A stretch of 64,000 nt of DNA from Miltoncostaea oceani (GTDB lineage Bacteria > Actinomycetota > Thermoleophilia > Miltoncostaeales > Miltoncostaeaceae). Positions 1 through 64,000 of this stretch are shown here, in pieces. The stretch is taken from NCBI RefSeq assembly GCF_018141545.1, contig NZ_CP064357.1, positions 124,001 to 188,000 on the forward strand. The letters run 5' to 3'. The notes beneath the pieces were generated by a model that saw only the letters and a list, made by a program, of their open reading frames with translations, did no database searches and was not told where the DNA came from. How positions within the stretch are numbered: the first letter of the stretch is position 1; every line of letters starts with the position of its first letter. Both the position numbers and the translations under genes were made by a program.

Positions 1-180
1 GGCATCGCACGCGCAGCGGTGGTCTATCGCGTCAACTCCGACTTCCCGGACACGTTCTGCCACCGCGGCTGGTGCTGGAGGTTCGGCGAGTTCCGCGGGG
101 TGGGACCGGGCGCCAGCATCGTGACCTTCGTCGGGCGTCGTGGCGAGATGCAGATCGGTGCGACCCAGTCGGTGAGCTAG
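1..180 (+). CDS. C-terminal end of an unidentified protein (partial)
   Basis: An open frame runs from the first base to a TAG at 178-180 and gives 59 residues ending in IGATQSVS. It contains a C-x5-C-type pair (TFCHRGWCW) and alternating hydrophobic residues (ASIVTFVGRRGEMQIG) that suggest beta strands, as in the small secreted proteins elsewhere in this window. The start lies outside the window, so the family cannot be named. Confidence 0.5.
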   Translation, partial: GIARAAVVYRVNSDFPDTFCHRGWCWRFGEFRGVGPGASIVTFVGRRGEMQIGATQSVS

Positions 181-308
181 GGGACGGACTTCCGCCGCGT
201 GGGCCAGGGGCCTCGGCACTGGGCCCTGGCCACGCGGCGGCTGAGGCGCGCCCTCTGCGACGTCGTATCGTGGAACCACTGAAGCGGTGAGACCACAAAG
301 GGACGGCC

Positions 309-995
309 ATGAGCGACACGACCTCCACGGTTCTTCTGGACATCGACACCCAGGTGGACTTCTGTGCTCCGGAGGGGGCGCTGTTCGTCCCCGACGCCGA
401 TGGCTACGAGATCCGCCACTCGCAGGCGGCCCTGGTCTGGTGGGCCTCCGAGCACGGGATCCCCCACATCGCCACGGCGGATGACCACCTGATCACCGAT
501 CCCGAGATCTCGGACGAGCCGGACTTCGCATCGACGTTCCCGCCTCACTGCATGCGCACGAGCCCGGGTGCGGAGAAGGTCGGCTGGACGCGCCAGCGGT
601 CGCCCCTGGTCCTCGGTGATGAGCCCCTCGAAGCCTCCCGTCTGGCGGCCCTCTCCCGGGAGCGCAGGGAGATCCTCATCCTGAAGCGGCACTTCGACTG
701 CTTCACCAACCCGCACACGGCAGCCCTGATCACGGAGCTCGCTCCCGAGCGGGTGGTCGTCTTCGGCGTCGCCACCGACGTCTGCGTCGCCGCGGCGATC
801 GAGGGTCTGCTCGGCCTTCTCACGCCTGCTCAGATCGCGCTCGTACCGGCGGCCTGCGCCGGCCTCGACGTGGCGGGCTCGAAGGCACTGATCGCGGACT
901 GGCAGCGCCGGGGAGTCGTCATGTCGACCATCAAGCAGATCACCGGCCGGATGCCGACGGGCGTCCTCTCGGAATCCACTCTGGATCTCGAGTAG
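309..995 (+). CDS. Isochorismatase-fold cysteine hydrolase
   Basis: 228 residues, about the usual length for isochorismatase/nicotinamidase-fold hydrolases, which cleave amide or vinyl-ether bonds with a Cys-Asp-Lys triad. The candidate triad is visible: Asp13 in the N-terminal strand motif DIDTQVDF, Lys126 in ILKRHFDCF, and the nucleophile Cys159 in GVATDVCV. The zinc/substrate pocket region (IATADDHL) is also family-like. The ATG is preceded by AAAGGGA with good spacing. There is no operon partner: the next gene is convergent. The substrate cannot be told from sequence; nicotinamidase and isochorismatase are both possible, but the best description is a family member of unknown substrate. 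Confidence 0.85.
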   Translation: MSDTTSTVLLDIDTQVDFCAPEGALFVPDADGYEIRHSQAALVWWASEHGIPHIATADDHLITDPEISDEPDFASTFPPHCMRTSPGAEKVGWTRQRSPLVLGDEPLEASRLAALSRERREILILKRHFDCFTNPHTAALITELAPERVVVFGVATDVCVAAAIEGLLGLLTPAQIALVPAACAGLDVAGSKALIADWQRRGVVMSTIKQITGRMPTGVLSESTLDLE

Positions 996-1023
996 GGCCG
1001 CCCGCGCCGCCGAGGCCTGACCG

Positions 1024-1248
1024 CTATTCGGCTCCGCGATCGCGGAGGGCGGCCTCGACCCAGACGCTGGCACTCGCGAGTGCCTGCTCCGGGGTGTCTC
1101 CCCGGACGGTTTCGATCGGCTCTCCTGGTAGCTCGATATGGACGAGCCAGCTGTTGCCATCAGGGACTGGTGATCGGACCTGGCCGCCGACACGGCCGAG
1201 TCGCACGTTCAGGACCGCGAGCGCGGTGCGATCCAGCGGGGTTGACAT
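1024..1248 (-). CDS. Small hypothetical protein, HicB-like flavour
   Basis: 74 residues. The ATG at 1248 is preceded by GGAGGG about 10 bases upstream. The sequence has beta-rich N-terminal stretches (WLVHIELPGEP) followed by GDTPEQALASASVWVEAAL, which resembles the turn-plus-helix of HicB-like partial RNase H folds. There is no HicA neighbour and no DNA-binding domain, so a toxin-antitoxin role is not supported. It is convergent with the isochorismatase-like gene, 28 bases apart. Confidence 0.5.
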   Translation of the reverse strand: MSTPLDRTALAVLNVRLGRVGGQVRSPVPDGNSWLVHIELPGEPIETVRGDTPEQALASASVWVEAALRDRGAE

Positions 1249-1547
1249 CTCCTACGCTCCCTCCGAGCGGAGGCGGCGACACGATGCCAGCCGCACTGGC
1301 GCCGAGATCGTACGTCCTCGCGTTGCGTGTGGATCCGGGTGACACACCTGCTGCGCGGCTGGTCAGACCCCCGGCCTCTGCGTCGAGGCCACTCCCCGGG
1401 GTCGAGACGGAGTGTTGATGTCCAGCTGGCCGTCTCGGGGTTCGGTGAGACAGGTCGAGGGCGACTCGCCCCGCCGGGGAAGTTACACCATGTCCCTGAT
1501 GCGCTGGGATCCGCTGGCATCACGTCCGCAATCGATTCTTCGCGTTC

Positions 1548-1838
1548 ATGCCACTGCTCAGCGCGTTGACGTATATGTTCGCGCCGATGGCCTCCCTGAC
1601 GGTGGTCGGCTACCTCGCCGGCGCGGAGGATCCCCATGAAGAGGTGGCGTTGTGGTCAACCGACTTCGGGGGATGGCAGCTGACTCACAGGTTCCTCGTC
1701 GAGTCGCGCTGCACACCTCGCCGCTACGTCGTGGACGTCGACGGGCGGGCGCTCGCAGCGGGGGAGACGGAGTCGCGGCACCTGGTGCCCGGGGAGATCT
1801 ACCGGCTTCGAGTCGCCGAACCGGTGGCCGCGACCTAG
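1548..1838 (+). CDS. Hypothetical protein
   Basis: 96 residues with protein-like composition in its C-terminal two thirds (a WSTDFGGWQLTHRFLV stretch, then VVDVDGRAL and GEIYRLRVAEPV). No family is recognised and no membrane segment or signal is clear. No good ribosome binding site precedes the ATG at 1548; ATG 1587 is an alternative start. It stands alone between gene-poor stretches. Confidence 0.35.
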   Translation: MPLLSALTYMFAPMASLTVVGYLAGAEDPHEEVALWSTDFGGWQLTHRFLVESRCTPRRYVVDVDGRALAAGETESRHLVPGEIYRLRVAEPVAAT

Positions 1839-2309
1839 CGACCGGGGCTCCGCCCTCCCCTTCCAGCATGGAGGGCCTCTGGAAGAGGAGGGCGCGCTGA
1901 GAGCATCGACATGGCCGCCGTCAAGGTGACGGTTCGTGGCCGTCGACGTCGTGGGGGAACCGGGCTGGCGGCTGGTCGGCTGGACGCTCCGACGACCGGC
2001 CTCCCAGGTGCGGCCTATGCCTACGGGTGGTGATGTCTCGACGTTGACGCCGTACTGTCGCCGGCGTGAGGGAGCTAGAGCCGGTTTCAGGTGAGGAAGA
2101 TGCGACGGCCCCGCGGGTCCGCGCCGACGCCCAACGCCAGCGCATCGAGGATGCCCTTCGTGCCGTGGACGCTCACGAGTCGAGTCGCCGGCGGTTCAGC
2201 GGGTCCCAGCCGGTCGCGCCGGTGGAGTTCATGACCGCCTGGGACTGAGTGCAGGCTTCGGCGCCGGCGCGAGGCCCACTCGAGGCCCTCCCGGCGACTC
2301 TGAACTGCG
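1839..2309. other. Gene-poor stretch with one weak small frame
   Basis: Only a 60-codon plus-strand frame (2066-2248, GTG start, no clear ribosome binding site, polar and Arg/Glu-rich, ending in VEFMTAWD) could be a gene, and it is too weak to call. The rest probably holds the end of the minus-strand signalling transcript that stops at 2310. No repeats or strong hairpins were seen. Confidence 0.4.
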
Positions 2310-4568
<2,259 letters not shown>

Positions 4569-4781
4569 AGGCGGCCCATCGGCACCGCGTGGACTCCGCG
4601 TAACAAAGAGGGTCCCCGGGGAACTTGGGTGCTGGAGCTGACGCCGTCATATGTGCCGGCGCGCGATCCCCGAGCGCGTGCCGAACTAACGCCAAGCCGA
4701 TCAAGGAGACATTCGGCTATACCTCGAGGCGGGAGCTCTCGTCCCGCGGGTCCATCAGAGACCGGTGACCTGGAAGGGGGA

Positions 4782-5309
4782 GTGGGGATCAAAAGGGTTT
4801 GGACCGCGAACGTGCTGTTGACCGTTCTGCTCCTTAGTGCGCTCACCGCTTGCGGGGGCGAGGAGCCGGATGTCGTCCCTCCCATCGTCTCGGTCCCGCC
4901 CGATGGACGCACGCTGTCGCGCGAGCGACAGATCATCGCCGACTTGGAGCAAGCCGATCGCGACCTGCGTCGCGCGATCTCTGAGGGCATCGAGACAGTC
5001 GAACCGCGTCTGCGTCGTGTGGAGCGGTGCGCGAGCGATGCGTGCCTGTCCGCGTCGATCCTGCCCCTCGCGGAAATCGCCGATCGCGAGCGACGAGGGC
5101 TCCAGGAGCGCGTCGACCGTGCCGCCGATGGGTGTCTCGATCGTGCCGGTACCGCGTACGTCTCTGCACTCGACTTCCTGGACTTGGCCGGTGTCTATGC
5201 CCGCGAGGGTCGCATCGTCGACACCGCGCGGGTCACGGAGTTCGCGCGGGACGACCTCCGGCTAGCAATCGCCGCCATCGACCGGTGCGCTGAGGGCCTC
5301 TCGGACTGA
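4782..5309 (+). CDS. Putative lipoprotein
   Basis: 175 residues. GTG at 4782 is chosen because GGAAGGGGG lies immediately upstream and because it gives a clean lipoprotein signal: a basic start (GIKRVW), a hydrophobic core (VLLTVLLLSALTA) and a lipobox cysteine at about residue 24 followed by GGEE. The mature part is mostly helical and charged (QADRDLRRAISEGIETVEPRL) with spaced cysteines (ERCASDACL, DGCLDRAG, IDRCAEG), suggesting a disulfide-bonded helical bundle outside the membrane. No family is recognised. It is divergent from the c-di-GMP gene, so the 210 bases between them likely hold both promoters. Confidence 0.75.
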   Translation: MGIKRVWTANVLLTVLLLSALTACGGEEPDVVPPIVSVPPDGRTLSRERQIIADLEQADRDLRRAISEGIETVEPRLRRVERCASDACLSASILPLAEIADRERRGLQERVDRAADGCLDRAGTAYVSALDFLDLAGVYAREGRIVDTARVTEFARDDLRLAIAAIDRCAEGLSD

Positions 5310-5593
5310 GGCGAGACGTTGCCCCGTGGTCGCCTCCTGGCGCCGTGCTGTCCCTCTGTGGGCCTGCTTCGGTGCCGGTGAGGGGTGGCGGCTCCGAGAG
5401 GACGGGGCTCCACGCGTTCGGCGGTAGCCTCGGGTGGATGAGGCGGGTTGCGAGGACGCCAGGGGTAGCGGCTGCCCCGGACGGCGCCGACGCGGCGGGA
5501 GGCGACCGGGCGCAACCGACCGCACGTAACCTGGACCTCGGTCACGGGGGACGCCTCGCTCAATCGGGTGGGCGACCGGTCGATATTCCGTAG

Positions 5594-7033
5594 GTGAGCA
5601 GGCCGATGCTTCTCTCGATCCTGGTCTTCGGCGTCAGCGGGGTCGGCGGGGCACTCGTGGGCGGAGCCTTGACGTCCCTGTGGGTCGCGTTGCATGCCGG
5701 CGCTGCCCTCGCAGCGGTCGCCGCGTCTTGGCATACCCGTGGCCTGGCTCGCCTGGTCTGGGCCCTCTTCGCCGCCGCCCAGGCCGGCCGGGCCCTTCTC
5801 CAGTGGGCCCCGGAGGCCGGGATCTCTTCGCTTGCCGAGGGAACCCATTCGACGGGGATCGCGGTTGCGTTCCTCGTGTTGAGCGCGCCGACCGGGATCG
5901 CGGTCCTGATCATCTACCGCCGCCTACGCCCCGAGCGGGGCTGGCAGGGGGTCCTTGACGGCGCGATCGCTGTCCTCTGCCTCGCTGCCGCCGCCTGGGC
6001 GCTGCTGACCTCGGCTGACCGGCCCATGGACCGCGACCTGCTGTACCTGATCGTCGGTTTGCCCCCGTTCCTCGACCTCCTCTGCGCCGTCGCGCTCACG
6101 TGGGTCATCGCCCGCCACGGTATGCGTTCGGCCCCGGGGTGGCTCCGGGCGATCGTCGTAGGCCTCCTCATCCAGGCCGCCGCCGGCATGGTCGTCCTCA
6201 GCGGCGCCCCCTGGACCCCAGAGGCCGCCCGCGCCGGTTTCGCTGCTGCCGCCATCGTCCTCGGTGCCGCTGCGCTGCGACGTCGCGAAACGACTGGCCG
6301 GGCGTGGGCAGAGGGTCTCCACGATGCCCCGCCCGCCTGGAGTGAGCGACTGCCCTACATTCTCGGCTCGGCCGTGGTGCTGATGAGTGTTGCCCGTCCG
6401 GACTTCGAGATGCGCTTGGCAGCCGCGATGGCAGCGTTCCTGGTGGCCATCCGGGCGATCTCGGCGGTGGCGGTGCGCCAAGGCCTGATCGGTGAACGCG
6501 ACCGCCTCCTGATCGCAGATCCCCTGACCGGTGCCTACAACCGTCGGCACCTCGCGGAGTACGCGCCGCGTGTCCTTGCTCATGCCCAACGGTCGGGGGA
6601 ACCGTTGAGCGTGGTCGCTTTCGACTTGGATCGCTTCAAGCACGTGAACGACGTCCTCGGCCACGACGCGGGTGATCGGCTCCTGATGGAGGTCGCGCGT
6701 GTCGTCACCGCGGCGCTCCGCGCGAGCGATGTCCTGGTGCGGCTCGGCGGTGACGAGTTCCTCGTGGTGTGTCCCGGTACACCGGGAGAGGGAGCCGCGA
6801 CGCTCGCCGAACGACTCCGGTCGGTGATCTGCCAAGCCGCGGGGACGTCCGCTCCAGGGACGGGGGTCAGCGCGTCGCTCGGGATCTCCACCTACCCAAC
6901 TGACGCGTCCGAGCTCGACGAGCTCCTGAGACGCGCCGACGAAGCCCTCTACGCGGCGAAGGCCGCCGGTCGGAACGCGGTGCACCGATGGGAGGAGGTC
7001 GCGGCGGCCGGCTGGCGGCAGCCGGTGCAGTAG
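5594..7033 (+). CDS. Membrane diguanylate cyclase (GGDEF)
   Basis: 479 residues. The N-terminal 300 residues hold about eight hydrophobic segments typical of a membrane-embedded sensor. The C-terminal GGDEF domain has the intact signature RLGGDEFLVV, and an RASD (RxxD) I-site exactly five residues before it, so product-inhibited c-di-GMP synthesis is expected. LGISTYP and ADEALYAAKAAGRN are standard GGDEF end motifs. GTG 5594 is used; ATG 5606 is an alternative. It complements the bifunctional c-di-GMP protein to its left, which lacks a proper I-site. Confidence 0.9.
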   Translation: MSRPMLLSILVFGVSGVGGALVGGALTSLWVALHAGAALAAVAASWHTRGLARLVWALFAAAQAGRALLQWAPEAGISSLAEGTHSTGIAVAFLVLSAPTGIAVLIIYRRLRPERGWQGVLDGAIAVLCLAAAAWALLTSADRPMDRDLLYLIVGLPPFLDLLCAVALTWVIARHGMRSAPGWLRAIVVGLLIQAAAGMVVLSGAPWTPEAARAGFAAAAIVLGAAALRRRETTGRAWAEGLHDAPPAWSERLPYILGSAVVLMSVARPDFEMRLAAAMAAFLVAIRAISAVAVRQGLIGERDRLLIADPLTGAYNRRHLAEYAPRVLAHAQRSGEPLSVVAFDLDRFKHVNDVLGHDAGDRLLMEVARVVTAALRASDVLVRLGGDEFLVVCPGTPGEGAATLAERLRSVICQAAGTSAPGTGVSASLGISTYPTDASELDELLRRADEALYAAKAAGRNAVHRWEEVAAAGWRQPVQ

Positions 7034-7445
7034 GGCTGTCTCATCGAGCACCTCAGAAGCCGCGGGCTCAGGCTGGCGGTCCGGATTTCGTTGCCGGGGG
7101 ACAGTGCGGCACAGGCGCCGGGCGGCAGCCGACCTCCTCGCTTGCCTTTCACCGGGATTGCGCTCGGTTAGGGGGGGCGCCAGTTGCAGCGAGGGACGCT
7201 GGCACCTATCGCTGCCGGCCCGGACGCGAGGTTCTTGAGGGGTCAACTCCGGTTCGGACTCCGGCGCGAACTAGACGCTTGGCGATTGCGCCGGGGGGGC
7301 TCCGGCGGGGATGCTTCCGCGCGGCATCTAGGGGTGGGGCCACCGACAGACCACACGACACCGACCCGAGCGCGATCGACCTTGGGGCCGCGGGACGGCA
7401 CCGGCAGGCGGCGACGCACCCCGGGCAGCCCATGAGGAGACACGC
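7034..7445. other. Gene-free stretch
   Basis: About 410 bases between the membrane cyclase and a secreted-protein gene. Open frames here are Arg/Gly/Pro-rich and look like GC-composition artefacts. The last part presumably carries the promoter of the gene at 7446, whose ribosome binding site GAGGAGA is clear. No terminator-like hairpin was seen. Confidence 0.4.
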
Positions 7446-8258
7446 GTGCGCAGAATCCTGATGACCGCGACGACCGGCGCCGTGGTGGCCGCCGCGCTCG
7501 TCGCCGCCGGCTCCGCCGCCGGGCAGACGACGACGGCACCGACCGCCCCCGCGCCCGGTGTGCGCGCGGCGTGCGTCGGCGGCGACTTCGCCGGGGTCTG
7601 GCAGAGGACCGACGGCTCGACCGTCACCTACACCCAGACCGGCCGCGTCGTGCTCGGCCTCACGTCGAACAACCAGTCGGCGCGGGTGACGGTGACGGGC
7701 ACCTCCGCCGCCGGCACCTACACCCTCAGCACCGGCACCAAGGGACGGTTCAGCCACACGATCTCCCCGGACCTGCTCCGGCTCGAGACGACCGTCACCC
7801 AGCCCGACGGGACCCCCGGCGGGACGACCGACTGGACGTTCCTGCGGTGCGACCCGCTGACCGTCTCCAGCCCCGTCGGCGCGAACCTGCGGCTCGTCAT
7901 CCCGGCCCCGCAGCTCGCGTCCGCCGGCCCGACCTCGGCCGTCGCCCCCGGCATCATCTCCCTCGGCTCCCTCGCGACGTCGCGGTGCGTCCTCGTGAAG
8001 GTGTCCGCCACCGAGCCGGCCCGCATCCTCGCCACCATCTTCAGCGGCGTGCGCAGCACGCGCGTCTTCGGCCAGAAGCTCGTCGTCTTCACCAAGGCCG
8101 GCTCGCGCCGCACCTGCATCCCCGTCCCGAAGAACGCGAAGACGATCAAGCTGCGCACGAAGCTCAACTTCGCCCTCGGTTACTCCCGCGGCGCCCGCCC
8201 CAACCCGAACGCCCGGCCCACCACGCCGGCGATCAAGACCATCAAGCTGGTCCCCTGA
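7446..8258 (+). CDS. Secreted protein of unknown function
   Basis: 270 residues with a Sec signal peptide (MRRILMTATTGAVVAAALV, cleavage likely after AAG near 26), then a Thr/Pro linker. The mature region is beta-rich and contains spaced cysteines (AACVGG, FLRCDP, SRCVLV, RRTCIP). GGDFAGVWQRTDGSTVTYTQ recalls small lipocalin-like secreted folds, but no family can be assigned. The C-terminus is basic. GTG 7446 has GAGGAGA at proper spacing. A strong hairpin follows at 8272-8303, so it is probably monocistronic. Confidence 0.75.
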   Translation: MRRILMTATTGAVVAAALVAAGSAAGQTTTAPTAPAPGVRAACVGGDFAGVWQRTDGSTVTYTQTGRVVLGLTSNNQSARVTVTGTSAAGTYTLSTGTKGRFSHTISPDLLRLETTVTQPDGTPGGTTDWTFLRCDPLTVSSPVGANLRLVIPAPQLASAGPTSAVAPGIISLGSLATSRCVLVKVSATEPARILATIFSGVRSTRVFGQKLVVFTKAGSRRTCIPVPKNAKTIKLRTKLNFALGYSRGARPNPNARPTTPAIKTIKLVP

Positions 8259-8271
8259 CCCACTGACGTCC

Positions 8272-8303
8272 CCCGGTGGCCGGCCACACGGCCGGCCGCC
8301 GGG
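8272..8303 (+). terminator. Probable terminator hairpin
   Basis: A 14-bp stem (CCCGGTGGCCGGCC against GGCCGGCCGCCGGG, one G-T pair) with a 4-base loop, 14 bases after the stop of the secreted-protein gene. There is no T-tract, as is common in high-GC actinobacteria. Confidence 0.65.
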
Positions 8304-8881
8304 ATCAGGGGTGAAGCGGTGCCCTAGCAACGGTCGATGAGCGCCCGCCGGCGAGAGGGTGGCGACAGCCGCATCATGGGCGCGGGGGCTCGCCTCGCTT
8401 CAATGGACGGCCGACTGGGCCGCTGGCCTTTGTTGCCCCGAGTGCTATGTCCTTGACGGGTAGAGCCTAGGTAGGCAAAGAGTCCTCGACCCTGGACGAG
8501 GAGCTCAGAGTTCGCGCGGTTTGCTGCCAATCACTTGTCGTCGACTGCCGAGGCCGTCCGCCCATCGGTTCCGGTTCGCGTGCAGGGTCTGGGACCGGAC
8601 GTCGCAACGGCGAAGGGGAGATTGCCCAGGGCGCCGGTCCCCAAGGGGACGTCCGCCTCATGATGGTTGAGTAACCGGCCGGAGCAAAGACGATCTACGC
8701 GGGTATGGGTTCTCCGGAGGTACGATCCCGGCCATGACGTTCGACCCACACCCGGGTCCGGCACGCGCATGCGCGCGTTCGCGGTTCTGCTCGACGTCCC
8801 CGTGCTCCTCCGGGTCTCTGGTGTGCACCGCGGGCGAGCCGACCGAGTTATCGGCCCGTCGCCGAGTCGGCGGATGACGAC
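8304..8881. other. Gene-free stretch
   Basis: About 580 bases with no convincing frame on either strand; the frames present are Arg/Ser/Pro-rich and lack ribosome binding sites. It likely contains the promoter for the YihY-family gene. No repeats seen. Confidence 0.4.
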
Positions 8882-9859
8882 ATGAGCACGGCCTCGCCGG
8901 TCCCCGAGACATCCGAGGAGCTCGAGGGAGATGAAGCTCTCGAGACAATCCGCCGAACAGGTCTGCTCACGCTGGCGAGAGACGGATTCATCCGTTTCCG
9001 TGCGGCCGACGGCTTCAGCCATGCGCGCGCCTTGGCCTTCCAGCTCACCCTGACCATAATCCCCGCCCTGATCGCCGTTGTCGGCCTGGCCGCGGCGACG
9101 GAACGTGACGACGTCCGTCGGTTCGTCGCCGAGACACTCAGGTCAGTCGCCCCCGGGCCCATGGGGGAACTGCTGAGCGCCGCCATTGAACAGGGCTCTG
9201 TTAGCGCAGCCGAAGAGAGAGGCGAGGTCGCACTGGCACTGGGGGGCATCGTCGCGCTCGTCGCCGGGACGATCGCGATGGCGCAGGTGGAGCGAGGCGC
9301 GAACCGCATCTACGGTCTAGAAACGGATCGGTCGCCGGTGAGACGGTACCTTCGAGCAACCATCCTTGCGACGACGTCAGGCGCCCTCGTCATTGCGGCA
9401 CTCGTGGTAGTCGTCGCGGGCGGGGCGCTTCGTCGCGTCGCAGGGTTCACACATGTCGCCGATCTCGTATGGGCGATCGCGCGCTGGCCGGTGGGAATCG
9501 CCCTGCTCATCGCTGGAACCGCCGTGTTGTATCGTCACGTTCCCAACCGGCGTCAGCCCGAGGCATCGTGGCTCGCCGTTGGGGCAGGTCTGTCGGTGAC
9601 CGTCTGGTTGACGGTGACCGCGGCGCTTGGCGCCTTCCTCGGTCGGAGCGGCTCACTCGGCGCGACCTATGGGCCCCTCGCCGGAACGATCGGCCTGTTG
9701 CTCTGGGCCCTCATCACATCCCTCGCGCTCTTTGTCGGCCTCTCATTCTCAGCGCAGCTCGAGGCTGTCCGCGCGGGCGTCGCCGCACCACGCGTCGAGA
9801 CCGAACACGACTCCCGTGCCGCGGTGCATGTGCGGACGAAGGATCTTCCTCCGAGTTGA
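8882..9859 (+). CDS. YihY/virulence factor BrkB family membrane protein
   Basis: 325 residues, about the usual family length. Family features are an amphipathic N-terminal region ending in GFSHARALAFQLTLTIIP (first membrane segment), several further hydrophobic segments (ALALGGIVALVAGTIA; GALVIAALVVVVAGG; WPVGIALLIAGTAVLY), the HVPNR loop, and a C-terminal GATYGPLAGTIGLLLW followed by a last helix ending in SAQLEAVRAG. Members are inner-membrane proteins of unsettled biochemical role; the old name ribonuclease BN for this family is a misassignment. ATG 8882 has only a weak ribosome binding site. The C-terminal tail is polar. Confidence 0.88.
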   Translation: MSTASPVPETSEELEGDEALETIRRTGLLTLARDGFIRFRAADGFSHARALAFQLTLTIIPALIAVVGLAAATERDDVRRFVAETLRSVAPGPMGELLSAAIEQGSVSAAEERGEVALALGGIVALVAGTIAMAQVERGANRIYGLETDRSPVRRYLRATILATTSGALVIAALVVVVAGGALRRVAGFTHVADLVWAIARWPVGIALLIAGTAVLYRHVPNRRQPEASWLAVGAGLSVTVWLTVTAALGAFLGRSGSLGATYGPLAGTIGLLLWALITSLALFVGLSFSAQLEAVRAGVAAPRVETEHDSRAAVHVRTKDLPPS

Positions 9860-10211
9860 TCTTCGTCGCGAGGTGGTCCGAACCGCTCGAGGTTGGACGC
9901 TCCTGCGATTCGTCCATAAGCGGCACGCGGTCGAGGTCATTAGGTCCGAGTGTGCATTCGCGCAATCAACGGGTGAGGCCCGGACCGAACGCCACGGGTC
10001 GTCCAATGGCGTTTCCCACTCAGTCCCGGGTCTGACGGAACGCCACCGGCCTGCGGATCCCGCTGACGGGTGATCCGCGGTGGGGGCTGCTGCGAACCCC
10101 GGTGTGATGCCGCCCGACCCCGCCGCTCGGCCTGCGCGGCTGAGCTATCCAGGGCGCGACCTCTCGCGCCTTTTCCGGGCCGCATCCACGCAACACGACG
10201 GAAGGCAAGGA
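9860..10211. other. Intergenic region with a hairpin
   Basis: About 350 bases without a convincing gene. At 10053-10078 GCGGATC pairs with GATCCGC around a short CCGC/CGGG-containing loop, a possible terminator for the YihY gene or an element in the leader of the ferritin-like gene. The ribosome binding site for the next gene (GGAAGGCAAGGA) lies at its end. Confidence 0.4.
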
Positions 10212-11024
10212 ATGTCAGATCCTCTCGACCTCGTCGGGAAGTCCATCGAGGAGCAGCACGCCGGGGAGTCCGCCTCGACGCGCCGCCAGTTCGTCGCAGG
10301 TGCCACGGCGACCCTCGGTGGCCTCGGCCTGCTCGCGATCCCCGGTGTGGCCGCGGCCACCAAGGGCAAGCACGGCCGGGTGCGCAACGACCCGCAGACC
10401 ATCCTGAACGTCGCGGCGACCGCCGAGGTGCTGGCGACGATCGTCAACACCATCGGCTGGGAGCGCGGCCTGGGTGGCGACGACGTGACGCAGGCCAACA
10501 TCAAGGCCGCGGCGCGTGAGGAGCTCATCCACTACCAGGTGCTGACGAGCAAGGGCGTCGGCGGCCGGCCGGTCACCAAGAAGATCTGGGTGCCGGACGC
10601 GGTGTTCGCGAGCCGCGAGGGCCTGCTCAGCACCCTCGAGGTCGGCGACCAGATCTTCATCAACGCCTACCTGATCGGGACGATCGAGTTCGGCAACCGC
10701 GGCAGCGGGGCCCTCGCGGCCACGACCGCCGAGTTCATGGGTGCCGAGGCCGTGCACCGGGCGCTCGCCCGTCAGTCGCTGGGCAAGCTCGGCAACGACC
10801 GCGTCTTCATGAAGTTCAGCCAGCGTGAGGAGGCGCTGGACGCGCCGAACGTCGGTCAGAAGGGCTTCACCCGGATCGAGACGGCCGTCGCGCAGTTGCA
10901 GGCGGCCGGCTTCGGCTTCGGCGCCGAGGGCTCCGCCCCCGGCAGCTTCTACTCGTTCGACGAGGTGTCCAAGCGGACCCCCGACGACCCGGCCATCAAC
11001 ACGCGGGTGCCCGTGGTCAGCTGA
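10212..11024 (+). CDS. Tat-exported ferritin-like domain protein
   Basis: 270 residues from ATG 10212, chosen over upstream in-frame starts because GGAAGGCAAGGA precedes it and because it places the twin-arginine signal (STRRQFVAGATATLGGLG) at about 27-45. The mature part is a helical bundle with carboxylate/His motifs spaced as in ferritin-like proteins: AREELIHYQVL and AEFMGAEAVHRALAR, plus IGTIEFG. This matches the actinobacterial ferritin-like domain family (Ferritin_2 type), exported folded. Metal or oxidase activity is not demonstrated by sequence. A strong hairpin follows at 11037. Confidence 0.82.
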   Translation: MSDPLDLVGKSIEEQHAGESASTRRQFVAGATATLGGLGLLAIPGVAAATKGKHGRVRNDPQTILNVAATAEVLATIVNTIGWERGLGGDDVTQANIKAAAREELIHYQVLTSKGVGGRPVTKKIWVPDAVFASREGLLSTLEVGDQIFINAYLIGTIEFGNRGSGALAATTAEFMGAEAVHRALARQSLGKLGNDRVFMKFSQREEALDAPNVGQKGFTRIETAVAQLQAAGFGFGAEGSAPGSFYSFDEVSKRTPDDPAINTRVPVVS

Positions 11025-11036
11025 CCCCGGGTCGGT

Positions 11037-11075
11037 GGGTGGCGCGCGTCCTGTGGTCGGGGCGCGCGCCCACCC
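11037..11075 (+). terminator. Probable terminator hairpin
   Basis: GGGTGGCGCGCG at 11037-11048 pairs with CGCGCGCCCACCC at 11063-11075 with one bulged base, 12 bases after the stop of the ferritin-like gene. Confidence 0.6.
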
Positions 11076-11302
11076 GCCGCGATCGACGCCGCGAGATCCT
11101 CACGCCTGATCACGCGCGCCCCACGGGAGCCAGCGGCACCCGGCAGGCCTCGCCTCGATGGTCTTAGTAACCTCACGGCGAGAGCGAAGTCCGCCCCCGC
11201 GGATACAACTCGGACCACCTCCTTCGCGGGGCGGCTTTTGGCATTTGTCCACGGCCTCATCGGAGGAGGCCCGCCGATGTCGATTACCCAGAAGGAGCAG
11301 CG

Positions 11303-11572
11303 TTGACCAGTTGGGTCCGCGTCGTCGACCGTGCCTTGTTGGAGGTCCTCCTCACCCTCGATCGACGAGGTGAGCCTCTCAGCGGCTGGTGGATCGAAGC
11401 GGACCCGGACCTCCGGGCTCAGCTCGGACCCAAGCAGGCCGCGCGTGCATTCCATCGCCTCGTCGGCCACGGCTACCTCTCGCTGGTTCCCGGCGAGGGA
11501 GGAGATGCCGGCTCCTACCACCTGACGCCGGCCGGGCGCACCGCCGGGGAATCCGACCCGCGCGACGCATAA
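11303..11572 (+). CDS. Small winged-helix-like protein
   Basis: 89 residues from a TTG start with AAGGAG five bases upstream. The order helix (RALLEVLLTLDRRGE), helix (LRAQLGPKQAARAFHRLVGHGYLSLV) and a beta hairpin (GSYHLTPAGR) is that of a winged helix-turn-helix, as in MarR/PadR-like DNA-binding domains. It has no effector domain. It may be a regulator of a nearby gene, but there is no operon partner; a T-tailed terminator follows directly. Confidence 0.6.
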   Translation: MTSWVRVVDRALLEVLLTLDRRGEPLSGWWIEADPDLRAQLGPKQAARAFHRLVGHGYLSLVPGEGGDAGSYHLTPAGRTAGESDPRDA

Positions 11573-11582
11573 GACGCTCGCA

Positions 11583-11619
11583 GCCACGCTGGGGCGACAT
11601 CGCCCCAGCGTGGCTTCTT
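11583..11619 (+). terminator. Intrinsic terminator
   Basis: A perfect 15-bp stem (GCCACGCTGGGGCGA with its complement at 11600-11614) and 2-base centre, followed by TTCTT. It sits 10 bases after the winged-helix gene stop. It is the best classical terminator in the left third of the window. Confidence 0.85.
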
Positions 11620-11900
11620 GTGGTCAACTCACACCCGCGAAACGCGAGAAGTGAAACGTGCGAGAGCGGTTCACCCGGTACCGCAATGACGCGCGCCGGG
11701 GTTCCTAGCCTTTTGGATAGTGCCGTGGCCGAGCTGCTCCGACATACAGTGGCCCGGCTGATTCGTGGCCCCTCCGAGGGCAGCGATCTCATGTCCAACT
11801 GCCAGCGCCCGTGGAGAGGGAACATCTGCGATTACGTGCCGCGGCCGCGCCGTGCCCTGAACGCCTGGTCTCGTGGCCTCCACCGGCTGTGAGAAGTCGC
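11620..11900. other. Intergenic region upstream of glycosyltransferases
   Basis: About 280 bases between a terminator and the first glycosyltransferase start. The in-frame extension of that gene back to 11811 is Arg/Pro-rich and unlikely to be translated. No repeat or second gene is seen; a promoter is expected here. Confidence 0.4.
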
Positions 11901-13178
11901 GTGTCAGGTCCGACGGAGACACAGCGCGCGGGAGCTGAGGGCCCCGGGCAGCCCCGCGCGGAGGGCCCCCTCGCCTACCTCGTCGCACGGTTCCCGGTCG
12001 TCTCGGAGACGTTCGTGATGAACGAGATCCTGGAGATGGAGCGCCAGGGGGAGCGGGTCGAGCTGCTGCCGCTGCGGGGCTCCCCGGACCCCGTCGTGCA
12101 TGAGGCGGCCGTGGGTCTCGCGCGGAGGGCTCACCGGCCGACGTTGGCCACGGTCCTCGGAGCGCAGCTCCACTGGCTGCGGCGCCGGCCGTGGGCATAC
12201 GCGCGCATGTGGGTGGCGGCCCTTCGCGGCTACGGGCTCCGTCCGCGCGCGTTGGCGTCGTGTCTCTACATCCTCCCGGTCTCCGCGGCTCACGCGAGGA
12301 CGGTCGAGCGGCTCGGCGTCTCCCACGTGCACGCCCACTTCGCGACCCATGCCGCTCTCGGGGCCTGGGTGGTCAAGGCGCTCACCGGGGTCCCGTACAG
12401 CGTCACGGCCCACTCGCACGACCTGACGATGGACTATCCGATGCTCGGGGTGAAGCTCGCTGGCGCGTCGCGGGTCGTCGTCATCTCCGACTACTACCGC
12501 GACTACATCGCCGACGCTCTCCCGGGCCAGGACATGGCGGCGGTCCACGTCATCCGCTGCGGCGTCGACACCAGCCGGCTCTCACCGCGGGAGCCGCGGG
12601 CCGACGCCGGCGTCCCCACCGTCCCCATCGTCGTCTGCCCCGGCCGGCTGGTCCCGATGAAGGGGCACCGCTATCTGCTGGAGGCCCTGAGTCGCCTGCA
12701 GCGCGAGGGTGTCGCACTGCGCGTGGAGATCGCCGGCGGCGGTGCCCTACGGGGCGAGCTCGAGGCGATGGTGCGAGGCCTCGGCCTGGAGGACCGGGTC
12801 TCCTTCCGTGGCCAGCTGACACACGACCGGATGCTCGAGGCGCTCCGCGGAGCCGACATCGTCTGCCTGCCGAGTGTCGTGACCGAGGACGGTGAGCAGG
12901 AGGGGATCCCCGTCGCCCTGATGGAGGCCATGGCCTTCGGCGCGGCGGTCATCAGCACCGACACCTCCGGAGTCGCGGAGCTCGTCCGGGACGACGAGAC
13001 GGGTCTGCTCGTGCCCCCGGGTGACGTCGAGGCCCTCGCCGAGGCCCTGCGCCGCCTCGCGCTCGACCCCGACCTCAGGGCCCGCCTCGGCTCGTCAGGC
13101 CGGCGGATCGTCGAGGAGGGCTACGACCTGCGCACGAACACCGGGCGCCTGCGGACCCTGATCGGGCGCTCATCGTGA
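11901..13178 (+). CDS. Glycosyltransferase family 4 (GT-B), exopolysaccharide type
   Basis: 425 residues. The N-terminal half carries YLVARFPVVSETFVMNEI, the start typical of WcaL/AmsK-like exopolysaccharide glycosyltransferases. The C-terminal half has the GT4 nucleotide-sugar site: PGRLVPMKGHRYLLEAL and, near the end, EGIPVALMEAMAFGAAV with the conserved E-x7-E pattern, then STDTSGVAELV. It would transfer a sugar from a nucleotide donor in the cytoplasm. GTG 11901 has GAGAAG upstream. It is translationally coupled to the next gene by a GTGA overlap, so both probably act on the same polysaccharide. Confidence 0.88.
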   Translation: MSGPTETQRAGAEGPGQPRAEGPLAYLVARFPVVSETFVMNEILEMERQGERVELLPLRGSPDPVVHEAAVGLARRAHRPTLATVLGAQLHWLRRRPWAYARMWVAALRGYGLRPRALASCLYILPVSAAHARTVERLGVSHVHAHFATHAALGAWVVKALTGVPYSVTAHSHDLTMDYPMLGVKLAGASRVVVISDYYRDYIADALPGQDMAAVHVIRCGVDTSRLSPREPRADAGVPTVPIVVCPGRLVPMKGHRYLLEALSRLQREGVALRVEIAGGGALRGELEAMVRGLGLEDRVSFRGQLTHDRMLEALRGADIVCLPSVVTEDGEQEGIPVALMEAMAFGAAVISTDTSGVAELVRDDETGLLVPPGDVEALAEALRRLALDPDLRARLGSSGRRIVEEGYDLRTNTGRLRTLIGRSS

Positions 13179-14230
13179 GGCCGGCAGACGCCGAGGGCGA
13201 TGGTGGCGTCGAGGATCTGACGGTGTCGGTCGTCATCCCGGTGCTCAACGAGGAGCACACGATCGTCCCGCTCCTACGGGCACTCCGCCGCCAGACCTAC
13301 CCGGTCGGGTTGATCGAGGTCGTGATCGCCGACGGTGGGTCGCTCGATGCGACGCGGGAGATGATCCAGGGCTACGCCAGCCGGCACCCTGAGCTCGCGA
13401 TCCGGCTGGAGGAGAACCCATCCGGTTCGGTTCCGGCGGGACTGAACGTCGCGGTGGCTCGGTCATCGGGGGAGATCGTCGTCCGCCTCGACGGCCACTC
13501 GGAGCCCTTCCCGGACTACATCGAGAGGTGCGTCGCCGCCCTGGCCGCGGGCCTCGGGGACAACGTCGGCGGTCGATGGAAGGTCCTGCCGAGCCGGGAA
13601 GGAGCGGTCTCCGCGGCGATCGCCTTCGCAGCGGTCCACACGCTCGGCGCCGGGGATGCGCGCTACCGCACGGGCGGCGAGGCGGGGCCGGTCGACACCG
13701 TCCCCTTCGGCGCCTACCGCCGGTCGACGTTCGAGGCGGTCGGCCCCTACGACGAGACGCTCCTCGCCAACGAGGACTACGAGTGGAACGTCCGCCTGCG
13801 CGCCTCAGGTGGGTGCGTCTGGTTCGACGGGGACATCCAGTGCGTCTACCGACCCCGCGAGACCTACCGGGCACTGGGGCGCCAGTACTTCCGCTACGGC
13901 TTCTGGAAGTTCCGGATGCTGCTCGGCGCGCCCGAGAGCATGCGGCTGAGGCAAGCCGCGCCGCCGGCGGCGCTCATGCTCGCCGCAACCCTGGGAGTCG
14001 CCTCTCGCCGCCGACCGCTCGCCCGTGTCGCGCTCGGGACGCTGGCGGGCGCCTACACGGCAGCACTCGGGCGCGCCGGCCTCGCGGCCAGTCAGGGGAC
14101 CGGCGACCGCCAGCTCACCGCCGGCGTCCCGGTCGCCTTGGCGACGATGCACCTGTCCTGGGCGACCGGGTTCCTGAGCAGCGGACTCCTCGAGACGGTG
14201 CGAAGGATGCCGCGGCCGAGCGAGCGGTGA
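13175..14230 (+). CDS. Glycosyltransferase family 2 (ExoA-like)
   Basis: 351 residues. The GT-A start SVVIPVLNEEHTIVPLLRAL, ADGGSLDATREM and VRLDGHSEPFPDYIE (DxD-like) mark a family 2 enzyme; GGRWKV, VDTVPFGAYRRSTF and NEDYEWNVRLR are typical of ExoA-like succinoglycan transferases. The C-terminal 110 residues contain hydrophobic segments (AALMLAATLGVAS; VALATMHLSWATGFL) suggesting membrane attachment. It starts at GTG 13175, overlapping the stop of the family 4 enzyme, so the two form an operon for a surface polysaccharide. Confidence 0.88.
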   Translation: MRPADAEGDGGVEDLTVSVVIPVLNEEHTIVPLLRALRRQTYPVGLIEVVIADGGSLDATREMIQGYASRHPELAIRLEENPSGSVPAGLNVAVARSSGEIVVRLDGHSEPFPDYIERCVAALAAGLGDNVGGRWKVLPSREGAVSAAIAFAAVHTLGAGDARYRTGGEAGPVDTVPFGAYRRSTFEAVGPYDETLLANEDYEWNVRLRASGGCVWFDGDIQCVYRPRETYRALGRQYFRYGFWKFRMLLGAPESMRLRQAAPPAALMLAATLGVASRRRPLARVALGTLAGAYTAALGRAGLAASQGTGDRQLTAGVPVALATMHLSWATGFLSSGLLETVRRMPRPSER

Positions 14231-14443
14231 CGCAAGGGCTCCGGTTCCGGCAATCGAGCGTTTCCGTTGTCAGCGGAGATGGGCTCTTTCTGGAGTCTCC
14301 TGCCGGGTCCGGGATGACGCCCCAGGGTGTCCTGTCCGTCGCGCCCCCTAACCTCTTCTGGGAGCGACCCATGGCCGATGTCGCGCTGACATCCGCCGGT
14401 CGACATCTCAGGCTATCCGGCCATCGCCACAGAGGAGCATCGG

Positions 14444-15307
14444 ATGTCGAGGATGGCGGAGGCTTCAGAGGAAGGACTCGCCAACGGGGAGCATGGCGGC
14501 CCCTCAGCGGTCTTCCTGCGGTCGCCGGCGGAGGCCGACCGCATGCTCGCGACTCTCGAGCATGAGGACCTGTTCGCCTCCTCATGCATGAAGGATCAGC
14601 AGCCGGGGGATCGCGCCGTCATCTACGAGACCGGCCGCGAGGGCGCTGGCCTCGTCGCCTGGGTGGACATCGTCAGCCCCGCCGCTCCGAGCGAGCAGTT
14701 CGGCTTCGTCGCCCAGTGCTCCATCCATCGAGCTGAGCCGTCGGTTCCGCGGAGCGCCCTGATGGCGGACCCTGACCTCGCGCCGATCTTCCGATCCATC
14801 ATCGGCCGGCGGTGGCTGCCACCACAGGCGCGCGCGGCGATCGTGCGCCTGTCCCCTCCACCGGCCTTCCGGTGGGTGGCGATGGACGAGGACTGGGACA
14901 TCGCCGCCGGCTGGACCCCCGCTGATCCGGGAAACCCCTGGGGCCTCGAGTCCAGCATGCAGGCCGCGATCGCCCGCGACCCGGCCGCGCGCGCCGCGCT
15001 CGGGCTCGGGGACGACCCGGTGCCCGAGGTCCGCTCCGGCGACCGCCGCGATCGCTACGACCTCCTCTCAGACGGAGTCGTCGCCGAGCTGAAGATCGCC
15101 GCGGACCAGGGTGTGATGGAGCAGCTCGACCGCTACCTGGCGACGCTGCAGCGCGAGCGGCCGCGCGATGGGGGTTGGGTGGGCCGCATCGTCTTCTGCC
15201 GCTTCGCCACCCGGTGCCTGGTCTCCCTCGTCGAACAGCGAGGAGACGTCGAGCTCTGGCGATGCGTTCGCGAGGGCGAGTCCCCGACCCTCGAGCGCGT
15301 CGCATAG
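14444..15307 (+). CDS. PUA/EVE-like domain fused to NucS-like PD-(D/E)xK nuclease
   Basis: 287 residues. The N-terminal half (about 15-150) has KDQQPGDRAVIYETGREGAG and LVAWVDIVSP, resembling the PUA-like EVE/ASCH fold that recognises modified bases. The C-terminal half has DRYDLLSDGVVAELKIAAD, the D-x(n)-ExK nuclease core of NucS/DUF91-type enzymes, followed by the Q-x2-RYL helix (MEQLDRYLATLQ) and GRIVFCRF. An endonuclease reading modified or mismatched DNA is inferred from this arrangement, not shown. GAGGAG lies six bases before ATG 14444. It is followed after five bases by a small gene and then by the repeat array. Confidence 0.65.
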   Translation: MSRMAEASEEGLANGEHGGPSAVFLRSPAEADRMLATLEHEDLFASSCMKDQQPGDRAVIYETGREGAGLVAWVDIVSPAAPSEQFGFVAQCSIHRAEPSVPRSALMADPDLAPIFRSIIGRRWLPPQARAAIVRLSPPPAFRWVAMDEDWDIAAGWTPADPGNPWGLESSMQAAIARDPAARAALGLGDDPVPEVRSGDRRDRYDLLSDGVVAELKIAADQGVMEQLDRYLATLQRERPRDGGWVGRIVFCRFATRCLVSLVEQRGDVELWRCVREGESPTLERVA

Positions 15308-15312
15308 CCGGG

Positions 15313-15549
15313 GTGGCCGGCGTCGACACCCTGACGCGGACCCTCCTCATCCGGCACCGTGAATCCGCTGGTTCCTGGGAAGTGGCGCGCCCTGGTCAGA
15401 GTGCCGCGGCAGTCCCGTTTCGTAGCCACGGCGCCGCGCTCGACCACGCCGAGCAGCGCATGCGTCTGAGCGGGGGAGTGATCATCGTCCTCGGCCCCGA
15501 TGGGACTGAGCTGACCCGCCACACAGTTCCTCCGCAGCCGCCCTACTGA
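15313..15549 (+). CDS. DUF2188-like small protein
   Basis: 78 residues from GTG 15313, five bases after the nuclease stop and so probably coupled to it. RESAGSWEVARPGQSAAAVPF, then HGAALDHAEQRM and IIVLGPDGTELTRHTV follow the DUF2188 pattern (tryptophan strand, helix, then a strand with GPDG turn). The role of that family is unknown. The ribosome binding site is weak, which fits translational coupling. Confidence 0.55.
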   Translation: MAGVDTLTRTLLIRHRESAGSWEVARPGQSAAAVPFRSHGAALDHAEQRMRLSGGVIIVLGPDGTELTRHTVPPQPPY

Positions 15550-15557
15550 CGAGACGG

Positions 15558-16063
15558 GTGGGCGCGGGGCCACAGGCCTCGGTGGGTGGAGGGCCACAGT
15601 CAGAGTGGGTGCAGGGCCACAGGCGCCGGTGGGTGCGGGGCCATAGCGGCGGTGGGTCCAGGGCCACAGCCCCGGTGGGCGCGGGGCCACAGTCGAGGTG
15701 GGCACAAGGCCACAGGCGAAGTGGGCATAAGGCCACAGGCGGCACCAGGCCCCCGCTCTGGCGAGGGGATCAGGCGGAGGGTGGGCGCAGCCCCACAGCT
15801 CGAGGAGGCCGGCCGGCGGGTGAGGGGCTCGCGCATCCAGCGGAGTCTCCTCAGAGTGGGCGCAGGGCCATAGAACGGCGCCGCGAGGGGCCTCCCGGTG
15901 GGTCCAGGGCCACAGGGGGAGCGCACGAGGCCCCGTCCGGATCCCCTTCGCGGGCCGCGTGGGCCCACCGCCCACCGTTCTCGGGGGCCGGACCCACCGC
16001 GCTATGGCCCTCGGCACACCGTCCTGTGGGGTCGCGCCCACCGGTCTGTGGCCTTCCGCCCAC
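15558..16063. repeat. Iteron-like array: 11 forward and 5 inverted copies
   Basis: An 18-bp motif with consensus GTGGGYGCRGGGCCACAG recurs. Forward copies start at 15558, 15582, 15605, 15629, 15652, 15675, 15698, 15721 (23-24 bp period), then 15781, 15856 and 15898. Inverted copies lie at 15958, 15980, 16002, 16024 and 16046 (22-bp period); the two outer ones are degenerate. The period is not a multiple of three and copies vary in all frames, so this is not coding. Regular spacing near two helical turns, directly upstream of a ribbon-helix-helix gene and an initiator-like gene, fits an iteron origin (oriV) or a plasmid centromere. Confidence 0.85.
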
Positions 16064-16277
16064 CGGCGCCCCCTGGTTTTCCCTGCAACGGAAGGGGATG
16101 TGGCGGACGCCCATGGTTTCCAGGGTCTCCATGGTCCTCAAGGTTCTTCCCGGCGCGGGAAGGACTGATCGGGGGTGGAACCACGACACCACGCACCCGT
16201 GCGTCCACGGACGAAAGGACGCACGGCCTCGACGGCGAATAGGGGACCGGACACCGTCTCCTCCAGGAGGTCAGCAC
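16064..16277. promoter_or_regulatory. Control region between the array and the rep operon
   Basis: About 210 bases, locally a little less GC-rich than the array. It contains CCATGGT twice (about 16111 and 16128), a CTTCCCG/CGGGAAG palindrome near 16146-16162, a strong hairpin at 16197-16226 and finally AGGAGG seven bases before GTG 16278. It likely holds the operon promoter and, if this is an origin, a melting region; the exact promoter elements cannot be fixed. Confidence 0.5.
16197..16226 (+). promoter_or_regulatory. Perfect hairpin in the rep-operon leader
   Basis: CCGTGCGTCC pairs perfectly with GGACGCACGG around a 10-base loop (ACGGACGAAA). It lies 51 bases before the ribbon-helix-helix start. 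It could be an attenuator, a single-strand initiation site or an operator; nothing decides between these. Confidence 0.55.
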
Positions 16278-16571
16278 GTGGCACAGCAGGCCAGCGTCTC
16301 CCCGATAGCCGTCCTGACCGAGTCGGGGGATGGCACGCTGCGCGAGCGGCTCGCCGCGGCCGATCAGAGCACCGTCGTCAACTTCAACGTGCGGATGCGA
16401 CCGCCGCTGCATGAGGCCCTCCAGGTGATCCAGACGCGCCTGCGGCTCTCCGGTGTCCGCTGCAACCGCGTCGATCTGGTCGAGCTCGCCCTGCTCGAGC
16501 TGCTGGAGACCCCGATCGAGGAACTCCCCCAGAGGCTCGCCGGCTTTCCGGCCCGCGGGGAGGAGCGATGA
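16278..16571 (+). CDS. Ribbon-helix-helix protein of the rep operon
   Basis: 97 residues from GTG 16278, with AGGAGG at ideal spacing. The middle has a short strand (VVNFNVRMRPP) followed by two helices (LHEALQVIQTRLRLSG, then CNRVDLVELALLELLE), the order of MetJ/Arc/CopG-type DNA-binding domains. Such proteins control copy number or act as centromere-binding partition factors on plasmids. The stop overlaps the next start by ATGA, so it is made together with the initiator-like protein. It could bind the array upstream. Confidence 0.6.
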   Translation: MAQQASVSPIAVLTESGDGTLRERLAAADQSTVVNFNVRMRPPLHEALQVIQTRLRLSGVRCNRVDLVELALLELLETPIEELPQRLAGFPARGEER

Positions 16572-17605
16572 GCGCACGCCCCGCAGCGGAGCAGACGGTG
16601 CTCGCCGAGCTCGTGGACGCCGACGGCCAGCCCTTCGAGGTCGTCGAGGCTCCCGAGGCGAGTGCGCGGGTGCCCCGCTCTCTTCGTGACCGCGTCGCCG
16701 AGCTCGCCGCCCGAGCGGATGAACCGGCGCCCGCCGGGCCGCGCCCGGCGCCCGCGCCCGCCGCGACGTCGTCCCGGAGCACCAGCCAGCCGAGCTTCAT
16801 CGTCGCCCGGCTCCTCGCCGAGCGTGGGTTCTGGTCGCTGACCCCCGCGCTCCAGCAGGAGTTCGCCGTCGACGATCTGCGCGGGACCCTCGAGGTGATC
16901 CCCTCCCAGCGGGGACTCTCCGGCGGCCGTGAGCGGATCGTCTTCCACGGCCTCGTCTCGCTCTGGGCCGAGGGCCCACGCGACCTGCCTGAGGTGACGA
17001 CGAGCTTCCATGCACTCGCCCAGCGGCTCGGCTGGTCCTGGGGTGGGAGGACCTCCGCGGACATCGCCAGCGCCCTCGAGCTGCTGACGCTGACCGGCTA
17101 CAAGTTCGTCGGCGAGGCGGAGCCCGGCCCGTTCTCGGACATGTTCACCCTCGTCCAGCGGGTGATCACCTGGAAGGGGCCGGCGAGGAGCTCGAACCGT
17201 CACGTGCGGATCGTCTTCAACGAAGCGATCTTCGACTACCTCTCGGACCGCAGCGTCATCCGGCGACTGGACTACGGCGCCGTCAGCCAGATCAAGCCCC
17301 AGCAGCAGCTCGCGCAGGCCCTCCTATTCTTCCTCGACGCCCAGCCCGGCCATCGGCCCCAGCCCGGCGATCGCCTCGAGCGGATCGAGCGCCTCGTCGA
17401 CGGCCGGCTCGCCGCCACCCTCGGCGTCAAGCCCGTCCTCAAGGAGTTCCACCGGCTCCTGCGCACCGCCTGCGCGACGGTCGAGAACGCCTCCGCGCGC
17501 TACGAGCGGGTCTCGATGGAGCCGCGTCGGGCTCAGCGGTTCGCCCGCAACGAACCGCGCTACCTCCTCGTGGCGGTGCGGAACCGGATGATCAAGCTCC
17601 CCTAG
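16568..17605 (+). CDS. Putative plasmid-type replication initiator
   Basis: 345 residues. After a Pro/Ala-rich linker (about 55-75), the body resembles initiators of the RPA/TrfA-like winged-helix class: FHALAQRLGWSWGGRTSADI with LELLTLTGYKF (first domain), HVRIVFNEAIFDYLSDRSV with LDYGAVSQIKPQQQLAQALLFFL (second winged-helix with its long recognition helix), then LGVKPVLKEFHRLLRTAC. Coupling to a ribbon-helix-helix gene and the repeat array upstream support an iteron-binding role. The family assignment is by pattern only; no partition ATPase is in the window. Confidence 0.55.
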   Translation: MSARPAAEQTVLAELVDADGQPFEVVEAPEASARVPRSLRDRVAELAARADEPAPAGPRPAPAPAATSSRSTSQPSFIVARLLAERGFWSLTPALQQEFAVDDLRGTLEVIPSQRGLSGGRERIVFHGLVSLWAEGPRDLPEVTTSFHALAQRLGWSWGGRTSADIASALELLTLTGYKFVGEAEPGPFSDMFTLVQRVITWKGPARSSNRHVRIVFNEAIFDYLSDRSVIRRLDYGAVSQIKPQQQLAQALLFFLDAQPGHRPQPGDRLERIERLVDGRLAATLGVKPVLKEFHRLLRTACATVENASARYERVSMEPRRAQRFARNEPRYLLVAVRNRMIKLP

Positions 17606-17870
17606 GGCTGACCACCTTCTCGAGGAAACTCCGCAGAGGCGACGGTGCTCATCGACCGAGGTCCACGCTGGACGCAGACGGCGCAAGAGCGGTTGCGATC
17701 CGAAGGTCGAGTTGGATCGAGGAGCCCGGGAAGGCCGTCGATCGCGGCCGGCCGCGAGCTCGACCTCGATGGAGAAGCTGCGGGACAGCGGCGGCCCGAG
17801 TCAGTCGCGGATAAACGGTCGCCACGCCGCTAAGCGTGGGCTCATCCGGTCGGTTGTAGGATCCACGTCC

Positions 17871-18077
17871 ATGACCGAGATCCGTAGCAAGACCGAGTGG
17901 GTGAACGCGGCGCAGCTTCGCGGCAACGCCATCGACACCGACGGATTAGCGAAGAAGATCGACGCGACCATTGAGCGTTTGAGTGCCGGACGCGGAGATC
18001 GCGTCGTGACGATCAGCGTCGCCGTGGCCGGGGCTGGCTACTCTGCGCTGGTGACCGTGTGCTGGAAGGAACCGTAG
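17871..18077 (+). CDS. Small hypothetical protein
   Basis: 68 residues from ATG 17871 with AGGA nine bases upstream. Sequence features: WVNAAQLRGNAIDTDGLAKKIDATIERLSAGRG, then a hydrophobic strand pair (RVVTISVAVAGAGYSALVTVCW). No family recognised. It lies downstream of the initiator-like gene after a small CCACGC/GCGTGG hairpin near 17823-17839, and could belong to the same mobile or plasmid module. Confidence 0.5.
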   Translation: MTEIRSKTEWVNAAQLRGNAIDTDGLAKKIDATIERLSAGRGDRVVTISVAVAGAGYSALVTVCWKEP

Positions 18078-18418
18078 AAGGCGCACAGCGATCGGGCGAA
18101 GGCGGGCAGCGGAAGCCACGCTGGCCGAAGCTCTGAAGGCCGGTGTCCCCAGTCGCTTACACGGACTACGGACAGATAGCGCGAGATGGGGGATCGGCCC
18201 GAGCAAGGTCCTCCATCGATTCCCGGGACCAGAGAAGCTCCGAGATGCCCGCCCTGCTGCGCGCCTCGGGCTCGAGGGGCCACGAGCAGACGCCCCTGGC
18301 AAGCACCTGCCAGCTCGAGCTGATCCCGCTGGGCAGAACTGTCCGCGCGTATAGGAGCCGGGAGCCCCTCTCACAAGGGATGCTTCCGCGCAGGTCCCAC
18401 GGGCGATGAGGAGCCTCC
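18078..18418. other. Gene-free stretch
   Basis: About 340 bases. No frame with credible composition or ribosome binding site is seen. The end carries GAGGAG before the secreted-protein start at 18419. Confidence 0.4.
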
Positions 18419-19387
18419 TTGCGAACAGGTCACCGACGGCGGGCGCTGCTGCTCCTGGCTCTCGGGCTCGGCGCGGCGGTTCTCCCGTCTCCGTCTCTCG
18501 GCGCGAGCTCGGCGACGATCGCTGATGGGGCTTCGGACGGCGCCCCCGGGTCTCCGGAGATCCAGCAGTTGAAGATCGACTCGAACGAGGCGGGGGAGTT
18601 CGCGGTCCAGTTCAAGCTCGAGGAGGCCCTCGCTGAGGCGATCGGGGATGGCCAGGAGTTCGGATCCCTGAGCGTCTACCTCGACCTCGACAACAACCCC
18701 GCGACCACTGGCCCCGAGCCCCGGCTGGTGCCGGGCGCGGAGGTCTTCGTTTGGGTCTACAACAACGGGTCGTCGATCTCCGGGGACATCGAGAGCATCG
18801 CCTTGCTCGACAGCTTCAGCTCCGACCCGACCACGGACCTGGCGACCTGGAGGGTCTCCGACCTGCGACACCTGGGCATGGTTCCGGGGCAGACCATCGG
18901 CGTGAGGGCGTTCTCGACCGGTAATGAGTCGGCAGGGGACCCGAGGGACTTCGTCCCGAACATGGACGCCCGAGGGAACCCGGTCTGGTTCTCCTACCAG
19001 GTGAGTACCGCCGCCCCGCCGCCACCGCCCGCCGCCCCGGTCGCGGCCCCGATCACCGTCGCTCCCCCTCCGCTGATCTCGTCTCCGGGGAGGAGGCCGA
19101 TCTCCGGCAGTCCCCTGAAGCTCTCCTACCGCGCCGGCAAGGTGAGCGCGCAGTTCGGGTGGAGCCGGGCGAGCGCGCGTGTCAAGTGGTCCCTCAATCT
19201 CAGCGCCCGGGTCCAGGGGAAGCTCAGGAAGAAGACCATCAGCGGGTCCCTCCAGAGCGCCGCGGCTGGCGTGAAGAGGACGACCGCCTTCACGGTTCCG
19301 GTCGGTACCCGCATCCAAGGTCGCCTCACCGTGAGAAGCGGGTCCAGCAGCTTCACCCGGTCGGTCTTCGTCACGCGTCGTCGCTGA
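18419..19387 (+). CDS. Secreted protein of unknown function
   Basis: 322 residues from TTG 18419, preceded by GAGGAG. A Sec signal (RRRALLLLALGLGAAVLPSPSLGA) leads to a beta-rich domain with LSVYLDLDNNPATTG, VPGAEVFVWVYNN and VPGQTIGVRAFSTG, a pattern seen in secreted domains that describe acidic, possibly calcium-binding loops. A proline-rich linker (about 200-225) separates it from a basic, beta-rich C-terminus with alternating SGSL/SARV motifs. No enzymatic motif is visible. A hairpin follows. Confidence 0.72.
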   Translation: MRTGHRRRALLLLALGLGAAVLPSPSLGASSATIADGASDGAPGSPEIQQLKIDSNEAGEFAVQFKLEEALAEAIGDGQEFGSLSVYLDLDNNPATTGPEPRLVPGAEVFVWVYNNGSSISGDIESIALLDSFSSDPTTDLATWRVSDLRHLGMVPGQTIGVRAFSTGNESAGDPRDFVPNMDARGNPVWFSYQVSTAAPPPPPAAPVAAPITVAPPPLISSPGRRPISGSPLKLSYRAGKVSAQFGWSRASARVKWSLNLSARVQGKLRKKTISGSLQSAAAGVKRTTAFTVPVGTRIQGRLTVRSGSSSFTRSVFVTRRR

Positions 19388-19401
19388 CGCACGCTCCAAC
19401 A

Positions 19402-19446
19402 GCTCCGGGTCTCTACTCCTCGACGAGGGGCTGACAGGCCCGGAGC
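19402..19446 (+). terminator. Probable terminator hairpin
   Basis: GCTCCGGG at 19402-19409 pairs with CCCGGAGC at 19439-19446, with a second small stem (CCTCG/CGAGG) inside. It begins 14 bases after the secreted-protein stop. Confidence 0.5.
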
Positions 19447-19628
19447 GCCGTTCTCCTAGAGGGCGCGCTCCCTAGCGCGGCGGCGGGACCCCGGGGATGG
19501 GAAAGCCGGCGCGGAGTGCGATTCCGAGCGCCGGCCTCGGCTGTTCCACGGCTGCCTCGGGCAGATGTCCTTTGCGGCGGAGGGGAAACCGGCGGGCGCT
19601 CCCCAGACCGGGCCTAGGATCGCCCGCG

Positions 19629-21461
19629 ATGCCCACTGACACCGACGTGCGAAGTGACGTGACCGCCGCTCGCTGGGACCTCAGCTGTCTCTTCGAGAGC
19701 GACGCCGAGGCCCTCTCCGCGATGGAGTTCCTGAACAGTGACGCCAGCGGGTTCCAAGCGCGTGAGCGGGGCCGTATCGCCGGCTACGCCCACGGGGGAG
19801 CTGAAGGGGGCGCGCGCTTCGCCGCGGCGGTGGGCCAGCTGGCCCAGCTGAAGGAGCGGCTCGCCAACGTGACGGGCTACGCGGCCCTTCGCACCTATCA
19901 GGCAACCGGGGACCAGGACGCCAAGGATCTCCTCGCCCGGATCACGACGCTCGAGTCAGAGGTCCAGGATCACCTGCGCTTCTTCGCCCTCGAGTGGTCT
20001 GCACTCAGCGATGAGGACGCCGCGAGGCTGACCGACCACCAGGAGCTTGCCGATCTCAGGCACTGGCTGCTCAAAGGGCGTCGCTTCCGGCCCTACCTGC
20101 TGGGCGAGGCGGAGGAGCGCGCCCTGGCTCAGCGCGATGAGGCCGCGGATGCCTGCTGGCAGAACCTCCACCAGGGGATCATCAGCAGGCTCGGGATCAA
20201 GGTGCTCCTGCCCGGGGCGCCGCGTCGCACGTCGATCGGCTTCGGGCAGGCGCTTGGCATGGTCAAGCACCCATCCCCACGGGTGCGCCGCTCGATGATC
20301 CAGGGGCTCGCCGAGGCTCTCGAGCCTGAGATCGAGACCCTCGCCCAGTGCTACGACAGCCGCGTCTGCGACCGCCTGGCGATAGACCGGATCCGCGGCT
20401 ACTTGACTCCGATCGCAGCGACGAACCTCGCCAACGAGCTCCCCGATGAGCTCGTCCAGAGCCTGCTCACCTCCGTGAGCTCGCGGTACGGGGTCGCACA
20501 GGAATGGTTCCATGCGAAGGCCGCCCACACCGGCTCCAACCGGCTCCATCTGGCGGACCTTTACGCCCCCGTCGGCGCCGGCGACCTGACCGTCGAGTGG
20601 TCAGAAGCACTCGAGTTCGTCAACCGCAGCTTCGACGGGTTCTCCCCTGACGCCGGCCGGATCGTCCGCGGCCTGCTCAATGACGGGCGCATCGACGCCG
20701 GCCTGCGGCGCGACAAGCGGCCCGGTGCCTTCTGCGCCCCCGTCGGTGCGAGCCACCGCCCCTTCATCATGCTGGCCTTCGACGGTGGGCTTCGTCAGGT
20801 CAGCACCCTCGCCCATGAGCTCGGCCACGGTGTCCACCGGACGATGTCGGCGCAGCAGCGGACCGCCCTCGACTACGGGATCGGGATCGAGGTGGCGGAG
20901 ATCCCCTCCACCTTCTTCGAGCTCGTCTTCCGCGACGTCGCCCTGGCCCGCGTCGAGGATCCCGCTCAGCGGGTGACGCTGAGTTGTTCACTGCTCGAGG
21001 ACACCTTCGCGATCGTCTTCCGACAGACCCAGATGGCCCTGTTCGAGCAGCGCGCCTACTCCGCCCGGGCTGCCGGAGAGCAGCTGAGCGCCGCGCGTCT
21101 GAGCGAGTACTGGCTCGACGGCAACCGGGAGTACTTCGGTGGGGCCGTTGAGATGCCCGAAGGGGCGCAGCTCGGCTGGAGCTACATCCCCCACTTCATC
21201 GTGGCGCGCTTCTACACCTACGCCTACAGCTTCGCGTACCTGTGCGCGGCGAGCCTCCACGCGCGCTGGAGGCAGGACCCCGAGCGCATGTCGGTCCTGA
21301 TCAGCGACGAGCTCCTGTGCCGTGGCGGTTCGCGGTCCCCGGCGCAGATCCTCAGCGCGCTCGGCTTCGACCTGTCCGACTCGGCCATCTGGAACGAGGG
21401 CCTTGATGCGATCGCCGGCGCCGTGGCCCAGGCAAAGCGGGATCTCACCAAGCTCTCCTAA
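19629..21461 (+). CDS. M3 family oligoendopeptidase
   Basis: 610 residues, normal for PepF-type M3B oligoendopeptidases. The zinc site HELGH is at 396-400, followed by EVAEIPSTFFE, which supplies the third ligand. It would cut short peptides in the cytoplasm; no signal peptide is present. GAFCAPVGASHRPFIMLAFDG before the zinc site, and YTYAYSFAYLCAASLHARW near the end, are also family-like. ATG 19629 is preferred over an upstream in-frame GTG because the extra 44 residues are Arg/Gly-rich and unlike the family. Convergent with the Nudix gene. Confidence 0.92.
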   Translation: MPTDTDVRSDVTAARWDLSCLFESDAEALSAMEFLNSDASGFQARERGRIAGYAHGGAEGGARFAAAVGQLAQLKERLANVTGYAALRTYQATGDQDAKDLLARITTLESEVQDHLRFFALEWSALSDEDAARLTDHQELADLRHWLLKGRRFRPYLLGEAEERALAQRDEAADACWQNLHQGIISRLGIKVLLPGAPRRTSIGFGQALGMVKHPSPRVRRSMIQGLAEALEPEIETLAQCYDSRVCDRLAIDRIRGYLTPIAATNLANELPDELVQSLLTSVSSRYGVAQEWFHAKAAHTGSNRLHLADLYAPVGAGDLTVEWSEALEFVNRSFDGFSPDAGRIVRGLLNDGRIDAGLRRDKRPGAFCAPVGASHRPFIMLAFDGGLRQVSTLAHELGHGVHRTMSAQQRTALDYGIGIEVAEIPSTFFELVFRDVALARVEDPAQRVTLSCSLLEDTFAIVFRQTQMALFEQRAYSARAAGEQLSAARLSEYWLDGNREYFGGAVEMPEGAQLGWSYIPHFIVARFYTYAYSFAYLCAASLHARWRQDPERMSVLISDELLCRGGSRSPAQILSALGFDLSDSAIWNEGLDAIAGAVAQAKRDLTKLS

Positions 21462-21492
21462 GACCCCGGGGCCGCCCACCCCTGCCGTCGGA

Positions 21493-22033
21493 TCAGGCGA
21501 AGGCGGGGCCGATGACAAGACGCGCGAGCAGGACCGTCTTGGCGTCGTAGAGCGAGGCGTGAGCGTCGGCAGGTCCCGAGTTCACTTGGGACAGGTGGGT
21601 CTTCACGAGCGTGATCCGCTCGTCGTCGTCCGCCGTCGGCGCGTCGGGATCCTCGACGACATCCTCGGCGAGGAAGTAGTGCCCGAGCTCGTCGGTGATC
21701 CCGGGGCTCGTGAGGAACGACCCGAGGTAGGCCATCCTTTCGGGCGCGCAGCCCCGTCTCCTCGCCGAGCTCCCGGATCGCGGCCTGCTCGGGCGTCTCG
21801 CCCTCGTCGACTCCACCTGCCGGTGCCTCGAGGATCTCGCGCGCCACCGCAGGTCGGAACTGGCTGACGAGGTAGACGAAGCCCTCATGGTCCATCGGCA
21901 GGACATGGACGACATGCGGCGCGCGCATCACCAGGTGCTCGCGATCGCCGACCGCGAGGACCTGCGCCCGGACACGGCCTCGGGACAGCGATGGCAGGTC
22001 GTTCTCGGGGCCAGTCGTCAGGGGCGAAGACAT
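21493..22033 (-). pseudogene. Nudix hydrolase (ADP-ribose pyrophosphatase type), frameshifted
   Basis: From ATG 22033 the frame reads MSSPLTTGPENDLPSLS through VVHVLPMDHEGFVYLVSQFRP and the Nudix box GGVDEGETPEQAAIRELGEETGL. It then leaves frame near 21745. The remaining family-like sequence (ERMAYLGSFLTSPGITDELG, FLAEDVVED and a C-terminal helix) is in another frame ending at 21493. The length is one base more than a multiple of three, so a single extra base near 21740-21755 explains it. Either a sequencing error, a true mutation or a +1 shift at a CCC run. The product would hydrolyse ADP-ribose. Confidence 0.7.
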
Positions 22034-22437
22034 GAGCGGCGATCCTCGGTCGTCGGTGAACTCACCTCGAGGATAGGCCGCCGGCGAGCGGCTGCAGGGG
22101 CCGTGTCGGGCATCGACGTGAAGAAGCCGGCGTGCGCGGCGCGACCGCGCTAGCTTCGACCGCACGGGGTCATGCCAACCTCCTGTGTGGATCTTGGTCC
22201 CGTCAGCGCCCGGCCTTCGCGCCGGGTCTTTTCTTGCCCTAAGCCGGTGTCGCGCCTGCGGGTCGAACGGGTCGGGAGAGCGGCATCTGCCAGGGGGGGG
22301 CGGCTGCCCCTCCGGGCCCGCGACGCGTCCTCCGCGGTCGCCCCTGCATTCCTGAACGGAGGTCGAGTGTTCCGGCCGGGCGCGGCGCATTAGGCTGCGC
22401 CGGATCGCTGACCCGCAGCGCGCGCCTGGAGCCCCCG
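22034..22437. other. Gene-free stretch with an orphan terminator
   Basis: About 400 bases between the divergent Nudix and secreted-protein genes. It carries a classical plus-strand terminator at 22209-22235 although no plus-strand gene lies before it, so a short transcript between about 22035 and 22235 is possible. Confidence 0.45.
22209..22235 (+). terminator. Intrinsic terminator without an upstream gene
   Basis: CCCGGC at 22209-22214 and GCCGGG at 22221-22226 form a 6-bp stem with a CTTCGC loop, followed by TCTTTTCTT. This is a textbook rho-independent signal for plus-strand transcription. Confidence 0.7.
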
Positions 22438-24168
22438 ATGCCCGCCATCCGCCGCCTCTCCTTGATCACATCGGCTCTGGCACTCGGAGTGCTCCTCCCT
22501 CTCGGTGGGGGAGTCGCCGCGGGTGCGCCGGCGCCGGGGGCGGTGCGGGTCGCGGTGACGGGTGTGGCGAAGGGCCAGCCGGTCAAGATCGTCCTGACGC
22601 GCGCGGGGCAGAGGCCACGCTCGGTCCAACGGCAGGGCACCCTCCTTCGCAACCTCAGTCCCGGTCGTTGGCGCGTCAAGGTCTCACCGGTGACGACGCT
22701 GCGGCGTCACCGCTCGGTCCCGCGGGGTGCCCGGGTGCTGCCGCGCCGCGCCGCGTTCACCGTGACGGTCAGGACGCGCAAGACGACGACCCTCCGCGTC
22801 GCCTACGGGACCGTCGTCAACCCGGGGGTGATCGCCGCCCCGGCGACGCTCGCCGTGGCGGGGAACCCGCTTCTCCCGGCGTCGATCACCGTCTCCTCCC
22901 GATCGACCGCACGCGTTGGCTCGGTGATCCTCTCCGGACCGAGCGTCGACCTGCCGGATGGCCTCGTGGCGAAGGTTGCCCGGGTCTCGGCGGGGAGGGC
23001 CGGGACGAAGGTTCTCGGCCTCCAGCATGTGCCGGTCACGAGCGCCGTCCCGGTGATCTCCTACTCGGGTCCGCTCCTTGACCAGCGGGCGCGGACGGCG
23101 GCCTTCGGCGCCTATGCGGACCTCAAGGTCAACGGCTCCGACTGCGGGTTCACAGGTGGCTTCGAGCTCGGCGGGTCGTTCACCTTCGGCACCCCGCGGA
23201 TCGAAGCCGATGTGGATGCCGGCAACTTCGGCTTCGGCGCCCGGGCGAACCTGGTGATTCACTCACGCCCGGAGGCGAACCTGAAGATGGTGACCGCCGC
23301 CGGCGTGTTCTGTGAGAAGACGCTCGCGGCTCCGACGGTCGTGGTCGGCTACATCCCCGCTGGCCTGATCCCCGTCCCCGTCTACGTCTCGGTCCCGATG
23401 GAGATGCGGGCCGAGGCGACCGCCCAGACGACGATCACGAGCAAGGTCGCTTGGGACATGGCGGTCGGTGTCCGCACGTCGGGGGCCAGAGCAGTGCCGG
23501 TCTTCGAGGCGCGCAATCCCTCGATGGACATCAACGTCGCATCCGACTCGGTCACCACCGTCGGCCCTTCTGTCGGCCTCGAGATCGGCCTCGGCGTCCG
23601 TTCGGCGGCCAGCATCAACGTCAAGGTCGCCACCGCGGTCGAGTTCACGACCGGCGGCCGCCAGTGCAGCTGGGACTGGACGCTCGGTGAGTTCACCGGC
23701 GCGGTCAAAGTCGGGCCTCTCAGCCTGCGCACCCCCGCCGCGGGCGTCGGCTCCCATCGCCTCTGGACCGGCTGTGGCGCATCCACCTTCGCGCCGCCGC
23801 CCCCGCCCCCCGAGGCGGGGCCGATCCCGGGCCTGCCTTTCCCGTTCGGCTACCTCGGCTATGGGGAGACGACGAACAGGGTGCGGCCCGAGATCTTCCG
23901 CACGGGCCCGAGCAACTGCAGTCCCGGATTCTCAGGCCTCGTCTGGAGCGAGTGGGGGCCGACCCGGGCTGTCGCCACCGGCACGGTCTACTACTGGGAT
24001 GGCACGGGCTCCTGCCTCACCACTCCGGCTGTGGTGGGCCCAGGGACGGTCGTCCTCTCCGAGCCGAAGACATGCGGGACCGCGGGCCTGGTCTTCACCA
24101 AGCTGGTCTTCACGACCCCGGCGCGCGAGGAGACCCACCCTCCGGGCCAATGCCTCCCGCCCGCCTGA
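22438..24168 (+). CDS. Large secreted beta-rich protein of unknown function
   Basis: 576 residues with a Sec signal (MPAIRRLSLITSALALGVL, cleavage likely in VAAGAPA). An N-terminal beta domain (about 35-125: VRVAVTGVAKGQPVKIVLT, LLRNLSPGRWRVKVSP) looks like a PEGA/carboxypeptidase-regulatory-like sandwich. The central region repeats alternating hydrophobic strands with VGLEIGLGVRSAASINVKVATAVEF and GAYADLKVNGSDCGFTGGFELGG. A polyproline linker near 455 precedes a cysteine-bearing C-terminal domain. It may be a surface or adhesin-type protein. No RBS is clear; ATG 22438 is used. A terminator hairpin follows at 24198. Confidence 0.75.
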   Translation: MPAIRRLSLITSALALGVLLPLGGGVAAGAPAPGAVRVAVTGVAKGQPVKIVLTRAGQRPRSVQRQGTLLRNLSPGRWRVKVSPVTTLRRHRSVPRGARVLPRRAAFTVTVRTRKTTTLRVAYGTVVNPGVIAAPATLAVAGNPLLPASITVSSRSTARVGSVILSGPSVDLPDGLVAKVARVSAGRAGTKVLGLQHVPVTSAVPVISYSGPLLDQRARTAAFGAYADLKVNGSDCGFTGGFELGGSFTFGTPRIEADVDAGNFGFGARANLVIHSRPEANLKMVTAAGVFCEKTLAAPTVVVGYIPAGLIPVPVYVSVPMEMRAEATAQTTITSKVAWDMAVGVRTSGARAVPVFEARNPSMDINVASDSVTTVGPSVGLEIGLGVRSAASINVKVATAVEFTTGGRQCSWDWTLGEFTGAVKVGPLSLRTPAAGVGSHRLWTGCGASTFAPPPPPPEAGPIPGLPFPFGYLGYGETTNRVRPEIFRTGPSNCSPGFSGLVWSEWGPTRAVATGTVYYWDGTGSCLTTPAVVGPGTVVLSEPKTCGTAGLVFTKLVFTTPAREETHPPGQCLPPA

Positions 24169-24197
24169 GCGGCGCCGACGCCCCGGTTGAGCACTGC

Positions 24198-24227
24198 GCG
24201 CCCGGACAGACTGGGCTGTCCGGGCGC
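24198..24227 (+). terminator. Probable terminator hairpin
   Basis: GCGCCCGGACAG at 24198-24209 pairs perfectly with CTGTCCGGGCGC at 24216-24227 around a 6-base loop, 30 bases after the secreted-protein stop. Confidence 0.7.
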
Positions 24228-24431
24228 TGGGGCGCGCAGGCAGGGCGGCCCCGTTGCCTGAACAGAGGTCGCCGGCTTAGCTGACCAGCGGTCGACCTGT
24301 TCGCGGCTGAGGCGCCTACTCGGGGCAGGGGGCCGACGGGCACAGGTAGTCCCTGTCGAGCGCGTGCCGACCGATTCGGCGCATGCTCCCACGCACCCTG
24401 GACGCCAACGTGCGCTGCGAACCCGTGGGGC

Positions 24432-24806
24432 TCAGGCTGCCGCGGCGAGCCTCTCCGAGAGCAGCCGGAGCTCGAGGCTCGCCTCGTAGACGACGTCCAC
24501 GTCGGCCGGGCTGACCATGAACTGCGCACCGTCCTGGTCGCTCAGGAGCTGCGAGTAGGGGATGTCCTCGACCCGGCTGACCGTCATCACCGGCGCGTGG
24601 GAGTGGGGGGATGAGACGACGAAGACGACCTCGAGCTCGCCCGCGATCGCCATCTCCCGCAGGGACTCGCCGACGATCTCGCGCTCGAAGCCGGTCATCT
24701 CGCAGATTCCATCGACGCTGAGCCGGGCGTGGCCATCCCCGACCGCCCTGAGCGCGACGCGACGCGACTCCTCGAACTCGTGGATCTCCTGGAAGATGTC
24801 GCTCAT
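24432..24806 (-). CDS. Hypothetical protein with a winged-helix-like middle
   Basis: 124 residues from ATG 24806, which has GGAGG seven bases upstream; longer starts lack this. An N-terminal helix (FQEIHEFEESRRVALRAV) leads to LSVDGICEMTGFEREIVGESLREMAIAGELEVVFV, a possible helix-turn-helix with wing. The C-terminus is helical (VVYEASLELRLLSERLAAAA). No known family. Convergent with the preceding secreted-protein gene. Confidence 0.6.
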   Translation of the reverse strand: MSDIFQEIHEFEESRRVALRAVGDGHARLSVDGICEMTGFEREIVGESLREMAIAGELEVVFVVSSPHSHAPVMTVSRVEDIPYSQLLSDQDGAQFMVSPADVDVVYEASLELRLLSERLAAAA

Positions 24807-25028
24807 CGGGTTGCCTCCATGCGTTGACGGCGGAGCACCTCCGTGGATCCCCACGGCGGCCCCTCATCACTGACGCTACGACGTCTGCGGGCCGAGGCAT
24901 GCGGCTGATCGGACGGTACGGATACGGCGAGCGGGCCGACCACGAAAGTCTGCTCTGAGCAGTGAAAGTCTCCCGGCGCCGAGGCGATGGTTCGGCGCCG
25001 CGCACCATCTCGGACTTACATTGACCGT

Positions 25029-25187
25029 GTGAGTGGAGCCCTCTTCTGCGGAATCGTGATCGCTGTCTCAGCCACCGCGGTGATCCTTCTGGCCGTCGGC
25101 CTTCTGAGTCGCTGCCGGGGCTGGGATCAAGAGGCTGAGGGCCGGCGCCTCGACGAGGCTCTGCGCTCGCAGCGCGACCGCCATTGA
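25029..25187 (+). CDS. Small single-pass membrane protein
   Basis: 52 residues from GTG 25029. A 22-residue hydrophobic segment (CGIVIAVSATAVILLAVGLL) is followed by SRCRGWDQEAEGRRLDEALRSQRDRH, giving a positive cytoplasmic tail. No ribosome binding site is clear; an upstream in-frame ATG at 24987 is possible. Family unknown. Confidence 0.4.
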   Translation: MSGALFCGIVIAVSATAVILLAVGLLSRCRGWDQEAEGRRLDEALRSQRDRH

Positions 25188-25288
25188 GGGAGTCGGGGCT
25201 CTCCTAGGCCGCGCGACTCGAGCTGGAGCGGCGGGAGGTTCGCGCGCCCCGCGCGATCGGAGGCTTACGGTCTGTGTATGAACTCTGG

Positions 25289-26701
25289 CTAGGCCGCGAG
25301 CTCTGACACAGCGGCCTTCTCGGCCGTGCCCGCGAGCGGGCTTCTCGTCCGGTCGCCGGGGCGGGCAGGAACGCCAGCGGCGCCCCCGCCCGTGATCCCC
25401 GCGGGCGAGCGTTTCCCGTCTCCCGGTACCTCCGGGCGACAGTCGTGCGGTTCGGCATCCAGGGTGATCCGGCCGTCCGCCCACGCGGCGAGGACGGCGG
25501 CGGCGTCGGTGTCGCGGTCGGCCGAGTGTCCGCACCCTGAGCAGATGAAGGTGCGCTTGGAGAGCGCAAGCGCCGGGCCGACCTCGCCACAGTGAGAGCA
25601 GGCTCTGGTCGAGGGCAGCCAGCGCGGCGCGCGGATCATCTCGCCTGAGCGCCAGGCGAGCTTGTAGTCGAGCTGGCGTTCGATCTCGCCCCAGGCCGCG
25701 TCCGAGATGGCGCGTGCGAGGCGGGTCCGGACGAGGCCCCGGATGCCGAGGGTCTCAACGCAGATCCGGCCGTGGGTCTTGGCCAGATCGGTGGTGAGCT
25801 TGTTCGTGAAGTCGTTGCGCTGGTCGCGCACCCGCTGGTGGAGGCGGGCCATGCGCCGGCGGGCCTGCTCGCGCCGACGGGAGCCGCGCCGGCGGCGCGA
25901 CAACACGCGGTTCGCCCGGCGTAGCTGGCGGAGCGCGCGGGTGAGGTGGCGCGGGTTCTCGACCCGGACGACCTCCGCGCCGTCGGCGGTGGCGCCGACC
26001 ACGAGCGCGGTGAGGCCGCGGTCGAGGCCGACCGCCGGCCCGCCGCCCTGGTGGTGGTGGGCCTGGTGGAGCGGAGGACAGGCGAGCGTGATCGCCACCA
26101 CGAGGCGCCGGCCGTCGCGGCGCAGGGTGGCCTGCAGCGGCCGCGCGCCACGGCGCATGAGCCGGCGCACCCGCCGGGTGTCCTCGCGCACGCGGACCAC
26201 GCCGATCCGCGGCAGCTTGACGACGCGGGCCGCGTCGCCGCTTCCGACCTGCACCGATCGGCGGTTCTTGGCCCGAAAGCGACAGCTCTCGGCGGTGCGG
26301 CCGCGCTTCTTGAAACGCGGGAAGCCCATGCGGGCGCCTTTCCGGGTGCCGTTGCGCGACCCGGAGACCGCCCCGAGCGCCCGACCGAGATCCACGCAGG
26401 CTTCCTCCATCACGCCCTGATGAACCTCGTCCCGCCAGGGCAGCCCATCGGGTGATCCCGCCTCGGACGATCGCTTCCAGGCGTTGAAGGCGTTGATGAT
26501 CGAGAAGGGCGTCCAGGGCACCTCGGCGGTGGCGTCCGTCTCCCGGGCATCGAGCGCGTCCTTCACGAGCCGCAGGGCCTGATTCCAGGCGAAGCGCGAG
26601 GCGCCCAGGTGGCGGGCCATCAGCTCGCGCTGCTCTGGCGTCGGCTCGAGCGTGAAGCGGAAGCTCGCGGTGCGCCAGTCGTCGGGGAGCTTGGCCGCCA
26701 T
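25289..26701 (-). mobile_element. tnpB: TnpB, RNA-guided nuclease of IS200/IS605 type
   Basis: 470 residues from ATG 26701 (MAAKLPDDWRT). It has the N-terminal helix-turn-helix (TPEQRELMARHLGASRFAWNQAL), the RuvC-like triad Asp227 (VGLDRGL), Glu316 (CVETLGI) and Asp397 (ADRDTDAA), and a zinc finger with C368-x2-C371 and C387-x2-C390. All catalytic residues are present, so it may be active. TnpB cuts DNA guided by an RNA transcribed from the element's right end, here expected just past 25289. A Pro/Gly-rich C-terminal tail of about 60 residues is unusual. No tnpA transposase lies beside it. Confidence 0.88.
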
Positions 26702-26759
26702 CGCCTGCAAGTATTGGCAGGTTCCCGGACGGCACGAGCCCCTTCCCCGTACCGCCTCG

Positions 26760-27536
26760 CTACGCCAGCACGCGCCCCAGCAGGTAGTGGCAGGCGGCGA
26801 TCTCCATCCAGGCCCGGGCACTCGCAGCCGACCCCTCATACGACCGCGACAGGCGGCGCCAACGGCCGAGGCGCGCGAAGGCGTCCTCGATCCGCCAGAG
26901 CGGGCGCAGCGGCGTGAAGCGCGAGGCGCCCTTCGGCGGTGCCTTGATGTCGAGGGCGATGCCGCGGCGTGCGCACATCGCGGCCAGCCCGCGGTAACCG
27001 CGGTCGGCGATGATCGCGCGCACCGACGGCATCGCGTCGAGCACCGTCTCGAGGAGCTCGCCCGCGGCGCGGACATCGTGCGGCCGGGCCGAGTCGACTC
27101 GCACGGCCACAGGCGATCCGGTGATGTCGAGCAGGAGGGTGCGCTTCGCGCCGTTGGTGCGGCCGCCGTGGCCGCCCGGCTCGTGGAACGACGGGCCGGC
27201 GCGGCCCCCGCGGGCGACCTGGGCGTCGACCACCAGCATCGAGGGGTCGAGCGTGCGGCCCTTCATCAGCCGCGCGATCTGACAAAGGCGCGTGAGCAGC
27301 TTGGCCCACACGCCGGTATCGCGCCAGCGCCGGAACTGCTGCCAGACGGTCCCCCAGGCGGGATACTCCGACGGCAGGTAACGCCACGGCGAGCCGGTGC
27401 GGGCGAGGTAGAGGATGGCGTCGCAGATGGCCCTGCGAGACACGGCAGGCGGACGGCCGCGCCGGCCCGCAGGGGACTCCAGCACGTCGCAGATGAGGCG
27501 CCACTCGTCATCGGTGAGGTCGCTCGGATAGGCCAT
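26760..27536 (-). mobile_element. IS5-family DDE transposase, intact
   Basis: 258 residues from ATG 27536 (MAYPSDLTDDEW, the family start). The catalytic acids are Asp104 (LVVDAQV), Asp178 (IIADRGYRG) and Glu234 (RSYEGSAASARAW), with the insertion-domain motif HGGRTNGAKR that places it near the IS402/IS427 groups. It is uninterrupted in one frame. Its end is only 58 bases from the tnpB start, so one element may have inserted in or next to the other. Terminal inverted repeats could not be found by eye; GGGCCTGTGTTTGAACTGAT on the minus strand near 27580-27605 may be the right end. Confidence 0.88.
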
Positions 27537-27601
27537 ACGCACCGTTTGTAGCGGTGCGGTGGCCAAGATCCCTGATCGGTACCCGGATCAGTTCAAACAC
27601 A

Positions 27602-27620
27602 GGCCCTGAGCCTCAGGGCC
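27602..27620. promoter_or_regulatory. Perfect 9-bp palindrome touching the next start codon
   Basis: GGCCCTGAG, one C, CTCAGGGCC: a perfect inverted repeat ending at the base before ATG 27621. It occupies the place of the ribosome binding site, so it may restrain translation, be an operator, or be the end of the transposon to its left. Confidence 0.5.
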
Positions 27621-28070
27621 ATGACGATCCGCTCCCGCATCCTCCCCGCATGTCTCGCCTGCTGCCTCGCTCTCGCCGCGGGCGCCGGATGTGCTTCACC
27701 TGGAGACGAGGCTCCTACGGCGCCGACCAGCCCCGCTCCGTCCGCCGCTCCGCCTGCCGGGGTCGTTCCGGAGGCTGTCGAGCGTCTGCAGATCGCCGAC
27801 GCGATGCGGGCCGCCTACCTGACGGCGAACCTCACCCAGATCCAGGAGGGCGCCTACCCCGCGTCAGGGGAGATGGCCGAGCTCCTCGGTGCGTCCGAGC
27901 CGGCGTTGGCCTTCGCGGCGATGGAGAGGCGGGGCGACTCCCCGACACGGCCCGGCGTCATCGGGGTCTGGACGGACGGTCGCGGGGCCCTCGTCCTGAG
28001 CGCGATCACGCCATCGGAGCAGGAGATGCGCCTCGTCGTCGACGACGGCGCCCTGACCAGCAACTCCTAG
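27621..28070 (+). CDS. Putative lipoprotein
   Basis: 149 residues. The signal (MTIRSRILPACLACCLALAAGAGC) ends in a lipobox with Cys24, followed by a Pro/Ser/Ala-rich linker. The mature domain has a helix (EAVERLQIADAMRAAYLTANLTQIQEG) and strands (VIGVWTDGRGALVLSAI). The helix followed by the YPASGEM stretch recalls secreted pseudopilin-like folds, but no assignment is safe. The gene begins directly after a palindrome and downstream of the IS5-type element. Confidence 0.65.
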   Translation: MTIRSRILPACLACCLALAAGAGCASPGDEAPTAPTSPAPSAAPPAGVVPEAVERLQIADAMRAAYLTANLTQIQEGAYPASGEMAELLGASEPALAFAAMERRGDSPTRPGVIGVWTDGRGALVLSAITPSEQEMRLVVDDGALTSNS

Positions 28071-28098
28071 CTCGGTCTCGTTCCCACCCAGGAGCCGC

Positions 28099-28665
28099 TC
28101 AGCCGGTGTAAATCACGAAGTGCCATCGAATGGTCCGCGAGCCGGATACACAGACGCCGTCATCGATGGGCGTTCCCGACCGGGCCCGCACGCGGCAGGA
28201 GAAACCTCTGATCTGTGCAGGTCGATAGGCGCCGCTGTCGCGGTCGTAGTTGTGGAAGATCCTCAGGATGCTCTTGGCGGCGGGACAGGCCACTCGAGTG
28301 GTACGGATGTTCTCGGCCCGGTCGCCGTAGCGACGATCCGGCCGGAAGGCGCTGCAGCGCCGAACCGCGGTCGCTGTCTCACTGGCCCAGTCGCCGTGTG
28401 CGGCGGCATTGGATGAAGCGGACGAGCCCGGGATCTGGGCAGGATCAGCACTGAGCGCCTGTCCTGAGCCAGCTGCGAGCAAGGTCAATGTGACGGCCAC
28501 GACGGAGAGCCCTCCGCACCTCCGCGTCCCTCTGCGCGTCGGACTCCAGGCAGGCGAGTGGGCGAGTCTTCTTCCCTCCGCCGATCCGCGGCGTCCAGTC
28601 CGGTCGTCCCTCTGTGGCTGCGGTTGGCCCCCCGCTGCGTCCTGGGTGGCCTGGTCTGGGTTCAC
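28099..28665 (-). CDS. Secreted cysteine-containing protein
   Basis: About 188 residues from GTG 28665; a longer start at 28731 is possible. A hydrophobic signal-like segment (GGLSVVAVTLTLLAAGSGQALS) lies about 55-75 residues from the start, preceded by an Arg-rich region, so the true start may differ. The mature part has RAENIRTTRVACPAAKSILRIF, RGFSCRVR and DDGVCVSGSRTIRWHFV, the disulfide pattern of a common actinobacterial class of small secreted proteins of unknown role. It is convergent with the lipoprotein gene. Confidence 0.6.
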   Translation of the reverse strand: MNPDQATQDAAGGQPQPQRDDRTGRRGSAEGRRLAHSPAWSPTRRGTRRCGGLSVVAVTLTLLAAGSGQALSADPAQIPGSSASSNAAAHGDWASETATAVRRCSAFRPDRRYGDRAENIRTTRVACPAAKSILRIFHNYDRDSGAYRPAQIRGFSCRVRARSGTPIDDGVCVSGSRTIRWHFVIYTG

Positions 28666-28838
28666 GAGGCCTTCGACGGTCGAGATGATGTTCTCCTCAC
28701 TCTGATGATCGTGCTGGCGGCCCCTGTGCACTTCGGGCCCGCCGCGAGCCCTTCTCCGGTAGTTCGTGCCGGGATCAGTCCGGACGCCTTGCCACGAGGA
28801 CCCGTTTCGGCGGGGAGCCGAGCGACCTCGATCGTTCC

Positions 28839-30137
28839 TCAGGAGACGAAGAGACTGCCCTGGCCTGTGCCAGAGACGTTGTTGGTCAGGTTGTCAGCGC
28901 GAATGCGCACCGTGTACGAACCGCCCGGGTAGCGGTCGGGGAGACTGAACGTCACCGAGCTGCACATTCTCGTCTCGGCGGTCTGTTGCGTGGTGCTTTC
29001 GACCACTACACCCGAGGAATCGATCATGTCGAGGGTGAACAGCATGGTGTTCACCGCCCCTGGGGTGCGGTCGCAGAAGTCCCCCCGGACCACCAGTGTG
29101 GAGCCTTGATCGGTTCCCGCCACCGACGAGAAGACGGCCCGGCTGTAGGAGGGGTCGGCCTCGCGCTGGCGGGCTGTGTCGGCTTGCCGGCGGGCGTCGG
29201 CCGCAGCGGCAGCTTCAGCCGCGGCGGCTGCGATCGCCGCCTGGGTGGCGCTGCGAAGGCCCGCGGTGTCTGTCAGATCGGTCGTCGTGATCGCGTCCGG
29301 CGCGGTCGGAGCTAGACGAAAGAACCCTCGATACGAGGCGAGGGTCTGAGCCCCGGCTTTCCGGGCGCGGTTGATCGCTTGAACCTTGCTCTGGGAGGGC
29401 TGGCCCGACGAAGCACGCCCCAGGGCGACCAGGTATCTGCGTTGGCTCGCGGCCGCGGTGATCAAGGCCCGATGGGCGGGCCGATCGGGCTCAGCCACCG
29501 AGACCCGCGCCACGGATCGTCGGGCGGTCTCGACAACCTCGAGCTGGCGCTCCACGGTCCTGTGGAACCCGTTGATGTCACCCGGTTCCGAGACACGAGC
29601 GAGGGACGTTCCCGTCGCCACGGCAGATCTCGTCAGTTGGTCCAGGGGGCGCCTGACCAGAGTGGGATAGCCCCCCTCGGCCGCGGAATCGGCGTCGGCC
29701 GCCAAACTCTCCGGCTCATCTCCTCCCGAGAGGAGGAGGATCGCGCCAATCACGACGAGCCCGATCACCGCCGCGGTCAGGAACGCCCCCCAGGTAGGAA
29801 GGGCGGCGATCCGAGCTCTCAATCCCCGCCCCGGCCCGGGGAGGTCGTCGCCCGATCGTCGGGGCGGCGGAGGTGCCGAATCAGGCAGTGACTTGGCGTG
29901 AACGTCCACTCGCTCGGTGAGTGCAGCGGGATCGCCCGAGCTGCCCGTCAGGGCCTGCCTCCGGGCCTCGCGGAGTTCGGTGGCGGTTATCTCGCCCGAC
30001 TCATAGAGGCGATCGAGTAGACGGAGGCGCTCGATCAACGCGCCTTCCCGATCAGATGCTGATCCGGTCTCAGCGGCACCACTCGGGAGAGACGGCGGCG
30101 CTTCGTCTCCGCTCGGTCCTTCTGTTCCGTCGCTCAT
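28839..30137 (-). CDS. Helical-domain family protein A: SHOCT-TM-helical-beta domain
   Basis: 432 residues. A cytoplasmic SHOCT-like helix pair (LRLLDRLYESGEITATELREARRQAL, about 38-63) and a Pro-rich linker precede one membrane segment at 117-137. Outside lies a helical domain (about 160-300: RPLDQLTRSAVATG, RRYLVALGRASSG, YRGFFRLAPTAPD) shared with four other proteins here. An Ala-rich coiled stretch follows, then a C-terminal beta domain (about 331-432) with FCDRTPGAVN, RMCSSV and NLTNNVSGTGQGS. The same end domain closes the protein at 46222-47997. Function unknown; envelope-anchored. It stands apart from the other members. Confidence 0.75.
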   Translation of the reverse strand: MSDGTEGPSGDEAPPSLPSGAAETGSASDREGALIERLRLLDRLYESGEITATELREARRQALTGSSGDPAALTERVDVHAKSLPDSAPPPPRRSGDDLPGPGRGLRARIAALPTWGAFLTAAVIGLVVIGAILLLSGGDEPESLAADADSAAEGGYPTLVRRPLDQLTRSAVATGTSLARVSEPGDINGFHRTVERQLEVVETARRSVARVSVAEPDRPAHRALITAAASQRRYLVALGRASSGQPSQSKVQAINRARKAGAQTLASYRGFFRLAPTAPDAITTTDLTDTAGLRSATQAAIAAAAAEAAAAADARRQADTARQREADPSYSRAVFSSVAGTDQGSTLVVRGDFCDRTPGAVNTMLFTLDMIDSSGVVVESTTQQTAETRMCSSVTFSLPDRYPGGSYTVRIRADNLTNNVSGTGQGSLFVS

Positions 30138-30708
30138 GCGAGAGCCGACGTCAGGATCGCGATCGAGGCCGGAGAAACCCTGTCCGGTTGGCGTCGGCCC
30201 CGATTCGCGGGGGCCAGAGAACGCACGTCGAGGGACATCCCAGGTCCCATGGCCAGGTGATGTCGGCCGGAGCCTTCATTGACACCGACTGCGCGGCGCG
30301 GGGTGAGATGACTCATTGCTTCCCCTCAGATTCACGGCCATCCGACGGCGACCAACATACCGGGTGGCACGGAGTGAATCGCCTGAACGATGGTCCAGAG
30401 TCAGTACTGCATGAAGCGATCTCGAGACCCTGCTCTGGAGGCGGGTGCCGAGAGCCACCGGGACGCGGGCCGGCCGCTCGAGAACGCTCGCGTTCGCTGC
30501 CGATGAGGCTGTTCCACCGAGGACCTTCGAAACTCGGGAGGAAGCGCAGGGTCACCTTCAGACGGCGCATCGCATTGCACTGGATTCCCAGTGATGCCCT
30601 CGTGGCCGCCCTCTCTTCTTGCCTCGTCGCCCCCGGCGGTGCTGATGCGACCCAGCACGCCCGCCTTATCGTGACTCTGCAGCGATAACCCCGAGGAGAA
30701 GGGCGCTG
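30138..30708. other. Gene-free stretch
   Basis: About 570 bases between divergent genes. Frames on both strands are Arg/Pro-rich without ribosome binding sites. It should hold the promoters of family protein A and of the small gene at 30709. No repeats noted. Confidence 0.4.
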
Positions 30709-30939
30709 ATGAGCGACGAGGCAACGCAGGTCATCCACGTCGAAGTGGAAGAGGCGTCGGTCGTGCGCGTCGTCTACGCCCTCCGGATCCCTTCGGATGC
30801 CGACATGGTCGATGTGTATTACTACGCCCTGGCCGAGCAGGCCTCGATGACCGAGGTATCGCGGCGGACGGTCCGCTCCAACTGGGAGGTCATCGCCACC
30901 AACCAGGCGCCAGCGTCCCCGGGTCAGACCTCAGGCTGA
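30709..30939 (+). CDS. Small hypothetical protein
   Basis: 76 residues, acidic. GAGGAGAAGG lies upstream of ATG 30709. VIHVEVEEASVVRVVYALRIPSD reads as two strands, then VDVYYYALAEQASMTEVSRRTVRSNWEVI as a helix and a strand. No family recognised. Confidence 0.55.
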   Translation: MSDEATQVIHVEVEEASVVRVVYALRIPSDADMVDVYYYALAEQASMTEVSRRTVRSNWEVIATNQAPASPGQTSG

Positions 30940-31039
30940 GGAGAGGAGGGGCGGAGGGCCTGGGCGGTCATCGCCCGGCCGTCCGCCCCGAAGCCGAGGC
31001 TCTTCCAGGGACTTTCAGAGATCGCGGGGCGTTTCAGAT

Positions 31040-31585
31040 TCAGGCGGGGTAGCAGTGCCCTCTCTGTGACGCCGATGGCGCGTCGGCGACGACCGCGTCG
31101 TTCGAGTAGACGAAGGAGTGGACCCCGATCACGGCTTGTGCGACGCGCCACCCCTGCGGGCCGCGGAAGAAGAGCAGTCGCAAGCGGGCATAGGCACCGC
31201 CCTTTGCTGCGGTGGAGCGAAGACATGCCACCCATGCGTAGCGACCGGATGACCGCGGCCGTGCGTCGAAGACCCACTTCTGCGGCACCAGGCCGGCCAT
31301 TCTCAAGGCAATCCGCGCGCTGCGGGTGGGTGCGGACCTCAGGAACAGGTTCGACGCCCGAGCCAGGTGGGGCGGCCCCGTGAACCGAGCGACAGGCAAG
31401 AGCTGTCGGCCCGGATGCCCGCTTGTCGTAGACCGGCCGAGCACTGCGAGGTCTGGAGCCTGCGCTTCGCTCACCGGCGGCTCGAGGGCTCGTGCCTGAT
31501 CCGGCTGCGAAGCTCCGAGGGCGGCCCCCGTTGCCGTGCCAAGAAGTGCGAGACAGATGACCACTACGCGGCCGATCGAATACAT
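31040..31585 (-). CDS. Secreted protein of unknown function
   Basis: 181 residues from ATG 31585, chosen because AGGAG lies seven bases upstream and it gives a clean signal peptide (MYSIGRVVVICLALLGTATGAALGA). The mature part is a single domain of strands (RYAWVACLRSTAAKGGAYARLR, LLFFRGPQGWRVAQAVIGVHSF) with one likely disulfide (ACLR and HCYPA). No known family. Confidence 0.65.
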   Translation of the reverse strand: MYSIGRVVVICLALLGTATGAALGASQPDQARALEPPVSEAQAPDLAVLGRSTTSGHPGRQLLPVARFTGPPHLARASNLFLRSAPTRSARIALRMAGLVPQKWVFDARPRSSGRYAWVACLRSTAAKGGAYARLRLLFFRGPQGWRVAQAVIGVHSFVYSNDAVVADAPSASQRGHCYPA

Positions 31586-31716
31586 CCTGAGTCTCCTGAG
31601 GATTGCGAATAGGCGCGCGCCCGGCCGCTCTTCGAACAGAGCCCAGCTCCTGCGCATCGGTTCGGGGACGCTACACCAGGCTGCGCCCTGGCTGGGGGCG
31701 GCGTGAGTGCGTCGGA

Positions 31717-32109
31717 TCAGGCCTCGGGGTGAGCTGAGGAGTGCTGGATGGCCTGAGCGATGATCGCCGCGGCCTGCCTCCAGGCGGCGAGGTTCTCGCG
31801 GGTGGCCTCACAGGTCGCCCCTCCCTCGGGGAGGCAGTCCTCGGCGAGCTCCATCCGCCTGATCAGCTCGCCCCGACGGGCGTCGGAGAGGTCCTCGAAT
31901 CTGATCCGGCCGACAGCGATCTCGAGGTGCTCGGTGAAGGAGCGGACGACCATGGCGATCTCATCGCCGAGGATCCGCCTGGCCGCACGCGCGCCGGCGC
32001 TGCGACCGAGGGCATGTCCTACGATCATGGCCCCCGGCAGGAGGAGCAGAGAGCGCCTCAGCCGCACTGACGCACGATCCCCGTGGTCGATGTGGTCCGC
32101 ATGCGTCAA
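31717..32109 (-). CDS. Hypothetical helical protein
   Basis: 130 residues. A hydrophobic N-terminal stretch (LRRSLLLLPGAMIVGHALG) is followed by charged helices (DEIAMVVRSFTEHLEIAVGRI, RRGELIRRMELAEDCL, LAAWRQAAAIIAQAIQ). The given start is TTG 32109; GTG 32067 is an alternative. It could be a membrane-associated helical bundle. Family unknown. Confidence 0.5.
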   Translation of the reverse strand: MTHADHIDHGDRASVRLRRSLLLLPGAMIVGHALGRSAGARAARRILGDEIAMVVRSFTEHLEIAVGRIRFEDLSDARRGELIRRMELAEDCLPEGGATCEATRENLAAWRQAAAIIAQAIQHSSAHPEA

Positions 32110-32201
32110 CTAGAGCAGAGGCCGCTCGTTCCCCGCTGGCCTCTCCCGCGATCTTGTTCTGCGCCGGAGTCGCGGGGCTGATCCCGCCATATCCTGATCA
32201 C

Positions 32202-32573
32202 ATGGCCGAGTCGACGAGAGCCGAACTTCCGCGTTGCGAGCGTCCTTGCCCGAACTGCCCGTGGCGACGCGACACGCCTGCGGGTGAGTTCACCTCGGAG
32301 CGATTCACCGAGCTCGAGGAGACGTCTGGGCAGCGAGGTGCGGAGGCGGGCCTCGGCGCCCCGTTGTTCGCCTGCCACATGACCCCTGAGGGTGAAGAGC
32401 GGGCCTGCGCCGGTTGGCTTGCGGTCGTCGGTCGTGAGCACCTGGGCGTCCGCCTCGCGGTGATCACCGGGCGCCTCCCCGCCGAGGCACTCGACCCGGG
32501 CCCCGGCTGGCCGGAACTGTTCTCGGACTACCGGCAGATGGCCACCGCCCAGGGGCGCCCGCCCGAGGACTGA
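32202..32573 (+). CDS. DUF6283-like cysteine-rich protein
   Basis: 123 residues from ATG 32202. CPNCPWRRDTPAGEF near the start and LFACHMTPEGEERACAGWL in the middle place four cysteines and a histidine as in the DUF6283 family, probably a metal site. The family is common in actinobacteria and phages; its role is unknown. It is convergent with hipA, with 32 bases between. Confidence 0.75.
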   Translation: MAESTRAELPRCERPCPNCPWRRDTPAGEFTSERFTELEETSGQRGAEAGLGAPLFACHMTPEGEERACAGWLAVVGREHLGVRLAVITGRLPAEALDPGPGWPELFSDYRQMATAQGRPPED

Positions 32574-32590
32574 AGAGTGGCCCGGGGCGG

Positions 32591-32612
32591 GACGTGGCCG
32601 AGCGGCTAGAGC
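32591..32612 (+). other. tRNA-like fragment at the hipA edge
   Basis: GACGTGGCCGAGCGGCTAGA matches the 5' and D-arm pattern of class II (Ser-like) tRNAs, but no anticodon arm or 3' half follows; hipA coding sequence begins at 32606. It may be an integration scar or chance. Confidence 0.25.
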
Positions 32613-33823
32613 CCCTGCAGTGCGTATCCGCTGGGGATGACGCGGCGGTAGGCCTCGCGCTCTGTCCCGGTCAGCCGGGCCTCATCGCAGGCGTCGTCCC
32701 ATGCAGTGGTGATCGTGTCGATCTGCCTGTGGGCGATCTCCGCCGCCTCGTCGGGCTTGAGTCCGTAGAGCTGGGCGTAGGGGAGGCAGCCGGCGATGTT
32801 GCTGAAGCGGTAGGGGTTGTCGCGCGGGCCGATGGCCATCGCCTGCTTGGCCTCGCCACCTCCGCGCGGGTAGGGGCAGATGTCGTAGGCGGGGGTGAGG
32901 GCGAGGCGCTCGCCGTCCCAGAAGGCGGCGTGGTTGCGGGCGTGGTCGTCGGTGTTGCCGCAGAGGATGTTGAAGAGGATCCGGGCGAACAGCTCCCTGC
33001 GATCGCGGGTGGGATCCGCGGCGAGCAGGAGCAGGCGCTCGGAGAGCTTGGCGTAGCTGGTGTCGCGCAGGGCGAGCTCCGGCAGGCCGAGGGTGGTGAG
33101 GGCGGAGACCATCAGCCGGCGGCGGGCCGTGCCCGGGATCCGGTCGAAGCGTTCGACGAGCAGCACGTCGCGCCCGCCGGCTTGGGTGAGCTCGACGGGG
33201 GCGACGTCGAGGCCGCAGCGGGCGGCGAGGCGCATCGCCAGGAACTCGGCGCGGACGACGGGCTGGGTGTCGGTGGGGGTCGAGAACTTGGCGATCAAGG
33301 ACCGCCCCGTGTCGCGGAGGAGGGCCTTCGGGCGGGCGCCGCCGACCGATGAGCCGGCCTGGAGCGCCGCCTCGAGCTGCGCAGGGACTCTCTCGCCGCT
33401 CATCAGGTGGTGGGCGGCGGCCTGGATGTCCTCGAGGTTCAGGGTCTCGTCGCCCCTCGGGACGTACTCCGTGGGAGAGGCCTGGAAGTCGAGGGCGCCG
33501 ATGCGGTCTGAGCCGGCGTTGACGAGGTAGTCGAGGAGGGGGAGGTCGCTCCCGCGCTGGAGGCGGGACTCGATGACCCGCCGCCCCCACGAGTCCGGGG
33601 CAGCGTCGGCGAGACAGCCGGGTGCCTCGAGGTCGAGGATCGGCTCGATCCACTCGTCGATGAGGGGCAGCTCGGGGTCGTAGAGCGCGATCGCGTCGGT
33701 GCGCTGCAGATAGTGGCGGCCGTAGTGGAACTCGAGCCGGTCGCCCTTGGTGCGCACCACCCCTGCAGGGACGGGCACCTCGGCGCCCGGCAGCCACACC
33801 CAGACGTAGGCCTCAGAAGTCAA
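32606..33823 (-). CDS. hipA: HipA-type serine/threonine kinase toxin
   Basis: 405 residues from TTG 33823, which overlaps the hipB stop by 11 bases. HipA toxins inactivate cell targets by Ser phosphorylation (glutamyl-tRNA synthetase in E. coli). The key motifs are present: the N-terminal beta domain (WVWLPGAEVPVPAGVV), the P-loop-like GSSVGGARPKA at 157-167, the ATP lysine Lys179 (LIAKFST), the catalytic loop NTDDHARN with Asp292, and the metal motif AYDICPYP with Asp314. All are intact, so the kinase should be active. The start has no own ribosome binding site and depends on coupling to hipB. Confidence 0.9.
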   Translation of the reverse strand: MTSEAYVWVWLPGAEVPVPAGVVRTKGDRLEFHYGRHYLQRTDAIALYDPELPLIDEWIEPILDLEAPGCLADAAPDSWGRRVIESRLQRGSDLPLLDYLVNAGSDRIGALDFQASPTEYVPRGDETLNLEDIQAAAHHLMSGERVPAQLEAALQAGSSVGGARPKALLRDTGRSLIAKFSTPTDTQPVVRAEFLAMRLAARCGLDVAPVELTQAGGRDVLLVERFDRIPGTARRRLMVSALTTLGLPELALRDTSYAKLSERLLLLAADPTRDRRELFARILFNILCGNTDDHARNHAAFWDGERLALTPAYDICPYPRGGGEAKQAMAIGPRDNPYRFSNIAGCLPYAQLYGLKPDEAAEIAHRQIDTITTAWDDACDEARLTGTEREAYRRVIPSGYALQGL

Positions 33824-34148
33824 GGTCGGGCTCCGCCCCGGGCTCGGCCCGCGGGCGCATCCGACGGCGAAGGAGCGTGTCCTGTGCCGTGCGTGATGCG
33901 TCCGAGAGGGACCGCTCGTCCCGGTCGAAGAGAGGCACGCCGACAAGGGCGGCAGCGTGCAGGGCGAGCCCGAGGGAGACGCTCGGGTCGCCGTGCTCGA
34001 TCTTCAGCAATGTCGCCTTGCTCATCCCCGCCCGCTCGGCGAGCTCCGCCGCCGTCCACCGCCTCTTGAGGCGGCCCTCGCGGACCTGGGCGCCGAGGAG
34101 GCCCGTGGCGTCGTAGACGACATCCAGGAAAATCCGCTTCGAGAACAT
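33813..34148 (-). CDS. hipB: HipB-type antitoxin
   Basis: 111 residues from ATG 34148. An Xre-type helix-turn-helix covers about 20-70 (LGAQVREGRLKRRWTAAELAERAGMSKATLLKIEHGDPSVSL is the region, with AGMSKATLLKIE as the recognition part). The C-terminal tail is charged, as in antitoxins that wrap around HipA. It precedes hipA and overlaps it. It is likely self-repressed through the palindrome at 34164-34185. Confidence 0.88.
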   Translation of the reverse strand: MFSKRIFLDVVYDATGLLGAQVREGRLKRRWTAAELAERAGMSKATLLKIEHGDPSVSLGLALHAAALVGVPLFDRDERSLSDASRTAQDTLLRRRMRPRAEPGAEPDLDF

Positions 34149-34163
34149 GCGGATCAGGATAGC

Positions 34164-34185
34164 AGTCCTTATAGGTATAAGGACT
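34164..34185. promoter_or_regulatory. hipBA operator palindrome
   Basis: AGTCCTTATA, GG, TATAAGGACT: a perfect 10-bp inverted repeat with a 2-base spacer, 16-37 bases upstream of the hipB start. It contains TATAAG-like sequence that could be the -10 element, so binding of HipB would block transcription. Its low GC is conspicuous in this window. Confidence 0.8.
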
Positions 34186-34245
34186 AGAATCATGGTTTGA
34201 CGATCCGCGAACTCAGCCTGTCGACCTGCTCTGCGGGGTGCGCGG

Positions 34246-34602
34246 CTAGAGAGCGGGCGGCTCGCGGTGAGCTTCATTGCCGGGGGTGCCCCAGGCGGCG
34301 CGAGATGCCTGGAACCAGTTCGAGATCAGCTGCCCGGCGGTGCGACGGGTCTCCTCGTCGGCGTCGATCTCCATCCAGGTGAGCTCGACCTCGCGCAGAT
34401 AGCCGGAGATCTCCCGGGGGGTCATGCCTGCCGCAAGCAGCCCCAGCAGCGTCCGCGCGTAGCTGTCGTATTCCCCCGCGGTGACGGGGAAGGAGTCGCT
34501 CACGCCGATGGGGTCCCAGCGCCAGTAGAGGAGCTGGCGCAGCTCGAGGAAGGCGCGCTTCTCCCACTCGGAGTGTTCCTGCGGGCTGAGTAGGGCTGTC
34601 AT
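34246..34602 (-). CDS. Hypothetical protein (WDPIGV family)
   Basis: 118 residues from ATG 34602 (a longer start at 34656 exists). EWEKRAFLELRQLLYWRWDPIGV, then AGEYDSYARTLLGLLAAGM and ISGYLREVELTWMEI follow a widespread small family (DUF1871-like in pattern) of unknown role found in bacteria, sometimes near toxin genes. It lies upstream of hipB on the same strand, about 100 bases away. Confidence 0.5.
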   Translation of the reverse strand: MTALLSPQEHSEWEKRAFLELRQLLYWRWDPIGVSDSFPVTAGEYDSYARTLLGLLAAGMTPREISGYLREVELTWMEIDADEETRRTAGQLISNWFQASRAAWGTPGNEAHREPPAL

Positions 34603-34831
34603 CGGCATCAGATGAGTGTGGCAGTAGGCGCGGGTGTCCCGGCGCCGGACTCGCATTCGCCGCGCACTCCACTCAAGGCCTGGGAAGCGGATGCCTTCGG
34701 AGCGTGTAGTTGTTGGCGGGGAGTGTCTGCCGCCCGTCGGCCACCATCAGTGGCACTGCTGTGATCAGGGCGAGCTGCGGTGAGTACACCGCGGCGGCGG
34801 TCCGATGGCGGCCCAGAGGAGGAGTCTGCGG

Positions 34832-35410
34832 ATGCGTCGGAATCTCCTGATCGGTGGAGGCGCCGCCCTCGTGTGCGCCCTCGCACTCCTGTTGATCACG
34901 ACGGCGAGCGGGGGTCCGGATCCGATCCCGAACCAGCCACCGGGGGAGGGCCCCGTCGCCTTCACCGAGTTCGAGATCCCGCGCGCCGATGGCGGGACGG
35001 CCACCCTGCGGGCAGAGCGGGTGCTCTCCGAGCATCTGGACATCTCACGGGCGCAGGTCCTGGCCTCCGGTCCCGAGGGCATGGCGATCGTGGGGCCCGG
35101 GGTCAAGGCCGGCCAGGTGTGCCTCGTCTTCGAACAGCCGGGCGCCGATCAGGTCCTGACTTGCGCGAGCGAGCGGGAGTTCGCCAGGGCGGGTCTCTAC
35201 GCGAGCGCCCAGCGCCCTGGAACTGAGCTGTCAGCCGCCTTCGTGGTGCCGGAGGAGTTCGAGATGATCACCTTGAACGGGACCCCGCTCGCCTCGACCA
35301 ACGGAGCGGCCGTGTTCAGCGTCGCCCGTGGAACCGAGAGCCTCGAGCTCGTGGCCCGCTCGAGTTCGCGGGTGATCAGTCTGGAGGCGCGCCTCACTCC
35401 CGGCCCCTGA
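34832..35410 (+). CDS. Membrane-anchored or secreted protein
   Basis: 192 residues. ATG 34832 is favoured over 34805 because AGGAGGAG lies seven bases upstream. A single N-terminal hydrophobic segment (LLIGGGAALVCALALLLI) is followed by a beta-rich exported domain with VCLVFEQPGADQVLTCASEREF (probable disulfide) and repeated strands. No family recognised. A strong hairpin follows, closing the unit. Confidence 0.68.
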   Translation: MRRNLLIGGGAALVCALALLLITTASGGPDPIPNQPPGEGPVAFTEFEIPRADGGTATLRAERVLSEHLDISRAQVLASGPEGMAIVGPGVKAGQVCLVFEQPGADQVLTCASEREFARAGLYASAQRPGTELSAAFVVPEEFEMITLNGTPLASTNGAAVFSVARGTESLELVARSSSRVISLEARLTPGP

Positions 35411-35429
35411 CGCTCCCTGGTCACGAGCA

Positions 35430-35470
35430 GCGCGGGGCCCGGGGCGCCTCCACCCCTCGCGGCCCCGCGC
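35430..35470 (+). terminator. Probable terminator hairpin
   Basis: GCGCGGGGCC at 35430-35439 pairs perfectly with GGCCCCGCGC at 35461-35470. It starts 20 bases after the preceding stop. The loop is 21 bases long. Confidence 0.55.
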
Positions 35471-35720
35471 GCCGTCGATCAGGCCGGCTGGGTCCGGGCA
35501 TCGGCGGGGAAGTCCGCACCTCATCCCTTCCTCTGCGTCGCCTGGGAGGGCCACAAGCGATATCGAATCCCGCGTGGGTCTCGCCGTGTCAAGAGACGTG
35601 AATCCGGTGGTGTGAATCCCTCATCCCCGCTCGAGTCACAGAGCTGATGGACTCGACTTGCGACTAGCTGCCGTCGCTTCCTTCGACAGGTATCGTCCGC
35701 GCACCTGATTCCCCTTGAGG

Positions 35721-36692
35721 ATGTCGGCTTTGTCGCAACGGAGAGATTGCGTCCTGTTTGTCGTCCTCGCCGCCGCGGTGGCGTTCCTTCTGGTCGCCGT
35801 CGGCTGCGGCAGCGGAGGCTCCGAGGCGGAGGGAGCGGACGGGGACCTCGAGGGTCCGAGCGTCTATGCCGAACAGGTGGAGGGGCCCCTGAACCGCCTC
35901 GGGACCTCAGCGACCCGGATGGGGGTGGCGTTGCTGTCGGCCTCCGAGTCCGAGGACCTGGTGAAGGTCCGCCGGACCGCTGACTCACAGATCCGCCTGG
36001 TCTCGCAGATCCAGTCGCGCATCGGGGCACTCACTCCCGGGGATGGCGACGCCCAGGATCATCGTCGCCTCCGCAACGCCGTGTCGCTCGAGCGCCAGTA
36101 CCTCGGGCGCCTCGTCCGGATCACCTCCGGATCACCGGAGCGCGGACTGTCCCAGCTCCCGGCAACCCGGGCCCTCGGGGAGCGGATGATCGAGGCCTAC
36201 CGCGGCTTCTACCGCGGCGCGCCGGATGGGATCCCACAGGGCGTGACCGACGCCGGCCTGCTGGACCTCTCCGGTGTGCGGCTCGCCCTCCAGGACGCCG
36301 TCGCCGAGAACCAGGCCGAGGAGGCCGCCTCCACCCGCTCCGCGCCGGCGCCGTTGCCTTCGCCGGTCTACCCGAGAGGCCCGGTCGTCAACGAGGAGGC
36401 CGAAGCGGACCGCATCTTCCGCAACATCTCCCGCGGGGACTACTCGGACCTCGGGGCGGCGGAGACCCTGTTCTCTCAGCTCCAGGGGACCTCGGATCCG
36501 CTGCGCGGCAATGCGGCCTTCAACCTCGGGATCCTGCGCTACGCCGCGGGCGACTGCTCGGGAGCCGTGTCCGCCTTCGGATACGCCGCGTCGGTCTCCG
36601 GTAACGCGACCCAGAACGCGATCCGGCAGCGGGTCCTGGACGACGCCTCCCAGACCGGTTGTGGCATCCCCGTGGCGTCTTTGATCGGATGA
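35721..36692 (+). CDS. Helical-domain family protein B: lipoprotein with TPR-like end
   Basis: 323 residues. A lipoprotein signal ends at Cys29 (FLLVAVGC). The shared helical domain covers about 50-200 (GPLNRLGTSATRMG, RRLRNAVSLERQYLGRLVRI, EAYRGFYRGAPDG). After a Pro-rich linker, the C-terminal 100 residues (ETLFSQLQGTSDPLRGNAAFNLGILRYAAGDCSGAVSAF) look like a tetratricopeptide pair. TTG 35715 is an alternative start; neither has a strong ribosome binding site. Its helical domain is closest to the next gene's, so the pair looks like a tandem duplication with different end modules. Confidence 0.78.
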   Translation: MSALSQRRDCVLFVVLAAAVAFLLVAVGCGSGGSEAEGADGDLEGPSVYAEQVEGPLNRLGTSATRMGVALLSASESEDLVKVRRTADSQIRLVSQIQSRIGALTPGDGDAQDHRRLRNAVSLERQYLGRLVRITSGSPERGLSQLPATRALGERMIEAYRGFYRGAPDGIPQGVTDAGLLDLSGVRLALQDAVAENQAEEAASTRSAPAPLPSPVYPRGPVVNEEAEADRIFRNISRGDYSDLGAAETLFSQLQGTSDPLRGNAAFNLGILRYAAGDCSGAVSAFGYAASVSGNATQNAIRQRVLDDASQTGCGIPVASLIG

Positions 36693-36719
36693 GCCAGTGT
36701 TCCTGACCCGGAGAGTGTG

Positions 36720-37616
36720 ATGCGCGCCCGTGACACCGTCGTCTCGATCATCGCCGCCGTCGCCGCGTGCGCTCTCCTGGCCGGCTGCAGTGGCGGAGGA
36801 TCATCGGACGGAGGCCAGCCTGAAGGCCAGGCAGATGACTCCGACAGTGCCTACGCCGCCCAGCTGAAGCCGCCCTTGAACCGCCTCGGCGAGTCGGCGA
36901 ACAAGATGGGCCAGGTGCTGCTGTCGGCTTCGGATGAGTCGGATGTGGTGAAGGTGCGCCGCGCTGCGGACTCGCGGATCGGCCTCGTCTCACAGGTGCA
37001 GTCACAGGTCACCGAGATCGAGGTCCCGGACGGCGAGGCCCAGACACAGCGACTCCTGCGCAACGCGATCGCGCTCGAGCGCCAGTACCTGGGGCGCCTC
37101 GTCCGGGTCTCCTCCGGCGATCCCGAGCGAGGGCTCACGCAGCTGCCCGCCACGCGCGCGCTCGGTGAGCGGATGATCGAGGGATACCGCAACTTCTACC
37201 GCGTCGCGCCGGAAGGGGTCCCACGGGTCGTGACGGACGCCGGCCTACTCGACCTGTCGGGACTGCGCAGCGCCCTCCAGGACGCGGTCCCGGAGCCGGA
37301 GCCCGCGCCAGCTCCCACCCCGCGCCCGACGCCTCAGCCTGTTCCGGTGCCCTCGGGGTCCGCGGGGATCGACTACGACATCGTGGACAACTCCGGCGGC
37401 GAGGGCGTCCGATACCGGTACTCGCCGGTCCTGTCGAACCTGGTCCCGGGGAACGGTCCCTTCGAGGGCGACCAGCTCTCGATCAGCTGCTTCGTCGATG
37501 GCGAGTTCGTGCGCTCGACCAGCTACTGGGCATTCCTCAGCAACGGCTACTACGTGCCGGCCACCTACCTGAGGTTCAGCTACAGCGGGCCGGTCATCGG
37601 CGCCCGCTACTGCTGA
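36720..37616 (+). CDS. Helical-domain family protein C: lipoprotein with beta end domain
   Basis: 298 residues. ATG 36720 has GGAGAG upstream. The lipobox Cys23 (CALLAGC) anchors it outside. The helical domain (about 45-190: PPLNRLGESANKMG, LLRNAIALERQYLGRLVRV, EGYRNFYRVAPEG) is strongly similar to that of protein B. A proline-rich linker leads to a different end: a small beta domain with ISCFVDGEFV, YWAFLSNGYYVP and a final cysteine (ARYC). It is followed after four bases by a serine hydrolase gene, so the two are likely an operon. Confidence 0.78.
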   Translation: MRARDTVVSIIAAVAACALLAGCSGGGSSDGGQPEGQADDSDSAYAAQLKPPLNRLGESANKMGQVLLSASDESDVVKVRRAADSRIGLVSQVQSQVTEIEVPDGEAQTQRLLRNAIALERQYLGRLVRVSSGDPERGLTQLPATRALGERMIEGYRNFYRVAPEGVPRVVTDAGLLDLSGLRSALQDAVPEPEPAPAPTPRPTPQPVPVPSGSAGIDYDIVDNSGGEGVRYRYSPVLSNLVPGNGPFEGDQLSISCFVDGEFVRSTSYWAFLSNGYYVPATYLRFSYSGPVIGARYC

Positions 37617-37620
37617 GCCG

Positions 37621-38970
37621 ATGGCCGACGTCCAGGTACTCAGCCCGCACGCGGCGGAGGCCTCCGACGGACGGATCGTGATCGTCGCACCCGCCGGTAC
37701 CGAGCGGGTGCGGCTCACGATCGACGGGGAGCGGGCGAGCCCGAGGGTCGTGGCCCGGCGCGCCTCGGACGGTGGGGTGCGCTTCGAGCTCCAGAGCACC
37801 GCCGTCGACCGCGAGGGCGCCGAGCTCTCCCTCGAGGCGCTCGGTGAGGGCGGGGCGGTGCTCGGCCGGCAGATCGTCTCCGGAGTCCACCTGCTCGGAG
37901 AGGGTGCCTTCGGCTCGGCTGGTGCGCTGCGCCCGGCGCCCGAGGCGGCCGCCGCCGCGAGGCAGATCACCTCGGGCAGTTCCGCGCTCAGCGGGGTCAG
38001 TGTCGCCTGCTTCGGCGCCGGCAGCCTCGCCGAATCCGAGGCGCGCACCACGACGCGCGCCGGCAGCACCCTCAAAGCGGCGATCCTCCTCACCGCCCTC
38101 GCTCAGCGCGATGGTCAGGTGAGCGCCTCCCCGTCGTTCTCCACCTACCAGAGCGCGATCGTCGCCTCGGACAACGGGGCCGCGAACCTCGTCCTAGCTG
38201 AGGCCGGCGGGGGCGACCAGCAGGCCGGCACCGCGGCGACGAACGAGCTGATGGCCGACCTCGGCATGAGCGACACCGTCCTCGACGGCCCCTACATCCA
38301 GACCGCCGGACGCTCCCAGAAGCAGACGAGTGCCCGGGATCTGAGGCTGCTGGCGAGCGCCCTGCTCGAGACGGCACGCGACGGGTCGGGGGTGCTGTCC
38401 GAGCGCGGTGTCACCCGCGATGAGGCGCGCGCCGTCCTCGGCCTCATGAGCGCCGCGACCTATCCCGGGCTGATCCGCGAGCACGTCCCCGAGCCCGTCG
38501 CCCACAAGGCCGGATGGCTGGACGACCAGCAGAACGACCTCGCCCTGATCTTCGGCGGGCCCGGCGGGCCCTGCGCGGTCGGGATGGTCACCGAAGGCCT
38601 CTCGTTCTCCTCCGCCGACGTCCTCGGTGAGCAGGTGGCCGACCAGGTGCTCCCCGCCCTCGCAGCCGCCGGCCCTGATGACACCGCCCAGGCTCCGGAT
38701 CCGCCGGAGACGACCCCTACGGCCCCGGATGCGCCGGCGGCCACCAGCACCGGGACGAGCACCGCGCCTGCCCCCGCAGCCACCCCTGAAGGCGACGAGG
38801 AAGTCGCTCCGGTCGTGACCCTCTCCGATGAGGGCGACGGTGGCCCTCCGTGGATGCTGATCGGGGTGGCGAGCGTCGTCGTCTTCATCGTCGCGGCGCT
38901 CGTCGCCCGCCGCGCCCAGGTGGTCCGGCAGCGCCAGCGTCGCCGCGAGGCGCGTCGACGTGGCCGTTAG
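37621..38970 (+). CDS. Serine hydrolase of class A beta-lactamase fold, C-terminal TM
   Basis: 449 residues. An N-terminal beta domain (about 1-100) precedes a penicillin-recognition fold: S149-x-x-K152 (GSTLK), S183-D-N185 (ASDNGAANL) and HKAGWL in place of KTG. A Thr/Ala/Pro-rich linker leads to a C-terminal membrane segment (WMLIGVASVVVFIVAALVA) and a basic tail. The topology needs the catalytic domain outside, yet no signal peptide is visible, which is odd; the start may be misplaced or export may be unusual. It could act on peptidoglycan or be a non-lactam hydrolase. It follows protein C directly. Confidence 0.78.
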   Translation: MADVQVLSPHAAEASDGRIVIVAPAGTERVRLTIDGERASPRVVARRASDGGVRFELQSTAVDREGAELSLEALGEGGAVLGRQIVSGVHLLGEGAFGSAGALRPAPEAAAAARQITSGSSALSGVSVACFGAGSLAESEARTTTRAGSTLKAAILLTALAQRDGQVSASPSFSTYQSAIVASDNGAANLVLAEAGGGDQQAGTAATNELMADLGMSDTVLDGPYIQTAGRSQKQTSARDLRLLASALLETARDGSGVLSERGVTRDEARAVLGLMSAATYPGLIREHVPEPVAHKAGWLDDQQNDLALIFGGPGGPCAVGMVTEGLSFSSADVLGEQVADQVLPALAAAGPDDTAQAPDPPETTPTAPDAPAATSTGTSTAPAPAATPEGDEEVAPVVTLSDEGDGGPPWMLIGVASVVVFIVAALVARRAQVVRQRQRRREARRRGR

Positions 38971-39023
38971 GCCCCAGTCCGACCGACCCGCCAACGAGCG
39001 CCTACGTCATCAGGAGAGCCGGC

Positions 39024-39488
39024 ATGAAGGACATCAGGAGAAGGCGCGGGGCATTCGGAGGCATCGTTACCGGATGCTGCGTCGCGGTCGGATTGGTCAT
39101 GGGGGTGGCCCCGGGTTCAGCCCAGGCTCAGGACGCGAAGGCCGTATTCGACTTCGCCCGCGCCGGGTGTGCCTCCCAGGGCTGCGGAGTCATCCGTCCG
39201 GCCCGCTGGACGCCGAGCCGGGAACCCCGGTTAGGCCTCGGGATCGGGTTCTACAGGGTGAAGTGGTCGAACTGGAACCGGCCACAGGCGACCGGAAGGG
39301 GGCAGATCCGAGTCTGCGCCGGCGGATCCTGCCAGCGATCGAACGCCACCTTCGTCGTCTACCGGCCGACGTACTTAGTCCTCAGCGACTACTACTCGTG
39401 CCTGCGCTTCACCCGCACGACCCTCCCCGAGCTGCGCGGCGCGAGGATCGACATCAACCCGCGCCAGGACCCGTCGCCTCGTTGCTAG
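39024..39488 (+). CDS. Secreted cysteine-rich protein (paralogue of 42967-43479)
   Basis: 154 residues from ATG 39024, with AGGAGA upstream. A Sec signal (TGCCVAVGLVMGVAPGSAQA) is followed by GCGVIRPARWTPSRE, WSNWNRPQATGRGQIRVCAGG and YYSCLRFTRTTLPELRGARI. The IRPxxW, W-xW, ATGxG and YSC landmarks form a recurring actinobacterial secreted fold of unknown function. The same landmarks appear in the minus-strand gene at 42967-43479. Confidence 0.65.
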   Translation: MKDIRRRRGAFGGIVTGCCVAVGLVMGVAPGSAQAQDAKAVFDFARAGCASQGCGVIRPARWTPSREPRLGLGIGFYRVKWSNWNRPQATGRGQIRVCAGGSCQRSNATFVVYRPTYLVLSDYYSCLRFTRTTLPELRGARIDINPRQDPSPRC

Positions 39489-39540
39489 GCACCGCCCCCG
39501 TCATCTCGGCCGATGAGCCGCAAGTCCTGAGAGGACAACG

Positions 39541-39993
39541 ATGAGATCAGTCTGGTGCGCGTCGCTCCTGGCCTTTGGAGTGCTCGCGGTGTCGACGTCT
39601 GCCGCGTCGGCGAATGTCGGAGCCGCCTTCAAGAGCCCCAGCGGGAACATCCACTGCTTCACGGCGACTGACGAGTTCGCGAACCGCTCGTTCTTCTGTG
39701 CCGTCTTCTCGACGGCCAGGCCAGCGTGCCCCCATGGAGTCAGGGCGAAGTGGGCGAACGTCGACTCCCGCCGGGCAGCAGCGGTCCGGTGCATGTCCGC
39801 GGCGACCGCCGCGCACCTTCGCTCCGGAAGCGCGGGTGGCCGTCAGCCGACCCTCCGATACGGCCGCACCGCCCGCTTCTTCGAGGGGCGCGTCACGTGT
39901 ACAAGCCGCGAGACCGGCGTGAGGTGTGACCTGCGCTCGGGCTCGAGTCTGCGGATGAACAAGAGCCGCGTCGTCAGCTCCTCAGGGCGCTGA
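39541..39993 (+). CDS. Secreted DUF6636-like protein
   Basis: 150 residues, Sec signal (VWCASLLAFGVLAVSTSAASA). The mature domain opens with AAFKSPSGNIHCF and has paired cysteines (FFCAVF, PACPHG, VTCTSRETGVRCDL), the DUF6636 pattern. The same module closes the proteins at 50598-51887 and 53906-54598. GAGAGGACAACG precedes the ATG. Role unknown. Confidence 0.72.
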   Translation: MRSVWCASLLAFGVLAVSTSAASANVGAAFKSPSGNIHCFTATDEFANRSFFCAVFSTARPACPHGVRAKWANVDSRRAAAVRCMSAATAAHLRSGSAGGRQPTLRYGRTARFFEGRVTCTSRETGVRCDLRSGSSLRMNKSRVVSSSGR

Positions 39994-40245
39994 CCGACCC
40001 CTATGCCCCCACGAGTCCTGGAAGGGCTGAGTGAACGACATCCGACCCCCTACGTCCGCCGGCGGTCCGAGGGTCCTCGCCTGCGGGCGATCATGAGCCT
40101 CCCCTCCGGGCGTGTGTCCGAACCACCCGTCGAGTGGGCGCGCGCCGCACACTCCGCTCAGGTCCGCTGTTCATGTCGTGGAGCCATGCCGTCAGCCGCC
40201 CGGCGCGCTAACGGCATGGCTCACCGCAGGCGGAGCAGCCTCAGC

Positions 40246-41286
40246 TCACGGTTCGGCCCCGGTGAGAAGCGCCGGGACGGCCGGCGCGGTGCATGGCGCA
40301 GGAGTAGTGATCCGGTATGCCTCTGACCGGACCATCTCCATGCACCATGACGGGGCGTTCACGGCTGCGGGTTCAACGATGAAGTCCCGGATCGTGAGGC
40401 CGCGCAGGTCGGCGCCCTGGAGATCGGACGCCAGGAGGGATCCTCGAATCGTTGCACCGCGTAGATCCGCTCTGCGGAAGGATGCGGTCAGGGGCTGATC
40501 GATTACGGCGCCGCGTAGGTCCGCCCCGGACAGATCGGCGCCCTCGAGGTAAGGACCCATCCGGTCGTCGCCCTCGACTGGGTCCATGGCTGATTCGAGG
40601 CGGGCATTGCGGAGGTTCGCCTCGCGCAGGTCCGCATAGCTCAGGTCCACCCAGGCAAAGGAGGTGCTGTGTAGGTCCACGCCCCGGAGGCGGGCGCCCC
40701 GCAGTCGTGCCTTCAGGAGGTTCGCCCTCGGGCCGAGGAAGACGTTGCCGGCGCGACGCCAGCCTGGTGGTGCGGATGTGGGGAGGCCAACCACCTTGAC
40801 TGCCCAGAGGCCCGTCAGGACGGCCCCGGCGAACTTCGCCCGGGTGATGTTGGAACCGATCACCGAAGCGCCAGTCAGGTCGGCCCGGCGGAAGTCCGTC
40901 CTTTGGAGATAGGCGTACTCCATCTCCGCCTTCCTGAGATGGGCGCCGCGGAGGTCGGCCCCCTGGAGGCGGGCGCGTGTGAGATCCACCGCGCGCAGGT
41001 TCGCCCCGTCGAGCCGCGCCGATCTCAGATCAGCCCGACGCAGATTCGCTCCCCGCAGGTCTGCCTTCCGCAGGTCCGCCCCGCGCAGGTCCGCATCGAC
41101 CAGGTCCGCCCCGCGCAGGTCGGCACCGACACAGGAAGCATCAGGCCTGGGTTCGCACCCGGCCCCCGCCGATACGCCGGGCGCGGCGAGGGTGAGCGCC
41201 GCGGCAATCACTGCCAACTGGCCTGCGCCTCGCCATGTCCCGGAGATCCCGCGGGTTCGGGCTGCGCGACACTCGGCCACCGTCAT
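40246..41286 (-). CDS. Secreted pentapeptide-repeat protein
   Basis: 346 residues. A signal-like segment (GQLAVIAAALTLAAPGVSAGA) precedes about 35 pentapeptide units of A(D/N)Lxx type (ADLRGADLVDADLRGADLRK), a right-handed quadrilateral beta helix. A short non-repeat loop interrupts near 170-190. Pentapeptide proteins are usually scaffolds or DNA mimics in the cytoplasm; an exported one is more likely structural. The C-terminus carries two cysteines. It starts at 41286, overlapping the preceding gene by ATGA, and ends the long minus-strand operon. Confidence 0.85.
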   Translation of the reverse strand: MTVAECRAARTRGISGTWRGAGQLAVIAAALTLAAPGVSAGAGCEPRPDASCVGADLRGADLVDADLRGADLRKADLRGANLRRADLRSARLDGANLRAVDLTRARLQGADLRGAHLRKAEMEYAYLQRTDFRRADLTGASVIGSNITRAKFAGAVLTGLWAVKVVGLPTSAPPGWRRAGNVFLGPRANLLKARLRGARLRGVDLHSTSFAWVDLSYADLREANLRNARLESAMDPVEGDDRMGPYLEGADLSGADLRGAVIDQPLTASFRRADLRGATIRGSLLASDLQGADLRGLTIRDFIVEPAAVNAPSWCMEMVRSEAYRITTPAPCTAPAVPALLTGAEP

Positions 41287-41756
41287 CCCCCGTAGTTGAT
41301 GACCCGCACGAAGGTCGCCTTGGCGCCCTTACGCAGGCACCGCCAGTAGGCGTAGTCGATGCCTGTCGAGAGCTCCCGGTATCCGGCTGTGGAGCTTTGG
41401 GCGCTCTTGGCCCCTCGGGCCTGATCCCAGCTCCACCCGCCGCGACAGGTGAAGCCGTTGCTGCGAAAGGTCCAGGGGGCGGGGCTGGCAGTCGCCCGGT
41501 TCCTGGTCAGCGTTGCGAGGCGCCGCGCCGTGGGGCACTTGGTGCCGGTGGCACGGATGGCGAAGACCGTTTCGTAGCGGGTGAGGTCCTTGACGTCGGC
41601 GCACTTGTTCGCCGGCGCGGCGCTCGCCGTGGCGGGGATGAGGGCCGTTGCGCCTAACGCGATAGCGGCTATCACCGGACCCCGGAGCATCCGCCGCGCC
41701 CTCGGGGCGGAGGACCCCGGGCCTGCGGGCGGGTGGATACGCGTCGCTCTGGCCAC
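41283..41756 (-). CDS. Secreted protein of unknown function
   Basis: 157 residues from GTG 41756, chosen because AAGAGGAA precedes it; ATG 41690 would also give a signal peptide. The signal (MLRGPVIAAIALGATALIPATASA) lies about 23 residues in. The mature part has NKCADVKDLTRYETVFAI, GTKCPTARRLATL, FTCRGGWSWDQ and YWRCLRKG: two disulfides and a small alpha/beta fold common in secreted actinobacterial proteins. It overlaps the pentapeptide-repeat gene by ATGA. Confidence 0.7.
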   Translation of the reverse strand: MARATRIHPPAGPGSSAPRARRMLRGPVIAAIALGATALIPATASAAPANKCADVKDLTRYETVFAIRATGTKCPTARRLATLTRNRATASPAPWTFRSNGFTCRGGWSWDQARGAKSAQSSTAGYRELSTGIDYAYWRCLRKGAKATFVRVINYGG

Positions 41757-41782
41757 AGCGTTCCTCTTTCGTCGTCGGGTGC

Positions 41783-42910
41783 TCAGCGCACCGTGATGTA
41801 GTTGATGTCGCGCGCGGCGTAGCTGAGGCCGGTGTCGATGTCCCGGACCTTGACCAGGAGGCGCCAGAGCCCGGGGCGGAGGCGGTTGCGGGGGATCGTC
41901 GCCTTGGCCTGCATGCAGGCGGCCGTCGCGCGTCCCTGGACCTTGACCGTGCGGATCCGGGAGAACCCGCGGGGCCCGTAGTTGAGGGTCAGGTCGATGC
42001 GCTGGCGGTTGCCGCGGCCGCCGACCTGGCACCAGTTCGCGTAGATCTGGACTCCTCTGGCCGTCTGGCTGAGGCGGGTGTTGCGCACCTCTGGCAGGCC
42101 GACCGACGGGTCGCTGCCGCGGGTGACCCCGATGATCCAGGAGCGGAAGAGGCCGGCGTTGGTGTAGGCGGCCGGCGTGTCGCAGTTCGCCGTGCCGAAG
42201 CTGACGATGCCGAGCAGCTCGGTGACGCTGTCGAACCGCACCAGCGGTCCACCCGAGTCCCCGAAGCAGGAGTTGGCCTCGCTCTGGGGCAGGCTCGCGC
42301 AGAAGGTGCCGAAGGGCAGTCCAAGGACGCGGCGGCACTCGTTCGCGCCGAAGACCGTCACCTGACCCGTGAGGAGCTCATCCGGGTTGCCACTCTCGGT
42401 TGCGCCCCATCCGGCCACCCACGCCTTGTCGGGGCCGATGGTGCCGGGGCCGATCTGGTCCCCGTAGCTCGAGGAGATGGGCAGGGGAGCCGCCGGCACC
42501 CCCTGGGCGAGTTCCAGGAGGGCGATGTCGTAGGGCCGTCCGGCGCGTCCCCCAGGTCGGCGCGCGGGGTAGGGGATGACGCGTGTGACGGCGATCCGCT
42601 CCGCCGGCTGGATCTGACTGAGCACCGCGCGCCCGGCGCCGACCTGGACCTGCCCGGGCTCGATGAACCGACCGCGGTCCTCGACACAGTGGGCGGCCGT
42701 CAGGACATAGGTTGCTGAGACGAGCGTCCCGGCACAGAACTGGGCCTTGTAGGGGTCCGGCTGGGCCGGGTTCATCAGGGCGACCACGAAGGGCCAGGCC
42801 TCCGGGTTCGCCGGCTGCCCGAAGACGATCGCCTCTGCACGCTCGGTGGCGCCGAAGAAGGCCAGCAGCATCGCGAAGGCCAGGATCCAAGTGAGGACGA
42901 GGCGGCTCAC
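41783..42910 (-). CDS. Secreted trypsin-like serine protease
   Basis: 375 residues from GTG 42910, with an N-terminal signal (RLVLTWILAFAMLLAFFGATERAEA). The chymotrypsin fold shows IVFGQPANPEAWPFVVAL, the catalytic His (LTAAHCVED), Asp (DIALLEL) and Ser (CFGDSGGPL), and NAGLFRSWI at the end. A C-terminal extension of about 110 residues is beta-rich (IDLTLNYGPRG, LWRLLVKVRDID). The IVFG start after the signal would allow zymogen-type activation. TTG 42970, overlapping the upstream stop, is an alternative start and would couple the two genes. Confidence 0.9.
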   Translation of the reverse strand: MSRLVLTWILAFAMLLAFFGATERAEAIVFGQPANPEAWPFVVALMNPAQPDPYKAQFCAGTLVSATYVLTAAHCVEDRGRFIEPGQVQVGAGRAVLSQIQPAERIAVTRVIPYPARRPGGRAGRPYDIALLELAQGVPAAPLPISSSYGDQIGPGTIGPDKAWVAGWGATESGNPDELLTGQVTVFGANECRRVLGLPFGTFCASLPQSEANSCFGDSGGPLVRFDSVTELLGIVSFGTANCDTPAAYTNAGLFRSWIIGVTRGSDPSVGLPEVRNTRLSQTARGVQIYANWCQVGGRGNRQRIDLTLNYGPRGFSRIRTVKVQGRATAACMQAKATIPRNRLRPGLWRLLVKVRDIDTGLSYAARDINYITVR

Positions 42911-42966
42911 CAGGCGCTCGGGACCCTCAGATCGCTGCCGGGCGGGGCTCGAGGCGTCTCGGGCGC

Positions 42967-43479
42967 TCAACAGCTTGCCGCCCGGTAGGTCCCGTCGGTC
43001 CGCCATCCCGGCCGCTTGCCGAACGGGTTGCCTCTCGGGTAGCGCACCCGCACGGTCGCCCGGGTGAAGAAGAGGTAGGCGCCCTCGTCGGTCTGGCAGC
43101 GCCGCACCCGGGTCATCGTGAGCTGGGTCGGGTAGCGCCGGATCGTCGCATCGGCGCAGCTCGGCCGGCAGTTGTTGAACAGGCCGGTCCCCTTGCCGAC
43201 CGCGCGACTCTGCCCGTAGGAGGGCCAGCGCAGGCCGCGGACAAGGAGCGATCCGCCGGCGCAGCCGGGACTCCACTCGCGCGGCCGGATCGATCCCCCG
43301 TAGGTCTCGAGGCCGCACGCGGCGACGAGCACCTTCTCGGCGTGGGGCTGCTGGATGGACTCGGCCCCGCGGCCTGAAACCGGCACGATCGCAAGCAGCG
43401 CGCAGGCGCACGCCAGGAGCAGCGCCGCGGTGAGGACTGGAACCGAGGGACTCGGTCGCTCAGTCGTGTAGTGGTTCAC
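42967..43479 (-). CDS. Secreted cysteine-rich protein (paralogue of 39024-39488)
   Basis: 170 residues from GTG 43479, with GGAGG at good spacing. The signal (LTAALLLACACALLAIVPVSG) precedes GGSIRPREWSPGCAGGSLLV, LRWPSYGQSRAVGKGTGLFN, NCRPSCADATIRRYP and a RVRRCQTDEGAYLFFTRATV strand region. Landmarks and order match the plus-strand gene at 39024, so the two are paralogues. Unknown role. Confidence 0.68.
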   Translation of the reverse strand: MNHYTTERPSPSVPVLTAALLLACACALLAIVPVSGRGAESIQQPHAEKVLVAACGLETYGGSIRPREWSPGCAGGSLLVRGLRWPSYGQSRAVGKGTGLFNNCRPSCADATIRRYPTQLTMTRVRRCQTDEGAYLFFTRATVRVRYPRGNPFGKRPGWRTDGTYRAASC

Positions 43480-43568
43480 CGGGCGACCTCCGGGCGCCGG
43501 CTGTCGTGAGCGGGAGACACTTCGTGCACCGCGGTGCGGGGCCGCCCACAGTGATGCGCGCCTCGTCC

Positions 43569-44753
43569 TCACCGGCTGCGCCAGGCGACGCGCAGCTCCT
43601 TCGCACGGCCGGGGGTCCTGTAGGTCGTTCCCGACGCCGTGGTGAAGCTGACAGTGACGCGCAGCCATGCTCGCCCCGACCTCCAGATCTTCGGTGGAAG
43701 GGTCCAGCCGACGCTCGTCTGGGAGGGGCGCAGCCGCACGGTCCTCACAGCCGACCGGGATCCGGCGGGGGTGAGGTAGCGGATGCGTAGCTTCGCCAGG
43801 CGCCCGCCCGCGGCCCCCGGGGCGATGCGGATCGTCAGTGTCCGACCGGCTCGTCGGACTCCGGCGAGCCGAGTCTTTGGATCCAGCGCACGACTGATCG
43901 CCCCGACTTCCGGCTCCGTGCCTCCTCCGGTCTGAGGTGCGCCGCCCAGTCTGGAGTACGCACCGAAGTCGGTCACCATCAATGAGAAGCCGCCGGGCAG
44001 CTCAAGCAGGCCCGCGTAGGGTTCGGCCGTCGCGATCGGGCCCAGTACCAACATGGCCGGCCGATCGACGCCTGGGGTGTAGGGGCGGATGGCCTCCGGC
44101 GGGGGTGGCTCGATCCTGACCAGGTCGCTCCCGTCGGCTGCCTTGGTGACGGAGCTCGGGACCGTCAGCGGTGTCTGCCAACCCGGCCCCGCGGGCGTGT
44201 AGCGCGCCTCGTATCTCGCCGAGACCGGCGTCGTCCATGAGACCGGGACGCTCAGCCCGGCGCGGTGGTAGGTGTCGAGGTCCGTGGCCGGCCAGCTGGC
44301 GGACGCGGCGGGCTTCGGGCCGACCAGGAAGGCGTGGCCGCAGATCATCGGCGCGGCAGAGGAGTCATCGCTCACGCAGGAGCGGATCTTCCAGGCGCCG
44401 GCGGGGCGTGTGATGGTGATGCTGGGGTTGGTGCTCGGGGTCGTCTCGCACGGACTGAACAGTGGGCCGTCGTGGTCGAGGTCCCACGAGTAGAGGGCGG
44501 TGCCGACGACGTCGACGGGGTGGGCTGTGATCGTCACGGGCTCCCCGGGCGCCGGATTGGCAGGGGACACGGTGATCGTCGTCGGGAAGCCGACGGAGAG
44601 TCCGAGCGAGGGGAAGGCGAGGCAGATCGCTCCGAGGACCGCAACCACCCCCAGGTGCCGCAGGACTCGGAGCGACGTGGTCCGCTTGGCCGTGCTCCGA
44701 TCTGGATCATCGCGGCAAGCGGGTACGGAGATGCTGACCGTTGAGGGGATCAC
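43569..44753 (-). CDS. Secreted beta-sandwich protein (PKD-like)
   Basis: 394 residues. A hydrophobic segment (HLGVVAVLGAICLAFPSLGL) about 32-52 acts as signal or anchor. SPANPAPGEPVTITAHPV with LYSWDLDHDGPLF and ITITRPAGAWKIRSCVSDDS is a PKD-like domain. Two further beta domains follow, the last with GRTLTIRIAPGAAGGRLAKL. It starts at 44753, overlapping the serine hydrolase stop by ATGA. Probably a surface structural or binding protein. Confidence 0.72.
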   Translation of the reverse strand: MIPSTVSISVPACRDDPDRSTAKRTTSLRVLRHLGVVAVLGAICLAFPSLGLSVGFPTTITVSPANPAPGEPVTITAHPVDVVGTALYSWDLDHDGPLFSPCETTPSTNPSITITRPAGAWKIRSCVSDDSSAAPMICGHAFLVGPKPAASASWPATDLDTYHRAGLSVPVSWTTPVSARYEARYTPAGPGWQTPLTVPSSVTKAADGSDLVRIEPPPPEAIRPYTPGVDRPAMLVLGPIATAEPYAGLLELPGGFSLMVTDFGAYSRLGGAPQTGGGTEPEVGAISRALDPKTRLAGVRRAGRTLTIRIAPGAAGGRLAKLRIRYLTPAGSRSAVRTVRLRPSQTSVGWTLPPKIWRSGRAWLRVTVSFTTASGTTYRTPGRAKELRVAWRSR

Positions 44754-46222
44754 CGTGCCACCAGCCCTGCGATCCTCGAGCCGAGGCTTTGGCCCTGGCT
44801 GATGCTGACGCCGGAGCTGTCGTAGGTGAGCATGACGGCGATCATGGGTCCCCGGTCGGTGTAGATGATCCCGGCGCCGTGGCGGGCCGAGTTGATCCAG
44901 CCGTTCTTCTGGGCGATCGGAGCTCCGGAGGCGCCGCCGGCGAGCATGCTGACGTTGTCGGCCCGCTGCTGGGAGGAGAGCAGCCAGCCGAGCATCAGGC
45001 GTGCCTGGTGGGCGGTGAGGCCGGTCTGCGCCCGGGCGCCGGGTGCCCCGACCGCGGAGGCGTGGATGGCGTAGAGCATCCGCCCCATGTCCTGGGCTGT
45101 CGTGACCCGCTGGGAGACGCTCGGCGGCGCCCCACCCGATGACGCACCGGGAAGGGAGGGCTGGAGCTCGGTGCCGACGATGTACTCGCCGGGGAAGGTG
45201 CTCGAGCGGGCGCCGAGCCGGCGCAGGCCCTCCTGGGCGGTCGCCGCTCCGCCGAGGCGACGCAAGAGGTGGTTGTTGGCGAGGTTGCTCGACCAGCCGG
45301 CCATCGCCTTCAGGTCGTAGGCGTACGCCGACCGCGCGGGTGCGCCGCCGAGCTTGGTGATCGTCCCGGCCATCAGCCCGAGCTTCACCAATGAGGCGGC
45401 GGGGAAGGCGGCGCCGGCGTTGATGCCCGCCGCCTCGCCGGTGGTGAGGTCCTGGACCCAGGCGGAGCGGTAGCGCGGCCCGCCGGCGGTGGCGCGAGAC
45501 AACGCCGCGGCGAGGGTGCTGCTGCTGCGCGATCCCGGCGTCGAGCGCAGGCCGTTTCGGCCGAGGAGCCAGGCGCCGCGGGCCTGGACGCCTCCGACGG
45601 TGCGGCCTGCGCGGGTGAAGCGGATGCGGATGTCATAGCGCCCGTTCTCGCCGCGCAGGGAGAAGCGGGCACGTCCTGAGCGGATGTCGACGCGGGTCAG
45701 GGTGCGACCGTTGACGATGAGCTCGGCTTGGTCGGCGCGGCGGGGGGCGCGGGCGACGATCGGCCCGAAGAAGGCCTCGCTGTCGGTCGGGCTCATCAGC
45801 GGCCCGCTGCCCGGCTGGCCGCCTCCACCGGTGCGGCATGTCGATGCCCCGAGGGAGATCGAGCCGCGGGCGCCCTCAGCGGACCGTCGGCCAGCAGAGA
45901 CATCCGAGGAGGACGGGCGATCGATGCCCTCCATCTGGCGGACGCGCCCGGAGGCGTAGCGGGCGAGCGAGCGCAGGAGCACCCGGCATTCCGAGCTCAC
46001 CGGCGCACTCGAGCGCACGGCTTCCTGCAGGTCGCGGGCGGCGTCGTAGGCGCTCTGCGCGCCCTCGGGGGAGGAGGCACGCCCGGCGGCGGACTCGGCG
46101 GCGGGGTAGAGGGACCGGTGGGCTGACAGCAGCTCCGCGTCGGTGGCGAGGGCGCTCGGCGCGAGCGTCCCCGCGATCACCCCCGCGAGGACGAGGGCTC
46201 GAGCACCCGGCCGTGCCGGCAT
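44750..46222 (-). CDS. Secreted serine hydrolase of class A beta-lactamase fold
   Basis: 490 residues with a Sec signal (ALVLAGVIAGTLAPSALA). Helices at 28-100 and a beta domain about 165-220 precede the penicillin-recognition fold: S277-x-x-K280 (ASLVK), S311-S-N313 (WSSNLANNHLL) and KNGW in the KTG position. KTG changed to KNG, and AGWS in place of SDN, argue against a true beta-lactamase; a peptidase or esterase acting on the wall is more likely. Its ATG overlaps the stop of helical-domain protein D by one base (TGATG), so the two are made together. Confidence 0.82.
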   Translation of the reverse strand: MPARPGARALVLAGVIAGTLAPSALATDAELLSAHRSLYPAAESAAGRASSPEGAQSAYDAARDLQEAVRSSAPVSSECRVLLRSLARYASGRVRQMEGIDRPSSSDVSAGRRSAEGARGSISLGASTCRTGGGGQPGSGPLMSPTDSEAFFGPIVARAPRRADQAELIVNGRTLTRVDIRSGRARFSLRGENGRYDIRIRFTRAGRTVGGVQARGAWLLGRNGLRSTPGSRSSSTLAAALSRATAGGPRYRSAWVQDLTTGEAAGINAGAAFPAASLVKLGLMAGTITKLGGAPARSAYAYDLKAMAGWSSNLANNHLLRRLGGAATAQEGLRRLGARSSTFPGEYIVGTELQPSLPGASSGGAPPSVSQRVTTAQDMGRMLYAIHASAVGAPGARAQTGLTAHQARLMLGWLLSSQQRADNVSMLAGGASGAPIAQKNGWINSARHGAGIIYTDRGPMIAVMLTYDSSGVSISQGQSLGSRIAGLVAR

Positions 46223-47997
46223 CAGTTGACCACCTGGAATGAGCCGACGGCGCTGCCACTGACGTTGTTGGTGAGGTTGTTGACGGTCACGGCGACCTCG
46301 TAGAAGCCGAGCGCGAAGCCGTCGCCGAAGGTCATCGAGATGCTGTTGCAGGCGCGGGTCTGGGAGGCGTTGTAGCTGTCCTGGGCGATGGTCGCCCCAC
46401 CCCGGCGGATCTCGAAGGTGTAGAGGAAGTTGTTCACCGCCCCGGGCGTGCGGTCGCAGTACTCCGCGCCCACCTCGATCAGCGAGCCGAGGTCAGCCCC
46501 GTAGACGTTCGAGAGGACCGGGCCGCCGTCCACGCCGCCATCCCCGCCGGACCCACCGCCGCCCCCTGACCGCTCGTCGCGGTCAGCTTCCGCGGCGGTT
46601 TCGTCCTCGATGCGCTTGCGGTCCTTGATCGCGTCGTTGACGCCCGACAGATCGGCGAGGCCTGCTGAGGTGACCCCCTGGGGGAGGCTCGGGGCGAGGG
46701 CGAAGAAGGCCCGGTACTGGTTGAGGGTGCGCTGGGACTGGCTGCGCAGCCGCGCGAACTGCTCGCGCGCCGGGCCCGCCTCGAGGCCGTCGATCCGGGA
46801 AAGGGTCGTCAGGTAGGTGCGGTGGGCCTGGATGGCGCGCGAGAGCGTCCCGCGGGCGACGCGTTCCCTCGAGCGGCCGACCTGCAGGTCGGCGACACGG
46901 CCGCGCTGCTCCTGGACCACGGCGAGCTGCTGGGTCGCGGTCCGCGAGACGCGGGCGAGGTGGGCGGAGGTGGCAGTCCGTGCGAGCTGGCGCCCGGTGA
47001 TCTCCGCCGAGCGGTTCAGGCGTCGCACCGGCCCCGTCACGGCGGTGACGAACTCGGCGGAGGGTCCGCGGGTGTTCGCCCCCGCGGCTGCGGTCGGCTC
47101 GTCGTCCCCGCCGGCGAGCAGGAGCACTCCCAACCCGATCGCGAGTGCGGCGATGACCGCGGCCGCTGCGGGGAGCAGCCACTTGGGCAGGCTCGAGCCA
47201 GTGCCCTCACCGGGGGGCGCCGTCGGCGGTGGGAGGTCATCTCCCCGGCCGCCGAGTGGTGGCAGGGGCTCGGTCGGCTGCGATCGTGCGACATCCGCCG
47301 CGATCGCTCCGGTTGCGGCGCCGCTCGCTGCTGCGCCGACGACCGTCGTGCCACCCGTGGCCTCGCGGCCGACGAAGGCACGGAGCTCCTGTTCGATGAC
47401 CCCCTTGGGACCCTCGACGTACTCCTCTCCCTCGAGGATCCGAAGCGGGGTGTCGAGGACGACGGCGCAGCTGGCGGCGCCGGTCAGGGTGGCGCTCCGG
47501 AGGCGGCCGAAGTTCTTCTCGACCTCGATGTCATCGAGGGCATCGCGGCGCACCGAGAAGGCGATCACCCGGCCCTCACCGTCGTCGTCGACGCTGGCGT
47601 GGAGGCTCCGGGCGGGGACGGTGCTCTGCCAGACCAGCCCGAGCAGCCGCTCGGCGGTCAACGTGATCGCCCCGGTCCCGTGAGCGAGGGTCTGCCGGAC
47701 GACGGCGTTGTCCCCATCCCCGACGATCGGGATGACGACATCACCGGTCCCCACCTCATCGATACCCCGCAGGACGCTCAAGGTGAGGGCTCCGGCGGAG
47801 ATCACCGCCTCGATCTCCTCACCCGGGTCGAGCGGTCGCGCGTGCAGCGCGCCGGCGTCCGTCACATGGAGCTCGAGGCCGAGTTCCTCATCGCGTGCCT
47901 CACCGGCGCTCACCTCGAGTGGCGCGTAGAGGATGTCGTCCGGTGGCTCGTCTGCGGGACGACGCGGGGATGGTGGGTAGGGGTTGCGATCGCTCAT
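46222..47997 (-). CDS. Helical-domain family protein D: PH-like-TM-helical-beta domain
   Basis: 591 residues. The cytoplasmic part (about 25-215) has bacterial PH-like strands (SLHASVDDDGEGRVIAFSVR, then DDIEVEKNFGRLRSATLTG). A Pro-rich linker leads to one membrane segment at 273-297. Outside is the shared helical domain (about 320-460: GPVRRLNRSAEITG, AHRTYLTTLSRIDG, YRAFFALAPSLPQ). A Gly-rich hinge precedes the same C-terminal beta domain as protein A (YCDRTPGAVN, RACNSI, NLTNNVSGSAVGSF). It is coupled to the serine hydrolase downstream. Confidence 0.78.
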   Translation of the reverse strand: MSDRNPYPPSPRRPADEPPDDILYAPLEVSAGEARDEELGLELHVTDAGALHARPLDPGEEIEAVISAGALTLSVLRGIDEVGTGDVVIPIVGDGDNAVVRQTLAHGTGAITLTAERLLGLVWQSTVPARSLHASVDDDGEGRVIAFSVRRDALDDIEVEKNFGRLRSATLTGAASCAVVLDTPLRILEGEEYVEGPKGVIEQELRAFVGREATGGTTVVGAAASGAATGAIAADVARSQPTEPLPPLGGRGDDLPPPTAPPGEGTGSSLPKWLLPAAAAVIAALAIGLGVLLLAGGDDEPTAAAGANTRGPSAEFVTAVTGPVRRLNRSAEITGRQLARTATSAHLARVSRTATQQLAVVQEQRGRVADLQVGRSRERVARGTLSRAIQAHRTYLTTLSRIDGLEAGPAREQFARLRSQSQRTLNQYRAFFALAPSLPQGVTSAGLADLSGVNDAIKDRKRIEDETAAEADRDERSGGGGGSGGDGGVDGGPVLSNVYGADLGSLIEVGAEYCDRTPGAVNNFLYTFEIRRGGATIAQDSYNASQTRACNSISMTFGDGFALGFYEVAVTVNNLTNNVSGSAVGSFQVVN

Positions 47998-48050
47998 GCC
48001 GGGACCTTGCTGGTGTCGGAAGGGTGGGAGCGTTCAGCCGGCGCGGGTCC

Positions 48051-48482
48051 TCAGGACCCGCCGCGGAGGTTGAACCGCTTGCACGAGCTGTGCTGGGAGG
48101 GGGAGCCGTTGACGTTCTGGGTTGCGGCCCAGCAGAGGCGAGCCGGCTGGGAGCGCAAGTTCCACATCCCGCCGAACCACGACGTCACCCCACCACTGGT
48201 CCAGCCGGAGTCGCTGCCGTCGCAGACGTTGATCCGGTGACGCCCGATCGCGCGCACGACGCGCCAGCCACCGGTGTTGTAGTTCGGCACCTGGAGCTGG
48301 ACGCGGACCAGCGCGGTGCAACTGGAGGCCCCTGGCGGCGAGCTCACGACCCCCGTCGCCTCGAGGCGGTAGCCGTCGTTCTGGACGATTCGCGGCACCG
48401 TGATCGGCACGGCGGCGGCGTTCGCGGCGAGGGTGCCGAGTCCGATGGCGAGGGCGAGGGCGCAGATGCGGTGGAGCTTCAT
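48051..48482 (-). CDS. Small secreted protein
   Basis: 143 residues from ATG 48482, with GAGG upstream. A signal (ICALALAIGLGTLAANAAA) precedes a beta-rich domain with SSCTALVRVQLQVP, HRINVCDGSDSGW, RLCWAATQ and QHSSCKRFN, i.e. two likely disulfides. No known family. It lies in the minus-strand operon between protein D and the propeller-like protein. Confidence 0.65.
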   Translation of the reverse strand: MKLHRICALALAIGLGTLAANAAAVPITVPRIVQNDGYRLEATGVVSSPPGASSCTALVRVQLQVPNYNTGGWRVVRAIGRHRINVCDGSDSGWTSGGVTSWFGGMWNLRSQPARLCWAATQNVNGSPSQHSSCKRFNLRGGS

Positions 48483-48492
48483 CGGGAGTGCC

Positions 48493-49443
48493 TCACAGGT
48501 CAGGAGGTGGCTCTGCGGGGGGTGGCGCAGCGGGAGGTGGCGCGTCGGGGCCGATCGCGAACCCGTTGGCGCCGCGGTCGGGGTAGAGGAGCTCGCTCGA
48601 GCCGGGCTCGGCGTCCGGGAAGATGCGGACGTCCGACCGGCCTCGCAGCGTCGATGCGACGACCAGGTCCCCCGTGCTCGTCCAGCCGAGGTCGTTGACA
48701 CTCACGGCGGGCCCAGGCTTCCAGACAGCGTGCCAGGCGCCGGGGCGACCAACGAGGACCTGGGCGCCGCCGCGCTTGGGCGCGCGGACGACCGCGAGGC
48801 GCCCCGTCGCCGAGTAGGCCGGAGAGGTCCAGGTGGGGAATCGGTCCTTGGCGTGGCGCCGCGCGTGTCGCCAGGCCGCCCGCAGCGGCAGCTGGGGGTA
48901 GGCCGACAGGCGCCCCACGCGCAGGCTCAGGTAGTTGCCACCCGGCGGGTAGTAGCTGTACTGGCTGACGGCGACAGCCCCGCCCGGTGAGACGGTGCCC
49001 TCGAGGCCACCATGCAGGTAGCGGGTCACCCGCACCTCGGTGTCGAGGCGCCATACCGAGGTGCTCCCCCCGGTGCCGTTGCTCGAGCTGGTCAGGAGCT
49101 CCAGACCGGGCCCCCTCCGGATCCAGCAGCCGCTCTGGCCGCGGCGCAGACGGTCCGGGATGAAGGAGACCTCAGCAAAGACGATCGCCGTATCCGGCGA
49201 CTCCGGTTGGAAGACGATGCAGTCATCGAGGCCGGGATCCCGCTGGCTCAGCCAGACCCGTCCGGCGCCGTCGATCGCGGCGGACCGGATGTCACCCCAG
49301 TCGGCGAGCGGGGAGAGTTCCTGCCCGAGTGTCCCGAGCTGAGCCTCACCGTCGGCTTCGACGGTGACGATCTGATCGGCGGCGGCGACCGCGGGCAGGG
49401 CCAGGCAGGTGAGGGCGGCGAGGAGGGCGGCCCGCGTCCTCAT
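48493..49443 (-). CDS. Secreted beta-propeller-like protein
   Basis: 316 residues with a Sec signal (ALLAALTCLALPAVAAA). Recurrent blade-like strands carry DGAGRVWLSQRDPG, VSPGGAVAVSQYSY, YSATGRLAVVRAPK and TSTGDLVVASTLRG, consistent with a six-bladed propeller of TolB type. The end is Pro-rich. It starts at 49443, overlapping the amidase stop by ATGA. No catalytic residues are evident; a binding role is likely. Confidence 0.68.
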   Translation of the reverse strand: MRTRAALLAALTCLALPAVAAADQIVTVEADGEAQLGTLGQELSPLADWGDIRSAAIDGAGRVWLSQRDPGLDDCIVFQPESPDTAIVFAEVSFIPDRLRRGQSGCWIRRGPGLELLTSSSNGTGGSTSVWRLDTEVRVTRYLHGGLEGTVSPGGAVAVSQYSYYPPGGNYLSLRVGRLSAYPQLPLRAAWRHARRHAKDRFPTWTSPAYSATGRLAVVRAPKRGGAQVLVGRPGAWHAVWKPGPAVSVNDLGWTSTGDLVVASTLRGRSDVRIFPDAEPGSSELLYPDRGANGFAIGPDAPPPAAPPPAEPPPDL

Positions 49444-50597
49444 CGGCGCAGCAGGCCGCGTGAGCGCAGGTGGTCGATCACACCGCGGCTGACGGCGGTG
49501 GCGATCAGGTCGGTCCGGGCGAGGAAGGCGTCGTCGGTGGTGCCGGCTCCGGCTTCGACGATTACGCGGGCATCGGCGCGGGTCCGGTAGAAACCGTAGT
49601 AGCGCATCATCCGCGGGTTGCTGTTGCGCGTCTGGACACCCGTGAAGCGCCCGCGGGCGCCGTTGGCGGATGTGTAGATCCGCGAGAACCGGCTCGAGAC
49701 GCGGTTGGCGAGGTCGCGTGAGCGGCGCTCGACCACCCCCGAGACCGTCGTCGCCGGACGGTGGGGTGCCGAGTCCGGGTAGGGAACGGGACTCGGGTCC
49801 CCGCCGCCCTCACCGCGGTAGTAGTTCTCGTTGGCCCCGGTGATCGCGTGGCCGAAAGCCGCCGCACCTTGGGGGATGTCGTGGTGGAGGCTGATGAAGA
49901 CCGCCCCACGCGCGCCGCTCGGGGTCACCTGTCCGGGGGTCTGGCGGGCGTTCACCCCGGCGCGGCGCAGCTGGGCGACGACCTTCGGGGCGAGCGCCGT
50001 GGTGAAGCCGATCTCCGAGCCGAAGGGCCCGGATGATGCGCCGGTCTGGTCGCGGTAGCCGGGCTCGCGGGGGTCGGCGTGCCCAGCCTGGACCCACACG
50101 ACCGGACGCGTCCCGGCGCCGGCACGCGCGGTCTCCGACCCTGACCCGTCTGACGGGGAAACCGGGGTCGCGTCAGGGGCGCCGGCCGGATCGGCGCCGG
50201 CCTTGCCGCCCGCCGCCTCGGGGTTCGCCGGTGTGGGTGTCGCCCCGTCTCCCGGCGCCGCCCCGGAGGGGGCCTCCGGCCCGCTCGGTGTCGCGGGGGT
50301 GACGGGATCGGGGACGGCCGGGATCGGCTCGAGCTGGACGCGCACCGGTGCCGCCGCCTCGCCGGTGGCCTGGGCGGCCGCCGGCGATTGTGCTCCGTCG
50401 CCTCCATCGCCGACCACCTGGTAGGCGCCGAAGGCGACGGCTGCGACAACCACGAGCCCGACGCTGCCTCCGATCAGCCGTTGGCGCTTCACCCGCTGGC
50501 GGCGCTCGAGGTCGAGTCGCCGCCATTCGCGTCGGTGCAGGGCCGAGATGTCCACCACCGGTGGCTCGTCGCGCTCCAGGTCGTCGAAACGCCCCAC
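49440..50597 (-). CDS. Membrane-anchored N-acetylmuramoyl-L-alanine amidase
   Basis: 385 residues. A basic N-terminus precedes one membrane segment (LIGGSVGLVVVAAVAFGAYQVV, about 42-63) and a long Pro/Ala linker. The C-terminal Amidase_3 domain (about 195-385) has the zinc ligands His (VQAGHAD), Glu (FGSEIGF) and His (SLHHD), and the catalytic Glu (VIVEAGAG). It would cut the bond between muramic acid and L-alanine in peptidoglycan. Its GTG start directly abuts the TAG of helical-domain protein E, so it is coupled to it. Confidence 0.88.
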   Translation of the reverse strand: MGRFDDLERDEPPVVDISALHRREWRRLDLERRQRVKRQRLIGGSVGLVVVAAVAFGAYQVVGDGGDGAQSPAAAQATGEAAAPVRVQLEPIPAVPDPVTPATPSGPEAPSGAAPGDGATPTPANPEAAGGKAGADPAGAPDATPVSPSDGSGSETARAGAGTRPVVWVQAGHADPREPGYRDQTGASSGPFGSEIGFTTALAPKVVAQLRRAGVNARQTPGQVTPSGARGAVFISLHHDIPQGAAAFGHAITGANENYYRGEGGGDPSPVPYPDSAPHRPATTVSGVVERRSRDLANRVSSRFSRIYTSANGARGRFTGVQTRNSNPRMMRYYGFYRTRADARVIVEAGAGTTDDAFLARTDLIATAVSRGVIDHLRSRGLLRR

Positions 50598-51887
50598 CTA
50601 GAACGGGTTGTACTGATCGCGGTTCAGGAAGAACCCGTTGCCGGAGGCGTTGCGGCAGGTGATCCCGTCGAAGGCGGAGTCGCAGGTGAAGACACCGCTC
50701 TGCCAACGCGAGCCGTAGGGGACGACCTGACCACCGGAGGCGACACCCGACCCGGTGCTCGGCGAGCCGACGCTCGGAAGCGCGACACCGAAGCCGTCGT
50801 TGGAGGAGGAGCAGAACAGGGTCCCGCCGGAGAGCTGGCAGCGCAGGTTCCCGGTCGGGCTCTGGAAGCTCGGAGAGTTGTAGGGGCCCGGTGAGCGGGT
50901 GGTGCTGCCGCCGCTGCGGCTCGGCGGCGGCGCCTCCGCATCGGCGATCGCCGACTGGGTCGCGCTGCGGAGCCCCGCGGTGTCGGCGAGGTCGGTGGTG
51001 GTGATGGCGTCCGGCGCGCCGGGGGCGAGCTGGAAGAAGGTGCGGTAGGAGGCGACCGTCGCCGCGCCGGCGCGGCGAGCCTGGTTGATCTGGCGCAGCT
51101 TGGCCTGGGTCGGCTCGCCCGAGGAGGCGCGGCCGAGTGCGACCAGGTAGCGGCGCTGGTTCGCTGCGGCGGCGATCAGGCTCCGGTGCGCCCGCTGATC
51201 AGCTTCGGTCACCGAGATGCGCGTCAGCGATCCGCGGGCGGTTTCGACGACGTCGAGCTGACGCTCCGCGGTCCGGTTGAGCTGGCGGATCTCACCCGGC
51301 TCGGAGACACGGGCGAGGGACTTGCCCGTGGCGACCGCGGACTTGGTCAGCTGGTCGAGCGGCCGGTTGATCTGGGTGGCGTAGGTCTCGGCCGATGCCC
51401 CCGCGGCGAGGTTCTCGTTCCCCTCGTCGTCGCCTCCTGAGAGCAGCAGGAAGCCACCGATCGCGATCATGCCGAGGACGAGGACCCCGATGAGGGTCGC
51501 CGCCCAGACCGGCAGCCCCGCGATCTTCGCCGGCGGCGGAGGCTCGGGCGGGCCGATGTGCCCTCCATCGACGCGTCGGGGCGGCACAGGCGGGGGAGGG
51601 GCGGCCGGCGGGGCCGCCTCGGCGCGCAGGACCTCGGCTTGGACCGGCTGCGAAGCAGCCGCGGCTGCCGGTGCGATCGCGGCCGGGCCCTCACCGAGGA
51701 TCCGCCGCCGGGCCTCACCGAGCTCGGTAGCGGTGATCTGGTTCGACTCGTACAGCCGATCCAGGGCGTTCAGTCGTTCGCTGAGCGAGGTCTCGAGGCC
51801 GCTCGGGCCGGAGGGCGTCTCGCCCGCCTCCGGGAAGGGGGCGGTGTCATCGCCGTCCGGCGGCGGTGCGGTGCTCTCGTCGCTCAT
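50598..51887 (-). CDS. Helical-domain family protein E: SHOCT-TM-helical-DUF6636
   Basis: 429 residues. The SHOCT-like pair (ALDRLYESNQITATELGEARRRIL, about 41-64), a Pro/Ala linker and a membrane segment at 127-149 resemble protein A, as does the helical domain (about 165-305: RPLDQLTKSAVATG, RRYLVALGRASSGEP, YRTFFQLAPGAPD). The C-terminal module is different: SPSFQSPTGNLRCQLSGGTLF with FCSSSNDGFGV and FTCDSAFDGITCRN, a DUF6636 domain. It heads the long minus-strand operon and is followed without a gap by the amidase. Confidence 0.78.
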   Translation of the reverse strand: MSDESTAPPPDGDDTAPFPEAGETPSGPSGLETSLSERLNALDRLYESNQITATELGEARRRILGEGPAAIAPAAAAASQPVQAEVLRAEAAPPAAPPPPVPPRRVDGGHIGPPEPPPPAKIAGLPVWAATLIGVLVLGMIAIGGFLLLSGGDDEGNENLAAGASAETYATQINRPLDQLTKSAVATGKSLARVSEPGEIRQLNRTAERQLDVVETARGSLTRISVTEADQRAHRSLIAAAANQRRYLVALGRASSGEPTQAKLRQINQARRAGAATVASYRTFFQLAPGAPDAITTTDLADTAGLRSATQSAIADAEAPPPSRSGGSTTRSPGPYNSPSFQSPTGNLRCQLSGGTLFCSSSNDGFGVALPSVGSPSTGSGVASGGQVVPYGSRWQSGVFTCDSAFDGITCRNASGNGFFLNRDQYNPF

Positions 51888-51986
51888 CCGTGGTTCTCCA
51901 TCTCACAGGAACCGCCGTCCCAGCGAGACGGGGCCTTCATTTTTCAGGACGGGGTGCGCGCCAGTGTCGGCAGGGGCGCCGTGCGT

Positions 51987-52358
51987 TCAGTCCGCCGACG
52001 CCGGCGGTGGGGCGAGGCCGGGCTGGCCGTGGGCGGCCGCCGCGAAGTCGAACGAGCAGTTCGAGCAGCGCGTCACGCCCTTTTTGGCTTCTGTGCCGCA
52101 GGCGGGGCAGAGACGCCCCTTGGAGCGGGTCATCAGCCAGATCAGCGACAGGACGACGAAGCCGATGAACCAGAGCACGATGATCAGGCCCACGCCGATC
52201 GCGGTGCCGGTGTCAGACGCATCCACGCACAGCTGATCGCCGGGCGGGCAGTCAGTGGACGGTCGGCTGGAGATGCCGGCGATGATCCATATGGCGAACA
52301 GAGCCGACCAGATGACGATCAGCCAGCTCGAGACGCGGCGCGGAATCAGTCGACCCAC
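51987..52358 (-). CDS. Two-TM protein with C-terminal zinc ribbon
   Basis: 123 residues. Two hydrophobic segments (WLIVIWSALFAIWIIAG; GVGLIIVLWFIGFVVLSLIW) bracket an external loop with a likely disulfide (DCPPGDQLC). The cytoplasmic tail is a zinc ribbon, CPACG...CSNCS. This type of small membrane protein often accompanies SHOCT-domain proteins in actinobacteria, and here it lies just upstream of protein E. Function unknown. Confidence 0.75.
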   Translation of the reverse strand: MGRLIPRRVSSWLIVIWSALFAIWIIAGISSRPSTDCPPGDQLCVDASDTGTAIGVGLIIVLWFIGFVVLSLIWLMTRSKGRLCPACGTEAKKGVTRCSNCSFDFAAAAHGQPGLAPPPASAD

Positions 52359-52610
52359 GGTGTTCCTCTCCGAAGACCATGTTGCAGACGTTGCGAGGCT
52401 ACCCGAGTCGAACCGCGTAAATCGCCTGCCCGAAGGTCGAGTAAGAAGAGGCGGAGGGAGAGTCTCATTGGTGCTGGTGCACCCAGGTGGATCCCTGACA
52501 AGGTAAGGCGAGTACCTAGTGATCCGTGATGACGTGGCGGATTGCGATCGGGCTTCGGGCCATGGATGAGGAGCCGTTGGTCTAGCTCCGAGACTCGACC
52601 GCTTTCCTGG

Positions 52611-53759
52611 TCAGGGAGCGGGCCGGCCCGCCCGCCAGCTCGAGCGAAGTCCCTCGGCGAGATCAGGCGCCACGCCCTCGGCGATCACCTGCGCGATGAA
52701 CTCGTCCTCATCGGCGACGCCGTAGTCGGCTGCGAAGGCCTGAACCCTCTCGGGCGTGAAGGAGAACCGCGTCGTGTGCTGACTCGAGTACTCCGCCGAC
52801 TTCATCTTCACGAGGGTCTGGCCGCCGTTGCAGCGGATGACGACCCCCTCGCGGCCATGGAGGCCACGAACGGCCTCGCGGAGCAGGCGCGGATCGCGGG
52901 GCAACGTCTGCGTGTTGACGAGGTCGACCCCGGAGGCCGCGGCGAGGCCCTCGAGCTCGCTCCGGCCGGCGAGGCGCGGCGGCCACGAGTGGTCGGACGC
53001 ACCGATCAGGGTGAGGGCCGGGCGCGGGTAGCGGATCACGATCTGGTGCTCGGGTGAGACGAACTCGAACAGCATCGAGGCGTCAGGGCACAGTTCGGGA
53101 TCCATCAGGTCCGGATGCCGCCGGGCGATGAGCTTGTGGAGGGGCGCCCCGATCGGCCCGGAGGCGTCGAGCATGCCCCGAGTCCGCAGACGCACCTGGC
53201 CGTCGATGACGCTGCGGATGATCAGCGAGCCGTCGAGCTTCTCGCTGAACCAGAGGTCGTCCTCGTTTCGGGCGAGGGCCTGGCGCAACCGCGCGGTGTC
53301 GCCGGCGTGCTCACCCCAGCCGTGGAACTTCGGGAACCCCGCCGAGACGATGAGACCGTCCTCGTCGACCACGAGGGAGCGCCAGTATCGCTCGCTCTGG
53401 GTGAAGTCGCTCTTCGAGGGCAGCGGCACGACCAGGCGAAGGCCGTCCTGCTCCTTGATGCGAAAGCCGATGCTCGGAGGGGGTGGGGCGACACCCACCG
53501 GCGCCGGCCACTTACCAGCCTCACTTCGAAGGGCCCAGATCCGCTGGACACCATCGGTGTCGCGCTCGAGGCGGATCAGCCGTTTCGCCACCAGGGCGGA
53601 GACGGTCTTGGTCGCATCGGCGGGTAGCCCGGCCAGGGAGAGGAGCTCATCCATCCGCCGGCCGTCGCCCTCGGCAGCGACTGCCGACATCAGGGCCTGC
53701 TGTCGCGAGGTGAGCCGCGTCTGCGCGTCGGTCGGTCGTGAGCCACGTGCCATGGTCAT
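52611..53759 (-). CDS. T4 Rnl1-like RNA ligase with N-terminal winged helix
   Basis: 382 residues. The N-terminal region (about 15-80) is a winged-helix-like domain (MDELLSLAGLPADATKTVSA, KRLIRLERDTDGVQRIWAL). From about 120 the nucleotidyltransferase core follows T4 RNA ligase 1 in order: FPKFHGWGE, motif I SEKLDGSL with Lys174, RTRGM, motif III LFEFVSPEHQIVIRY (231-245), motif IV EGVVIR (304-309) and motif V KMKSAEY (318-324). All catalytic motifs are intact. Rnl1 repairs tRNAs cut by anticodon nucleases; no nuclease or kinase partner is adjacent. ATG 53753 is an alternative start. Confidence 0.85.
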   Translation of the reverse strand: MTMARGSRPTDAQTRLTSRQQALMSAVAAEGDGRRMDELLSLAGLPADATKTVSALVAKRLIRLERDTDGVQRIWALRSEAGKWPAPVGVAPPPPSIGFRIKEQDGLRLVVPLPSKSDFTQSERYWRSLVVDEDGLIVSAGFPKFHGWGEHAGDTARLRQALARNEDDLWFSEKLDGSLIIRSVIDGQVRLRTRGMLDASGPIGAPLHKLIARRHPDLMDPELCPDASMLFEFVSPEHQIVIRYPRPALTLIGASDHSWPPRLAGRSELEGLAAASGVDLVNTQTLPRDPRLLREAVRGLHGREGVVIRCNGGQTLVKMKSAEYSSQHTTRFSFTPERVQAFAADYGVADEDEFIAQVIAEGVAPDLAEGLRSSWRAGRPAP

Positions 53760-53905
53760 CTCAAGGTAGGAGACGACCGGGCAGCGGCATCGAAAGCTCG
53801 CGAGTTGCGCCCTCCGGGGCCCTTTGACTCGGCCCCCCGAAGGGGGGTGGACTTTGGCGCGGCCTACTGCGCCAGCTCCTCCTGATGCGGCCGTCCTGAG
53901 AGACC

Positions 53906-54598
53906 TCAGTAGCCCCCGGTCGTAAACCCCCTCACGCGGCCGAGCCGAAAGAACGTGTCGCGCTCATCGCCGACGGTGCACGTCAACGCCTTGCGGCTCG
54001 AGTAGCAGTTCCAGCCCGCGCCACGGCCCTCGATGCTGAACCGCCAGCTGGCGCCGAAGCCCACCGTCCGAAAGCCGGCTGGGCGATGTCTGATCGCTCC
54101 GCGGTGGGTGTAGTGGGTGGCGGCGCCGAACCCCGTTCCTCCCGGCATGGTGATGATCCGGCCGGTCCGGGGATGCCAGCAGACCAGCTCGATGTCGAGC
54201 GCACCGCTCGTCTGGACCTGGCAGTAGGTGGCCCCGCCGGTGGTGCGGAACTCCATCGCCGGGCGCTTCAGCGGGAGCAGGCCTGTGGAGACGGAGACCT
54301 GGATCGAATCGCCCAGAGACCAAGGCCATCCCGGCTTCCAATTCTGGACTGCGACTCGGTCGCGTAGCCCAGGGCGGACCACCCATCCGGCCGTGCTGAG
54401 CTCACCACCTGCGCTCTCGACCACCGAACGCGCTTCCGGAACGGTCAGTCCGATCAGATTCGGCGTGACAAGCGGGGCCGGTTCCGGCTCCTGGGCGACG
54501 GCGGGGCTGGGAGAGATCGCCATGGCGATACCGAGTGCGGTGAGGATGGCGAACCTTGGGAACAGGAGCCGCGGGTGTGGCTGGCGTCCCGCGGTCAT
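53906..54598 (-). CDS. Secreted PASTA plus DUF6636-like protein
   Basis: 230 residues with a Sec signal (AILTALGIAMAISPSPAVA). One PASTA-like domain (about 43-105: TPNLIGLTVPEARSVVESAG, DSIQVSVST) is of the type that binds peptidoglycan stems. The C-terminal half (MEFRTTGGATYCQVQ, ELVCWHP, WNCYSSRKALTCTVGD) has the DUF6636-type disulfide pattern. It starts at 54598, overlapping the CHAP-protein stop by ATGA, so both are co-translated wall proteins. Confidence 0.75.
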   Translation of the reverse strand: MTAGRQPHPRLLFPRFAILTALGIAMAISPSPAVAQEPEPAPLVTPNLIGLTVPEARSVVESAGGELSTAGWVVRPGLRDRVAVQNWKPGWPWSLGDSIQVSVSTGLLPLKRPAMEFRTTGGATYCQVQTSGALDIELVCWHPRTGRIITMPGGTGFGAATHYTHRGAIRHRPAGFRTVGFGASWRFSIEGRGAGWNCYSSRKALTCTVGDERDTFFRLGRVRGFTTGGY

Positions 54599-56196
54599 CG
54601 GCGCACGAGCAGGTTGACCTTCGCGCGGGCGGGGAGGGAGACCCCGGCCTTCCGGCTGGACTTCACGACCCGGTCCGCGCGCCTGTTGGCTCGGCCGACG
54701 TAGGTGATCTTGCCGAGGCGGCAGCCAGAGCGCACGATTCCCTTGCGGGCGTTCGGGACGGTCTTGCCGGCGAGGCGGGGGACCCGGCAGCGCGCCGGCT
54801 TCGTCGTCGTGCCGTTACCGCCGGTCGTGCCGGTCGTGCCGGTTCCGCCGGTGGTGCCCGGCGTGCCACCGGAGCCGGTCGTGACCGGCGGGGTCTGCGT
54901 GCCGGGAGTCGGCGGCGTCACGACCGCGGGGGGAGCGTCGCCCGGGGGGACGTTGACCTTGGCGACGTCGATGAGCGGGTTGTTGCCCGGGGTGCCGCTG
55001 ACGTTCAGGCCGTAGATCCAGATGCTGTGCCAGCCTGGGGTCAGGCCAGAGATCGTGCTTCGGAAGCCATGGAGGCCTCGTCCGTCGTGGACACGCGCGA
55101 CGTCGTTGCGGACCCGGTTCGCGATGCCGAGGTCGGCCAGGCGGAAGCCCGAGCCGGAGGGGCCGTCGATGTAGGCGTGGACGCCGGTGGATCCGTTGCG
55201 GGCGTTCGGGTCCACTGTCCAGCCGATGACCTCTGCGCGTCCGCCGAGCAGACCCTCGGCCGATTCGAAGTTGCCGAACGGGGCGCCGGCGACCGGCTCG
55301 GGCACCGTGATGGTGATCGAGTCCAGCATCGGGTTGGAGCCGGGCGTGTCGGGCACGTTGATCGCGTAGACGCGGACGGTGTGGCGGCCGGGCGCCAGCT
55401 TGAAGGCCGCGGAGAAGCCGTGGGCGCGACCGCCACCGTGGACCCGCTCGACGTCCGGGCGGTCGATGTTGGCGATCGCGCTGCCGAGGTTCGAGTCCTC
55501 GACGTAGACGTGGACCCGCGTCGGCGTGCTCTTGGCGTTCGGGTCCATCGTCCAGCCGCGCACTGCCACGTAGCCGCCGTTGACGCCCTTCACCAGTTCG
55601 AGGTTGCCGAACGGGCTGCCCGCGGCTGGAGCCGGCGGCGGGAGTGGGGGTGGGGCCGGAGTGTTGACATCCTTGATGTGGATGAACTCTGTGGGGTAGC
55701 TGGCCTCACCACGACTGACCCTCCACCGCTTGCTCCCGCGCTCCCAGTTCGAGTCACTCAGGGACACGGTGGCCCCGGAGACGGCATCGACGTAGGCGAC
55801 GTGGCCGGAGCCCGGAGCCCAAGGATGGCTCGAGCTGAAGAAGGCGATCGCACCAACCGCGGGCGTCGTGTTCACGGTGAACCCTTTGGCTCGGGCGTTC
55901 CCCGCCCACTCGAAGGCGTCGCCCAGATTGCCCGGGTTCGCCGCCCCATTGCGTGCGAGTCGGAACGCCACGTAGTTGGTGCAGTTGTTGCCCGCGCCAT
56001 CAACGGGGTATCCCCAGACCGAGGCCCCCGTGTAGCCGAACTGACTGATGCACCCGATCCCCGACTGGTTGCAGTCGATGGTCAGCGCCGAGGCAGAGGG
56101 TGGACGTCCTAGCAACGCCAGGACAAGAACGCCGAGAAGCGTCCCGAGGAGCAGGCGCCTCGTAGCGGCTGTCTGGCTGGTCATCAGTAGCGTCAT
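54595..56196 (-). CDS. Secreted CHAP-domain cell-wall protein with PASTA end
   Basis: 533 residues from ATG 56196 (GGAG five bases upstream). A signal (LLLGTLLGVLVLALLGRPPSASA) is followed by a CHAP amidase/endopeptidase domain (about 40-175) with the catalytic Cys in GAGNNCTNYVAFRL and His in GSGHVAYVDAV, then ISLSDSNWE-like strands. Two tandem repeats of about 105 residues (FGNLELVKGVNGG..., FGNFESAEGLLGG...), each with VRGWTMDPN or IGWTVDPN and HGFSAAF, follow. A Thr/Gly linker precedes a C-terminal PASTA domain (VPRLAGKTVPNARKGI). It probably cuts or binds peptidoglycan. Confidence 0.85.
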   Translation of the reverse strand: MTLLMTSQTAATRRLLLGTLLGVLVLALLGRPPSASALTIDCNQSGIGCISQFGYTGASVWGYPVDGAGNNCTNYVAFRLARNGAANPGNLGDAFEWAGNARAKGFTVNTTPAVGAIAFFSSSHPWAPGSGHVAYVDAVSGATVSLSDSNWERGSKRWRVSRGEASYPTEFIHIKDVNTPAPPPLPPPAPAAGSPFGNLELVKGVNGGYVAVRGWTMDPNAKSTPTRVHVYVEDSNLGSAIANIDRPDVERVHGGGRAHGFSAAFKLAPGRHTVRVYAINVPDTPGSNPMLDSITITVPEPVAGAPFGNFESAEGLLGGRAEVIGWTVDPNARNGSTGVHAYIDGPSGSGFRLADLGIANRVRNDVARVHDGRGLHGFRSTISGLTPGWHSIWIYGLNVSGTPGNNPLIDVAKVNVPPGDAPPAVVTPPTPGTQTPPVTTGSGGTPGTTGGTGTTGTTGGNGTTTKPARCRVPRLAGKTVPNARKGIVRSGCRLGKITYVGRANRRADRVVKSSRKAGVSLPARAKVNLLVRR

Positions 56197-56458
56197 GCCC
56201 ACTCCGGCTCTGGGTGCCTGAAGCGCGGCGCGGCATCATCCTCCGCCCGGAATCAACCCACGCTGGTCAGAGGGTTGTTCGGCGCGGTCTTTCACTCCGA
56301 TCGAGAGGACGGTGTCTCGCTGCGGATCCGGAACATCACATGCCCGCGAGAACGAACCTACTAGCCGTCCGTGTAGTCATCACTGGAGCTGACAGTCGGA
56401 GCTAGGAGGCAGCCTTATCTCCTAAGGGGCCGACGCCGCGCGGCCCAGTGGTGCGAGA

Positions 56459-56770
56459 TCAGAGGTTGGGTCCGATCCGGACCACGCGGCCGTAGACCGA
56501 CGCGCGCGAGGTCCAGCCGTTGACGCGACCGTGGTTGTTCCCGATCTGGACCCGGTCGCGCTCGAGGGCGCGGATCAGATGCAGGTAGGTCGAACCTCCG
56601 ACTCGCACGAGGACGATCTCCCCCGTCCTGAGCGTCGAGGGGTCGCTGACCGGAGCGAGCTCGACCTCCTGACCGGAGCGGATGCGCGGCGTCATCGAGT
56701 TGCCTCGCGGCCTCACGACCGCGTTCTCGCCTGAGGCCAGCCGGCTGATTGCCGCCGAAGCCCAGCTCAC
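56459..56770 (-). CDS. S24/S26 peptidase-like protein
   Basis: 103 residues from GTG 56770. VVRPRGNSMTPRIRSGQEVEL is the signature of the LexA/signal-peptidase fold, with Ser of GNSM as nucleophile, followed by GEIVLVRVGGSTYLHLIRAL and IGNNHGRVNGW. A clear catalytic lysine is not seen (the expected position reads LHLIRA), so activity is doubtful. No membrane anchor or DNA-binding domain is present. Confidence 0.65.
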   Translation of the reverse strand: MSWASAAISRLASGENAVVRPRGNSMTPRIRSGQEVELAPVSDPSTLRTGEIVLVRVGGSTYLHLIRALERDRVQIGNNHGRVNGWTSRASVYGRVVRIGPNL

Positions 56771-56798
56771 AGGGCGGTCACGACTTCGGGGACATGGG

Positions 56799-57386
56799 TC
56801 AGACTCCGGGGCCGATCGCAAGCACCTCGGGGTTGCTCGTGGTGATGATCCGCATCCGGTCGCCACCGAGGCTCATCAGCTCCGCCGCCTTGTAGACCGG
56901 CAGGGGCAGGACGATCACGTAGGTGATCCCCTCGGGAAGCGGAAGCGCCACCGCCTCGGGCTCGACCCGTCGCATCGCCGCGACGAACGCGGGAAGGGCG
57001 TCGGGGGAATAGGCGACGGGAACCCCGGTCGGCAGGTGGAGGGAGATGGTGTCGGTGATTGCCACGGGGTCGTCCTCGGTCGCTGGGGCGCTTGTCTGAG
57101 ACGAAGCTACGACCTTGCGCGAGGGATGACGCTCCGCGGTCCCCGCCGCCGACCCGGCCCGCTCGGCGGCGCGGGTGAGGTCCCCCGCGATCGCATTCCA
57201 ATCGCCCGCGAGGGCCCGCCTGTCCGCGGCGAGGCCTTGCGATACGCGATGGGAGGGGGGCCGCGGGCCGGAGGGGGAGGGGAAGATGTTGAGGATGCTC
57301 GCCGCGCCGGCGAGGAAGGCCTGCCATCCGGTCATGCCGGAGGACACGACTCTGGGCACGCGGGAGGGCCGTCGGGAGCGGGGCAT
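56799..57386 (-). CDS. Hypothetical protein
   Basis: 195 residues from ATG 57386; ATG 57336 and GTG 57065 (with GAGGA upstream) are alternatives. The first part (MTGWQAFLAGAASILNIFPS, then LAGDWNAIAGDLTRAAERA) resembles the start of small actinobacterial or phage-borne proteins of unknown role. The second part (ISLHLPTGVPVAYSPDALPAFVAAMRRVEPEAVALPLP, ITYVIVLPLPVYKAAELMSLG) is a compact alpha/beta unit. It is followed 28 bases later by the S24/S26-like gene. Confidence 0.5.
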   Translation of the reverse strand: MPRSRRPSRVPRVVSSGMTGWQAFLAGAASILNIFPSPSGPRPPSHRVSQGLAADRRALAGDWNAIAGDLTRAAERAGSAAGTAERHPSRKVVASSQTSAPATEDDPVAITDTISLHLPTGVPVAYSPDALPAFVAAMRRVEPEAVALPLPEGITYVIVLPLPVYKAAELMSLGGDRMRIITTSNPEVLAIGPGV

Positions 57387-57530
57387 CGACGGGCGACGAT
57401 AGGGGGCTACGGGTCCCCGCCGACCCGATCTCGCCCCGGCCGCCAGCCTGGTCAGGCGCTTCGTCGCCCCACCTCGGGGTCGGGATGGAGAAGTCCATGC
57501 AGGCGCTGACATCCGCCGTAGCGTCCATAC

Positions 57531-58004
57531 ATGGAGACGGTCATCGACAGGGCACGCGAGCTCGCGATCGCCCGCCACGCCGATCAGAGGTACGGGCCCC
57601 ATCCGTATGAGTACCACCTCGCCGCGGTGGAGTCGGTGCTCCGGCGCTACCACGTCCGTGATGCCGAGCTGCTGTCCGCTGCGTGGCTCCACGATGTCGT
57701 CGAGGACTGCGGCACGGGCATCGGCGAGATCGAGATGCGCTTCGGCGAGCGCGTCGCCTCCCTGGTCTGGGCCGTCACGGACAGTCCCGGGCCGAACCGT
57801 CGCGCGCGCAAGGCCGCGACCCACCTCAAGATCCGCTGCACCCCCGGCGCCGCCGTCCTGAAGGCCGCTGACCGGATCGCCAACTGCGAGGAGTCAGGGA
57901 AGCTCGGGATGTACCGCCGGGAGCACCCTGAGTTCCGTCGCGTCCTCGTCGCCGGCGGCGCTCCCGCCGTCATGCTCGGCCACCTGGACGCCCTGCTCAC
58001 CTGA
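57531..58004 (+). CDS. HD-domain phosphohydrolase (RelA/SpoT hydrolase-like)
   Basis: 157 residues. The N-terminal helix and HADQRYGPHPYEYHLAAV, then AAWLHDVVEDCGTG and KAADRIANCEES, match the metal-binding HD fold of SpoT/MESH1-type (p)ppGpp hydrolases: His in AxxHA, the HD pair and the second Asp. There is no synthetase domain, so a small alarmone hydrolase is plausible; other nucleotide substrates are possible. No ribosome binding site precedes ATG 57531, so the message may be leaderless. Confidence 0.8.
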   Translation: METVIDRARELAIARHADQRYGPHPYEYHLAAVESVLRRYHVRDAELLSAAWLHDVVEDCGTGIGEIEMRFGERVASLVWAVTDSPGPNRRARKAATHLKIRCTPGAAVLKAADRIANCEESGKLGMYRREHPEFRRVLVAGGAPAVMLGHLDALLT

Positions 58005-58214
58005 GGGTGAGCCCGCCTCGTTGCCTCCCAGAGCACGGTCGCGTCTCATCTGGCGGACGCGCGCGAAGTTCAGGTCGCTGAGACGCCGCGCGTCCTCGAG
58101 CGCCTCCCCGCTCAGGGCGAAGCCCGGACCCTCACGGGAGAGGACGTAGAAGGCCCCGGGCGCGACTCCGTCGATGAAGGCTTGGGTGGCTGAGGTCCTC
58201 TCGTGTCCGGACAT
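57894..58214 (-). CDS. Possible small protein overlapping the HD gene
   Basis: 106 residues from ATG 58214. The first 60 look protein-like (SATQAFIDGVAPGAFYVLSREGPGFALSG, EALEDARRLSDLNFARVRQMRRDR), but the last 37 run antisense to the HD gene and are low-complexity. The ribosome binding site is weak. Either a short real gene with an overrun frame or chance. Confidence 0.3.
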   Translation of the reverse strand: MSGHERTSATQAFIDGVAPGAFYVLSREGPGFALSGEALEDARRLSDLNFARVRQMRRDRALGGNEAGSPSGEQGVQVAEHDGGSAAGDEDATELRVLPAVHPELP

Positions 58215-58409
58215 GGGCTCAGCGTGCCACCCGGCGCCGGTCGGGCGCTCGGAATTGAGGTGCGAGAACCCGTCCCACTTTAGGAACCCCGACCACACCG
58301 GCGAGGGCTCGAGCGCAGGCCGGTGCGGTTGCGTCTGGCGCACCCGTCTGCGCATGATCGCCGGAATCGCTGACTGAGCGTCAGTGCGTGCGCCGGAGAG
58401 GAGCACGAG

Positions 58410-58537
58410 TGGCCACGTGCGTCGTCATCCGACGGACGCTCTGTGTGTCGAGGGGCGCGGTCGGCGTCCGCGACTTCATCGCCCGGCCCAACGTGACCGT
58501 CCGCGCGGGTGGGAGCTACCTGGCACGAAGGCCGTGA
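58410..58537 (+). pseudogene. Fragment of a FecR-like protein C-terminus
   Basis: The frame ending at TGA 58535-58537 reads TLCVSRGAVGVRDFIARP followed by NVTVRAGGSYLARRP. This matches the last 33 residues of the intact gene at 60135-61175 (VTKGSVTVRDFTARR, VIVRAGKSYLARRP) residue by residue, including the stop. No start or upstream domain is present, so it is a decayed or partial duplicate. Confidence 0.65.
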
Positions 58538-58745
58538 GAGCGGCTCCTCGGCAAGGACCATGTGGGGGCAGATGTCGCGCGCTGAGGTTGCGAACCTGGC
58601 CGTCGCCAGGTGGCAACGTGAATCACGGCGGCACACGGACGATGCCTGGTGGCGAGGTGTCCACGAGCGACCTGTTCAGAGCGGGGAAGATCCGGTGGGC
58701 GTCGGCCGTCGGGTGCAGGAGAGGCCCCGACGACTTGGAGCGATC

Positions 58746-59993
58746 ATGAGGTTGAAGACCGCCGCCGCGACCGACGCCCCCGCCGCGCCTCTGCGCCGCA
58801 GGCACCGGGCGCGGCCCCCCGTCGCGTTGATCACCCTGGGGGTCGTCGCCTCGCTGAGCGGTGCGGCGCCGGCGCTCGGGGCCGGGGAGAACCGGATCGA
58901 GGGGTCCACGGGGCCTGACCTGCTGATCGGGACGACCGGACCCGACCTGATCGTCGGGGGTGACGGCAACGATGTCATCGACGGCCGCGGCGGCAACGAC
59001 ATCATCGACCCCGGACCGGGGGAGGACACCGTCACCGCCGGCGAGGGGAACGACATCGTGGATCTCCGCGACGGGGAGCGCGACGTCGTGATCTGCCAAC
59101 CGGGGGGCGAGGTCGTCATCGGCGCGGACCCGATCGACCGTGTCCGCGGCGGGTGCAACCGCAGCGAAGTGACGATCGGGCCGGGTGAGCTTCGCCGGCG
59201 CACCACCGGACCGATCCGCTCGAATGCGCCGCTTCACGTCGTCTACGACTTCGCGGCGGTCGCCCGTGTGCTCCACGACGGCGCCCCTGGTCTGCCCGGA
59301 CTCGGTTCTGTCCGCACGTCGGCGCGCCAGTACCCGTTGGGGGATCCCTTCCCCGCCGACCGCTGGCTGAGCAAGGTCGGCCACTCCGACCTCGAGCGCC
59401 TGTCGGCACCGGCGATGGCGGCCTTCCTCGCCGCCCGGATCAAGCAGTACCGGATCGGCCCCCGCCTCCAGGCCGACTTCGTCGCCATCGACGAGGTCGG
59501 TGTCGACGCCCAGGACGATGGCTTCGGTCCGCGTCTGCACGCGGCGATGAAGATCCTCGCCCGGCGCACCCACGGCCCGACCGGTCAGCCCCTCTCGCGC
59601 CGGGTCCTGATGTACGCCGCTCCGAAGTTCGTCGCGAACGTCGGCGAGCCGAACGACCGCGAGGACTGGGACTCGGCGATCGCCGCGGCGCGTCTGAGCG
59701 GCGGGGTCTACCTCCAGATGTACCACGCCGAGAACGGCCGGGTGACGAGCGTCGCCACCGAGGCTGAGTGGCGCGACTACCTGCCGAAGTGGAGCCGCGA
59801 GCTCGCCTCCTCGGGCTCCACGTTGCGGGTCCTCTTCACCGCGGGACGGCCGAGCCAGGCGACCCAGTGGAAGTGGGCGACCGCGACCGCCGCCGGCCGC
59901 AACGCCGTACGGGCGGGTTCGGGCGCCTACCGCCTCGGATCGGCGTCTGAGGCCCGCGCGTGGCTGCAGAACTGGAACCGCCATGCCCGCTGA
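58746..59993 (+). CDS. Secreted protein with RTX-type repeats and a possible hydrolase domain
   Basis: 415 residues from ATG 58746, with GGAGCGATC upstream. After a signal (ARPPVALITLGVVASLSGAAPALGA) come RTX-type nonapeptides (GPDLLIGTTGPDLIVGGDGN, GNDVIDGRGGND) at about 50-105, which bind calcium in a beta roll. The C-terminal 280 residues alternate strands and helices (ADFVAIDEVGVDAQDDGF, RVLMYAAPKFVANVG, LSGGVYLQMYHAENG) in a way that suggests a beta/alpha barrel with acidic residues after strands. It may be a glycosidase-like enzyme; no family can be named. Confidence 0.7.
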   Translation: MRLKTAAATDAPAAPLRRRHRARPPVALITLGVVASLSGAAPALGAGENRIEGSTGPDLLIGTTGPDLIVGGDGNDVIDGRGGNDIIDPGPGEDTVTAGEGNDIVDLRDGERDVVICQPGGEVVIGADPIDRVRGGCNRSEVTIGPGELRRRTTGPIRSNAPLHVVYDFAAVARVLHDGAPGLPGLGSVRTSARQYPLGDPFPADRWLSKVGHSDLERLSAPAMAAFLAARIKQYRIGPRLQADFVAIDEVGVDAQDDGFGPRLHAAMKILARRTHGPTGQPLSRRVLMYAAPKFVANVGEPNDREDWDSAIAAARLSGGVYLQMYHAENGRVTSVATEAEWRDYLPKWSRELASSGSTLRVLFTAGRPSQATQWKWATATAAGRNAVRAGSGAYRLGSASEARAWLQNWNRHAR

Positions 59994-60134
59994 GAAGGCC
60001 GGGAACCAGAGGGACCTTACGGACCGGGCGCGCGGTCGCGGCCGGTCATCCGCGACGCCAGGACCGTGCGGCCCGGGACGCCCTGGTCGGGCTTTCCTTG
60101 CGGGTCCCACGTGAGACGGAGAGGCGGGTTCACG

Positions 60135-61175
60135 ATGAGGCGGCATCGTCTCCGGTTCGCGTTCGTACCAGTGGTGCTGGCGTGCTTGGGAGTGATGGCG
60201 CCGACGGCTCTTGCCGACGCCGACCTGCGCGTCACGGTGTTCGACAACGATCCGACGAGGGGCGTCTCCGTCGGGCTCTCGAACGACGGTCCTGATCCCG
60301 CCGCGAACGTCACGTTCACGGTCAGGGTGGCGGGGGCGACGGTGCAGCAGTTCGAATACGCCGGCACGGAGCTGAGCTGCGGATCCTCCGGCGATACGGT
60401 CACCTGTACTTCGCCGCTGTTCGACGTGAGCTACAACGGCACACAAGTCGTCGTGCTCCGCCTCGCATTTCCGGCTGCCGGGCCGTACGCCGTCGCGGGG
60501 CAGGTCACCAGCAGCACCGCAGATCCGGTGCCGGGCAACAACTCTGCGACGGCGCCGGTTGCTCCGCCAGCGGCACCGACACCGACGCCGCCGACAGTGC
60601 CCACGCCCACGCCGCCGGTCGGCGTTCTGCCCGCGCCCGTCCAGGGACGCACCGTCAACGCCGAGCCGGTGAAGGGGATCGTGCGGGTGAAGCGGCCCGG
60701 CCAGCGGACCTTTACCGTCCTCCAGGCAGGCGAGCAGATCCCGGTGGGGTCCACCGTGGACACCACCAAGGGGCGGATGCGTCTCACCTCGGCCGCCGGT
60801 GGCACGAAGCTCAACGTGGCCGAGTTCTACGACGGCCAGTTCAAGGTCGCCCAGGCGCGCGGTCGTTCGCTGACTCGACTGCTGCTCACCGGCGGCAACC
60901 TGAATGCCTGCCCCAAGCCCGGCACCAGGGCGCAGGATGCCAAGAAGCCGAAGAAGCGCCCCGGCCGTCGCCTCTGGGGCAGCGGCTCCGGCGACTACCA
61001 GACGGGCGGCCGTCACTCGGCAACGACGGTGAGGGGCACGGTCTGGCTGGTGGAGGACCGCTGCGACGGCACCCTCACCCGGGTGACCAAGGGCAGCGTC
61101 ACCGTCCGCGACTTCACGGCGCGGCGGACGGTGATCGTGCGGGCGGGCAAGAGCTACCTGGCGCGACGGCCGTGA
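60135..61175 (+). CDS. Secreted FecR-like protein with DUF11-type domain
   Basis: 346 residues from ATG 60135. A Sec signal (FAFVPVVLACLGVMAPTALA) precedes a DUF11/CARDB-like beta domain (LSNDGPDPAANVTFTVRV, then NNSATAPV). A Pro/Thr linker leads to a FecR-like domain (VKGIVRVKRPGQRTFTVLQA, GSTVDTTKGRMRLTSA, ATTVRGTVWLVEDRC, GSVTVRDF). FecR domains in secreted proteins without an anti-sigma region are thought to be surface modules. A partial copy of its end lies upstream at 58410-58537. Confidence 0.75.
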   Translation: MRRHRLRFAFVPVVLACLGVMAPTALADADLRVTVFDNDPTRGVSVGLSNDGPDPAANVTFTVRVAGATVQQFEYAGTELSCGSSGDTVTCTSPLFDVSYNGTQVVVLRLAFPAAGPYAVAGQVTSSTADPVPGNNSATAPVAPPAAPTPTPPTVPTPTPPVGVLPAPVQGRTVNAEPVKGIVRVKRPGQRTFTVLQAGEQIPVGSTVDTTKGRMRLTSAAGGTKLNVAEFYDGQFKVAQARGRSLTRLLLTGGNLNACPKPGTRAQDAKKPKKRPGRRLWGSGSGDYQTGGRHSATTVRGTVWLVEDRCDGTLTRVTKGSVTVRDFTARRTVIVRAGKSYLARRP

Positions 61176-61306
61176 GACCGCCCGCGCACCGCCGGCCCTG
61201 CGGGACGGGCGACCGCGGATGCCGAGGAGCGAACCCGTCACCCGTGCGGAAGTTCACGCGCGCAGCCCGTCAGTTGGAGCGAGGACCCCACCACCAAGGA
61301 GCGACG

Positions 61307-63052
61307 ATGATCCCCACTCAGGCAGGCGGGTCCGATCCGGCACGGGTTCGACCCGCGCCGTGCGGCGTGATGCGCCGGACAGTGGGCTCCTTCCTGATGG
61401 CGGCGTGCCTTGCCATTTTCACGGCTGCCGCGGCGATGGGAGCTCCCGGAGGCCTTGACCGGGGCTTCGACGGCGACGGCCTTCGTAGCTACGACCTCGG
61501 CACGGCTGGGTCTTCGAGTGATGTCGCCGTCCAGCCCGACGGCAAAGTCGTCATGCTGAGCAGCGTCTCGGGCGCAGCCACCGACGGTGATCTGCTGATC
61601 ACCCGGGTGCTCGCCGACGGTAACCCGGACCTCACGTTCGGGACTGGTGGATCGACGCGGATCGCACCCGCGGGCACCCAGTTCCCCACGGCGCTCGCCC
61701 TCGCTCCGGATGGGCGGATCGTGATCCTCGGCTTCGACTCGGGGCTCACCGCGTCGATCCTCGTCGCCCGGCTCACCGCCGACGGCGCGCTCGACCCCAG
61801 CTTTGGCGCCGGGAGCGGAGTGCGGACCATCACGGCCGCCGGGGGCATCCCCTCAGACGTGGCGGTGCAGGCCGATGGGCGGATCGTGCTCACCGGCTCG
61901 GCCCGGCCGGTGAGCGAGCAGGACATCCTGGTCATGCGCCTGAACGCCGACGGGTCGACCGACGCGGGCTTCGGGGCCGGCGGCACCGTGTTCATCGAGG
62001 TCCTCCGTCAGGACATCGGCAACCGGATCGCGATCGCCCCGGACGGGCGCATCGTCATCGCCGGGGCGAGCTCCGGGGCGAGCGGAAACATCGTCGTCGT
62101 GCGCCTCGACGCCGCCGGCAACCTCGATGCGTCATTCGACGGCGACGGGCGCTTTGTCAGCACCCTCCCCGAGAACGACTCAGCCCGGGCCCTGGTCGTG
62201 CAGCCGGATGGGCGGATCGTGATCGCCGGCTCGCAGGGGATCGCCGGCAAGCGGTTCCCACTCATCGTGCGCCTCACCGACGCAGGTGCTGCCGACCCCA
62301 CCTTCGGCCAGGCGGGCTTCATGCTGGTGCGCCGGGCCTCCGACGCGACCGGCAACTTCGATGAGCTGGTGATCCAGCCCGACGGCGCGCTCATCGCCAC
62401 CGGAAGCACGATCGCCCGCCTCACCCCCGAGGGCGCGGTGGACCTGGCCTTCGGCAACGCGGGCCAGGCCCGCATTCCATCCGGCATCAGCGGCCGGGCA
62501 CCGGTGACGCTCGCCCCCGATGGTGATCTGGTCATGGCCGCCACCACGTCGACCGTGGCCGCGGGCAGTGTGCTGCTCGCCCGCTACGAAGGCGGTGGCA
62601 CGCTACGACCGGCCCGCTGCGCCGGGCGGATCGCCACCTTCGTCGGCACCAACGCGGGTGAGAACCGGATGCGGGGCACCGAGGGCGACGACGTGATCAT
62701 GGGGCTCGGTGGCAACGACACCATCTCCGGCCTCGGTGGCAACGATGTCGTCTGCGCCGGCCCCGGCCGCGACAAGGTCCTCGGGAACGCTGGAAACGAC
62801 CGCCTCTTCGGCGAGGCCGGCCCCGACCGGCTCCTCGGCGGCCCCGGCAACGATCGCCTGTCGGGTGGCCCGGGCCGCGATCACCTGAGCGGTGAGGACG
62901 GCGTCGACCGGCTCCTCGGTGGCCCCGGCCCGGACCTGCTGCTCGGTGGCTCAGCCGGCGACATCCTCGACGGCCTCGCCGGACGCGATGAGGCCCGCGG
63001 CGGCGACGGACGCGATGTCTGCCGCGCTGAGGTGGTGCGACAGTGCCCGTGA
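61307..63052 (+). CDS. Secreted delta-60 propeller protein with RTX repeats
   Basis: 581 residues from ATG 61307, with AAGGAG upstream. The signal (SFLMAACLAIFTAAAAMGA) lies about 25-45. About seven delta-60 repeats follow (VQPDGKVVMLSS..., VRLDAAGNLDASFDGDG...), forming a beta propeller at about 55-440. The C-terminal 110 residues are RTX nonapeptides (GTEGDDVIMGLGGNDTISG, GGPGNDRLSGGPGRD), a calcium-binding beta roll. This is a surface or secreted structural protein. Its stop overlaps the next start (GTGA-type), linking it to the S74-type gene. Confidence 0.85.
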   Translation: MIPTQAGGSDPARVRPAPCGVMRRTVGSFLMAACLAIFTAAAAMGAPGGLDRGFDGDGLRSYDLGTAGSSSDVAVQPDGKVVMLSSVSGAATDGDLLITRVLADGNPDLTFGTGGSTRIAPAGTQFPTALALAPDGRIVILGFDSGLTASILVARLTADGALDPSFGAGSGVRTITAAGGIPSDVAVQADGRIVLTGSARPVSEQDILVMRLNADGSTDAGFGAGGTVFIEVLRQDIGNRIAIAPDGRIVIAGASSGASGNIVVVRLDAAGNLDASFDGDGRFVSTLPENDSARALVVQPDGRIVIAGSQGIAGKRFPLIVRLTDAGAADPTFGQAGFMLVRRASDATGNFDELVIQPDGALIATGSTIARLTPEGAVDLAFGNAGQARIPSGISGRAPVTLAPDGDLVMAATTSTVAAGSVLLARYEGGGTLRPARCAGRIATFVGTNAGENRMRGTEGDDVIMGLGGNDTISGLGGNDVVCAGPGRDKVLGNAGNDRLFGEAGPDRLLGGPGNDRLSGGPGRDHLSGEDGVDRLLGGPGPDLLLGGSAGDILDGLAGRDEARGGDGRDVCRAEVVRQCP

Positions 63053-63396
63053 GCGCGGACGAGCCCGAGCAGGCAGGGCCCAGCCCCTCCCAGGCCATGG
63101 CCCGCCTTCGCCGGATCCGTGGCGTCAGCTGGGAGTGGAAGGACCCGAGCCACCCGAGCCACCGCCCCGGCCGCCAGATGGGTGTGATCGCACAGGAGGT
63201 CCAGGAGGTCTTCCCCGACCTGGTCCGCGAGGGCGCCGATGGCTACCTCACCGTCGACTACGCCGGGCTGCTCGCCCCGGTGATCGAGGCGATCAAGGAA
63301 CTCGATCTGCGTCTCGAGCGAATCGAGCGGCACATCGGCCTTCCACACGAGGCGCCCAGCGACGATCCAGGTGTTCAGCCCGAGGAGATGAGATGA
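63043..63396 (+). CDS. Free-standing S74-type intramolecular chaperone domain
   Basis: 117 residues from GTG 63043 or 63049, both overlapping the previous stop. LRRIRGVSWEWKDPSH, then QMGVIAQEVQEVFPDLV and YLTVDYAGLLAPVIEAIKEL is the S74 chaperone of phage tail fibres and endosialidases, which trimerises the fibre and then cuts itself off. Here there is no fibre domain in the same chain. It is overlapped by the pseudokinase start (ATGA). Perhaps it assembles the neighbouring surface proteins. Confidence 0.82.
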   Translation: MPVSADEPEQAGPSPSQAMARLRRIRGVSWEWKDPSHPSHRPGRQMGVIAQEVQEVFPDLVREGADGYLTVDYAGLLAPVIEAIKELDLRLERIERHIGLPHEAPSDDPGVQPEEMR

Positions 63397-64000
63397 GCTT
63401 CACGTCCGGCCGGCGGGTCGGCCCCTACGTCGTGGAGGCTCCTGTCGCCGGCGATGGCGGTTCGGGCCGCTGGACCGCCTCAGAGCCCGGGATGGATCGC
63501 CAGGTGCTCCTCACCGTGACACCGCTTCCGGCCGACGCGACCCAGCGGGATGAGTTGCGTGACCGACTCAGGCGGCGGGCCGCCCTCGAGCACCGGGCGC
63601 TGCTGCCGGTGTATGAGGTGGGCGAGGAGGAGGGTTTCGCCTGGCTCGCCACCCGCGCCCCGCAAGGCCGTCCTTCGTCGGCTGCGTCCCCGCTCGGGCC
63701 CGAGCGGGGTGCGCGGGCGGTCGAGGATCTCGAGTCGGCGCTCGTGGCGCTCGCCGGCACGGGCCTCGCGCCGCGGCGCATCGGCCCCGAGGACGTCGTC
63801 ATCGAAGGTGATCGCGCGTTCCTCCTGCCGGGGGATCTGGACGGCGGCACCGATTCCTCGGCGGCAGAAGCCGACCTCGGCCGCATCACCGCGGGGCTCA
63901 CCCGCTCCGGTCGTCGGTCGCGCACGGCTCTCCTCGCCGGCGTCGCGGTCGCGGTCGTCGCCTGTCTGGCCGTTCTCGTGGTGGTCCTTGCGACCCGCGG
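63393..64000 (+). CDS. Membrane pseudokinase (partial, cut by window end)
   Basis: At least 202 residues. The frame follows a bacterial Ser/Thr kinase: glycine loop (VGPYVVEAPVAGDGGSGRW), a strand RQVLLTVTPL where the VAIK lysine is Thr, LEHRALLPVYEVGEEEGFAWLA, and LAPRRIGPEDVVIEGDRAFL in the place of the catalytic HRD loop, lacking the Asp. A membrane segment (ALLAGVAVAVVACLAVLVVVLA) follows at about 178-200. With both key residues missing it should be a pseudokinase anchored in the membrane; its external part is outside the window. Confidence 0.78.
   Translation, partial: MSFTSGRRVGPYVVEAPVAGDGGSGRWTASEPGMDRQVLLTVTPLPADATQRDELRDRLRRRAALEHRALLPVYEVGEEEGFAWLATRAPQGRPSSAASPLGPERGARAVEDLESALVALAGTGLAPRRIGPEDVVIEGDRAFLLPGDLDGGTDSSAAEADLGRITAGLTRSGRRSRTALLAGVAVAVVACLAVLVVVLATR

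Follow-up and report, generated by a model that had tools for sequence, protein, structure and literature searches.

The window, by which we mean the whole 64,000-nucleotide stretch analysed here (G000:C2:124001-188000), very probably carries a theta-type replication module controlled by iterons and derived from a plasmid, located on an 816-kb circular megaplasmid. The genome consists of three contigs, C1 (3,679,875 bp), C2 (815,643 bp) and C3 (46,598 bp), and the module is the copy found on C2. Its core is a pair of genes, one for a 97-aa ribbon-helix-helix (RHH)-like protein and one for a 345-aa protein that we consider a replication initiator (Rep), with an array of 11 direct and 3 inverted repeats of about 19 bp upstream of them. 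The designation of this locus as a plasmid-type rep module is well supported, because the Rep family is linked to iterons and to parA/RHH genes, two of its members reach the level of the RPA family, and there is one copy per replicon. In window coordinates the features are as follows.

15557 to 15738, plus strand: eight tandem direct iterons of 19 bp, consensus RGTGGGYGCAGGGCCAYAG, start-to-start distance 23-24 bp.
15780 to 15798 (weaker), 15855 to 15873 and 15897 to 15915, plus strand: three spaced direct iterons, scoring 17.4, 28.4 and 28.8 bits.
16002 to 16064, minus strand: three inverted iterons at 16002, 16024 and 16046 (22-bp spacing), scoring 18.2, 14.3 and 25.6 bits.
16077 to 16088, plus strand: TTTTCCCTGCAA box where the iterons end on the rep side, containing CCCTGCAA at 16081-16088.
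16070 to 16170, no strand: the 100 bp with the lowest GC content in the module, weak candidate for the melting region.
16143 to 16165, no strand: inverted repeat GTTCTTCCCG-3-CGGGAAGGAC, possible operator.
16197 to 16226, no strand: inverted repeat CCGTGCGTCC-10-GGACGCACGG, possible operator or centromere-like site.
16278 to 16571, plus strand: gene for the 97-aa RHH-like protein, GTG start.
16568 to 17605, plus strand: gene for the 345-aa putative Rep, a divergent relative of RPA (PF10134), ATG start.

The two genes lie on the same strand and overlap by ATGA (16568-16571), both score as coding under a compositional model with the replicon as training set, and a GGAGG ribosome site precedes the 345-aa ORF. 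The preliminary description had already paired an RHH-like gene with the 345-aa gene through this overlap beside the array, and it is borne out here, since both ORFs are coding and the array is real. The 97-aa protein has no match in Pfam, NCBIfam, PHROGs or the PDB, and we assign it to the RHH-like proteins because of its similarity to ParA-associated proteins of that type, together with a low-confidence structural model. Its relatives include the RHH-like proteins encoded beside ParA on C3 and in G009 (z about 13; 0 of 1000 shuffles); the ParA-linked RHH of C2 itself is a weaker match (z 5.6). The single-sequence AlphaFold2 model of the 97-aa protein (pLDDT 49) places helices at residues 42-58 and 64-75. 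For the 345-aa protein, which the preliminary description called winged-helix and which would have two such domains in tandem if it is built like RPA, TrfA or Rep_3 initiators, AlphaFold2 with a four-sequence alignment gave a pLDDT of 35 and no usable fold; both models are poor because there are few related sequences.

As in an iteron origin, the array places a series of direct repeats, in the range of about 17-22 bp, beside rep. Ten of the direct copies were used for a weight matrix, which scores the sites within the array at 14-30 bits; run over the 815 kb of C2, it gives 16.9 and 16.6 bits to the best sites elsewhere and 12.3 or less to the remainder. The array is unique on C2. Among the 336 non-coding gaps of C2 it ties for the strongest 18-26-bp periodicity, its equal in self-similarity being a 23-bp triplicate at 84 kb with only three copies. 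The intergenic region around that triplicate (C2:84015-84386) combines the most AT-rich 100 bp of C2 with the three tandem 23-bp repeats, lies immediately upstream of a second SecY gene, not far from where skew places the origin, and is possibly an origin or a regulatory site.

Between the iterons and the genes lie several candidate origin elements. An exact CCCTGCAA is present in 4 of the 9 upstream-side regions that were read, the others being beside the rep genes of C3, G002 and G013, and its chance occurrence is about 1% per 1100-bp region. The motif was picked after inspection and two of the four carriers are close relatives, so its recurrence is suggestive only of a box conserved in these origins. 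AT content within the module peaks at 38% per 100 bp, against 30% for the whole replicon, and 16070-16170 is a weak candidate for the melting region. There is no DnaA box within one mismatch in the window origin, where the best has two mismatches; perfect DnaA boxes are found inside the arrays of G002 and G019. The inverted repeats at 16143-16226, which sit between the array and the start codon of the 97-aa gene, are candidate binding sites for the RHH protein.

The case for an initiator depends on the relatives of the 345-aa protein. The protein itself has no match in Pfam (E<=10), NCBIfam, PHROGs or the PDB, including PDB profile searches. A single-sequence search of 101 genomes found relatives in three others, G018, G003 and G053 (E 4e-9 to 3e-20), and a profile built from four of the sequences so obtained recovered members in 15 of 399 genomes of the class and, in a sample of the phylum, in one genome outside it (start codons of the relatives were picked automatically). 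The genome described here has three members, one on each replicon: at 621 kb on C1, in the window on C2, and at 39.6 kb on C3. The nearest relative of the window Rep, in G180, is 36% identical to it (clade support 100/100) and is followed by parA. When three family members were compared with 72,556 plasmids by tblastn, there was no match.

Two members, that of C3 (27.0 bits) and that of G013 (28.1 bits), are at or above the gathering score of 27 bits for PF10134, with matches spanning about 120-140 residues of the central domain. A search of the whole genome with PF10134 returned nothing, not even the C3 protein, whose 27.0 bits come from hmmscan and which the first-look filter probably missed. 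The preliminary description had named RPA, TrfA and Rep_3 as the profiles to try. The first of these applies to the two relatives and not to the window protein itself, and the other two, TrfA (PF07042) and Rep_3 (PF01051), fall away, neither matching the window protein. No family member matches Rep_3, and only G013 shows a sub-threshold similarity to TrfA (12.5 bits, cut-off 22). The window Rep is linked to RPA by a chain, from the window to G018 and G003 by single-sequence search and from their joint profile to C3 and G013. This link rests on intermediates because the direct comparison of profiles, the window clade against the C3 clade and G013, is weak (probability 24%, E 8.5e-4). Judged from these sequence comparisons, it is well supported that the 345-aa protein is a plasmid-lineage initiator that current databases do not recognise.

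The association with iterons extends through the family. Repeats of the ACCGGGGTAnnCGACTCGCG type lie upstream of rep in C3, G009, G002, G010 and G019, repeats of the ACCnGGGCAGTCnGTGCGATG type directly downstream of it in G018 (two loci), G003, C1 and L090, and other arrays upstream of it in G311 and G013; the repeat type of the window array is GGTGGGYGCAGGGCCACAG. The shared consensus within the C3 clade (5/5) and within the G018/G003/C1 clade (5/5) was judged by eye. Most full-length members adjoin 20-25-bp iteron arrays, and a self-match of at least 0.70 at period 20-25 is found at 8 of 18 rep loci (5 upstream, 3 downstream) versus about 1% of control windows. A ParA gene, an RHH gene or both lie near rep at G018:C57, G180, G010, G019, G013, G009, G002 and C3. 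The C3-type rep and its iterons are shared by G002, G009, G010 and G019, and the C3-type loci also have neighbours in common, MoxR-like ATPase genes and TPP enzyme or acetoacetate-decarboxylase-like genes (C3 L051-L053; loci L096-L099). Because this rep, these iterons and these neighbours recur together, C3 appears to be a plasmid that the family has conserved.

At the chromosomal loci, on C1 and in the single-contig genome G003, the repeats are visibly more degenerate. These copies (C1:621011-621946 and G003:C1:448444-449391) have decayed iterons directly downstream and are likely remnants of integrated plasmids. L090 (JALHRF010000221.1) comes from a metagenome bin labelled Bauldia (Pseudomonadota); its Rep is 77% identical to the C1 copy and has the same iteron type, and the contig is probably misbinned actinobacterial DNA.

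In iteron plasmids the initiator binds the direct repeats and melts a neighbouring region, a helicase is loaded, and pairing of iteron-bound complexes curbs over-initiation (reviewed in PMC4980987). The window module has parts to match: an initiator gene, iterons in both orientations, a conserved box, a stretch of lowest GC content and a small gene, possibly autoregulatory, that overlaps rep. We infer DNA binding, melting and regulation of this kind for the window module. By analogy, the 345-aa protein would attach to the direct iterons, open the less GC-rich DNA next to them, past the conserved CCCTGCAA box, and bring in a helicase of the host or of the plasmid. Rep on the extra and inverted iterons would hold down both firing and copy number. 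The RHH protein would be co-translated just ahead of Rep and, bound to the palindromes at 16143-16226, could repress the rhh-rep operon, link the locus to the ParA of the plasmid, or both.

C2 is an extrachromosomal replicon, circular and separate from the main chromosome. A 770-aa ORF runs in frame across the contig junction and closes the circle, and dnaA lies at the first bases of C1, that is, on another molecule. The preliminary description proposed a minimal rep module on an extrachromosomal or integrated replicon; a plasmid-type module on the former is supported. With gene calls from a home-made caller, the features of C2 outside the module to which we refer are these.

C2:815582-815643 joined to 1-2251: CpaE-like ATPase ORF, 770 aa, beginning 62 bases before the end of C2.
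C2:6155-11119: full-length gene for DnaE (DNA polymerase III alpha) with an intein.
C2:351661-362802 and 489088-502222: two tRNA arrays with most of the 40 tRNA genes of C2.
C2:764.7-766.8 kb: ParB-like gene.
C2:771.6-772.9 kb: ParA gene, then an RHH-like gene.
C2:787066-791868: second replication cassette, encoding a Phage_rep_O-like initiator, a DnaC/IstB-like loader and a CHC2-Toprim-DnaB primase-helicase fusion.

The parA gene sought elsewhere on the contig is present on C2, but it lies 184 kb from the rep module and has its own RHH gene beside it. Its product is 51% identical to the ParA of C3. The parS-like sites on C1 are near the contig end, and on C2 there is no chromosome-type parS within three mismatches.

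If the module is a plasmid rep module, it may or may not be where C2 replicates today, and that it is an active origin of C2 seems to us an evenly balanced proposition. The most serious alternative accepts the module for what it is and concerns only its present activity, namely that C2 took up a smaller RPA-type plasmid, by capture or fusion, and now carries its module as a passenger while replicating from elsewhere, for example from the 787-792 kb cassette with the ParB and ParA-RHH genes at 765-773 kb or from 0-60 kb. We regard this as a real possibility, somewhat short of an even one. Strand asymmetry favours it: by GC skew the best origin falls at about 45-60 kb (most bootstraps at 10-75 kb, a few at 770-810 kb), with the fit at 140 kb reaching 0.58 of the best, and 4-mer asymmetry peaks at 25 kb, with 140 kb at 0.36 of the maximum and the 770-790 kb cluster fitting somewhat better at about 0.67. 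GC skew as a confirmation of the window module as origin thus failed, its axis lying elsewhere, although the skew is weak on C2, where it explains only 8% of the variance, and could have been moved by rearrangement. A complete loader and primase-helicase set at 787-792 kb and a ParA that does not adjoin the rep module point the same way, as do the orphan family members on chromosomes; because C1 and G003 carry members with degenerate iterons, the window module too may be dispensable to the molecule that carries it. On the other hand, the initiator at 787 kb matches Phage_rep_O weakly (E 0.022), no iteron array was found at its cassette, and the window array is intact and unique, whereas the repeats of the chromosomal copies are more degenerate. 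The match that C2 gives in a dnaA search is the DnaC/IstB-like loader of this cassette and not a second dnaA.

A stronger version of the preferred reading, which we think doubtful, would have C2 truly start its replication at the window module and provide, as an iteron megaplasmid, a large share of the replication and translation machinery that it uses. That machinery would comprise DnaE with its intein, the primase-helicase fusion, the DnaC-like loader, 40 tRNAs, a release factor and SecY, and the lineage would be an actinobacterial one whose RPA-like initiators match none of the known plasmids searched.

That C2 is instead a chromid, a secondary chromosome dependent on the window module, as the preliminary description suggested, we consider unlikely. 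Chromids are recognised by three criteria, plasmid-type maintenance, a composition similar to that of the chromosome, and core genes absent from the chromosome (PMC12456017). C2 has plasmid-type replication and partition genes (the Rep module, ParA-RHH and ParB), makes up 18% of the genome, and carries housekeeping-type genes, including those for DnaE, SecY, a release factor and a tRNA nucleotidyltransferase, along with its 40 tRNA genes, a near-complete second set. Its GC content, however, is 70.1% versus 74-76% in nine samples of C1, well beyond a difference of about 1%, and the housekeeping genes tested are second copies: the 45 tRNA genes of C1 cover all 20 types, and C1 further encodes SecY, two release factors and DnaE, the last in two genes. 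No core gene lacking on C1 was found among the tRNAs, SecY, release factors and DnaE, and the only tRNAs unique to C2 are Arg-GCG and a predicted SeC tRNA. Nor did 119 relatives, among them the single-contig genome of the same genus, yield a clear orthologue of the primase-helicase of C2. The name megaplasmid therefore fits C2 better than chromid, a distinction that matters because only recently has any actinobacterium, Embleya, been proposed to possess a secondary chromosome (PMC13152386).

It is very improbable that the pair is no replication module at all and that the RHH and 345-aa proteins are a regulator and its partner (antitoxin-like, for example) beside repeats with a regulatory or structural role. 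Neither protein matches the four databases searched and neither has a confident fold, as such a pair might; against this stand the family-wide coupling with iterons, ParA and RHH, the single Rep-family copy on each replicon and the RPA matches of the relatives. That C2 comes from a different organism and was put together with C1 in error, as contamination, is hardly credible, since the lower GC and second, almost complete tRNA set of C2 and the 3.87% contamination estimate for the assembly are set against a three-contig assembly in which C1 starts at dnaA and C2 is circular, the identity between the ParA proteins of C2 and C3, the same Rep family on all three replicons and the lack of a second dnaA.

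These results provide a large actinobacterial replicon with a recognisable replication module whose initiator is named by no public profile. They also mark out a family of initiators of iteron plasmids, spread through one actinobacterial class, that would escape standard plasmid typing. The family could help to tell plasmid contigs from chromosomal ones when metagenome-assembled genomes of this group are examined, and the module offers an origin for vectors in bacteria that have few or none.

Among known systems, the proposed secondary chromosome of Embleya is, like C2, a large second replicon in an actinobacterium, but it measures 4.2 Mb against 0.8 Mb (PMC13152386), and, unlike a chromid (PMC12456017), C2 departs from its chromosome by 5 points of GC and has no unique core gene among those tested. 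For the window Rep we propose the same role as that of the RPA family, whose cut-off two of its relatives reach. The mechanism proposed here is also that of TrfA and of the Rep_3/RepE/pi initiators, which act beside direct iterons (PMC4980987); unlike those systems, the window Rep does not match Rep_3 and its origin lacks a close DnaA box. In partition cassettes of the ParG/omega type ParA is joined to an RHH protein, and the window RHH is related to the ParA-adjacent ones of C3 and G009, but it is paired with rep. The layout, and the layout alone, resembles copG-repB of pMV158, in which a small repressor gene lies directly upstream of rep and is cotranscribed with it (PMC5717011). That plasmid replicates by a rolling circle, whereas the iterons of the window and the relationship of its Rep to RPA suggest theta replication.

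Follow-up and report, generated by a model that had tools for sequence, protein, structure and literature searches.

Predicted membrane-anchored helix-bundle proteins encoded beside cell wall enzymes in Miltoncostaea oceani and two other genera of its order

INTRODUCTION

The control of peptidoglycan-cutting enzymes is a long-standing question, and to our knowledge few dedicated partners of these enzymes are known outside model organisms. Several described systems come close to the one presented here. CwlD, an Amidase_3 enzyme, has the lipoprotein GerS as its activator, and the amidase LytH depends on the transmembrane protein ActH (PMC8496864). The PASTA ectodomain of the Ser/Thr kinase PknB binds muropeptides and determines where the kinase localises (PMC3145798), while in Corynebacterineae and mycobacteria hydrolases are controlled by the FtsEX-RipC and SteAB systems (PMC6705760, PMC10694151, PMC12977500).

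Here we describe a family of proteins found in a 64,000-nucleotide stretch of the Miltoncostaea oceani genome (the window) that have in common a domain of ∼150 amino acids, which we call HD. The family is small and unnamed and consists of predicted membrane-anchored helix bundles, often encoded directly 5' of genes for wall-trimming enzymes. Its likeness to GerS-CwlD would be that of a membrane-side partner to an Amidase_3-type amidase, but HD is all-helical, its genes adjoin those of the enzymes and the one family stands beside three enzyme lineages. LytH-ActH would likewise be an amidase with a membrane partner, and LytH is one of the two weak PDB profile matches of the amidase family considered below; the HD proteins differ in carrying one transmembrane (TM) segment or a lipid anchor. 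As in the PASTA kinases, one HD protein, encoded in genome G008, runs kinase-TM-ectodomain and adjoins a wall-enzyme gene, but its ectodomain is HD plus a DUF6636-like part rather than PASTA. The FtsEX-RipC and SteAB systems may be analogous as membrane partners controlling wall hydrolases in Actinomycetota, although the proteins involved are of types other than HD.

RESULTS

The genome comprises 4.54 Mb in three contigs, and the window is part of the 815-kb contig C2. The five HD proteins, A to E, are homologous (pairwise BLAST E-values of 6e-15 to 1e-89), and an HD profile searched against the whole genome returned exactly these five and nothing else, all encoded within 23 kb. When compared with the Pfam and NCBIfam models, none of the five had a match at or above cut-off. 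The HD genes and the enzyme genes beside them are as follows.

Protein A, 28839..30137, minus strand: cytoplasmic N-terminus, SHOCT-like below cut-off; TM segment at 118-136; HD; C-terminal Ig-like 'CDRTPG' module
Protein B, 35721..36692, plus strand: lipobox AVGC; HD; weakly TPR-like C-terminus
Protein C, 36720..37616, plus strand: lipoprotein (LAGC); HD; C-terminal SH3-like module
blaC, 37621..38970, plus strand: Ig-like domain; Beta-lactamase2 catalytic domain; C-terminal TM segment
blaD, 44750..46222, minus strand: signal peptide; N-terminal region of ∼100 amino acids; Ig-like domain; Beta-lactamase2 domain
Protein D, 46222..47997, minus strand: N-terminal region of ∼230 amino acids; TM segment at 277-295; HD; Ig-like 'CDRTPG' module
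ami, 49440..50597, minus strand: N-terminal TM segment at 41-59; Pro/Ala/Thr-rich linker; Amidase_3-type domain
Protein E, 50598..51887, minus strand: N-terminal region; TM segment at 131-149; HD; DUF6636-like C-terminus

B ends 27 nt upstream of C, for which an alternative GTG start at 36717 is possible, and E lies just beyond the interval 36720-50597 treated in the earlier note, the end of which is the start of the amidase gene. Hydropathy and lipobox scans place an anchor ahead of HD in every case, a single TM helix in A, D and E and a lipobox in B and C, from which HD is predicted to be extracytoplasmic. The C-terminal modules vary among the proteins and HD stays constant. The SH3-like character of the C module was assigned by eye, with the best family matches below threshold and Pfam support absent; the E C-terminus scores 20.5 bits against DUF6636 (cut-off 27), and residues 1 to 230 of D have no family match and a low-confidence predicted structure with some β-strands. 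The genes around A, when read, included no wall enzyme. Other features of this part of the contig are an IS605-type OrfB/TnpB-like gene adjoining an IS4/5-type transposase (25289-27536, minus strand), a HipA-like gene preceded by an HTH gene, likely a toxin-antitoxin pair (32606-34277, minus strand), and a gene for a protein with an RNA_lig_T4_1 domain (52611-53759, minus strand).

AlphaFold2, run on C with six rows, gave helices at residues 18-43, 48-73, 81-105 and 109-136 with pLDDT mostly above 90 and a C-terminal part of low confidence; HD is accordingly predicted to be a four-helix bundle. The model of D contains a similar bundle followed by a C-terminal β-sandwich that matches Ig- and CARDB-like domains in a structure search. 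The best structural match to the HD bundle was Listeria LntA, with Z scores of at most 10.6, which is within the range that the tool reports for unrelated helical bundles. The sensor domains of Tar, MCP2201, Vc1313, LytS and TorS have an arrangement like that of the predicted HD, at Z scores (8.3 to 9.3) that are level with unrelated bundles and below the level separating helical bundles from one another. We rejected an origin from phages or plasmids: D had no match among the phage sequences searched, and the plasmid search with E returned one 41-residue match, between its C-terminus and a Nocardia plasmid.

Three of the HD genes are followed on the same strand by a gene for a predicted wall enzyme. 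A gap of 4 nt separates C from blaC, D and blaD share 1 nt (TGATG), and E and ami abut at 0 nt (TAG, then GTG). The earlier note had pointed to these juxtapositions, and open reading frames, homology and family matches bear them out. They also bear out its remark that the two hydrolases are unlike in length and architecture, as listed above, and blaC and blaD fall into separate deep lineages of the Beta-lactamase2 tree. Both match Beta-lactamase2 (PF13354, cut-off 22 bits), at 53.3 bits for blaC and 79.7 for blaD, and both retain SxxK, S[DS]N and KxG, which we take to be the SxxK, SxN and KxG motifs of the Beta-lactamase2 and serine PBP fold that are expected of active enzymes. Assignment to the class A β-lactamases proper was rejected, with 23.6 and 24.8 bits against an NCBIfam equivalog cut-off of 200; a sequence search of the PDB returned nothing for blaD and no more than a weak match for blaC. 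A scan found no signal peptide in blaC, which does have a C-terminal TM segment with a basic tail, and its location is therefore unsure and its export unexplained, a point against partnership with C; its relative in genome G006 starts with a signal peptide by reading of the sequence.

The amidase by itself scores 14.2 bits against Amidase_3 (PF01520, cut-off 27), with 10 of 14 members of the ami family matching that model at an E-value of ≤0.1 (best, 1.3e-7). All 14 aligned rows keep the candidate positions QAGH, E, SxHxD and VxxExG, presumably the His/Glu/His/Glu metal and catalytic positions of Amidase_3. A third amidase-family domain of the genome, ∼46% identical, forms the end of a 1,218-residue protein on the same 815-kb contig (L063:2114-5770, plus strand). 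There is also a wall-type pair without HD in the window, in which a gene reading as PASTA-like plus DUF6636-like, with no Pfam match (53906-54598, minus strand), overlaps a CHAP gene (54595-56202, minus strand) whose product ends in a weakly PASTA-like segment (15.3 bits, cut-off 23.2).

Across the 42 genomes of the order, the HD profile matched four; the match in G009, to a protein reading as ATPase-like, was rejected as a chance one, leaving three of 42, this genome (G000), G006 and G008. With the best nine candidates per genome scored, 14 of 399 genomes matched in the class at an E-value of ≤0.01 and five of 396 in the phylum at ≤1e-4. The class matches in G371, G349 and G194 were rejected on reading (two glycosyltransferase-like, one acetolactate-synthase-like), those in G251, G267, G392 and G232 (class) and G407 (phylum) are weak, and the only plausible ones outside the three genera are weak zinc-ribbon-TM-HD-like proteins in G056, G091 and G259. 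When C and its relative from G006 were scanned against a contig collection, one locus was returned, the G006 contig itself (MAG KLAP93).

Among the 42 genomes, a wall enzyme lies immediately downstream on the same strand in five of seven HD transcription units, namely B-C, D and E here, G006:C22 and G008:C7, while A and G006:C8 have no such enzyme; both of these carry C-terminal modules. The neighborhood survey proposed in the earlier note, in which a lack of enrichment for wall enzymes would have told against the note's interpretation, supports it in part: pairing predominates within the order, but where the stretches around the distant HD-like genes were read (G056 and G259) no neighbor reads as a wall enzyme, and in G091 the contig ends inside the gene. 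HD is missing from 39 of the 42 genomes, the ami family is present in 37 and blaD-type enzymes in 27, so the enzymes do not need HD.

The C-type and E-type pairs recur in G006 and G008, respectively. In G006, the gene for a C-like HD lipoprotein overlaps by 1 nt a Beta-lactamase2 gene whose product has a C-terminal hydrophobic stretch resembling that of blaC, and the two enzymes form a clade (100/100) well apart from the order's remaining Beta-lactamase2 proteins, although the tool warns of long branches joining at that point. In G008, a single protein comprises kinase, TM segment, HD and a DUF6636-like part, and its gene has a 1-nt overlap with that of an amidase 63% identical to ami. The kinase scores 169.6 bits against Pkinase, with VALK, HRD, DFG and APE motifs intact, and the TM segment was assigned by reading of the sequence. 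HD is thus the ectodomain of a Ser/Thr kinase in this genome; PASTA repeats gave no match in the protein at an E-value of ≤0.1, and HD aligned there instead. HD identity to A across genera is 30 to 33%, and in the HD tree E (with A) joins G008 and C (with B and D) joins the G006 copies, at 90/91 and not starred. The amidase tree places ami and the G008 copy as sisters (97/91, or 92/89 without two long-branch rows), and we rejected the possibility that ami is a recent copy of the amidase on contig C1, since joining the two gives a p-AU of 0.008. In G006 and G008, the other neighbors of the pairs differ. The presence of the same pairs in other genera indicates that the adjacency is more than chance and is not a quirk of one genome.

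Nineteen stretches around amidase loci were read, with the amidase gene called in 17, and only that of G008 has HD upstream; the HD-free amidases adjoin genes reading as trpA, def, thrC and others. The two HD-paired amidases begin with a TM segment and long linker (window) or a lipobox and linker (G008). An N-terminal hydrophobic stretch is present in 10 of the 15 HD-free amidases and missing from five, perhaps with their starts called too far downstream, and in most the catalytic domain follows the hydrophobic stretch directly, as in a simply secreted enzyme. Membrane anchoring tracks HD pairing only loosely, since among the HD-free enzymes L074 and L075 combine a hydrophobic stretch with a longer N-terminus, and a lipobox-like motif occurs in L066 and L067. 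Near the β-lactamase-fold genes, we observed small exported proteins that are alike by eye, at 39015-39488 (plus strand, by blaC), 42967-43668 (minus strand, by blaD) and L036:11859-12320 (minus strand, by the G006 pair), and a DUF6636 protein that stands alone (31.5 bits), encoded downstream of blaC (39541-39993, plus strand).

The D pair behaves differently. The window blaD is 63% identical to an HD-free paralogue on contig C1 and groups with a copy from another species of the genus (99/97), and HD was absent upstream of the 19 other blaD-type loci read, some of which end before or inside the upstream gene. In G035, the gene preceding a blaD-type gene, with a 4-nt overlap, encodes a trypsin-like lipoprotein that ends in the Ig-like module of D and A. 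This 'CDRTPG' module occurs three times in the 42 genomes, in A, in D and in the G035 protein, and the G035 enzyme belongs to a clade other than that of the window blaD (99/96). By sequence, a pairing of the Ig-like module with blaD-type enzymes of separate descent is thus found in two genera, the other domain being HD in one and a protease in the other; either it had two origins or it is old with many losses. The earlier note took the helical proteins as the paired element, which needs amending for D, where it is the Ig-like module that recurs. Its suggestion that pairing arose more than once is supported by the three lineages of blaC, blaD and ami and with the separate descent of the G000 and G035 enzymes. 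A single ancestral HD-bla pair behind all the pairs is unsupported, with blaC and blaD in separate lineages.

DISCUSSION

We infer that the most economical view of these loci is that the HD membrane proteins are partners of the enzymes encoded behind them, which they may regulate, sense or tether through physical contact, docking or signalling, and we give a direct functional partnership a probability of about one half. In this view, HD would be an extracytoplasmic module, a four-helix bundle fixed to the outer side of the membrane through a TM helix or lipid anchor, and would read or set the condition of the wall or of the enzyme. Docking of the enzyme or its substrate would fall to the C-terminal module, whether SH3-like, DUF6636-like or Ig-like, and the TM forms would pass a signal inward, to the kinase in G008 or the SHOCT-like N-terminus in A. 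This sensor-plus-docking detail is tentative and less likely than not. The kinase fusion in G008 favors a sensor role for HD, and the G035 case, together with the recurrence of a C-terminal module with an enzyme type, suggests that docking is the task of that module; this second point is confounded by shared descent in C and E, so that docking by the module turns on the one dissociation, between D and G035.

The best-surviving alternative, which we regard as unlikely, is that HD proteins are surface proteins in a region rich in exported proteins, with neighbors that are merely co-expressed and have no direct tie to them. The window offers some grounds for this, as trypsin-like, CHAP, DUF6636 and pentapeptide genes nearby are of exported or wall-type families, the five HD genes are confined to one short region and A is unpaired, but such an arrangement leaves unexplained the same pairs amid different neighbors in G006 and G008, the clustering of the paired amidases and the pair in G035.

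It is less probable again that HD is a stalk or anchor only, a spacer holding C-terminal modules that bind wall or protein away from the membrane and so positioning the enzyme without sensing. Variable modules on an unvarying HD, the apparent membrane anchoring of both HD-paired amidases and the fact that D and the G035 protein have the C-terminal module rather than HD in common would all fit a stalk, but HD conservation across genera exceeds what a plain spacer would need, and its place as a kinase ectodomain speaks against a passive role. That HD proteins are inhibitors, which like immunity proteins would keep an additional and potentially lytic enzyme copy in check, is improbable, for although blaD and ami are additional members of families found across the order and the tight junctions suggest a fixed ratio, the kinase fusion is unexpected and neither A nor G006:C8 has an enzyme to go with it.

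A more speculative and doubtful extension is that HD is a new wall-sensing ectodomain in the role that PASTA plays in other actinobacteria, reading fragments released by the enzyme encoded behind it. Such proteins would form closed sense-and-cut loops, with interchangeable docking modules matched to the enzyme type and interchangeable outputs (kinase, SHOCT-like or none). In the literature searched, DUF6636 goes unmentioned and Miltoncostaeales and peptidoglycan do not appear together, and HD may still be described elsewhere. In an actinobacterial order that has received little study, one domain family has apparently become linked with three lineages of enzyme and with a receptor kinase, and the HD-enzyme pairs, with natural unpaired paralogues as controls, would allow a test of whether membrane partners license wall enzymes.
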